31,741 nt of DNA from a virus. Shown in pieces: positions 1 to 31,741 of this stretch. The stretch covers positions 1-31,741 of IMG/VR virus record IMGVR_UViG_3300048590_001406; one strand, given 5' to 3'. A model generated the notes under the pieces. It ran no database searches. It worked only from the letters and a program-made list of their open reading frames with translations, and was not told the DNA's origin. Position 1 is the first letter of the stretch. Each line of letters begins with the position of its first letter. Position numbers and translations under genes: made by a program.

Positions 1-504
1 ATGTCCAAAGAGCTTAACCCGAAACAGTTGTTGTTTTGTAATGAGTACATTGTTGATTTCAATGGAACTCAGGCAGCTATGCGCGCCGGTTACACTAAGG
101 CAAACGCTTCCAGTCTCGCTTATCAGTTGCTACAGAAACCTCTAGTCCAAAAAAAGATTCAAGAGCTTTTCAAATTGCGCGCTGCTGCTGCAGGTGTTAC
201 GCAGGAGCGGGTTGTTTTTGAGATAAGCCGCCTGGCCTTTACCTCTCTGAGGGGCGCCTATAATGAGGATGGCTCCTTAAAGAGTTTGCACCAAATGGAT
301 CCTGACACTGCTGCGACGATTTCAGGTATTGATACGACGGAGGAAAAGCAGGAGGACGGAAAGGTGATTACTGTTGTGCGGAAGGTCCGTCGCTACGACA
401 AGATACGCGCTCTCGAAATGCTCGCGAAGCATTTAGGTGTTTTCGATGACGATGAAGGCGAAGGCCTGAACGTTCGAATAACCAGGAGTGGCGGGAGTAA
501 TTAA
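1..504 (+). CDS. terS: Terminase small subunit
   Basis: The 167-residue product should be the DNA-recognition subunit of the packaging motor, binding phage DNA and handing it to the large subunit. The N-terminus (NPKQLLFCNEYIVDFNGTQA, then A-MRAGYTKANAS) is the helix-turn-helix pattern of the terminase small subunit family Terminase_2. The middle is helical and the tail is acidic (about residues 148-158, DDDEGEG). The ATG is the first base of the window, so a start further upstream cannot be excluded, but the family motif begins within ten residues of this Met, which supports it. The stop overlaps the next ATG by one base (TAATG), as expected for a translationally coupled terminase pair. The family call is from pattern recognition. 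Confidence 0.9.
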   Translation: MSKELNPKQLLFCNEYIVDFNGTQAAMRAGYTKANASSLAYQLLQKPLVQKKIQELFKLRAAAAGVTQERVVFEISRLAFTSLRGAYNEDGSLKSLHQMDPDTAATISGIDTTEEKQEDGKVITVVRKVRRYDKIRALEMLAKHLGVFDDDEGEGLNVRITRSGGSN

Positions 505-2021
505 TGGCGAGAATTAATGTTGATATAGATGAGGATGTGTTTCTTGAATGCTATCGTCATTTAATCGACGAGTCGCAGTTCTTTGATATAGATTTTCTGT
601 ATGGAGGCCGGGATTCCGGTAAGAGCCGGCATGTGGCGATGCAGTTGGTAATTGATTGCATGCGCCCGGGTTACTTTAAATGTCTGCTGATCAGGAAGGT
701 ATTGGATACAGTGCGCGGCTCGCAATTTGACCTGATCAAATCGGTTATTGATGAGTGGGGGATCAGTCATTTATTCCGGGTAAACGAAAGCCGGATGGAG
801 ATCATTTGCAAGGCCAATAAGAATGGCTTCTACGGCAGGGGGTTGGACGATGTGGGCAAAATCAAATCATTCAACAACCCCAGTCATTGTTGGGTAGAAG
901 AGGGCAACCAGATTGATTCGACGGATTTTGTGGTGATCCTGACGAGCTTACGGGCGAAGGTCAGGGTAAAAACCTGGTTCACGTTCAATCCGGAGTGCGA
1001 CAAAACTTATACGGAGTTCTGGCTGTGGCAGGAATATTTCTCGCACACAGAGAAACTCAGTTGGGAGTGGGTGAAGGAAATCCCGGTACCCGTCGAAACA
1101 TTGAAACGCTATCCTGATGGGAAGTATCCTGGCAATGTGAAGGTTGTCAACGATGAGTCGGGCGGTACGCAGGTGTATATGATGCTGTACATCCGCGCGA
1201 CACATTCGACGTACAAGGACAATCCGTATTGTTCACCTCAGCGGATTGCGCTGTATGAGAGCTACAAGGGCAGTAAGAATAATTCGTATTGGTACCAAAC
1301 TTATACGTTGGGTCTGTGGGGGTTCAAGAAGACAGGGGGCAGTTTCTGGAAAAGCTTTGATGAAGGGATACACACCGGTTTGGTGGCCTTCAATCCCAAA
1401 CTGCCGGTGCATGTTACGATTGACAATAACGTGCATCCTTATGTTACGCTCGCCATGTGGCAGATTGACCGGGAAGCGAAGCGATTTATTCAGGTGGCAG
1501 AGTTGCCATGTGTTTCGCCGGATAATACAGCTGTGAAGGCTGCAAAGCAGTTTGTGCGATGGTTAGACCGGGTGGCTCACGAGGAGATCGTTTTTATTTA
1601 TGGTGATCCTTCAGCGAATGCAAAGAGTACGACGGATGATGACGGGCGAAGTTTTTTCGACAAGTTCAAACTGGTGTTGAAGACAGAGAAGGTTCGCTTT
1701 TTGAGCAGGATTGAGAAATCAGCGCCGGAAGTTGCGATGAGCGGTTCGTTCATCAATGAGATATATGAATCCAATTTTGAGGGTTGGTCTATTTTGATCG
1801 GTTCGAACAACAGAAAATCTATTGAGGATTACACGATGACCAAAGAAGATATGGACGGTCGCGTGTTGAAACAGAAGGTGAAAGATAAGGAGTCGGGTAT
1901 AACGTATGAGCAGTATGGTCACTTTACCGACACGAAGCGTTATTTGATTTGTACCGTGTTGAAGCGTGAATTCAACATTTACAAGGCCCGCGGCAAGCGG
2001 CGGGGTTCACAAGCTGCATAA
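504..2021 (+). CDS. terL: Terminase large subunit (ATPase-nuclease)
   Basis: This 505-residue protein is the motor ATPase and headful/cos nuclease that pumps DNA through the portal. A Walker A loop lies at residues 34-41 (GGRDSGKS). A Walker B with catalytic Glu lies near 129-133 (CWVEE), followed by a sensor-like FNPE segment. The C-terminal RNase H-like nuclease has three acidic positions in suitable contexts: Asp307 (VTIDNN), Asp368 (IYGDPSA) and Asp476 (FTDTKRY). Length and motif order fit the Terminase_3/PBSX-type large terminases. The start overlaps the terS stop. The motifs are seen directly, while the metal-binding assignment of the aspartates is by analogy with the family. Confidence 0.96.
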   Translation: MARINVDIDEDVFLECYRHLIDESQFFDIDFLYGGRDSGKSRHVAMQLVIDCMRPGYFKCLLIRKVLDTVRGSQFDLIKSVIDEWGISHLFRVNESRMEIICKANKNGFYGRGLDDVGKIKSFNNPSHCWVEEGNQIDSTDFVVILTSLRAKVRVKTWFTFNPECDKTYTEFWLWQEYFSHTEKLSWEWVKEIPVPVETLKRYPDGKYPGNVKVVNDESGGTQVYMMLYIRATHSTYKDNPYCSPQRIALYESYKGSKNNSYWYQTYTLGLWGFKKTGGSFWKSFDEGIHTGLVAFNPKLPVHVTIDNNVHPYVTLAMWQIDREAKRFIQVAELPCVSPDNTAVKAAKQFVRWLDRVAHEEIVFIYGDPSANAKSTTDDDGRSFFDKFKLVLKTEKVRFLSRIEKSAPEVAMSGSFINEIYESNFEGWSILIGSNNRKSIEDYTMTKEDMDGRVLKQKVKDKESGITYEQYGHFTDTKRYLICTVLKREFNIYKARGKRRGSQAA

Positions 2022-2030
2022 TCAACAACC

Positions 2031-3725
2031 ATGATACTAAGTTCCGAGCAATTGACGAAGGTGATCATTGAAAATCCCAACCGAGATAAGGTAAGGTCGG
2101 CCCGGGAGTACAATGATCTGCTGCGTAAGCACATGTATGGCGATGGCTTGGAGACTTCGCTAACGAAGATTCCCGGGTTTGAAAAACAGGAGATCCGCGA
2201 CGCCCGGGCCAAATATGCGAGGAGCAATAAGGATTTGTTTTCCCGGCTTTCCCGCCCGATCGACAAAGTATTTTCGGCCAAAGGTGGGAGCATTTATTAC
2301 AACCTTGCTGAGTCGCAGGAAAAGCAAGCAAGAAGACTTGCCGATAGTCTTGTGGGCGGCATGTCTTTAAGGAAGTGGATGGAGGTTCATTGGCGCCCTC
2401 ACTTTCTTGATGATCCTGCAGGGTTGATTCTGGTTGAAATATTGCCACAGAGAGAGGCTATTTTGGCAAAACAGCAAAATCGAAGTTTTGTTTTCCCGGT
2501 ATACCTCCGATCAAAACAGGTTTACGACTATCTATTCAACGGAACAATTTGTGAATACCTGGCGGTTGCCGTAGACAAGCGGCAAAATGCTTCTTATGGT
2601 TTTGATGATAATGCAGATTTGTACCGGGTGATTGACGATGCGTATGACTACATCGTCAGGCGCCACGATCAGAGCGTTGAAATTGTTCAACAGCATACCT
2701 ATCCAAATATTTTTAGGAAGGTCCCGGCCATTTCAAATTCAGACTTTCAGGATCCTGAGGGTAAAAAGGTGTTCGTCTCCCTGTTTGATGATATCATCGG
2801 ACTGGCAGACGATTTTTTGTTGGATGGCTCGATCAAACGGGTGCACAAGTTCATGCATGGTTTCCCGAAATATGCTGAGTTTGCCGATATGTGTCCTACG
2901 TGTAACGGGAGTATGTTGGTGGAGGGAGAGGATTGCCCTTCCTGTAAGGGTAGCGGCCGGATGGCTATGGTAACTCCGTCGTCGATGAAGCTTTTGATTT
3001 ATCCGGAAAAGGATGAGCCGGTGATTACGCCCGACCAGGTGGCGGCGTACATCAGCCCTGATAAAACGTATTTCGAGATTTCTGCCGGTGAGATGCTGGA
3101 TTTGGAAAATGCCATGAGTGTCACGGTTTGGGGTACACCGTCGAGATTAAAGACGGCGGGTATGTCTGCAAATGGGAACGGTGACATTAAGACGGCTACT
3201 GAGATTGTAGATGAATTGAAGCCACAGAGTGACCGGTTGTTGCCGATTAGCGAAGCAGCGGAGCGCCGCGAGAAGTTTATCCTGGATCTTCTGATACTGG
3301 TACAGGTCAATAACAACTACGGCGGGTGCAATCTCTCGTACGGCCGGCGTTACATGATCGAGGGTGCGGATGCGATTTGGGAAAAGTATTCCAACGCTCG
3401 TACGAAAGGGGCGCCGCAGAACGTGCTTGATACGCTGCTTTCGGAGTATTATGAATCGAACTATCAGAGCGATCCGATGGCCCTGGCGATTGCTCAAAAG
3501 CTGATGTATGTAGAGCCGTTCGTGCATATGACAGTGCAGCAGTTGAAGGCCTTGGATGCAGACCCGACCGATTATTTGTGTAAGCTATATTTCTCTGAAT
3601 GGCTTGCGCTGGTCAACGATGCAATGTTGCTGGTATACAGTGTAGAGGAGTTGAAAAACCAGTTGAAAGCTTTTGTTGCAGACAAAAAACCACTTGAACC
3701 AAAACCGATACCGCAACCTGCATGA
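2031..3725 (+). CDS. Portal protein with CxxC-x10-CxxC zinc-like motif
   Basis: The 564-residue product sits directly after terL, has the usual portal length and is helix-rich, so it is called the portal: the dodecameric ring at the capsid vertex through which DNA enters and leaves. It starts ten bases after the terL stop. A feature not expected in textbook portals lies at residues 288-309: four cysteines at 288, 291, 302 and 305 in CPTCNG and CPSCKGSG, which is the DnaJ-type CxxCxGxG zinc-ribbon pattern. It probably forms a small zinc knuckle inserted in the wing or clip. The C-terminus is proline-rich (EPKPIPQPA) and overlaps the next gene by four bases. The portal call rests mainly on synteny and length, since I recognise no single diagnostic portal motif. 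Confidence 0.85.
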   Translation: MILSSEQLTKVIIENPNRDKVRSAREYNDLLRKHMYGDGLETSLTKIPGFEKQEIRDARAKYARSNKDLFSRLSRPIDKVFSAKGGSIYYNLAESQEKQARRLADSLVGGMSLRKWMEVHWRPHFLDDPAGLILVEILPQREAILAKQQNRSFVFPVYLRSKQVYDYLFNGTICEYLAVAVDKRQNASYGFDDNADLYRVIDDAYDYIVRRHDQSVEIVQQHTYPNIFRKVPAISNSDFQDPEGKKVFVSLFDDIIGLADDFLLDGSIKRVHKFMHGFPKYAEFADMCPTCNGSMLVEGEDCPSCKGSGRMAMVTPSSMKLLIYPEKDEPVITPDQVAAYISPDKTYFEISAGEMLDLENAMSVTVWGTPSRLKTAGMSANGNGDIKTATEIVDELKPQSDRLLPISEAAERREKFILDLLILVQVNNNYGGCNLSYGRRYMIEGADAIWEKYSNARTKGAPQNVLDTLLSEYYESNYQSDPMALAIAQKLMYVEPFVHMTVQQLKALDADPTDYLCKLYFSEWLALVNDAMLLVYSVEELKNQLKAFVADKKPLEPKPIPQPA

Positions 3726-4003
3726 GTTTTACCGATCGATTCATATTGCTGCCCATTCGGATTTACTCTACTAAGCAGGAAAATCTTACGGGCGTAAGGA
3801 GTTATCACGATGTCGAGATGAGAGTACTGGTGTTTGATATCAGACAGTACTTCGAAGACATCAACGATGAGGACGATCGGGAAGGCGTCTGTTTGATCAT
3901 GCGAAATGGCGATTCCAGTAAAATAGAGTTATCTATCGAAGAATTTGAAAAGCGATTAAATGAGTGGTGGAAAAAGACAGAGGATCAAAATAGTAGGCCA
4001 TAA
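3722..4003 (+). CDS. Small unknown protein of the head region
   Basis: The gene encodes 93 residues and overlaps the portal stop by four bases (ATGA), a sign of translational coupling. The sequence is mixed alpha/beta: a beta-like N-terminal half (RFILLPIRIYSTK, then EMRVLVFDIRQYF), an acidic middle (EDINDEDDREG) and a charged C-terminal helix ending EWWKKTEDQNSRP. It has no signal peptide, membrane segment or cysteine motif. I do not recognise a family. Its place between portal and scaffold suggests a small head-assembly or host-takeover protein, but this is inference. The next possible gene starts inside its last 44 bases. Confidence 0.7.
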   Translation: MSFTDRFILLPIRIYSTKQENLTGVRSYHDVEMRVLVFDIRQYFEDINDEDDREGVCLIMRNGDSSKIELSIEEFEKRLNEWWKKTEDQNSRP

Positions 4004-4160
4004 GCTCAAATTTTATAGAGCATGGTATCAATCCATGCCGGCTGACGAGCGTATTGGCTTTACAGGTCTGTGGGTAGCGGAACGGATCCAGTTATACACG
4101 GAGATTTTAGTGGGGTTTGATCGTGCTATTGGACGATGGACGCGGAATGTGTGGCAATAA
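3960..4160 (+). CDS. Small unknown basic/aromatic protein
   Basis: This 66-residue reading frame overlaps the end of the preceding gene by 44 bases. It is rich in Trp, Tyr and Arg (FYRAWYQSMPADERIGF, GRWTRNVWQ) and predicted helical, with no known motif. It fills an otherwise empty gap up to 4194, and its composition is protein-like, which argues that it is real. The start is uncertain: ATG 3960 gives the full form, while ATG 4035 (MPADERIG) would remove the overlap and leave 41 residues. No function can be assigned. Confidence 0.5.
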   Translation: MSGGKRQRIKIVGHKLKFYRAWYQSMPADERIGFTGLWVAERIQLYTEILVGFDRAIGRWTRNVWQ

Positions 4161-4193
4161 AATTGGCTCTCTGGATAGAAAAAAATAGTCAGA

Positions 4194-4628
4194 ATGACAC
4201 AGAAACAATTAAAAGAGTTGGTTGAAAAATACCAACCGACTGCAAAAGAAACCAGCCGTGAGGAGCTTTCTGAGCTCTTGGAAGCGGAAGGTGTAGAAGG
4301 CAAGGATTTGGAAAAGGTGTTGGATCAGTTGTATGGTGATGGTGCGAACGAGGGTGAAGAAAGCAAGGCGAAAAAAGGCGCGAAACCCGGTGCGAACGAG
4401 GGTGATCAGAAAGAAGGCAAAGCTAAGCCTGGCGCCAAAAAGGGGGCTGATCACTACGAGGAGTGGCATTGCGATTTTTCGCGAGGTAAGGCCGACCCGA
4501 TTCGAGTTGTCCGCCCAGTAGTGAAGATCACCAAGGAAGAGGCCGAGACGCTTAACAATGGTATGTTGACCGGCGGCAACAAAAACGGCTCGTATTACTT
4601 CAAAACGGGCGAAGTGCCTGGCCGATGA
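4194..4628 (+). CDS. Unknown protein with Lys/Gly/Ala repeat linker
   Basis: The 144-residue product has three parts. An acidic helical N-terminal part (about 1-50, MTQKQLKELVEKYQP onward) looks like a short SAP/LEM-like or connector helix pair. A low-complexity linker follows (about 50-85) with repeats such as KKGAKPGANEG and AKPGAKKGA. A compact C-terminal part (about 87-144, YEEWHCDFSRGKADPI onward) completes it. At DNA level the linker carries two exact 17-base copies of ggtgcgaacgagggtga at 4341-4357 and 4389-4405, 48 bases apart, consistent with expansion by slippage or unequal recombination. It overlaps the next gene by four bases. The family is unknown. The context suggests a head-associated or nucleic-acid-binding role, without proof. 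Confidence 0.75.
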   Translation: MTQKQLKELVEKYQPTAKETSREELSELLEAEGVEGKDLEKVLDQLYGDGANEGEESKAKKGAKPGANEGDQKEGKAKPGAKKGADHYEEWHCDFSRGKADPIRVVRPVVKITKEEAETLNNGMLTGGNKNGSYYFKTGEVPGR

Positions 4629-4924
4629 AGACATTCTTAACCATTCCGACGGTACTCGCTGCGGGTACCGATCGGAACGGAATCAGCGAAAATGAGAAAA
4701 TTGTCAAGGCTGTTGTTGACCCGAGCCTGATTGCGTATTACTTCGAAGCCCGTCGCGGAGGCGTAATTATTGGGTTCGCGAACGGAGTTGAACTGTATTG
4801 CATGCTTGATAAAGCGGATTTTGAGAAACTGCTTCGCGAGTTCTACTCCCAGACCAAACAAAAAGTCAAACAAGCGGCGCCATTATTTCTTTTTGACGTT
4901 GATTTCGAAAAAAAAAGTAGCTGA
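4625..4924 (+). CDS. Small unknown head-region protein
   Basis: The product has 99 residues and starts on an ATGA overlap with the previous gene. It looks like a small alpha/beta domain with strands around ALIAYYFEARRGGVIIGF and VELYCML, followed by an amphipathic helix (KADFEKLLREFYSQTKQKVK). There is no signal peptide or transmembrane segment. The pattern of a strand pair around a glycine turn followed by a helix is reminiscent of small nucleic-acid or peptide-binding folds, but no family is recognised. It is coupled at both ends (TGATG with the next start), so it should be co-translated with its neighbours. Confidence 0.7.
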   Translation: MKTFLTIPTVLAAGTDRNGISENEKIVKAVVDPSLIAYYFEARRGGVIIGFANGVELYCMLDKADFEKLLREFYSQTKQKVKQAAPLFLFDVDFEKKSS

Positions 4925-5247
4925 TGAAATCAGTCACATTTCCACAGGCGAACTGTAAGCTCGCCGAACATCAGGATGAGTACGAAACGCTGCATGTTCA
5001 TGCAGAGGCCAGAATAGTAAAGAATGAAGATGGCGAAGATGTGCAGATCATCAATTCGATGATAGCATGTTTTGAATTGTCTGACGAAGAAATTGAGCAG
5101 ATTGTCAAAAATCGTCGCTTATACTACCGTCAGATGTTGTTTGGCCACAAGTTTCACCCCATGCTGATAACGACCGAAACCCCATTTATTGAACAATCAA
5201 TTGACCAAAATGGCACTGAAGGCGGAAGTAAAAAAGAAAATAGCTGA
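4924..5247 (+). CDS. Small unknown protein before the scaffold
   Basis: This gene of 107 codons starts one base inside the previous stop and overlaps the scaffold start by about 38 bases. The product is acidic and soluble, with a strand-rich first half (CKLAEHQDEYETLHVHAEAR) and a helix ELSDEEIEQIVKNRRLYYRQ followed by an aromatic/Pro segment (FGHKFHPMLITTETPF). It has a single Cys in the first half and no metal motif. I recognise no family. The tight packing with neighbours supports it as a genuine member of the head operon. Confidence 0.7.
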   Translation: MKSVTFPQANCKLAEHQDEYETLHVHAEARIVKNEDGEDVQIINSMIACFELSDEEIEQIVKNRRLYYRQMLFGHKFHPMLITTETPFIEQSIDQNGTEGGSKKENS

Positions 5248-6052
5248 TCTGCTCAAAATAAAGGAAGCAGATTTCGATGCTGCGTTGAAAGACGCGAACG
5301 AGGTTGATCTGGAAATACCGGGCAACCTGCAGGTTTTAACTGAGGAAGAGTTGACAACCCGGGATGCGAACATGAAAAAGGAGGGTGAGAAAGCAGGCCG
5401 GGAGATCGGAATGAAAGAAGTGAAGAAAGCCGCGGGCCTTCCGGAAGATGCGCCGGCGCGTGATCCGGGGAAACTAGCGCAAGCCATCGCAGAGAAAGCG
5501 ACGGCTGATGCCGGTATCAAGGTGGATGAAAAGGTAAGGCAGTTGGACGACCAGGTAAAGCTGCTGCAAAGAGAGGTGCAGGATAAAGAGCAGGCAATTG
5601 TTCAGGAAAAGCAGCGGGCCTCTGCGGTTGAAATCGATCGCGATATCCTGGCAGCCTTTCCAAAGGAACGTGCCAGCACGTTAACAGATCAGGAGTATCT
5701 GACGCTGATTAAAGCGAACTACACGTTCGAGCGTGCTGCGGACGGATCGATCCAGGCAAAGAAGGATGGCGAATTGGTCCGCGAGAAGGGCACGCAGAAC
5801 CCTCGTAAGGTTTCGGATGTGGTAGGAGATATTTTTACTGAGCGCACGGGATGGAAAGCGGAAGATAAAGGTGGAGGAGTGCCTCCTGGTGGCCGTGGTG
5901 GCAGTGGCGCACCTCCTACAGGCGGTTACACGAAACTCAGCGAGATCCGCGAACGGTTTAAAGCGGAAGGAAAGAATGAACTCGGCGAAGAGTTTCAGAA
6001 TGAAGTGTCGAAAGCAGCGGCTGCGAACAAGGACTTTAAGTTTGATGCCTAA
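5210..6052 (+). CDS. Capsid scaffold-like protein
   Basis: From ATG 5210 (MALKAEVKKKIADLL) the product is about 280 residues, highly charged, nearly cysteine-free and mostly helical. A long coiled coil (roughly residues 115-160, KVRQLDDQVKLLQREVQDKE and on) is followed by a Gly/Pro-rich linker (GGGVPPGGRGGSG) and a short helical tail. Immediately upstream of the capsid gene, this is the architecture of phage scaffolding proteins (GP20-type), which fill the procapsid and are removed before DNA entry. The C-terminal helix would be the capsid-binding end. A TTG at 5189 in the same frame gives seven extra residues, but the ATG is preferred because MALKAEVKKK begins the first helix. A terminator follows. 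Scaffold role is inference from position and composition. Confidence 0.75.
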   Translation: MALKAEVKKKIADLLKIKEADFDAALKDANEVDLEIPGNLQVLTEEELTTRDANMKKEGEKAGREIGMKEVKKAAGLPEDAPARDPGKLAQAIAEKATADAGIKVDEKVRQLDDQVKLLQREVQDKEQAIVQEKQRASAVEIDRDILAAFPKERASTLTDQEYLTLIKANYTFERAADGSIQAKKDGELVREKGTQNPRKVSDVVGDIFTERTGWKAEDKGGGVPPGGRGGSGAPPTGGYTKLSEIRERFKAEGKNELGEEFQNEVSKAAAANKDFKFDA

Positions 6053-6070
6053 AGTTGAACAGAAGAGAAA

Positions 6071-6096
6071 AACCCGGCTTAGTGCCGGGTTTTTTG
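6071..6096 (+). terminator. Rho-independent terminator after scaffold gene
   Basis: A perfect inverted repeat cccggc/gccggg (6073-6078 and 6084-6089), extended by AA/TT pairs, with a five-base loop is followed directly by six T. It lies 20 bases after the scaffold stop and should end or reduce transcription of the packaging/head operon before the capsid promoter. Confidence 0.9.
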
Positions 6097-6170
6097 TTTT
6101 ACAAGTGCATGGGAGGAGAGTTTAAATGAGCAATAAATTTCACTTAAAATTGAAATTTCAGAAAAAATAT

Positions 6171-6199
6171 TTTGAGATTCAAATTTTTTCCTATCTTCG
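6171..6199 (+). promoter_or_regulatory. Bacteroidota-type promoter for the capsid gene
   Basis: TTTG at 6171-6174, a 17-base spacer and TATCTTCG at 6192-6199 match the Bacteroidota consensus (-33 TTTG, -7 TAnnTTTG) with one mismatch in the -7 box. The surrounding DNA is very AT-rich (6121-6190). It sits between the terminator and the capsid gene, so the capsid would have its own transcript starting near 6205 with a leader of about 130 bases. Confidence 0.6.
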
Positions 6200-6216
6200 G
6201 GTTGTTGTTATGCTTT

Positions 6217-6309
6217 GGCGGTTGCTGGGTATAGCGGCAAGTCACACCGGGGCGGTTGCTCCAAGTCTATAGCGGCGGTAGCTGCAAGTATCCGGGGCGG
6301 TTGCTCCAA
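6217..6309 (+). repeat. Repeat-containing structured 5' leader of the capsid gene
   Basis: The leader holds three copies of the core ggcggttgct. Two of them are exact 18-base copies of ccggggcggttgctccaa (6247-6264 and 6292-6309, period 45). Interleaved are two copies of tatagcggc (6230 and 6269), each leading into caag. Each unit can fold: GGGGC-GGTT-GCTCC (twice), GCGGC-GGTA-GCTGC (6272-6285) and TTGCTG-loop-CGGCAA (6222-6240). The repeats end 28 bases before the capsid ATG. A role in mRNA stability or translation control of the most abundant protein is plausible but unproven. Confidence 0.7.
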
Positions 6310-6337
6310 AAACTCTCGCAATTCTCTTTTTAATCAA

Positions 6338-7357
6338 ATGGCAAATTTTGATGTGTCCAACCTGGTCACTGCACAAACCATGGTGTCGGACAAGTATAAA
6401 GCGCCCGAAATGCGCTTACAGCCTACGCCGGTTTTTGCCATGCTGTCAGGGAATGATAATTTCCTTATTCAGGCAGCAGAGCAGTTGAAAACCCGCGATG
6501 ATCGCCCAATTGAGGCTCATTTGTTGAGTCGTACAAAGCGTGCATCAGGCAGCACTCGTACCCATAACCACACGGGGACGATCGATGATTCGCAAAAGGT
6601 AACACTGGCATGGACTACCAAGTCCGACAAAACCTCCATCAGCCTTAAACTTCTGGATAAGTCTGTTTTCGACTTCAATACTGTACTGGCTAACAAGTTG
6701 GAACAATGTTGCATGAACATCCTGGAAGACAAAGAAACTGAAGCGGTTGCTTACCTGCGTGCGCAACGCGCAACTCAACAGCCCACTCTGAAGGGAGCGT
6801 CCTTCAGCGCGGCCAATGATGCTGTTGAAATCGCGGCTGCCGACCAAAAGCAGTTTTTCCAGCGTCTTCGTTCAGTAGCCCGTCAAAACTATTTCGGCGG
6901 CATGTTGGATGTAGTTGCTGATAGCCTCATGCAGGTGAATGCTGAGTTTCTTGGCGCACAGGGTGGCGGGAATGCCACGAACTACGGCTTCCAGTTCAAT
7001 AACATGAACATTGCCGAGTCGTTGGATCTGAGCGATGCCAACTATTCTGAGGGTTCTGTTTTGGTGATGCCTCAGGGATCTGTGGCTGCACTGAACTGGA
7101 TTCCGAAGCAGAACCGCGTTGGATTTGGCGATTACATGTCTGTTTTGGGTGGTTATGGTGTATTCCGTTACCGTGGATTGCTGTTCGCGCTGCATGGATA
7201 TGCAGAGCGGGCCGATACGAGCGGTTCGAATGGTGACACTCAGGACGTGTTGATGCAGTTTGAGCTTTCATTGGACACCAGTCTGAACAAAGCTCCTCTG
7301 GATTACACAACCAACCGGACGGATAGCGTGATTATTCAGGCTTCTCAACTGTCGTAA
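6338..7357 (+). CDS. Major capsid protein (HK97-fold)
   Basis: The 339-residue protein follows the scaffold gene and has the length and pattern of HK97-fold capsid proteins seen in Bacteroidota phages. It has an N-terminal arm (MANFDVSNLVTAQTMVSD), a long central helix region (FNTVLANKLEQCCMNILEDK onward), and a C-terminal beta-rich part with SVLVMPQGSVAALNWIPKQN and a strand-rich FRYRGLLFALHGY segment. ATG 6338 is chosen although the frame is open back to a TTG at 6215, because the upstream codons are the repeat leader and encode an unlikely RGGCSK-repeat peptide. The gene is transcribed from its own promoter at 6171-6199. No protease domain is fused. Confidence 0.88.
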   Translation: MANFDVSNLVTAQTMVSDKYKAPEMRLQPTPVFAMLSGNDNFLIQAAEQLKTRDDRPIEAHLLSRTKRASGSTRTHNHTGTIDDSQKVTLAWTTKSDKTSISLKLLDKSVFDFNTVLANKLEQCCMNILEDKETEAVAYLRAQRATQQPTLKGASFSAANDAVEIAAADQKQFFQRLRSVARQNYFGGMLDVVADSLMQVNAEFLGAQGGGNATNYGFQFNNMNIAESLDLSDANYSEGSVLVMPQGSVAALNWIPKQNRVGFGDYMSVLGGYGVFRYRGLLFALHGYAERADTSGSNGDTQDVLMQFELSLDTSLNKAPLDYTTNRTDSVIIQASQLS

Positions 7358-7420
7358 GTGATAGTTGAGCCCGCTTTCAGTTGATTCCCTAAACAGATTT
7401 TTTTACCCTCATATCACGAT

Positions 7421-7834
7421 ATGAAAAGTAAGTTTTTTGGTATGCTGCTCTCAGTCGTTTTGGTCGCCTGCGCCTCTTTTGTGGCGCAGGCCCAAAATGC
7501 CAGGCAGCTTTCGTTGGTGGCAGGTGATACCGTCTCCAACACCGGGACTGTGACCAAGTACATCCCGGTTACTGCAGGTTACTCGGTCGTAGCAATGCAG
7601 CCTGTGTTAACGAAAATCGATGGCACGGTTGCCGGTAAGATTTACCTGGTAGCTCGCCTCGATGGGACGAACTGGGTGCGGCTTGACTCCGTTACCAGTT
7701 TGAACACAGCTATTAATACCACGCTATTTACCCGAGGCGCACCCGGTGGCACACAGTACGGCATTCAGGCTGTCGGGTCCGGTACCATGAATGCCCAATT
7801 AAAGGTCTGGTACGTGGTCAAAAAGCACGACTGA
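7421..7834 (+). CDS. Small exported beta-rich protein in the head module
   Basis: The 137-residue product has a clear N-terminal signal peptide: K2/K4, a hydrophobic core (FFGMLLSVVLVACASFVA) and a possible signal peptidase I site after Ala24 (AQA-Q). L14-V15-A16-C17 also fits a lipobox, so export as a lipoprotein is an alternative. The mature part is Thr/Val/Gly-rich and beta-like (NTGTVTKYIPVTAGYSVVAM, GTMNAQLKVWYVVKKHD), compatible with a small beta-sandwich. A signal peptide directly behind a capsid gene is unusual. It could be a capsid decoration protein that happens to carry a leader, or a host-surface protein. Family unknown. A 14-base palindrome, catatcacgatatg, covers the start codon. 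Confidence 0.75.
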   Translation: MKSKFFGMLLSVVLVACASFVAQAQNARQLSLVAGDTVSNTGTVTKYIPVTAGYSVVAMQPVLTKIDGTVAGKIYLVARLDGTNWVRLDSVTSLNTAINTTLFTRGAPGGTQYGIQAVGSGTMNAQLKVWYVVKKHD

Positions 7835-7841
7835 TCAATAA

Positions 7842-7857
7842 ATGTTCTTTGACATAA
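7842..7857 (+). promoter_or_regulatory. boxA-like motif GTTCTTTGACA
   Basis: The short gap before the next gene carries TGTTCTTTGACATAA, which resembles the GTTCTTTGACA element found in leaders of Bacteroidota rRNA operons and thought to be their boxA (Nus-factor) site. A second copy lies at 30131. It could help antitermination or be chance; the match is to memory of the motif only. Confidence 0.3.
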
Positions 7858-7863
7858 GTGCAT

Positions 7864-8913
7864 ATGGCTTATTCAAACGGATACGATCTTACTGCGGCAA
7901 CTACTGCTTTGTTCGGAAGGCTGGGTTGGTCTGAATCAACTTTAAGCACCGAGAACAAGACAAGCAAAAGCGGTCGCAAGTTTGATGACGGAAGTTTTCA
8001 TTCGGTCGTATCTGTTGCGAATATAAAGTCCGTTTTCCCGGCTCAGCAGGATTCTGCTGCATGGAACACCGCGTTTACGACGCTTCAACAGGCAGTCATT
8101 GCTCGTTGTCTGAATACTGTTTTTAACATCAATGAGGCAATAGAGCAGGTTCATCTTTATGATCGCATCACTGAGGATGAGCAGACGCTTGACTTACCAG
8201 GCAGGGCGATCGGCTACAGGATTCGGCTGGCATCAAAAGGAGGGCACACGGTCCGGATCAATACCGCGACCTTCTACCTCGACTCAGCAGCTACTTTCAA
8301 TTTGTATCTGTTCGCTGCCGGGAATTCAGCAGCAATAAAGACCGCCTCTGTTACGAGCGTTGCCAATCAAAAAACGACTATTCAGCTTGATGATTGGTTT
8401 CTCTCCCGAAAAGAGGGAACGGTTTTTTATATCGTGTATTTCCAGGATGATCTTGCCGGCGGTAAGGCTATTCAGGAACAAGTTTGCTGGAATCGGACAC
8501 TTGTATTCGGCGCGGATTCGATAGATGCAGTGGCAACCGGTGCGACCACATTCGAACGAAATGAGGTGGGTATTCGCGGTGATTCTGCTGGCTTGAATCT
8601 TCATGTTTCAGGTTTTGTGGATCATACGCAGAATATCGTCAATCAGCCATGGCTGTTCGATAATCTTTTGGGGTTGGCAATGGCCTGCCAGGTTGCCGAG
8701 GCAATTCTTTACAGCCAACGTTCAAACAAGGATGAGCGCCAGATAAAACACAACATTGATCAATTTGGTCTGATGCTGGATTTGTCTGGTACCGTTCCGA
8801 TCACTGATGCCCCGCACATTTTTGGATTACGTCAACGGTTTGAGAAAGAAGCGGCCCGAGTTCGGGAAGCGTTTTACCCGAAACCCAAAGCGAAAACAGT
8901 GATACTATGCTGA
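7864..8913 (+). CDS. Unknown structural protein (putative neck/connector)
   Basis: The product is 349 residues from ATG 7864 (MAYSNGYDLTAATTALFGRL); a GTG six bases earlier is less likely. The N-terminal third is helical, the centre (about 120-240) is strand-rich with a jelly-roll-like pattern (YRIRLASKGGHTVRINTATF, FNLYLFAAGNSAA, GTVFYIVYF), and the C-terminal third is helical again. No signal peptide is present. Position between capsid and tail tube suggests a head-tail connector or a decoration protein; no family is recognised. It overlaps the next gene by seven bases. Confidence 0.75.
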   Translation: MAYSNGYDLTAATTALFGRLGWSESTLSTENKTSKSGRKFDDGSFHSVVSVANIKSVFPAQQDSAAWNTAFTTLQQAVIARCLNTVFNINEAIEQVHLYDRITEDEQTLDLPGRAIGYRIRLASKGGHTVRINTATFYLDSAATFNLYLFAAGNSAAIKTASVTSVANQKTTIQLDDWFLSRKEGTVFYIVYFQDDLAGGKAIQEQVCWNRTLVFGADSIDAVATGATTFERNEVGIRGDSAGLNLHVSGFVDHTQNIVNQPWLFDNLLGLAMACQVAEAILYSQRSNKDERQIKHNIDQFGLMLDLSGTVPITDAPHIFGLRQRFEKEAARVREAFYPKPKAKTVILC

Positions 8914-9485
8914 TTCAGAAAGCTAATCCGACCGGCGTTGACTGGTATATTTCCAAGTTGCAGCGACACATGCATTCCAAGTTGATTGCAGCGTGGGGGT
9001 TGGCAGATGCTGATCAGTATCATTGTCACGGTCGTTGCTACCGAAATCGAAGAGAGGACGGGTATGTGGCGGAGGTGTATAACGGACAAAACGAATACTC
9101 AAAGGATCTCTACTGGGATGACAACCTGAGCGTCGTGTCGTTTTTTGGTATCGGCTTTCAAGCTCAAACTGAGGGCCTATCGTTTCGCCAGGACATACAC
9201 CTTGTGTTTTTCGGCAATCTCAGCAAACTGGCGCTGAAGAACGGTATAGGTGAGGAGATTGATTATCGGGGCGATGAGGAATTCAGGCGCTCAGTGGTGA
9301 ATGTTATTGGGCAGTATGGATTTTTCGGATTCCGTATAACCAGCGTTGAAACCGGCATTGAGAATGTGTTGAGAGAATATCCCGGTTCCCTCCGTGATCA
9401 AGGTTTGAAAAATGTTGACTTACAGCCTGTGCACTGTTTTCGAGTGAATCTAACCCTACTCTATAACCCAAACAAGACTTGTTAA
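8907..9485 (+). CDS. Unknown protein, putative head-tail joining protein
   Basis: The gene encodes 192 residues and starts inside the end of the previous gene. It is a mixed alpha/beta protein with aromatic-rich strands (DDNLSVVSFFGIGFQAQTEG, DIHLVFFGNLSKLAL, CFRVNLTLLYN). A local Cys/His cluster (YHCHGRCYRNRR, about residues 43-54) could bind a metal but is not a standard finger. A tail-completion or tail-terminator role would fit its place just before the putative tube protein, but there is no diagnostic motif. Confidence 0.7.
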   Translation: MLIQKANPTGVDWYISKLQRHMHSKLIAAWGLADADQYHCHGRCYRNRREDGYVAEVYNGQNEYSKDLYWDDNLSVVSFFGIGFQAQTEGLSFRQDIHLVFFGNLSKLALKNGIGEEIDYRGDEEFRRSVVNVIGQYGFFGFRITSVETGIENVLREYPGSLRDQGLKNVDLQPVHCFRVNLTLLYNPNKTC

Positions 9486-9503
9486 CCCAACAATACTCAG
9501 CTC

Positions 9504-10475
9504 ATGTCTACCAATCTTTGCGGCCTTATCGGTGGTAATACCGGCCCCGTACTTTGCGATACCAAACGCAAGCGTCCTTTAAATTTTACTGTCGGAAGCA
9601 AAGAGTTTCCGGCTTCCGAATATGGCGATCCTGCGACATTTAAAGCAGCGTTCCAGGCGGCAATTAAGTTGCCACAGGGCAACGCAAACAAACTGTTTCC
9701 TTTCCCTGAAGTGGGGGAGGTGACGATCAACACACCCGCCGCGACTCGTGGAAACCTGCAACATGGTCCTTCTCGTCGTTTGACGAAGGGGAAGCCTTCC
9801 TACACTTACACCGTAGAAATCGGCTGGGATCAATACCAGCGCCTCCTTGCATTTGACGGCAAGACTGTTCCCGTGTATACGTTCGATGAGGGCCAGAATG
9901 TTTGGGGTTATCGTGCAGGAGCGGCAGCTGGCACACTCAATACCAACAATTTTAAAGGCGAGATGGCCTACATTGATATTGAAGGTTCCGGTTTTGAAGA
10001 CGGAGCTTCAGCGCAATCAGGTCAGGCTCGTATCACCATCAGCTACCTTTCGGTAGATGATTTCGAAAAGCGCGGCACCTACATCACGTTGGAAGATACT
10101 GTTCCAAGTGATTTTGAAGGATTGAAGCCGGTACAGTTGGTATATCTCAGCAATGTGGACAATGTGTACAAGGTGGGCATGTACAACCAACAACCGAAGT
10201 TGGGCGGTGACCTGAATATATTTGACGAATTTGGTGCGGCCATCGCTGCGCTGACGTTTGGTGCTGGCACTGGTACCAATTACGCGACTTCCATGGCTGT
10301 CACATCCGTTGCTGTAGATAACACGTTGAAGGCGCTCACCGTGACTTTGGACAGTACAGCCCATACAGCATTGAGTAGCGGCGCTAAAATAAAATTCTTT
10401 GGCCCTGTACCCTCCGTTTTGGACGGTGCAGATGTGCCCAATATCGAACTGTTGCCGGTGATCTTGACCAAGTAA
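9504..10475 (+). CDS. Putative major tail (tube) protein
   Basis: The 323-residue protein is Gly/Thr/Val-rich and predicted mainly beta, with the length and place (after neck genes, before the tape measure cluster) of siphovirus tail tube proteins. The N-terminus MSTNLCGLIGGNTGPVLCDT with paired cysteines 6 and 18 is of a type seen in structural proteins of Bacteroidota phages. The last 80 residues or so (TNYATSMAVTSVAVDNTLKA to the end) resemble an added Ig-like or decoration domain. It is followed by a very small gene and a terminator. Function is inferred from synteny. Confidence 0.65.
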   Translation: MSTNLCGLIGGNTGPVLCDTKRKRPLNFTVGSKEFPASEYGDPATFKAAFQAAIKLPQGNANKLFPFPEVGEVTINTPAATRGNLQHGPSRRLTKGKPSYTYTVEIGWDQYQRLLAFDGKTVPVYTFDEGQNVWGYRAGAAAGTLNTNNFKGEMAYIDIEGSGFEDGASAQSGQARITISYLSVDDFEKRGTYITLEDTVPSDFEGLKPVQLVYLSNVDNVYKVGMYNQQPKLGGDLNIFDEFGAAIAALTFGAGTGTNYATSMAVTSVAVDNTLKALTVTLDSTAHTALSSGAKIKFFGPVPSVLDGADVPNIELLPVILTK

Positions 10476-10537
10476 AGCGGTTTTGAGTTTCAGCCTCGAC
10501 TTGCAAACTGAAATTCAATCACGTTAAAACTTGACAA

Positions 10538-10714
10538 ATGGTATTCGAAGGAATCAATTTCAATGAGTCGTGGGCGGCCGGCGTCACCTTTGAGCAGTTC
10601 TGCGAGGAGCATAAGCATCATGGTTTGACGAAGAAAAAGCTTCGCGAGGCTTATGATGCATGCAAAAAGCAGGTTTCCGGTACTGATCAGGACGGCTCAG
10701 CCAACACAGAATAA
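10538..10714 (+). CDS. 58-residue unknown protein after the tail tube gene
   Basis: A complete frame from ATG 10538 to TAA 10712-10714 encodes a 58-residue product beginning MVFEGINFNESWAAGVTFEQ. It has a helix-rich core (FCEEHKHHGLTKKKLREAYD, then ACKKQ) and an acidic, polar tail ending DGSANTE. The KKKLREAYDACK segment with a preceding EEHKHHGLT turn has a helix-turn-helix look. It lies between the putative tube gene and a strong terminator, so it should be highly expressed with the tube. Small tail-assembly or chaperone function is possible; no family is recognised. Confidence 0.7.
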   Translation: MVFEGINFNESWAAGVTFEQFCEEHKHHGLTKKKLREAYDACKKQVSGTDQDGSANTE

Positions 10715-10738
10715 AGTTTTCATTCACTCAATTGTTAG

Positions 10739-10765
10739 GGGCGGGTATAAAAGCCCGCCCTTTTT
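10739..10765 (+). terminator. Rho-independent terminator three bases before a start codon
   Basis: The arms gggcggg (10739-10745) and cccgccc (10754-10760) with an eight-base loop are followed by five T (10761-10765). It separates tail tube genes from the tape-measure cluster. The T-tract ends only three bases before ATG 10769, so it must also shape initiation of that gene. Confidence 0.88.
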
Positions 10766-10768
10766 GCT

Positions 10769-11257
10769 ATGGCTACCATTCTTTCTATGATGCGAAAGTT
10801 TAAAGAACTGAACACAGACCTTGTCGTGTATCAGGCAATGAAAGAAGTGGAAACCGATTTCGAGGATTTGAACAAGGAGCAGTTGTATGACGGTAAAACA
10901 AAACTAGGAACCGATATCCGCCCGAGTTATTTCGAGGATCCGTATTTCGAAACATACCAGGATGCTGCAGCTTATTCGGATTGGAAGGACAAAATCACGC
11001 CGAACATTAGGAGAAATCCGGGCACGCCCAACTTATACATAAACGGATACTATTATGAGAGTCGAAAGGTGGTTGTATTGCCGGATGTGATTCTCCATAC
11101 GACGACCTGGGGTGAAGGCGATGAGATTGCGGATAAATATAAAAACATCAACGGTTTGGGTGGCAGCTACAAGCGAATATTTCTGAAAGACTACCTGATG
11201 CCGGTTTTGAGTGACAAGATGTTTGAGAAATTGGGTTTACGAATGAGAAAAAACTAA
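10769..11257 (+). CDS. Conserved-looking tail-region protein, unknown role
   Basis: The 162-residue product has a helical N-terminus (MMRKFKELNTDLVVYQAMKE, then VETDFEDLNKEQLYDGKTKLG) and an aromatic-rich middle (YFEDPYFETYQ, NLYINGYYYESR), ending in a basic tail (LGLRMRKN). The DLNKEQLYDGK and RNPGTPNLYINGYYY segments recall a small protein found next to tail genes in other Bacteroidota phages and prophages. That comparison is from memory. It may be a tail completion or minor tail component. It starts directly after a terminator, so its expression may depend on readthrough. Confidence 0.7.
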   Translation: MATILSMMRKFKELNTDLVVYQAMKEVETDFEDLNKEQLYDGKTKLGTDIRPSYFEDPYFETYQDAAAYSDWKDKITPNIRRNPGTPNLYINGYYYESRKVVVLPDVILHTTTWGEGDEIADKYKNINGLGGSYKRIFLKDYLMPVLSDKMFEKLGLRMRKN

Positions 11258-11261
11258 TGAA

Positions 11262-11462
11262 ATGAGTTGTGAGAGTTGTATTACGGGGCCGCGTGGTCAG
11301 GCGGAGGAACTGGCGAGGGTCCGTCAATTAGCGAAACAGTATGCTCAAGCGCAAGAAAAAACAGTTGCCATCTACCGAGAAGGGCTCGAATTCAGATACT
11401 GCGAGCACGATCAAGCAATCGCCAACCGAATGCTCGTCGTTGAAGTTGTTTCGCAGCATTGA
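11262..11462 (+). CDS. Small unknown protein overlapping the next gene
   Basis: The 66-residue product begins MSCESCITGPRGQAEELARV and ends with IANRMLVVEVVSQH. It has a CxxC at residues 3-6, a central helix (EELARVRQLAKQYAQAQEK) and a beta-like tail (TVAIYREGLEFRYCEHDQAI). The tail pattern 'vaIYREG-EFRYC' followed by a hydrophobic VVEVV end looks like a real small domain. It starts four bases after the previous stop. Its last 122 bases overlap the next frame in the +1 register, and an A6 run at 11356-11361 lies in the overlap. It may be an independent small protein or the first half of a frameshifted tail-assembly pair. Confidence 0.6.
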   Translation: MSCESCITGPRGQAEELARVRQLAKQYAQAQEKTVAIYREGLEFRYCEHDQAIANRMLVVEVVSQH

Positions 11463-12057
11463 TGATCTGCCTTTGTCTCGCTTTATCGATCTGGTTGTTG
11501 ATGACAACCTTTTCGCATTGGTGATATCCGGGACACCGACTGAACGGGATCTGTTGACGGCGTTTGACCAGGTGCAGCGTGAATACGCGGAGGTGATGAA
11601 AGACGGAGAATTTGATCTGCTAAATAAAACGATGCGCGAAATCAACAGGCTGAATCTCCTCTATGAGCAGATATTGGAACTGGTTGGTGTGTTGCGTCGG
11701 TATTATAATGAGAAGCTGGCGAGACTGCTGACCAAGTATCTCGGATACAATTTGAACCTCAATCCGAAGCTTCCGGAGGACTACGATAAGGCCTTGGATC
11801 GGGCGATCAACCGAAGTAAATCAATCCTCATTGACATCAAGTTAAAAAGCAGTCAATTGGAGGCAATGCAGGAAAAGCAGCAAAAAGAAACAACCAAGCC
11901 CACACGCCGGCATTTTCAGGGGGTGTTGATCGCATTGAGCAATCATGTCGGGTTTTCCATCACAGACAACATAACTGTTTTTGAGTATTGCAATCGTGTA
12001 CACCAGCTGAATAAATATCTGGATCAACTAAATCGGGAGCGAAATGGACGAGGATAA
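11341..12057 (+). CDS. Putative tail assembly protein upstream of tape measure
   Basis: The 238-residue frame has a basic, low-complexity N-terminus (MLKRKKKQLPSTEKGSNSDT) and a helical domain from about residue 33 (KLFRSIDDLPLSRFIDLVVD onward, with FALVISGTPTERDLLTAFDQ). The domain continues through long helices and ends in a basic tail. The LPLSRFIDLVVDDN-ALVISG pattern is one I associate with proteins just before the tape measure in Bacteroidota phages. This is the place of tail-assembly chaperones (gpG/gpT-like). It overlaps the previous gene by 122 bases and the tape measure by 14 bases. The start at ATG 11341 is the only good one ahead of the domain; entry by frameshift is an alternative. 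Confidence 0.7.
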   Translation: MLKRKKKQLPSTEKGSNSDTASTIKQSPTECSSLKLFRSIDDLPLSRFIDLVVDDNLFALVISGTPTERDLLTAFDQVQREYAEVMKDGEFDLLNKTMREINRLNLLYEQILELVGVLRRYYNEKLARLLTKYLGYNLNLNPKLPEDYDKALDRAINRSKSILIDIKLKSSQLEAMQEKQQKETTKPTRRHFQGVLIALSNHVGFSITDNITVFEYCNRVHQLNKYLDQLNRERNGRG

Positions 12058-15000
12058 AATAGAAGAGTACGTTGACCGAACCGGTTTTGCTCAGGATACA
12101 GAGTTTGTCCTGAAGGAACTGAACAAGGTTTATGAGGCCTTCAAGAAATTGGATGGCTATCGGTTCCGTCTGGGTACACCGGTCGGTATGACGGAAACGG
12201 TTCAAGTGACAAAAGAGGCGGTGAAGGAATTTGAAAAAGCAACGGAGGCCAATAAGAAACTGGCGGAGTCAGAAAAGGTTGCGGCACAAGCAGCAAAAAT
12301 TGCGAGTAGTAGCTATTCTGAACTGGCGGCAGTAGCGGCAGCGAATGAAATCGCGATGAAGAGATTGGCTGCCTCGAAAAAGGAGGTTGAAAAAGCCTTT
12401 AAGGATGGAAAGATTTCTGAAGAGCAGTACCTGCTTTCATTGGCTAAAATAAAGGAGCAACAGACAGCTTTTTCGGTTTCCCAGCAACAGGTGAATCTCT
12501 CGCTTAAGAATTTAGAAAAGGAAGCACAGGCGGCAGAGGGGTCCCTTAATGAGATGCGAGCTCAGTTGTCGCTCGCCCAGATGGCATGGGATAAGCTTTC
12601 GGAGACTGACAGGCAAAGTGAAATTGGTGCTCAGTTGCTCAACAACGTCAATACGCTCAATAAGGCTGTGAGCGAGTTGGAACAGTCTTCAGGCCGGTTT
12701 CAGCGTAACGTGGGAAACTATCAAGGGTCCGCTCGAATTATTGTTGATGCGTTAAAGGATGTAGAGAAAGAAATTGAGACGCTGAAGAACCGGCAAAATG
12801 AGCTGCAAAATCTGAGTAAATCCAATCCAATTGGATTCAAGTTGCAGGGCGGATCCGACGAACTCGGTCAAATAAATGCCCGTTTAGCAGAGACTACCAA
12901 ACAGTTTGAGGTTCTTGATCGGATTACAACACAACCTCGTTTCTTAAATATTGCAGCGAAGTCTGGTGATTTACAAAAGGAGCTCAGTGAATTCCGGAAG
13001 CGCCTCATTGAGTTAGAAGACGCTGGTTTGAGAAATACGAAGGTGTACACTGATGTTCAGAAGCGTCTGGCGCAATTGACCGATCAAATTGCCGACACAA
13101 AAGATGAAATTAAAGCGCTGTCATCCGATACCAGGCAGTTTGATTTGTTTGCCGGCGGAGTGAAATTACTGGCGTCCGCGTGGCAGATAGGTGCGGGGGC
13201 GGCCACTGCTTTTGGCGCCAATGCCCAGACGGTTGAAAGATCCCTCCAAAAACTGGTAGCGATTCAGAATGTCGCTCAAGGCGTTCAGTCGATCGCTAAT
13301 GAGTTGACAACAAAGGGCACTGTCGCTAATAAACTTTACAATACCGTACTCGAACAGGGTAGTATTCTTTTCGGAAAAGGGGCTACTGCTGCTGCACGAT
13401 TTGGGGTTGCTCTGAAAAGTATTGCATTACTCGGTGTTGCTGCTATGCTTTTGGATATGGCTGACTCCATGGGTCTGTTTGGTACGCAGACAGCAGCGGC
13501 CAAAAAGGAAGTGGATGATTTAAACGAATCGCTGCAGCGGCAAATTGACCTGCTCAACGAACAACTCAAAATTATTGACACCGCCGGTGATTTGCAGCTC
13601 GCCAAACTTCGACAACAAACGGATGACAGGAATAGGATTTTCGAATCAGAACAAGATAATCGTAGGGATCAACTTAGAGCCATATTGGAGGAACAAGATA
13701 AAATTTCCAAAGCTATAGGCGAAACACAGGCAGGGCTGAGCCGTTTGGGACCCGACACAAAATGGTATGATACGTTTGCGAAACAAGAGAAGGCGAGGCT
13801 TTTTCAACTTCTAGGACTCTACAATAAACAATTCGAAGAGCTAAGGAAACAGGCTATTGATAAAACAAATGAAATAGCGCTGGCCGAGGAAAACGAGAAG
13901 GCCGCACTTGCTGAAGAGGCTCGAAAAAAAGAACAAGAGCGGGCCGATAAAAGGCTTCGCGATGCCCGACAATATGCCGAAAAAGAGCGTCGTGCTCGGC
14001 TCGATTTACTACTGCTGCAATTGGAGGCTGAGGCCGAACTGTCCGCGGCCCAGGCAGATATCAGCACTCAAGACGGTCCTAGGGAGCGTGCGCTTGATCG
14101 TGAGTTTGAGCTGCGCAAAATGATGATCGAGGCAACGCGGGATTTCGAATTGAATTCTGAAGGTGTAACCGAAACGCAGCGGAAAGTGATCATTGCGCAG
14201 GCCGAACGCGACATTTATGCATTGCGCTTGGAATTTATCGAGAAGACTACGGCGGCTCGAATTAAAGCACGGCAGGAAGAGGAGGATTTGATCATTGCTC
14301 AAGCGCAAGAAATAGCCAATGAGGAGCTGAAGGCGGTTGAGCAAGCGCTGAAGAAACTAAACAAAGAGAATGACAGTCGTGCGAGTGTTTTGTCGATCGA
14401 CAAAGATACTGAGCTAAAGAATCTCAATTTACTGTTTGCTGCTGGTGCCATCAGCAAAGAGGAATATGAGGAGAGAAAGCAAAGGATTGAAGCTGAATAT
14501 CTGCGTAATAGCCTGTTGGCGCAGATTGCTTATTACCGCGAGGTTGTCAAAATCAGCGGATTGTCGAACGACGAGAAGGAAAAGGCACTTCGGGAACTTG
14601 CCAAGTTAGAGCGCGAACTCAGCGAATTCACCATTCGTACAAATAAAGAGGCAGCCGAAGAAACAAAAAGTGAGTGGGAGCAAACTGTAGATTATTTAAT
14701 AAATGCACGGTCACAGATCATTGATCTGGCAGCAGGTTTATTTACCGCAGGATTTGAGCGAGAAAAGAATGCCATTCAGGACCAGATCGATCTTTTGGAC
14801 GAGAAGTCTCAAAAGGAAATCGAGCTGGTAAATCAGACAATAGCCAATGAGGAGCGTAGGGAAGCTGCAATTTCAATTATTGAGGCAAGAGCGGCAGCGC
14901 GCCGCAGAGTCCTGGAAGCGGAGCAACGCAGGGTAGATCAGCAACGCGCAAGGTTTGAGAGGGTCGCTCAGATTGCTAAGATAATTGGCGATACTGCCAG

Positions 15001-15520
15001 CGCAGTCACTGAGGCTTTGCCCAATATTCCTTTATCTATCGCGGTTGGTGCTATTGGTGGTTTACAACTTCTCAGAGTTCTGTCCACAGAAATTCCCAGA
15101 TACAAATTTGGTAAGGGCCCAGGCGATAAATATGAAGGTTTTGCAATTTGGGGTGACGGTGGCAAGCGTGAATTAAAGTTGAGCACAGACGGATCGACGG
15201 AAGTTTCCGGAACGACTCCCACGGTTACACACGTAAAGCGGGATGATTTGATTTTCCCAGATGCTGACTTGTATATGAGGTTGGCCAACGCGAATGCAGA
15301 AAGGGTTCGGCGCCGGGCTCAGGAGTATTTCGACAAAAGGGATAACGGATCCGTTGACCTAAAACCTGTAGTGTCAGTTATGAGCAGGGGATTGAACACG
15401 CTTAATCGCACTATCAAAAATAAAAGGGAAATACATTTCAATGGTTTGACGCCGGCTCAGAGAGCTGTCAAATACCGGCGCGGCCATCGAGAGTATTTCG
15501 ATATGAATGGTATTGACTGA
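12044..15520 (+). CDS. Tail tape measure protein
   Basis: This 1158-residue protein sets tail length and probably aids DNA entry. It is almost entirely helical with long coiled coils (roughly 45-150, 230-370, 490-800 and 930-990). A segment RFQRNVGNYQ, typical of tape measure proteins in this group, lies near residue 225. One hydrophobic stretch lies near 452-475 (ALKSIALLGVAAMLL) and another near 985-1010 (ALPNIPLSIAVGAIGGLQLL). The C-terminal 150 residues are compact (FGKGPGDKYEGFAIWGDGG and after) and resemble the end domain of tape measure proteins that carries a GxxxxELxL-type motif. If alpha-helical throughout at 1.5 angstrom per residue, the tail would be about 170 nm. The stop overlaps the next ATG by one base. 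Confidence 0.93.
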   Translation: MDEDKIEEYVDRTGFAQDTEFVLKELNKVYEAFKKLDGYRFRLGTPVGMTETVQVTKEAVKEFEKATEANKKLAESEKVAAQAAKIASSSYSELAAVAAANEIAMKRLAASKKEVEKAFKDGKISEEQYLLSLAKIKEQQTAFSVSQQQVNLSLKNLEKEAQAAEGSLNEMRAQLSLAQMAWDKLSETDRQSEIGAQLLNNVNTLNKAVSELEQSSGRFQRNVGNYQGSARIIVDALKDVEKEIETLKNRQNELQNLSKSNPIGFKLQGGSDELGQINARLAETTKQFEVLDRITTQPRFLNIAAKSGDLQKELSEFRKRLIELEDAGLRNTKVYTDVQKRLAQLTDQIADTKDEIKALSSDTRQFDLFAGGVKLLASAWQIGAGAATAFGANAQTVERSLQKLVAIQNVAQGVQSIANELTTKGTVANKLYNTVLEQGSILFGKGATAAARFGVALKSIALLGVAAMLLDMADSMGLFGTQTAAAKKEVDDLNESLQRQIDLLNEQLKIIDTAGDLQLAKLRQQTDDRNRIFESEQDNRRDQLRAILEEQDKISKAIGETQAGLSRLGPDTKWYDTFAKQEKARLFQLLGLYNKQFEELRKQAIDKTNEIALAEENEKAALAEEARKKEQERADKRLRDARQYAEKERRARLDLLLLQLEAEAELSAAQADISTQDGPRERALDREFELRKMMIEATRDFELNSEGVTETQRKVIIAQAERDIYALRLEFIEKTTAARIKARQEEEDLIIAQAQEIANEELKAVEQALKKLNKENDSRASVLSIDKDTELKNLNLLFAAGAISKEEYEERKQRIEAEYLRNSLLAQIAYYREVVKISGLSNDEKEKALRELAKLERELSEFTIRTNKEAAEETKSEWEQTVDYLINARSQIIDLAAGLFTAGFEREKNAIQDQIDLLDEKSQKEIELVNQTIANEERREAAISIIEARAAARRRVLEAEQRRVDQQRARFERVAQIAKIIGDTASAVTEALPNIPLSIAVGAIGGLQLLRVLSTEIPRYKFGKGPGDKYEGFAIWGDGGKRELKLSTDGSTEVSGTTPTVTHVKRDDLIFPDADLYMRLANANAERVRRRAQEYFDKRDNGSVDLKPVVSVMSRGLNTLNRTIKNKREIHFNGLTPAQRAVKYRRGHREYFDMNGID

Positions 15521-17760
15521 TGAGAACAAATGTGCACTTTATAACAGAGGAGGACGGCCGGAGTTTGTCGGTTGTAAATGGAGTGGTAACACCATCTTCA
15601 CAGCCAAAGCATTTGCAGAATCCTCCTGCTGGCGCAAAGGATGTGGTTATCTCCTGGGAGCGTATCAACAACCGGTATGGCATCCAAAGGACTTTCACGA
15701 CGCCGCTTCAATATGTGCTCGATGCAGCCAGGATAATCCGTCACTACGCTTACAACGTTAACTATGAGCACAAACTGTTTCACGTCATTCAGCGGCTGAA
15801 AACTTACACGGATGACACTACTTTTCGGCAGCGATACGAGTACCTCTACAAAGGGGAAATCGATTTATCGACAATGAAGGACGAGGAGGATTTCGTTAGC
15901 TGCAGCATCATGGAGGGCGGTCTGGATAAATTACTGAAAGCAAAGGAATCGACTGTTTTCGAAATTCCGTTTGATGACGATGCAATTCTGGTCAAAATGG
16001 ACGGTTTACCGCTTCAGGAAAGCCATACCTGGCTATCTCAAACGGGGCTGAGTGTCGGTAATAACTTATTGGGCTTGTCATTTATCAACAAAGAGGGTGC
16101 GGCTTTTGGCGTCGCGACCTTCACGGTTTTTAAGGAGGACGAGCCGGGTGACTTATCGACATCTGATAAATACTTTCTGGTAACGGCCCAGGCCATTGAC
16201 GATATTGAATTGAAAGGTTCACTGAGTTGGACAAGTTTAAGCAACGCCACAAGCGTTGAACTAAGGTTGAAGTCGAGCCTCGGCAAAAACCTACTGGTGG
16301 CGAGTGCATTAGTGTCATCGGGGAGAATTGACGATTTCACGTTTCAGTTCGACAGCGAGGAAAACGAGAAATGGTTTTTGATCATTTTGCCAGTCGGAGG
16401 CCTCGATACGATGGTGTTGAACGAGTCCACATTTACGATCAAGTATGAGTCGCGGTACCAGGAAACATTTGTGAAGGCATTCAAGCCCTACGACCTTTTT
16501 CGGAAGTTGGTTGAAAAAATCACAGGTAACGCTGACGATGCTGTTAGTACTCTTTTGCAGGAAGAGAGCAACTTGGTTTTGACTTCAGGAGATGCTGTTA
16601 GGGGATTGGAAGGGGCAGTTATAAAGACAAGTTTAGCGCAGTTTTATGACCATTGTAACCCGGTACATTTTGCCGGCGAGGGCATTATCAATAGTAAAAT
16701 TGAAATTGCGCCTCGCGAGAAATACTACAACGCAAGTGACCCAATCCATTTGGGGAGTGTGAAGAATTTCAAACGGTCCTTCGCAACGGATTTACAAGGG
16801 AACAAGTTGAAAATGGGTTGGCAGCCACCTGACGTGGAGGATGTGAATGGAAAGTTTGCCTTTAATGGTTCGCTGAATTTACAATCTGAAATTACTCGGG
16901 TTGTGCGGGATTTAACGATGTTGAGCCCGTACAGTTCAGACCCTTATGAAATTGAGATCACACGGATCAATTTGGATGGAAAGACGACGACGGACGACTC
17001 TGCAGATAACAAGGTTTTTTGTTTGAATGTCACTCCGCTTCCGAGTCAATACAGCGATAGTTTTGTCGCCTTTCAGGATTTGGGAGGTCAGTATACCATT
17101 GGAGCGGTATCATCATCCATACCGGTACAGCCAGGCACAAAATTTATAACGTCAGACACTACCAACCCGGGGCCGTTTACTGTGGTGTCTCTTTTGCCTT
17201 TGTTGGGGCAAATCATCATAGTGGTCGAAGAGCCTGTGACTAACGTCGCTGGCGCGCCGGTAACCTTGACTATTGTTTCCGGATTGCCGCATGAACTGAC
17301 CCGTAAGAATTATGACACTATAGAGGGCGTGCCTACATCTGATGTATTCAATATTGAGGAGTTAACGCCGAAACGACTGGCTTTAAAAAATGGTCCCTGG
17401 CTGAGGTCGGTCTTTCATCCTTTTGATAATACAAACCTCGAATTTACCAGTACAGATCGAAACAAAGATTTGTTGACGACTCTCGACGGTCTGACGATAG
17501 CGGAGAAGGCTGCCATTGCGATTAGTTCGCTGGGCGGAAAACTCTTCAAGCCACTCTATTTTGAATTTGAAACAGAGGTTCCTCAGGATCTGATCGATCT
17601 TTTAGAGGCTAACCCAAATCGGTGCTTTTCGTTCGATTGGAATGGTGAGACATACAAAGGTTTCAATGTAAAAGTATCGATAGCAATAAATACAGAGGAG
17701 TCCCAGTCGCTGAAGTTGCTGTGTGCCCCTGATGTTGATCTTTCAAAATTCGTAATGTAA
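15520..17760 (+). CDS. Distal tail / baseplate protein
   Basis: A 746-residue structural protein follows the tape measure in the slot of the distal tail (Dit/Tal) proteins that form the tail tip. It is beta-rich without signal peptide or membrane segment. An N-terminal domain (1-130) contains ISWERINNRYGIQRTF. A 150-310 region has a beta-sandwich, CBM-like pattern (SWTSLSNATSVELRLKSSLG, FQFDSEENEKWFLIIL). The rest continues in mixed beta to a C-terminal domain with FNVKVSIAINTEESQSLKLL. No catalytic motif is evident. The next gene begins directly after its stop with no spacing. Exact tail-tip role is inferred from order. Confidence 0.72.
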   Translation: MRTNVHFITEEDGRSLSVVNGVVTPSSQPKHLQNPPAGAKDVVISWERINNRYGIQRTFTTPLQYVLDAARIIRHYAYNVNYEHKLFHVIQRLKTYTDDTTFRQRYEYLYKGEIDLSTMKDEEDFVSCSIMEGGLDKLLKAKESTVFEIPFDDDAILVKMDGLPLQESHTWLSQTGLSVGNNLLGLSFINKEGAAFGVATFTVFKEDEPGDLSTSDKYFLVTAQAIDDIELKGSLSWTSLSNATSVELRLKSSLGKNLLVASALVSSGRIDDFTFQFDSEENEKWFLIILPVGGLDTMVLNESTFTIKYESRYQETFVKAFKPYDLFRKLVEKITGNADDAVSTLLQEESNLVLTSGDAVRGLEGAVIKTSLAQFYDHCNPVHFAGEGIINSKIEIAPREKYYNASDPIHLGSVKNFKRSFATDLQGNKLKMGWQPPDVEDVNGKFAFNGSLNLQSEITRVVRDLTMLSPYSSDPYEIEITRINLDGKTTTDDSADNKVFCLNVTPLPSQYSDSFVAFQDLGGQYTIGAVSSSIPVQPGTKFITSDTTNPGPFTVVSLLPLLGQIIIVVEEPVTNVAGAPVTLTIVSGLPHELTRKNYDTIEGVPTSDVFNIEELTPKRLALKNGPWLRSVFHPFDNTNLEFTSTDRNKDLLTTLDGLTIAEKAAIAISSLGGKLFKPLYFEFETEVPQDLIDLLEANPNRCFSFDWNGETYKGFNVKVSIAINTEESQSLKLLCAPDVDLSKFVM

Positions 17761-18699
17761 ATGGCAGTTTTTAAGATACCATACCTAAATCCGGTTCACT
17801 TTGTGAAGATGACGCCTGACGAAGTGCCGGCGTATGTTTCCCGACATATCGACGCCTGGTCATTTGAGGAGACCATTGAGAGTTGGGAGCAGCATGTTGT
17901 TTGGCCTCCGCTGTGGCAAAAATCAGACAGTATCCCACTTCAATTTATTTCAACCTACGGTCCCATTACAGTCAAGCAGTGCAAATGTGATGGCACCGTA
18001 CTGGCGACGACGTCCGTTAGTCAGGTCCGGCAGAACGTATACGATCCGACAGAGTTTATTTATGAAGCAGCGTTGCCTCAGTCGATATTCGATGAGGGCG
18101 ATTACTATCTGCAATTGGAACTCGGTTCTGGTACACCTGTGGTATTTATTTATTCTTTTAAACTTTCTGAAAGAATTGAAAATTCTCTTTGTTTGGAGTA
18201 CTTTCACAGAGAATTTAAGGACGGGATGTTCTTTGAGACAGGATTTAGGCCGCGGATGAGGATACCTGGATTGTTGAAGATGAAGCAGCCGACGAGTAGC
18301 CACACAGAATACGAAGACGAGGATTATAATCTTGAAACGCTGAAAGGTGTCGGCTATGAGATTTATCAACTGCAGGTAGGTATTGGGACAGTGAACCCTG
18401 TTGGTGTCCCTCCCTGGCTGATAAAGAAGCTCAATCGGATTCTGACGCTGTCAAACATTTCATTCGATGGCAGGGAGTACGTAAAAAATGGTGAAGCGGC
18501 TTTCGAAGAGGCAACGGAGCAGGACTACCCGTTGAGTGTTTGGACGATCGAACTGCGTGAAAAAGTTCGTCGTGATTCAATTATCTATGAAGACGATGTA
18601 ATTGTGGAAGGACAATTTGCGGTTGTGTTGGTGTCCGACTCAAAAGGATTTGGCACTCAGGCACCGGGATCAGATTACTTCATTCAAGATGTTCAGTAA
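17761..18699 (+). CDS. Tail tip / baseplate protein, unknown family
   Basis: The 312-residue protein is beta-rich and acidic, with many aromatic residues (YLNPVHFVKMTPDEVPAYVS, EESWEQHVVWPPLW-like segment near 45). A beta domain in the first half (QFISTYGPITVKQC, YYLQLELGSGTPVVFIYSF) is followed by a second domain (LKGVGYEIYQLQVGIGTVNP). It has no signal peptide. It begins immediately after the previous stop and overlaps the next start by one base, so the three tail-tip genes are translationally linked. A part in the tail tip is likely, but no known family was recognised. Confidence 0.68.
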   Translation: MAVFKIPYLNPVHFVKMTPDEVPAYVSRHIDAWSFEETIESWEQHVVWPPLWQKSDSIPLQFISTYGPITVKQCKCDGTVLATTSVSQVRQNVYDPTEFIYEAALPQSIFDEGDYYLQLELGSGTPVVFIYSFKLSERIENSLCLEYFHREFKDGMFFETGFRPRMRIPGLLKMKQPTSSHTEYEDEDYNLETLKGVGYEIYQLQVGIGTVNPVGVPPWLIKKLNRILTLSNISFDGREYVKNGEAAFEEATEQDYPLSVWTIELREKVRRDSIIYEDDVIVEGQFAVVLVSDSKGFGTQAPGSDYFIQDVQ

Positions 18700-20078
18700 T
18701 GTCACAGATTGGACTTGTTATTAAGATGACCACTTACACGGATGATCTATTGATCGTCTGGAAAAAGGCGTCTGCTCCGCTTGCCGAAGTCGGACGGTCT
18801 GCGCCCTTACCCTTCCCCGTCGATCAAAAATACTGGATTCCGGATCTTCAACCAGGCTCCTACATTGTAGAGTTCTGGCGTAGTGTTGACGGTGATGCGC
18901 TCACAGAGTATATCACAACATGGGTCATCGATTCAAGTTTGTTTGCTGAATATGGATCCACTATTTACGAATATGTTGTGGGTCGAGGTCAGAGTGGTTC
19001 AAATCCGGATTGGGCTGACCCAGCCAATGGAGACGGCGCGGTAGGAACTCCGCTCGTTGATGAAAGACTGGCCGGCGTGACCCATACCAATGCATTTATC
19101 GAAAGCCGCGGCCATGGGAAGTACCGGCAGGATGAAATCACCTTTGTTCCTACAGGTGGATTCTATTTCGCAGATGGCGTTACGCGGTTCAATGAGGGAG
19201 ATACTTTTTTTGTCACGGTGCAGAACGCTTCCAGTGTGGCTAGCGGTACTGGCACAGCCGCGGTCGATGACTTTACCGATATCATTGAGTTGCGGGATGA
19301 TGTTGACAATTCTATCGATTTTAATTCATCCCTCTACCGTAAAGTTTGTCACACTGGTTTCACCGGGGCTGTGGGTACAGTTGTATTCCCGTCGTTCGCG
19401 CTTATTCCAGATACAAAGGTCAGATTCCTATGTCACCGAGGCAGCCAGAACTATCTGAAGTTGCAATTTTCTACCGGTGAAACGGTCGTTTTGGATGGCG
19501 AAAGTAAGAACGTGATTTACCTGGAACGCGGAGCCATGATTGAACTGTGGTTCAAAAATAATGTGTGCTACGTAGCCGACTACAAGGGGAACAATCAACT
19601 AAGGGGCCGGGTGGCTCCGGATTATTCCCTCCGTTCTGGGATGGGCATGTTTATAAGGGCTGATGGTTCGCTGATCTCTGGAAACAACTATCCGGGTATA
19701 TATGAGTTCGTCACCGAGAAACTGCCTGTAGGGGCTTCGGTTGACCTTACAACGTGGTCGGCCAGTACCAACAATCAGAAAAAGTGGGGAGTGAATACGA
19801 CCACAAAAGAAATACGGGTTCCGAATTTGGCGGGTGTGTCTCAAAAGTTTTCCAACTCCGACGTATCGGGCACGTATGAGGCAGATCAGGTGGGCCCGTT
19901 CACATTAAGTATTCCGACATCGGCACTGACAAAGAACGACGAAGGCTCGAGTTTGGATAGTAAACTGGCAACAGGCGGAGCGACACCGCCACCGGCAGCC
20001 GCGATATCGTTTGCCGTTTCGCCGTCAACAGAAAACAGAGTTAAAGGGGTGATACAATACCCCATGATATATTTATGA
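18699..20078 (+). CDS. Tail fibre protein with collar-like C-terminus
   Basis: The product has 459 residues. The N-terminal part is a baseplate-attaching beta domain (DLLIVWKKASAPLAEVG, WIPDLQPGSYIVEFW), followed by a shaft-like region. From about residue 315 it shows the order of phage tail-collar domains: GMGMFIRADGSLISGNNYPG, then a G-x-WSAST segment, then KEIRVPNLAGVSQKF (compare 'F-LPDLRG'). It ends TENRVKGVIQYPMIYL, where collar proteins have 'ENRPKN-VNY-I'. It is therefore probably a short fibre or receptor-binding protein. Its stop overlaps the next gene by four bases, linking it to the SGNH fibre. No signal peptide. Confidence 0.75.
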   Translation: MSQIGLVIKMTTYTDDLLIVWKKASAPLAEVGRSAPLPFPVDQKYWIPDLQPGSYIVEFWRSVDGDALTEYITTWVIDSSLFAEYGSTIYEYVVGRGQSGSNPDWADPANGDGAVGTPLVDERLAGVTHTNAFIESRGHGKYRQDEITFVPTGGFYFADGVTRFNEGDTFFVTVQNASSVASGTGTAAVDDFTDIIELRDDVDNSIDFNSSLYRKVCHTGFTGAVGTVVFPSFALIPDTKVRFLCHRGSQNYLKLQFSTGETVVLDGESKNVIYLERGAMIELWFKNNVCYVADYKGNNQLRGRVAPDYSLRSGMGMFIRADGSLISGNNYPGIYEFVTEKLPVGASVDLTTWSASTNNQKKWGVNTTTKEIRVPNLAGVSQKFSNSDVSGTYEADQVGPFTLSIPTSALTKNDEGSSLDSKLATGGATPPPAAAISFAVSPSTENRVKGVIQYPMIYL

Positions 20079-23000
20079 AAAAACGGTTCTGGGCTTTGCG
20101 GGATAAATACCTGCCAGCCCTCTTAATCACGCTGTTCGCTGCGATAGCTGCGGACGGTCAGGTGTATCAGCGGAATTTAACCGGGTACGGAAACCAAGGA
20201 AGGCGATTAGCAGCCGACAGCACGATCAACATTCCTACAGGTTGTGGCGCGCCCACTACTACTCAGGAACACGGCATGCAGGGCGAAATGCGCATGGCCA
20301 AATTGTTCTATGATTCCTGTAACGCAAAGTTTTACATCTACAACCCTTCAACGAGTACTTGGAACACGGCAGCTACCGGATCAGGCGCTGGGATTTCGGA
20401 GATTATTGCAGGCTATGGACTCCTTACAGTTAACGACTCCACTCAGAAGGTAGACTCCTCACTTATCGCAACGAAGCTGTATGCGCTTCATCTGAAAGAT
20501 AGTATTCTCGCCAACATTCCTGCAGTTGGTCCTCCCGGCATCGGTCAGGTAGTCGGCACCAATGGGCTGAGTACTGTGAATGATAGCACGCTGGCTATTG
20601 ACTTTAAAGACAGCCTGACTGTTAAAGCGTATCAGGAAAAGAAAATCTGGGCTTGGTGGGGAGACTCGATGACGGAGTTGCCAGCTGGCGGTTCGAGTAC
20701 AACGGCCACACAGTCATTGTTGGGGTATCAGATTTTTAATAAGGGAATTTCCGGTAACACTTCTACTGAAATCAGGACGAGGTTTGAAGTAGAACCAGGC
20801 CTCAGGAAGTATGCCACTATCATTTGGAGTGGCGCTAACAACTTTGCAAATAAGACGACTGTGGTCCAGGACATTCAAAGTATGGTGGCCAACCTGGGCC
20901 ATCAAAACTATGTCGTCATTGGTGTTACAAAGACCACACTGCAGACCGTAGGCACGTCAACAAGTGATCAAGTCGACGCATTAAATGATACGCTGCGGCA
21001 AGTATTTGGAGTCCACTTCAAAGACGCGAACGACTACTTTGTCAATGTGGTTCCTGCTCTCACTTCGCAGGATAACACGGACCGGGCCAACGAAATTCCG
21101 CTGTCATCCTACCGATCAGACAACCAGCACCTGAATCGTCTGGGCACCATTTACATGTCCTATTTCATTCGAGACAGCTGCCTCGCACAACTGGCGCCGG
21201 CCAGCATTGATGGCGCGGTGATTGGGGACGATATTTTCGAGGCCTATCAGAATAAATCATCGATCAGCTCAGTAGGATCGTTGAGAGCGGTAAACCATAG
21301 CGCCGAGTCTGGCCTGGATATCACCTCAGTGGGTGGCTATGCGTATAGATGGCCGGAGAAGCTGACCAATAATTTAATGACATCCGATTTGTCCGGATGG
21401 ACGGCAACAGACTGGACATGGGCCAACCCCGGGGCAACACATACAACAGGAAACACTTCGGTATTGTCGCAGAATATTACCGGCGTTCTGGTTGGTCAGT
21501 TGTATCAGATCGAGTTCACGATCGCCAGCTCAGCCGGTACTGTCGATGTTGATTTCGGCACAGTGAAGGTATTTGACCCGGTATCGATAACTAACGGGTC
21601 TTTCAAAAAATTAGTCCTTGCTCCGTCGTCGGCTACTCAGCTATTCAAGTTCACACCTACATCGACATTTAACGGAACAATCACCAATGTTTCTGTCCGA
21701 TTGGTTAGAACAGAAAGAGAGGCGACTATCGCCGTTCGTGATACGGCTAATAATATTCTTTTTCAGTTAAGAGCTTACCCAAATGACTATTTTACGATTG
21801 GTAAGTATAATGGCATATTCAATCAGTCTACTTCTAAGTCGGTTGTTATTGGCGATTATGCAGGGAGAGAATTGGCGAACGCCACCGGAATGGCGATTTA
21901 TGGATATGCTGCAGGACAAAGAAATAATAACAGTTCCTATGGCAGCCTGTACGGGTATCAATCGGGTCGTGAATTTCGCGAATCTTTGTGGTATGCCGGA
22001 TTTGGAGCAAATTCGTTGTTTTCTGCAACTATTGCGAAGTATGTTTCAGGATTTGGTGGAAGAGCGTTGGAGTCATTAACACAGGGTGATGCAAATACGG
22101 GTTCCGGTTATTATGTACTAGGGAGGTATACCACAGGCGCTAGTAACACGGCAAACGGGTTCCAGTCAGGTGCTTACGGGACTACCGGCAGCAACAACAC
22201 TTACGATGGCCGAGATGCAGGATATGTTCCTGATGGTGCCACAAACGGATATTACGAAGGAAGCAATGGGACCTTTATCGGCGCTCGCATTCGCCCGTGG
22301 TCTCGTACACAAAATAATCAGTTGGCGATTGGCATCTACGATCGTCGCCTGATTGGCTACGACGGTCTGCAGCATTTTAAGTTCAACGCCCTCAACTATG
22401 ACGACAACAATATAGCTACAAATGTTTCTTTTGACTTTCAAAGTATAACTGGCGGCCTTCGACCTCCGTACATGACTGAGACGCAGCGCAATGCGATCAG
22501 CACGCCGGGCCATGCGTCGGTAATCTTCAACCTCACCGCTAACCAGTTCAATTGGTACGATTCTATTGCTACAACGTGGCAGGTTGGGCTGGGGTCTGGT
22601 AGTGGAAGCGGCACCAATAACGCCAATGCTGGCAGCGGTTTCCGTTTTCTGAAACCTGCTTCTCAACAGATCAAAACATTATTCGGCGGTTACGGGCTGA
22701 CCATCGATAGCACCAGCAACACAGACGGTATAACAATCGCGCTCGACACTGCAACCGTGTTCGATGCTGTTCGCGCTACTATACCTGCAGGTAGTGGTTC
22801 CGCTAACCTAGCCAACACCGACCTAACACAGACCGCGGAACCGAGAATATTTGATCACAACGGTTTAGATTTTCAATGGACTGATAACGGAGAGACCAGG
22901 TGGTATGGGTATGGCGGCTATTCATCAGAAAGAATAATGATTGTTGACGGTAAAGTGGGGCGTTGGTATGGGGGCCGAATTGGCACAGGAGTGTATTTCG

Positions 23001-23635
23001 AGGCAGGAGATAGTTTGTATGCAAGAGGCGTCGCAGCATCGGCAGACACGGCGAATAAATACGTACTTGTTGAAACTAGCAACGACGGTATACAAAAAGT
23101 AAGAGCGGGCGCATTTGGTGGCGGTGGCAGCTCCGACGGCTGGCTCCGCGCGGTTGTCACCACTGATTTCACGCTCAGCGACGTGAACACTGCACAGACT
23201 GCTTTTCCTTCAGCGATTGATCAGGTGACACTGGAAAGTGATGCAACCTATTATTTTGAATTTGGCTTCGACATGTCAACTGGAACGACATCTCACGGTG
23301 CCGGAATGGGCTTCGATTTGGGATCAGTGACTACTAACTACGTCAACTATCAGGTGATGGGCTACGCAGCCGCTGAGAATAATCAGGGGTCAATTCAAGC
23401 GACATCGTGGAGAACAAACACGACACCTGTCAACAACATGATGGCGGCGTCTACAGTTGCAGGCAATCACTTGAAAGGGTGGGGTTATATCAGCGTTAAC
23501 AGCGGTGGCGCCATCACCCCGCAGATCATTTTCTCTGCAGCACCCGGCGGTACCAACCTGATGAAGGCGGGAAGCTATATCCATTTCCGAAAAGTAGGCG
23601 ACGGATCATTTACCACTAACTCAGGATTCAATTAA
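20075..23635 (+). CDS. Large tail fibre-like protein with signal peptide and SGNH hydrolase domain
   Basis: The 1186-residue protein is modular. Residues 1-28 are a signal peptide (KKR, core LPALLITLFAAIAA, likely cut before Gln29). A TGCGAP/YNPSTSTWN segment follows, then two stalk repeats (GYGLLTVNDST near 109, TNGLSTVNDST near 159). An SGNH/GDSL hydrolase domain covers about 190-370: block I GDS with Ser198, block II GISGN, block III SGANN (Asn255), block V DNQH with Asp349 and His352. A beta-sandwich carbohydrate-binding-like domain lies at about 410-550, and Gly/Tyr/Asn-rich solenoid-like repeats (GDYAGREL, GYAAGQRN, GYQSGREF) at about 585-760. An RPPYMTETQRNAI segment near 795, a third stalk repeat near 868 and a C-terminal beta domain from about 1030 complete it. 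It probably deacylates surface polysaccharide during adsorption. The export signal on a fibre is unusual. Confidence 0.82.
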   Translation: MKKRFWALRDKYLPALLITLFAAIAADGQVYQRNLTGYGNQGRRLAADSTINIPTGCGAPTTTQEHGMQGEMRMAKLFYDSCNAKFYIYNPSTSTWNTAATGSGAGISEIIAGYGLLTVNDSTQKVDSSLIATKLYALHLKDSILANIPAVGPPGIGQVVGTNGLSTVNDSTLAIDFKDSLTVKAYQEKKIWAWWGDSMTELPAGGSSTTATQSLLGYQIFNKGISGNTSTEIRTRFEVEPGLRKYATIIWSGANNFANKTTVVQDIQSMVANLGHQNYVVIGVTKTTLQTVGTSTSDQVDALNDTLRQVFGVHFKDANDYFVNVVPALTSQDNTDRANEIPLSSYRSDNQHLNRLGTIYMSYFIRDSCLAQLAPASIDGAVIGDDIFEAYQNKSSISSVGSLRAVNHSAESGLDITSVGGYAYRWPEKLTNNLMTSDLSGWTATDWTWANPGATHTTGNTSVLSQNITGVLVGQLYQIEFTIASSAGTVDVDFGTVKVFDPVSITNGSFKKLVLAPSSATQLFKFTPTSTFNGTITNVSVRLVRTEREATIAVRDTANNILFQLRAYPNDYFTIGKYNGIFNQSTSKSVVIGDYAGRELANATGMAIYGYAAGQRNNNSSYGSLYGYQSGREFRESLWYAGFGANSLFSATIAKYVSGFGGRALESLTQGDANTGSGYYVLGRYTTGASNTANGFQSGAYGTTGSNNTYDGRDAGYVPDGATNGYYEGSNGTFIGARIRPWSRTQNNQLAIGIYDRRLIGYDGLQHFKFNALNYDDNNIATNVSFDFQSITGGLRPPYMTETQRNAISTPGHASVIFNLTANQFNWYDSIATTWQVGLGSGSGSGTNNANAGSGFRFLKPASQQIKTLFGGYGLTIDSTSNTDGITIALDTATVFDAVRATIPAGSGSANLANTDLTQTAEPRIFDHNGLDFQWTDNGETRWYGYGGYSSERIMIVDGKVGRWYGGRIGTGVYFEAGDSLYARGVAASADTANKYVLVETSNDGIQKVRAGAFGGGGSSDGWLRAVVTTDFTLSDVNTAQTAFPSAIDQVTLESDATYYFEFGFDMSTGTTSHGAGMGFDLGSVTTNYVNYQVMGYAAAENNQGSIQATSWRTNTTPVNNMMAASTVAGNHLKGWGYISVNSGGAITPQIIFSAAPGGTNLMKAGSYIHFRKVGDGSFTTNSGFN

Positions 23636-23641
23636 TAATAT

Positions 23642-25318
23642 ATGAAAAAACTACTCACCCTCTTACTGGTACTGCCGATTCTGGCAGGGGCGCAGGAAAT
23701 AAAATTCCCGGTTGTGTTCAATGGGAAAACTGACACCGCTACGCTTTATCTCCCAAAAAATTACGTAGTCTCTGACAGCATCGTTTGGAACTTCATTCCA
23801 AAGGACACTACTGTTCTGAACGTGATCCCAAAAGACACGGTTGTATTGAATGTTATTCCGAAGGATACAACCATTCTGAGGATATCGTACAAGGATACTA
23901 CGATCATCAGAATCAACTATCAGGACACCTGTTTCACTGCACCTGTTGACACGACAGACAATGGCGGCGGCCCGGTCGTTGACCCGCCACCCGTAACAGG
24001 GGAGGTGTTTGTGTTCAGTGTACAGCAGCGCACCGACTGGAATAATGTTTCCATCCCTTTCTCAAAGGGCGAAGTGTGGTCGGGTCAGTGGATAGCACCG
24101 CAGCCATACAAGGCAGCGGATAAGTATTTTCGATTCAGCATGCACATGTTCTACAATGCTGACGGTTCTTTCAGGTGGACAAAGTTTGATCAGGAATTTC
24201 AATCTGCTATCAATGCAGGTCAAAAATTTGCATTCGGAATTATGACGCATTACCCGGATCCGGCAAATGATCATATCCTGAGGTACGATAACGCATATTC
24301 CGCATACCCGAAATTTCTACATGACAGGATGCAAGCAGAGGCTGTGAAGGACTGGGTATCTGGCACCTCATGGGTTCCCAACTGGAACAGTGAAGCGTAC
24401 ATCAGCGAACTGTTAAGATTGCACAAAGCCATTTCATCTCACATACACGAGAAAGGATGGAGCGGATGGGTGAACTATATCGACGTTCGCGGTTATGGTG
24501 CATTCGGTGAGTGGCATGGGTACACAATTGCTGACCCGATCACTAATTCACCGGCAGGAACCAGAGCAACAGAGGCAACGCTGAAAAGAATCATCGACGT
24601 ACACACCGAAGGATTTCCTGATTGGCCGCTGGTACTGTTAGTATCGACATTTGACGCGAATAGGCTGAACAATACAAAGAACCCGCCCGGCGTCGCTGCG
24701 TATGCCCTGCGTGCCCGCAATAAGTGGGGACTGCTCGGATGGCGTCGCGATAACTGGGGCGCTACTGATGCCTATCTACGCGATTACACAGACCGAAATA
24801 CGGTTGTTGTGGATGGTATGCGTCTCGACACAGCGATCATGAACCGTTGGCGGTATGCTCCTATAGTTGGCGAACCATGCTGCACACCGAACTACAACGA
24901 TTTTCTGACACAGGTTCAGCGATACAGAGCGGTCAGCGTTGGGAACGGAAACTTTACCGCAGGCACAGTAAATGCAAACATAACAGCCGGATTGCAGGCT
25001 GCCGGGCACCGCCTAACCATTACCGGCGGCCAGTACAAGGACGGAACTGTAACTGTGAACTGGCGCAATGACGGCATTACTCCGATATACGAAGATTTCG
25101 ACGTGGTATTTGAACTGCGTACTGCCAACGGGCAGGTTGCAAAATCATACACATTTGAAAATTTGGTTTCAATGCGACTACCTGGCGGCTGGTCCACTAC
25201 ATCAAATTTAACCGGCCTGCCCGCTGGTACATACGATCTGCACGTCATTGTGAAGAACGATCAGCGGAGTTATCCTTTAGGAATCACGGGTTCAAAATTG
25301 GCAACTATCAAACTGTAG
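23642..25318 (+). CDS. Exported DUF4832-like putative glycoside hydrolase
   Basis: The 558-residue protein has a signal peptide (MKKLLTLLLVLPILAGAQ), a stalk of five decapeptide repeats (51-96) and a Pro/Gly linker (about 102-121). A catalytic-type domain (about 125-430) resembles DUF4832/DUF4874 TIM-barrel proteins, with WVNYIDVRGYGAFGEWHGY near residues 277-294 and Glu290 as a candidate catalytic acid. The following ATLKRIIDVHTEGFPDWPLV and GLLGWRRDNWG segments also fit that family. A C-terminal beta-sandwich (about 435-558, TVNWRNDGITPIYEDFDVVF) matches the DUF4832-type end domain. It likely cleaves or binds a host polysaccharide. It lies seven bases after the fibre gene and before the lysis genes. 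The family call is from pattern memory, and substrate and catalysis are inferred. Confidence 0.75.
   Translation: MKKLLTLLLVLPILAGAQEIKFPVVFNGKTDTATLYLPKNYVVSDSIVWNFIPKDTTVLNVIPKDTVVLNVIPKDTTILRISYKDTTIIRINYQDTCFTAPVDTTDNGGGPVVDPPPVTGEVFVFSVQQRTDWNNVSIPFSKGEVWSGQWIAPQPYKAADKYFRFSMHMFYNADGSFRWTKFDQEFQSAINAGQKFAFGIMTHYPDPANDHILRYDNAYSAYPKFLHDRMQAEAVKDWVSGTSWVPNWNSEAYISELLRLHKAISSHIHEKGWSGWVNYIDVRGYGAFGEWHGYTIADPITNSPAGTRATEATLKRIIDVHTEGFPDWPLVLLVSTFDANRLNNTKNPPGVAAYALRARNKWGLLGWRRDNWGATDAYLRDYTDRNTVVVDGMRLDTAIMNRWRYAPIVGEPCCTPNYNDFLTQVQRYRAVSVGNGNFTAGTVNANITAGLQAAGHRLTITGGQYKDGTVTVNWRNDGITPIYEDFDVVFELRTANGQVAKSYTFENLVSMRLPGGWSTTSNLTGLPAGTYDLHVIVKNDQRSYPLGITGSKLATIKL
23792..23929 (+). repeat. 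Five in-frame 30-base repeats (decapeptide stalk)
   Basis: Within the exported glycosidase, residues 51-96 form five register-perfect decapeptides: FIPKDTTVLN, VIPKDTVVLN, VIPKDTTILR, ISYKDTTIIR and INYQDT. The DNA copies have diverged at third positions, so the repeat is maintained at protein level and is not a recent slippage product. It probably forms an extended beta stalk between the signal peptide and the enzyme. Confidence 0.85.
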
Positions 25319-25324
25319 ATTGAA

Positions 25325-25555
25325 ATGAGTTCACAACAACTTGCGATCATTCTTTTTCTGGCAGGCCAAACTGTTTTATTCATCACTACTTGCGTGACGG
25401 TATACGTCCGAATCATTGGACGTCTGAAGGAATTGGAGGTGAGAGTGCAGATGATGGAAAGGCAGGAAAACCGAGTGTTGAGTAAACTCGACGATATCAC
25501 TGAGCAACTTTCAGATTTAAAAACTGCCATCCAAAACAAACAGGATCGGCAATAA
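25325..25555 (+). CDS. Membrane-anchored coiled-coil protein of the lysis region
   Basis: The 76-residue protein has one N-terminal transmembrane helix (about 6-28, LAIILFLAGQTVLFITTCVT) and a charged coiled coil to the end (RLKELEVRVQMMERQENRVL, LDDITEQLSDLKTAIQ). Small proteins of this layout occur beside phage holins (haemolysin XhlA-like, but with the membrane helix at the N-terminus). It starts seven bases after the glycosidase stop and ten bases before the holin-like gene. A role as holin partner or lysis accessory is inferred from position and topology. Confidence 0.75.
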   Translation: MSSQQLAIILFLAGQTVLFITTCVTVYVRIIGRLKELEVRVQMMERQENRVLSKLDDITEQLSDLKTAIQNKQDRQ

Positions 25556-25565
25556 AACGACAAAC

Positions 25566-25961
25566 ATGATACTACTCTTCATCTTGCTGCAGATCCTCAG
25601 CGAAACGTTCAACCTGTTTATGGAAGACTTGACCATACCTATGCTACTCGCTGGGTCGCTTATGGCGTTTGGTGGCAATCTATTCAGAGTGGTGCTTGGT
25701 GCTACTGACCGAGATCCCGCAAGCACAAGGACACCTTACAAGTTTTCATGGCGCTTCCTTTTTAGCGACAATGCGCGGAGGTTCTATAATTCGACGGCTG
25801 CCTCCATCCTTGCTGTATTCTTTTCGCTAAGGTTTTCCAACCAGCTTTTTGGAACTGCTTTTAGTATGGTTTTTTGTTTTCTGCTGGGATTTGGCCTTGA
25901 CAAGTTAATTCAGAATTGGAAGGAAATACGCAGACTCATCACATTCAATCGAGGCAAATGA
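25566..25961 (+). CDS. Holin-like multi-pass membrane protein
   Basis: The 131-residue product has three or four hydrophobic segments: residues 1-14 (MILLFILLQILSETF region), about 24-47 (IPMLLAGSLMAFGGNLFRVV) and one or two between about 78 and 113 (AASILAVFFSLRF, GTAFSMVFCFLLGFGL). A basic loop (RDPASTRTPYKFSWRF) lies between them and the tail is basic (RRLITFNRGK). Size, topology and place, two genes before the spanin-like and four before the amidase, suit a holin that permeabilises the inner membrane. No holin family signature is evident. The stop overlaps the next ATG by four bases. Confidence 0.65.
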   Translation: MILLFILLQILSETFNLFMEDLTIPMLLAGSLMAFGGNLFRVVLGATDRDPASTRTPYKFSWRFLFSDNARRFYNSTAASILAVFFSLRFSNQLFGTAFSMVFCFLLGFGLDKLIQNWKEIRRLITFNRGK

Positions 25962-27115
25962 AACACGTTCGTGTCATCATCGCAATACTGCTGATCCTGC
26001 TCGCCTGGTTCGGATCCGGGTGCATCAATGCGAAGAAGGCGAGCAATTACATGCGCAATCATCCGGATGTAGCGGCTCCGGTGTGCGCGGATCTGTTCCC
26101 GGTGAAAACAGTAACAGATACCAAGGCCTTCGACAGCTCCATCGCAGTGATCGATTCACTCATCGCAGCGATCGATGAACGGCGGGACCTGACCGATGCT
26201 GAACGCGCGGAGTTATATGGACTGATCGACCGTCTGCAGAACGATCGCCCGGATTGCGACAGCGTGATGCTGCCGGCACTGGATCTGATATCGAAGGAAC
26301 GACAGCGAGCTGATCAGCTGGCCAGCGACAACAAAAGGCTTCAGCAGGCAGCCAGGAATGTAAAGCCTATCCGCGATACAGTTGAGAACACCGCGAAGAC
26401 GCGGGCCTATCGACTACAACTCCAACAATGTGAAGACGAAAAGTTGAAGCTCACGCAGGACCTGAGTAAGATGACGGAAAGCCGGGATGAATGGCGCAGC
26501 AGGGCCAGAGGGTGGAAGTGGAAATTCTGGATCCTGTTGATCATTGCTGCGTTTCTGATTTTCCGCAAACAGATTTTTTCATTGATAACTAAAATACCAT
26601 TTATGAAATCGATTTTGATTTTCCTGATGGCCACACTGATGCTGGCCAGTTGCAGCAACAAACCGGACGACGTTGTTCACAAAGAAACCAGCGAGCAGGT
26701 AGGCTGGAAGCTGAACGAAGCAGGGACCGCTAATGAACCCGTAATTGAAAAGTTCTACACGATCAGCCCGACCTGGGGCCAGTCGTTCGGTTATGCCTAC
26801 CAGGGCGGCTATGCGCTATGGCTACTGTTCGGCATTGTGATGTTAGCCGGCGCGGTGTGGGTGTTCTACTGCGAGGCAAAAGATCTTCCGATTGTGGCGA
26901 ACTGGGATCCGAAGTTCAAAAAACTGATCGGGGTTGTACTGGTGTTTATATCGATTGCGTCACTATTTGGCCAGCCTTCCTATGTGAAGTGGAATAATTA
27001 CAAACCGGTCCCGGCATCGCAGTACAATGAAGCGATGGCAAGAGATGGAAACACGCAGGCAATCTGGGATAGCCTTGCGGAAAGCCGTTTAATTCTGGGA
27101 GGCGATCCAAAGTGA
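25958..27115 (+). CDS. Spanin-like lipoprotein fused in frame to a second lipoprotein
   Basis: From ATG 25958 the frame encodes 385 residues. The first part has a lipoprotein signal with lipobox GSGC (Cys22), a periplasmic helical/coiled-coil region (about 75-180) and a transmembrane helix at about 188-207 (FWILLIIAAFLIF). That is the topology of a one-protein (unimolecular) spanin tying outer to inner membrane. The frame then continues without a stop into Met216, which opens a second lipoprotein signal (MKSILIFLMATLMLASC, Cys232), a short soluble part and two more membrane helices (about 284-304 and 322-340). The junction passes a T6 run (26574-26579); losing or gaining one T would create an immediate stop. 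It may be two genes merged, or read via the internal start at 26603. A longer start at 25916 only re-reads the holin-like gene. Confidence 0.75.
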   Translation: MKHVRVIIAILLILLAWFGSGCINAKKASNYMRNHPDVAAPVCADLFPVKTVTDTKAFDSSIAVIDSLIAAIDERRDLTDAERAELYGLIDRLQNDRPDCDSVMLPALDLISKERQRADQLASDNKRLQQAARNVKPIRDTVENTAKTRAYRLQLQQCEDEKLKLTQDLSKMTESRDEWRSRARGWKWKFWILLIIAAFLIFRKQIFSLITKIPFMKSILIFLMATLMLASCSNKPDDVVHKETSEQVGWKLNEAGTANEPVIEKFYTISPTWGQSFGYAYQGGYALWLLFGIVMLAGAVWVFYCEAKDLPIVANWDPKFKKLIGVVLVFISIASLFGQPSYVKWNNYKPVPASQYNEAMARDGNTQAIWDSLAESRLILGGDPK

Positions 27116-27513
27116 TCAGCCTCGTTGTGATATCGCTTTTGTTCCTGGTGGAAGCATGGTTGGAGGAAGTTGTCATCGAGCTCAAGCACGGTGCAGTTCA
27201 AAACTACGCACGCCTGAACCGCCAGGAACATTTCCGCAGCAGTGTTTTTGCTGCCATTCTGATTTTGTCAGCATCAGTCACCGCGTTCTTTTGGGAGCAG
27301 GATCCATGGTCCCTGCCGGCGATTGTGGTAGCACGCCGGATATGGTTTGATTACGCCTTGATCATTTTCCGGGACCGGCCGCGCAACCGGTATGAAGGCA
27401 ACGACTGGTGGGGCTTGCGCCTGGCTGTATTATTCGGCAAGAAAGGCCGTATCCGTGAGCTCGCTGTTACTATAGCCCTAACCATATTCTGTATTTATAA
27501 AAGCCTCCTGTAG
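27112..27513 (+). CDS. Small membrane protein of the lysis cassette
   Basis: The product has 133 residues and starts at GTG 27112, which overlaps the previous TGA by four bases (GTGA). It has an N-terminal hydrophobic helix (ISLVVISLLFLVEAW), a second (VFAAILILSASVTAFF) and a third at the C-terminus (LAVTIALTIFCIYKSLL). A Trp/Arg-rich loop (ARRIWFDYALIIFRDRPRNR, GNDWWGLR) lies between the last two. No family is recognised. It lies six bases before the amidase gene and may be a second holin, antiholin or a membrane regulator. GTG is used because no in-frame ATG occurs before the first helix. Confidence 0.68.
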   Translation: MISLVVISLLFLVEAWLEEVVIELKHGAVQNYARLNRQEHFRSSVFAAILILSASVTAFFWEQDPWSLPAIVVARRIWFDYALIIFRDRPRNRYEGNDWWGLRLAVLFGKKGRIRELAVTIALTIFCIYKSLL

Positions 27514-27519
27514 TCAGCT

Positions 27520-28164
27520 ATGGCACGTCAGATCAACTATATCGTTTTCCATTGCACGGCTGGCCCGCAGACGCAGAGCGTGGAGGACATCAAAGCCTAC
27601 TGGAAAAGTAAAGGCTGGAAAAATCCAGGCTATCACATCATGATCGATGCTGCCGGCACTATTCACCGGCTTCAGCCCATTGACAAGATTTCGAACGGGG
27701 TGGCAGGATACAACAAGAACGCGGTTCACTGTTCCTACATCGGAGGCATTGACCAGCACGGCCGCGCGGTTGACAATCGGACCGCTGAGCAGCTGCAGTC
27801 TATGGAGCAAGTACTGAACGAGTGGCATGCGCTTTTACCCAATGCAGTGATCTGTGGGCATCGCGACTTTTCACCCGACAAGAACCGCAATGGCAAGATC
27901 GAGCCCGGTGAGTGGATTAAATCATGTCCATCCTTCGAGGTTAAAGACTGGCTCGCCCAGATCGGGTTTAAGTCTCAAGCTGCGGCGCCAATGCTGCGTA
28001 CAACGACCCGGGTCAACCTCAGAGAAGGGGAGGGCCTGCATTTCAAAGTCGTGAAGGTCCTGAACAGTGGAATCCCTGTTAAGAGACTCGCCACCGGCAA
28101 TGACTGGGTGTATGTTTCGGCGGCAGGTGTCACCGGGTGGATCAGTGAACGATTTTTAGAGTAG
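27520..28164 (+). CDS. Endolysin: zinc N-acetylmuramoyl-L-alanine amidase with SH3 domain
   Basis: The 214-residue product cuts the amide bond between muramic acid and the stem peptide. The catalytic Amidase_2 domain (about 1-150) has zinc ligands His11 (VFHCTAG), His114 (CGHRDF) and Cys136 (KSCPSF), with Tyr38 and Lys134 in the places of the T7 lysozyme catalytic residues. Between the last two ligands lies a perfect EF-hand type loop, Asp120-x-Asn122-x-Asn124-Gly-x-Ile-x-x-x-Glu131. The C-terminal part (about 158-214) is a bacterial SH3-like wall-binding domain (RVNLREGEGLHFKVVKVL, WVYVSAAGVTGWISERF). It has no signal peptide, so it should need the holin to reach the wall. It is the last enzyme of the lysis cassette. 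Confidence 0.95.
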   Translation: MARQINYIVFHCTAGPQTQSVEDIKAYWKSKGWKNPGYHIMIDAAGTIHRLQPIDKISNGVAGYNKNAVHCSYIGGIDQHGRAVDNRTAEQLQSMEQVLNEWHALLPNAVICGHRDFSPDKNRNGKIEPGEWIKSCPSFEVKDWLAQIGFKSQAAAPMLRTTTRVNLREGEGLHFKVVKVLNSGIPVKRLATGNDWVYVSAAGVTGWISERFLE

Positions 28165-28182
28165 CATCAAATCAAACAACAT

Positions 28183-28404
28183 ATGACTACAGTCAAAGCA
28201 AAATTCAAATGCGATTCGATCACTACCTATGAGCATTCGAAGGAAGTGAAAGCGTCTCCCGTGTATGGTACGGCGGGCGAAAATGCTGATTTCACCAAAT
28301 ATACCCCGTCAGGTCAACTTACCATGTTGATCACTGATGAGTCGAAAGCGTCGGATTTTTTCCAGCCTGGTAAAGAGTTCTACCTGACTTTCGAGCAGGC
28401 TTAA
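28183..28404 (+). CDS. Small unknown protein after the endolysin
   Basis: The 73-residue product is beta-rich: TVKAKFKCDSITTYEHSKEV, then GQLTMLITDESKASDFFQPG, then KEFYLTFEQA. It resembles a single small beta barrel. It has one Cys, no signal peptide and no membrane segment. Similar short proteins occur at the end of late operons in Bacteroidota phages as I recall, but I know no function. A strong terminator follows, so this is the last gene of the late transcript. Confidence 0.75.
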   Translation: MTTVKAKFKCDSITTYEHSKEVKASPVYGTAGENADFTKYTPSGQLTMLITDESKASDFFQPGKEFYLTFEQA

Positions 28405-28433
28405 TTTTTTTCTGTCATAAGCAGTTGTTAATT

Positions 28434-28464
28434 ACCCCGGCCGTTTCTACGGCTGGGTTTTTTT
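28434..28464 (+). terminator. Rho-independent terminator closing the late operon
   Basis: The arms cccggccg (28436-28443) and cggctggg (28450-28457), with one G:T pair and loop TTTCTA, are followed by seven T. It lies 30 bases after the last late gene. An eight-base C run (28468-28475) follows directly. Confidence 0.88.
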
Positions 28465-28542
28465 ATGCCCCCCCCACATAGATTTCAGAGACGTCAGAAA
28501 TCAATCAATGTCAGTGCGTTCCCTGCCCAGTTATTCGATGTA

Positions 28543-28583
28543 AAAATATTGTGAAATGTCTTGAAAATATTGTGAAATGTCTT
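28543..28583 (+). repeat. Tandem 21-bp operator-like repeat
   Basis: Two exact 20-base copies of aaaatattgtgaaatgtctt lie at 28543-28562 and 28564-28583, giving a 21-base period, or two helical turns. They cover the whole spacer and both boxes of the promoter at 28561-28590. This is the arrangement expected for a repressor bound cooperatively on one face of DNA. An inverted gatttc/gaaatc pair lies upstream at 28481-28502. Confidence 0.8.
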
Positions 28584-28590
28584 ATATTTG
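28561..28590 (+). promoter_or_regulatory. Bacteroidota-type promoter for the accessory module
   Basis: TTG at 28561-28563, a 19-base spacer and TATATTTG at 28583-28590 are a full match to the Bacteroidota -33/-7 consensus. Transcription would begin near 28597 and leave a leader of only about 14 bases before ATG 28611. It is embedded in the tandem repeat, which suggests tight repression. Confidence 0.8.
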
Positions 28591-28610
28591 TATCGTTAAA
28601 GCAATCGGAT

Positions 28611-28934
28611 ATGACACACAAGCCAAGTAATCAAGTCGGAAACCACAATGAAAACTGGAAAAGAGAGCGCCAGCGTGAAATGGAATTTTATAATAGTCAG
28701 CCGTTTTTCGGTGGTCCTACAGGCGAGAAGTTTTACAACTTAGTAAAGCAGGCAATACCCTCTGTTGTACAGGCCTCGGCCTGCGGGGGAGTAGTCGGAA
28801 TTGTTGTCTATAAAAAAGATGCTGATGCAGCCGCGTCGATTCTGGCCAAAATGTTCAACGTTTCCGTGAAACGGTCCGAATCCATCTACACCGGGTTGAT
28901 CACCTGCAGCGTTGTGCTATTCTCCAAAAAGTAA
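28611..28934 (+). CDS. Unknown protein under the repeat-covered promoter
   Basis: ATG 28611 gives 107 residues (MTHKPSNQVGNHNENWKRER onward). A polar, basic N-terminal helix is followed by a hydrophobic Gly/Ala/Val stretch (about 51-67, SVVQASACGGVVGIVVY), a helix (DADAAASILAKMFNVSVKRS) and a hydrophobic tail (YTGLITCSVVLFSKK). The hydrophobic stretches look like buried strands more than membrane helices, but a membrane link is possible. A longer reading from GTG 28551 is rejected because it would translate the operator repeat and start upstream of the promoter. No family is recognised. As the first gene behind a repressed promoter it may be an early or lysogeny-related function. Confidence 0.7.
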   Translation: MTHKPSNQVGNHNENWKRERQREMEFYNSQPFFGGPTGEKFYNLVKQAIPSVVQASACGGVVGIVVYKKDADAAASILAKMFNVSVKRSESIYTGLITCSVVLFSKK

Positions 28935-28959
28935 CTATTAATAACAAAAAAAAGATAAC

Positions 28960-29613
28960 ATGAACACTTACAGTAAATTTTGCCCCAATGTCTATTTAGC
29001 TAAATGTCCTGAGCCGCACGAGTCAGGAGAAATTATTTCAGTTACTACGCAGTACGGGAAGGAAAATGACAGTGTGGTATACAATCTGATTTTCGAGCGG
29101 AACGGCTTTTTCTATTACTCAATTGTCCGGGCTGATGGATTCAACAGCCAGGAGCGTGCAAAAGCGAAAGCCGAACGATTGAATGGATACTCTGACGCCT
29201 CCTTTGTCCGTAGTGCTGAATTCTACGAAAAGAGCAATGAAGGCCGGGATTTTCTAGCCTTAGGTGAGCCAATAAAAGTCGGTCACCACAGCGAAAAGAG
29301 GCACCGCGCTTTAATTGAAAGGAATAATTCTCGCATGCGTCGTTCTGTCGAAGAATCCGAAAAGGCTGCGGACTATGCCAGCCGTGCGCAGTATTGGGAA
29401 AGCAAGGCGAATAAAATCGATTTATCAATGCCTGAAAGTTTGGAGTACTTTGCTTATCGACTTGAGAAAGCGAAGGAAAGGCACCTGGGATTGAAAAACG
29501 GCACGATCGAGCGCGATCATTCTTACTCACTCACCTACGCAAAAAAGGAGGTGAACGAGGCAGAAAAGAACCTTTCATTGGCAAAAAGGTTATGGGCTCC
29601 CAAAGCTGATTAA
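28960..29613 (+). CDS. DUF3560 domain protein
   Basis: The 217-residue protein has a beta-rich N-terminal part (about 22-60, EIISVTTQYGKENDSVVYNL, FYYSIVRADGF). A helical region follows with GHHSEKRHRALIERNNSRMR at about 108-127 and RSVEESEKAADYASRAQYWE after it, which is the signature of DUF3560. That domain often occurs on plasmids, phages and integrative elements, frequently near antirestriction or ssDNA-related genes. A coiled-coil tail (KKEVNEAEKNLSLAKRL) ends it. Molecular role is unknown. It lies 25 bases after the previous gene and is probably on the same transcript. Confidence 0.8.
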   Translation: MNTYSKFCPNVYLAKCPEPHESGEIISVTTQYGKENDSVVYNLIFERNGFFYYSIVRADGFNSQERAKAKAERLNGYSDASFVRSAEFYEKSNEGRDFLALGEPIKVGHHSEKRHRALIERNNSRMRRSVEESEKAADYASRAQYWESKANKIDLSMPESLEYFAYRLEKAKERHLGLKNGTIERDHSYSLTYAKKEVNEAEKNLSLAKRLWAPKAD

Positions 29614-29614
29614 C

Positions 29615-29622
29615 TATATTTG
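29615..29622 (+). promoter_or_regulatory. Possible -7 box TATATTTG
   Basis: A perfect TATATTTG lies two bases after the DUF3560 stop, 49 bases before the next ATG. At the expected -33 distance only a weak TTAT/TATG is seen, so it is a weak or activator-dependent promoter candidate. Confidence 0.45.
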
Positions 29623-29641
29623 AGACGTTGATTTTTTTCTC

Positions 29642-29657
29642 GGCCCCTTCGGGGGCC
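29642..29657 (+). other. GC hairpin with UUCG tetraloop in a 5' leader
   Basis: The arms ggcccc/ggggcc close the loop TTCG, an extra-stable C(UUCG)G hairpin, 13 bases before ATG 29671. It is not followed by a T-tract, so it may block readthrough weakly, stabilise the leader or affect initiation. Related hairpins lie at 30511 and 31370. Confidence 0.65.
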
Positions 29658-29670
29658 AAAATTTTGCATT

Positions 29671-29997
29671 ATGGCAAGAAAAAAGCGAGGCCGCCCGGCG
29701 AAGTGGACACCGGAAAAATTAAGACAGGTCAAAAATTTGTATTCAAAAATGCCTGTTGCTGACGTCGCAGCGAAGTTGGGAGTAACAGCCTATGCCATTC
29801 GTAATGCCTTGCATATTCATGGTATAAAGAAGAAAGCCAGGTTCTGGGGAGCCGACGAAGAGAGTTTTATCCTGAACAACTGGCGGGAAATGGACCCTGA
29901 GGAGATTGCGAAAGCTATCAGGAAAAAGTTTGGGACTAGCCGGACAAAGTGGGCTGTCATTAACAAATACCGGGAACTGACGGGCCTCCGTAGTTAA
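29671..29997 (+). CDS. AT-hook plus helix-turn-helix DNA-binding protein
   Basis: The 108-residue product is basic (MARKKRGRPAKWTPEKLRQV). An AT-hook core RGRP lies at residues 6-9. A helix-turn-helix follows at about 15-50 (VKNLYSKMPVADVAAKLGVT, AYAIRNALHIHG). A second SANT/Myb-like trihelical unit lies at about 58-105 (FWGADEESFILNNWREMDPE, EIAKAIRKKFG, KWAVINKYREL). The three DNA-binding elements suggest a regulator binding AT-rich phage or host promoters. It has its own leader hairpin and possible promoter. A role as activator of late genes or silencer is inference. Confidence 0.75.
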   Translation: MARKKRGRPAKWTPEKLRQVKNLYSKMPVADVAAKLGVTAYAIRNALHIHGIKKKARFWGADEESFILNNWREMDPEEIAKAIRKKFGTSRTKWAVINKYRELTGLRS

Positions 29998-30086
29998 TCA
30001 GAACCCGAACTGCCGGTGCCTTCCTCCGAATATTAAAGATCCTGATACGCTCATATTTCCCCCAAAAAATCTGAAAATAATTATCT

Positions 30087-30113
30087 AAAATGTTTGTTTA
30101 TTACAAACGTTTT
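30087..30113 (+). promoter_or_regulatory. Operator-like palindrome over a -33 box
   Basis: Two 11-base arms, aaaatgtttgt (30087-30097) and acaaacgtttt (30103-30113), around TTATT match at ten of eleven pairs. The palindrome covers the -33 TTTG of the promoter at 30093-30123, a good place for a dimeric repressor. The HTH protein at 30547 is an obvious candidate. Confidence 0.65.
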
Positions 30114-30123
30114 CCTATATTTG
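30093..30123 (+). promoter_or_regulatory. Bacteroidota-type promoter
   Basis: TTTG at 30093-30096, a 19-base spacer and TATATTTG at 30116-30123 match the consensus fully. The start should fall near 30130, giving a leader of about 47 bases before ATG 30177. The 180-base gap 29998-30176 otherwise holds no gene. Confidence 0.82.
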
Positions 30124-30130
30124 TGTATCA

Positions 30131-30146
30131 AGTTCTTTGAACAATT
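30131..30146 (+). promoter_or_regulatory. boxA-like motif at the transcript start
   Basis: AGTTCTTTGAACAATT lies at the expected first bases of the transcript from the promoter at 30093-30123. It resembles the GTTCTTTGA element of Bacteroidota rRNA leaders, and TTCTTTGAA is also a near-palindrome. An antitermination site would make sense ahead of weak terminator hairpins at 30511 and 31370. Confidence 0.35.
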
Positions 30147-30176
30147 AACCGGTGCCTCCGGAATACAAATGGCAGA

Positions 30177-30509
30177 ATGACTATGGATTTAGTAAACAAC
30201 TTGCTCAAAATTGCAGAGCAAAATCCAAAAGGTTTCACGGTTTACCTAAACGATCTAAAGCCTGTTAGTTCTGGCTGGGTGGTCGCACTCCTCGAAACTC
30301 AAAACAGTCACGGTACCGACGGACTGAAAAGAGTGATTGAAGTGAGCAAAGAAAAAACCGGGGTAGTTGGTGGATGGAGTGAGGACGGAAAATTCTGGTG
30401 GGATGCAGTTCAGATCTTCGAAGATGAAAAGCAAGCCACAGAGTTTGGAATCGCAAACAAACAGATCGCGATTTATCACATTGAAACCAACTTTGTAAAG
30501 TTTCTCTAA
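30177..30509 (+). CDS. Small unknown phage protein
   Basis: The product has 110 residues from ATG 30177 (another ATG at 30183 gives MDLVNNLLKIAEQNP). It is alpha/beta: an N-terminal helix (LVNNLLKIAEQN), strands (GFTVYLNDLKPVSSGWVVAL), a loop with TQNSHGTDGL, strands with KTGVVGGWSEDGKFWWDAVQ, then a helix and strand (KQIAIYHIETNFVKFL). Its fold plan looks like small ImmA- or DUF-type phage early proteins, but no family is recognised. It is the first gene of a separately promoted unit leading to an HTH regulator. Confidence 0.72.
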   Translation: MTMDLVNNLLKIAEQNPKGFTVYLNDLKPVSSGWVVALLETQNSHGTDGLKRVIEVSKEKTGVVGGWSEDGKFWWDAVQIFEDEKQATEFGIANKQIAIYHIETNFVKFL

Positions 30510-30510
30510 C

Positions 30511-30531
30511 GGAGGGGGCGAAAGCCCCTCC
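30511..30531 (+). terminator. Weak terminator-like hairpin with GAAA tetraloop
   Basis: The arms ggagggggc and gcccctcc around loop GAAA, with one bulged G, lie one base after the previous stop and are followed by only TTT. It could act as an attenuator or RNA stabiliser between 30177-30509 and the HTH gene 16 bases downstream. Confidence 0.6.
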
Positions 30532-30546
30532 TTTAAAATTTGAAAA

Positions 30547-31023
30547 ATGACAGTAGTTAAAAACATACACAAACTGGGTCTATCTGACCAGGATCGGGGT
30601 ACATTAGAGGCGGGTGCCTTGCTCCATCAGAGATATAGCAATATAACCTTTAAGGTGATCTCTGCAGATGAAAAGGAGCTAAAGGTTCAAACGGTACAGG
30701 GCAAGCATTTGTCAGAGAATTACGCAGACGTGAAGACCCTGGTTGCGCGAACCAAAGAATTATTCGGTAAGTTTTTTTCAGGAAAGATCCACGTACATCC
30801 GAACGTATATGTCGAGAATCAAATTTCGTTGATTGACGGCGATTGGGTCCGTAATCGGATGGAGTCGCTGGGGGTGAAAGTTGTGGATATCCAAAAAGAC
30901 ACGGGTATTTCTAAGGCGAATATCTCAGCGTGGGCTGGGGGGCTGCGGCCAATGAGTCAGCCGGTCAAGGCTATGTTTTATTATTATTTTTTGATGGCTG
31001 AGGGTGCGGGAAGCCGTAAATAA
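30547..31023 (+). CDS. Cro/CI-like helix-turn-helix regulator
   Basis: The 158-residue product has an N-terminal alpha/beta part (about 1-90, ITFKVISADEKELKVQTVQG) of unknown type and a C-terminal XRE-like HTH (about 99-150). The HTH reads WVRNRMESLGVKVVDIQKDT, then GISKANISAWAGGLRPMSQP, then AVKAMFYYYFL-like. 'GISKANISAWAGGLRPMS' is the recognition helix and following loop typical of Bacteroidota phage repressors. It could be the repressor for the palindrome at 30087-30113 or the tandem repeat at 28543-28583. The start ATG 30547 sits in AT-rich DNA behind a GAAA hairpin. It lacks a LexA-type peptidase domain, so it would not be self-cleaving. Confidence 0.8.
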   Translation: MTVVKNIHKLGLSDQDRGTLEAGALLHQRYSNITFKVISADEKELKVQTVQGKHLSENYADVKTLVARTKELFGKFFSGKIHVHPNVYVENQISLIDGDWVRNRMESLGVKVVDIQKDTGISKANISAWAGGLRPMSQPVKAMFYYYFLMAEGAGSRK

Positions 31024-31119
31024 CCTACAGGAGAAATTATATCTTTCGTCTATTAATAACAGCAACGGGCGGCCACCCGAAAAAAGGCCCGGAAACGCAA
31101 CCGCAAATGGCGATTAAAA

Positions 31120-31362
31120 ATGGTCCACAGAAAGAAACCACAGACCCTCAGGGAAACAGTCGCCGAAATGAGCATCGCCGGCGAGCCTGAGAATGTTCAG
31201 AAAGCCGCGAACGCGATTAGCGAGTCGATTAAAACCAACATCGACCTCGACAACATTCCCAGTGTAGACAACATGATTTTTGCCATGGAGTTCCTGATCT
31301 GGGAGCTGAAACAGTGGCGGCGTAAGATATACAACCGCCAGCATCCGAAAATTAAACACTAA
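31120..31362 (+). CDS. Small helical unknown protein
   Basis: The 80-residue product starts with a basic tail (MVHRKKPQTLRETVAEMSIA) and is helical throughout, including AANAISESIKTN, NMIFAMEFLIWELKQWRRKI and a His/Lys-rich end. It has no membrane segment or metal motif. It starts 96 bases after the HTH gene; that gap holds an AT-rich TATCTTTCG stretch (31038-31047) without a clear -33 box. No function can be assigned. Confidence 0.65.
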   Translation: MVHRKKPQTLRETVAEMSIAGEPENVQKAANAISESIKTNIDLDNIPSVDNMIFAMEFLIWELKQWRRKIYNRQHPKIKH

Positions 31363-31369
31363 CTTAATC

Positions 31370-31385
31370 GGGGGCGAAAGCCCCC
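31370..31385 (+). terminator. Terminator-like hairpin with GAAA tetraloop
   Basis: A perfect gggggc-GAAA-gccccc hairpin lies seven bases after the stop at 31362 and is followed by TCTTT. It is the same design as the hairpin at 30511 and probably a weak terminator or attenuator. Confidence 0.65.
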
Positions 31386-31441
31386 TCTTTAAAGTCATTC
31401 TACACTAATAACCTAACAACAATTGACCGACAAAGATTACA

Positions 31442-31741
31442 ATGGATAAATTCATTTTAGCCAGCAATCCACTCCGCGACGGAAGCCGGGAGTGGATTGT
31501 TCATCTACTGCAGCCGGTTGCCATCATTGAGGTATTCGGTCCCAACGATCCACCGATCAAGGAGGGCCAGCTGTCGGCCGAGTTTGGACGCCGGCGGCGT
31601 GATAACCTAACCGATTTTTACCGGCTACGTGTACATCACTTTTTTACCACAGATTCTAATTCTGAGGCCAACGACCAGGCAGCGCCACTGCTCAAAAAGG
31701 CGTGGCACTGGTACCGGGCGTACCTTGACCAAATCGAATGA
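31442..31741 (+). CDS. Small unknown protein at the window end
   Basis: The 99-residue product ends exactly at the last base (TGA), so it is complete. It has a beta-rich first half (FILASNPLRDGSREWIVHLL, AIIEVFGPND) and a basic middle (FGRRRRDNLTDFYRLRVHHF). A helix at the end (APLLKKAWHWYRAYLDQIE) completes it. No family is recognised. It follows a 79-base gap with a tetraloop hairpin and is probably transcribed with the preceding small genes. Confidence 0.7.
   Translation: MDKFILASNPLRDGSREWIVHLLQPVAIIEVFGPNDPPIKEGQLSAEFGRRRRDNLTDFYRLRVHHFFTTDSNSEANDQAAPLLKKAWHWYRAYLDQIE

Follow-up and report, generated by a model that had tools for sequence, protein, structure and literature searches.

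Unimolecular spanins (u-spanins) carry an N-terminal lipoprotein signal, a periplasmic domain and a C-terminal membrane helix in one chain (Kongari et al., PMC6139136). None of the 58 catalogued u-spanins contains a periplasmic cysteine, which is a tendency and not part of the definition, and gene extension by loss of a stop codon has been proposed, speculatively, as a route to u-spanins (PMC6139136). Unimolecular spanins are annotated in flavobacterial phages too (PMC8776804). In Rz/Rz1 pairs, the i-spanin is signal-anchored and the two components are separate chains, encoded by overlapped, embedded or separated genes. The locus described here lies in IMG/VR record IMGVR_UViG_3300048590_001406, which was analyzed over its whole length of 31,741 nucleotides (hereafter the window). 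This 31.7 kb virus record comprises tailed-phage genes, and its host is probably one of the Bacteroidota, as relatives of its terminase occur in two MAGs, one assigned to Sphingobacteriaceae and one to Bacteroidota. In its lysis region, a single open frame (25958-27115, plus strand) runs from an ATG at 25958 to a TGA at 27113-27115 and encodes 385 amino acids without an internal stop. The first part of this frame (half 1, gene A) has the layout of a u-spanin, and the second part (half 2, gene B) starts again as a lipoprotein from Met216. The arrangement recalls Rz/Rz1, with two putative lysis proteins back to back near an endolysin and a lipoprotein among them, but both halves here carry lipoprotein signals and share one frame.

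Like u-spanins, of which phage T1 gp11 is the prototype, half 1 combines an N-terminal lipoprotein signal, a periplasmic domain and a membrane helix (residues ~189-205 by hydropathy), and it is encoded in a lysis cassette. The likeness shown to T1 gp11 is one of layout, not of sequence. The predicted lipidated residue is Cys22, in a lipobox (GSGC) whose Gly at position -3 departs from the consensus [LVI][ASTVI][GAS]C. The lipobox proposed for Cys22 in the preliminary description stands as to the cysteine, which aligns with the SGC and TGC boxes of the relatives described below, while the motif itself is off consensus. Half 1 further differs from u-spanins in its three periplasmic cysteines (Cys43, Cys100 and Cys158), in a periplasmic part that looks helical rather than beta-structured and in a frame that runs into a second gene, so that 180 residues follow a helix that is terminal in the relatives.

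Two stand-alone relatives of half 1 were found in Sphingobacteriales prophages. The first, from a search of 300 genomes, is a lipoprotein (L039:1450-1965) that matches residues 9-48 with 38% identity over 48 columns; its prophage is the same as that in IMG/VR contig 2886932500 (L050). The second (L086:1234-1704, minus strand) matches residues 11-73 with 31% identity over 67 columns. The two also align with each other. Both start with a lipobox Cys, close with a membrane helix and share the motif 'R(N/Q)xP..A..C...FP'; periplasmic cysteines occur in them as well. Homology to half 1 covers the N-terminal 50-70 residues, the remainder being shared layout. Both relatives adjoin endolysins (GH108 and GH19) and, unlike the fused frame, stop within a few residues of the helix (WIRKK*, RIWTK*); half 2 is absent from both, and nothing like it follows downstream. 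A protein with the same lipobox and C-terminal-helix layout and its own stop directly follows the amidase in a Bacteroidota-type phage contig (L077), although sequence similarity is not clear in this case. Upstream of the lysis genes, the latter contig encodes a 469-amino-acid reverse-transcriptase-like protein (L077:2316-3725), preceded by a 620-amino-acid protein; this may be a diversity-generating element. The homologues support the two joined lipoprotein genes of the preliminary description, as stand-alone versions of the first part exist and close just behind the membrane helix. The lysis role proposed there for the whole frame is supported for half 1 through the cassettes of its relatives, which do not extend to half 2. 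On balance, a u-spanin-like mode of action is probable for half 1, to judge from layout and gene neighborhood.

The cassette around the fused frame is tight, as its genes lie 6-10 bases apart or overlap by 4 bases (Table 1). The overlap between the holin-like candidate and gene A reads ATGA, and the amidase endolysin is encoded two genes downstream of the fused frame. The product of the gene at 25566 is 33% identical over 80 amino acids to that of L039:237-596, and both lie in cassettes with a lipoprotein of the half-1 type. This family, a possible holin, also occurs in Sphingomonas phage PAU (gp13) and is unnamed in PHROGs and Pfam. Beyond the endolysin gene, the intergenic stretch 28405-28475 contains runs of T7, T7 and C8 close together. 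The terminase relatives G003, G010 and G012 were considered as comparators for the cassette and set aside, their lysis regions being unrelated.

Table 1. Features of the lysis region and its upstream neighbors in the window.
Feature	Coordinates	Strand	Basis or remarks
Tail-fibre-like protein	20075-23635		possible SGNH-hydrolase segment (WGDSMTE...); phrog_14008 match at residues 193-358
Secreted protein	23642-25318		short N-terminal tandem repeat (VLNVIPKDTT-like units), then large domain without clear family
Small coiled-coil membrane protein, weakly XhlA-like	25325-25555	+	Pfam XhlA, E 5.6e-4, below curated cut-off
Membrane protein, holin-like candidate	25566-25961	+	homologous to L039:237-596 and phage PAU gp13
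Gene A, u-spanin-like lipoprotein, residues 1-205 and short tail	25958-26585	+	stand-alone homologues beside endolysins; hydropathy
AT-rich junction with T6, out-of-frame TGA TAA and TAA	26570-26602	+	GC of 30 bases before Met216; stops listed by frame; reads as intergenic gap
Gene B, residues 216-385	26603-27115	+	own signal peptide and lipobox Cys232; start-like fold and base profile
Membrane protein	27112-27513	+	ORF; 4-base overlap with gene B (GTGA); no match
Endolysin, N-acetylmuramoyl-L-alanine amidase with SH3 domain	27520-28164	+	PHROG 822, E 2.9e-45; Pfam Amidase_2 and SH3_3

Met216 (codon at 26603) resembles the usual starts of genes in this phage. Immediately 5' of it, 30 bases have a GC content of 0.17, the lowest among 136 internal in-frame ATGs, none other of which reaches this value; only 0.055% of internal codon positions are preceded by such low GC. 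It is also the only one of 128 internal methionines to be followed by a signal peptide and lipobox, here the consensus LASC ending in Cys232. Its predicted fold (MFE -2.6) is closer to the mean of real starts (-3.55) than to that of internal ATGs (-6.96), and its upstream base-profile score (-0.09) compares with means of -0.77 and -3.00, respectively; both values fall in the mid-range of real starts. Given the spacing within the cassette, 10-20 bases between two genes would be nothing unusual at this place. The AT-rich, intergenic character that the preliminary description had attributed to the junction is thus borne out.

The same description had drawn attention to a T6 tract at 26574-26579 within the fused frame, and its letters (the single frame, the tract, Met216, Cys232 and the stops in the shifted frames) all proved correct on recheck. 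Past the tract, one shifted frame reads H and then a tandem TGA TAA (26583-26588), and the other reads FIDN and then TAA (26590-26592). Such out-of-frame stops in both frames are fairly often expected within an AT-rich stretch of 30 bases. A consensus error, in which the true tract has another length or another junction base differs and two ordinary separate genes are present, would fit a one-base change that meets a stop, with two stops in tandem in one frame, and the junction is covered by one record only. However, tandem stops follow four of the 26 other genes checked in the window, so that the tandem is weak evidence, and intact genes of the window contain 34 runs of six or more identical bases. 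Moreover, window positions 1-18585 are 100% identical to contig 3300048591_001657 from another IMG sample (18.6 kb, including 23 such tracts), and 3.4 kb are 100% identical to 3300048589_001130. These observations weaken the sequencing-error option of the preliminary description, although the identical contigs end before or at 18.6 kb and thus short of the junction; we consider an error unlikely. Contig 3300048591_001657 itself reaches beyond the window on the upstream side of base 1, and it carries a DNA-methyltransferase-like gene (L011:6343-8256, minus strand).

Slippage on the T6 tract, either transcriptional or ribosomal, could in principle yield both a short A protein and the fusion, as a one-base slip in either direction on codon 207 (TTT) reaches a stop within two to five codons. 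Yet T6 is short, and it does not exceed chance, the window having 47 single-base runs of six or more. The codons at the tract (CAG ATT TTT TCA) offer no canonical in-frame -1 heptamer of the form X XXY YYZ, and the junction is covered by no relative. The slippage option raised earlier found no positive support and is very unlikely. Nor is the tract needed to explain the merge, and a change in T6 is only one of several routes to it: a single substitution would turn codon 208 (TCA) into TAA or TGA, and codons 204, 205, 209 and 212 are likewise one step from a stop.

Half 2 begins with the second lipobox and continues with membrane helices at ~283-305 and ~320-338 (hydropathy). Homologues were found neither in viral contigs, genome contigs and phage records nor in Bacteroidota genomes (936 genome searches; 300 + 395 + 241, in partly overlapping sets). 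Weak matches to transporters (L036, L037, L043), to L062 and to an alkylation-repair-like protein (L065) were rejected as chance hydrophobic or short alignments. Likewise, Rz-like PHROGs matched the fused protein only weakly and at the level of signal peptides; the matches fall on the second signal peptide only and so do not mark half 2 as a spanin. A single-sequence AlphaFold model had a mean pLDDT of 52.5, too poor for a fold search, and a PDB search returned chance matches only. The place of half 2 between a spanin-like gene and the endolysin suggests a role in lysis.

These observations make it reasonably probable that a recent loss of a stop codon joined the u-spanin-like gene A to a downstream lipoprotein or membrane protein gene B that still starts by itself. 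This reading draws on the open frame, the homology of half 1 to stand-alone proteins beside endolysins and the start-like, intergenic junction, and it agrees with the earlier proposal of two joined lipoprotein genes. Against it count the single record at the junction, the missing relatives of half 2, the short homology of half 1 and the periplasmic cysteines of the latter. The stop of gene A may have been lost through one substitution near codon 208 or through a one-base change in the length of the T tract. Gene A would then anchor its lipid at Cys22 in the outer membrane and its helix 189-205 in the inner membrane, and the membranes would be fused at lysis, whereas gene B would encode a small lipoprotein or membrane protein still initiated at Met216. 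The cell would be expected to make the 385-residue fusion as well as free B. The topology of the fusion would stay sensible, with helix 189-205 going in, the former signal peptide going back out and Cys232 in the periplasm. We infer that the fusion is the derived state, that its first half acts as a spanin and that both products are made.

Alternatively, the 385-residue chain may itself be the working product, a four-helix lysis protein kept by selection. Both halves are open, the linking codons contain no stop, and the pattern of hydropathy and charge fits a single chain. Nevertheless, the proteins related to half 1 stop once the helix is complete, and the junction is still intergenic in composition; it is followed by a second signal peptide with lipobox, which would be superfluous in a true fusion. 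This alternative is therefore unlikely. It is very unlikely that the frame encodes a working lysis polyprotein, a u-spanin followed by an internal lipoprotein signal, in which Lgt and LspA would process Cys232 and split the chain into two lipoproteins after its insertion, next to free B from Met216.

With stop-codon loss as the preferred reading, the fused frame is a real feature of modest interest. It is probably a recent run-together, known from one phage record, and a new mechanism is not likely to be behind it. A useful by-product is the family of u-spanin-like lipoproteins together with its cassette partner, the 25566/PAU gp13 family. The lipoproteins, which carry the R(N/Q)xP motif beside endolysins and are unnamed in PHROGs, Pfam and NCBIfam, add a Bacteroidota branch. 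Should the cell indeed produce the fusion, this would provide a test of lipoprotein-signal processing inside a chain, by LspA at Cys232. The locus possibly also captures a gene in the course of extension via stop loss.
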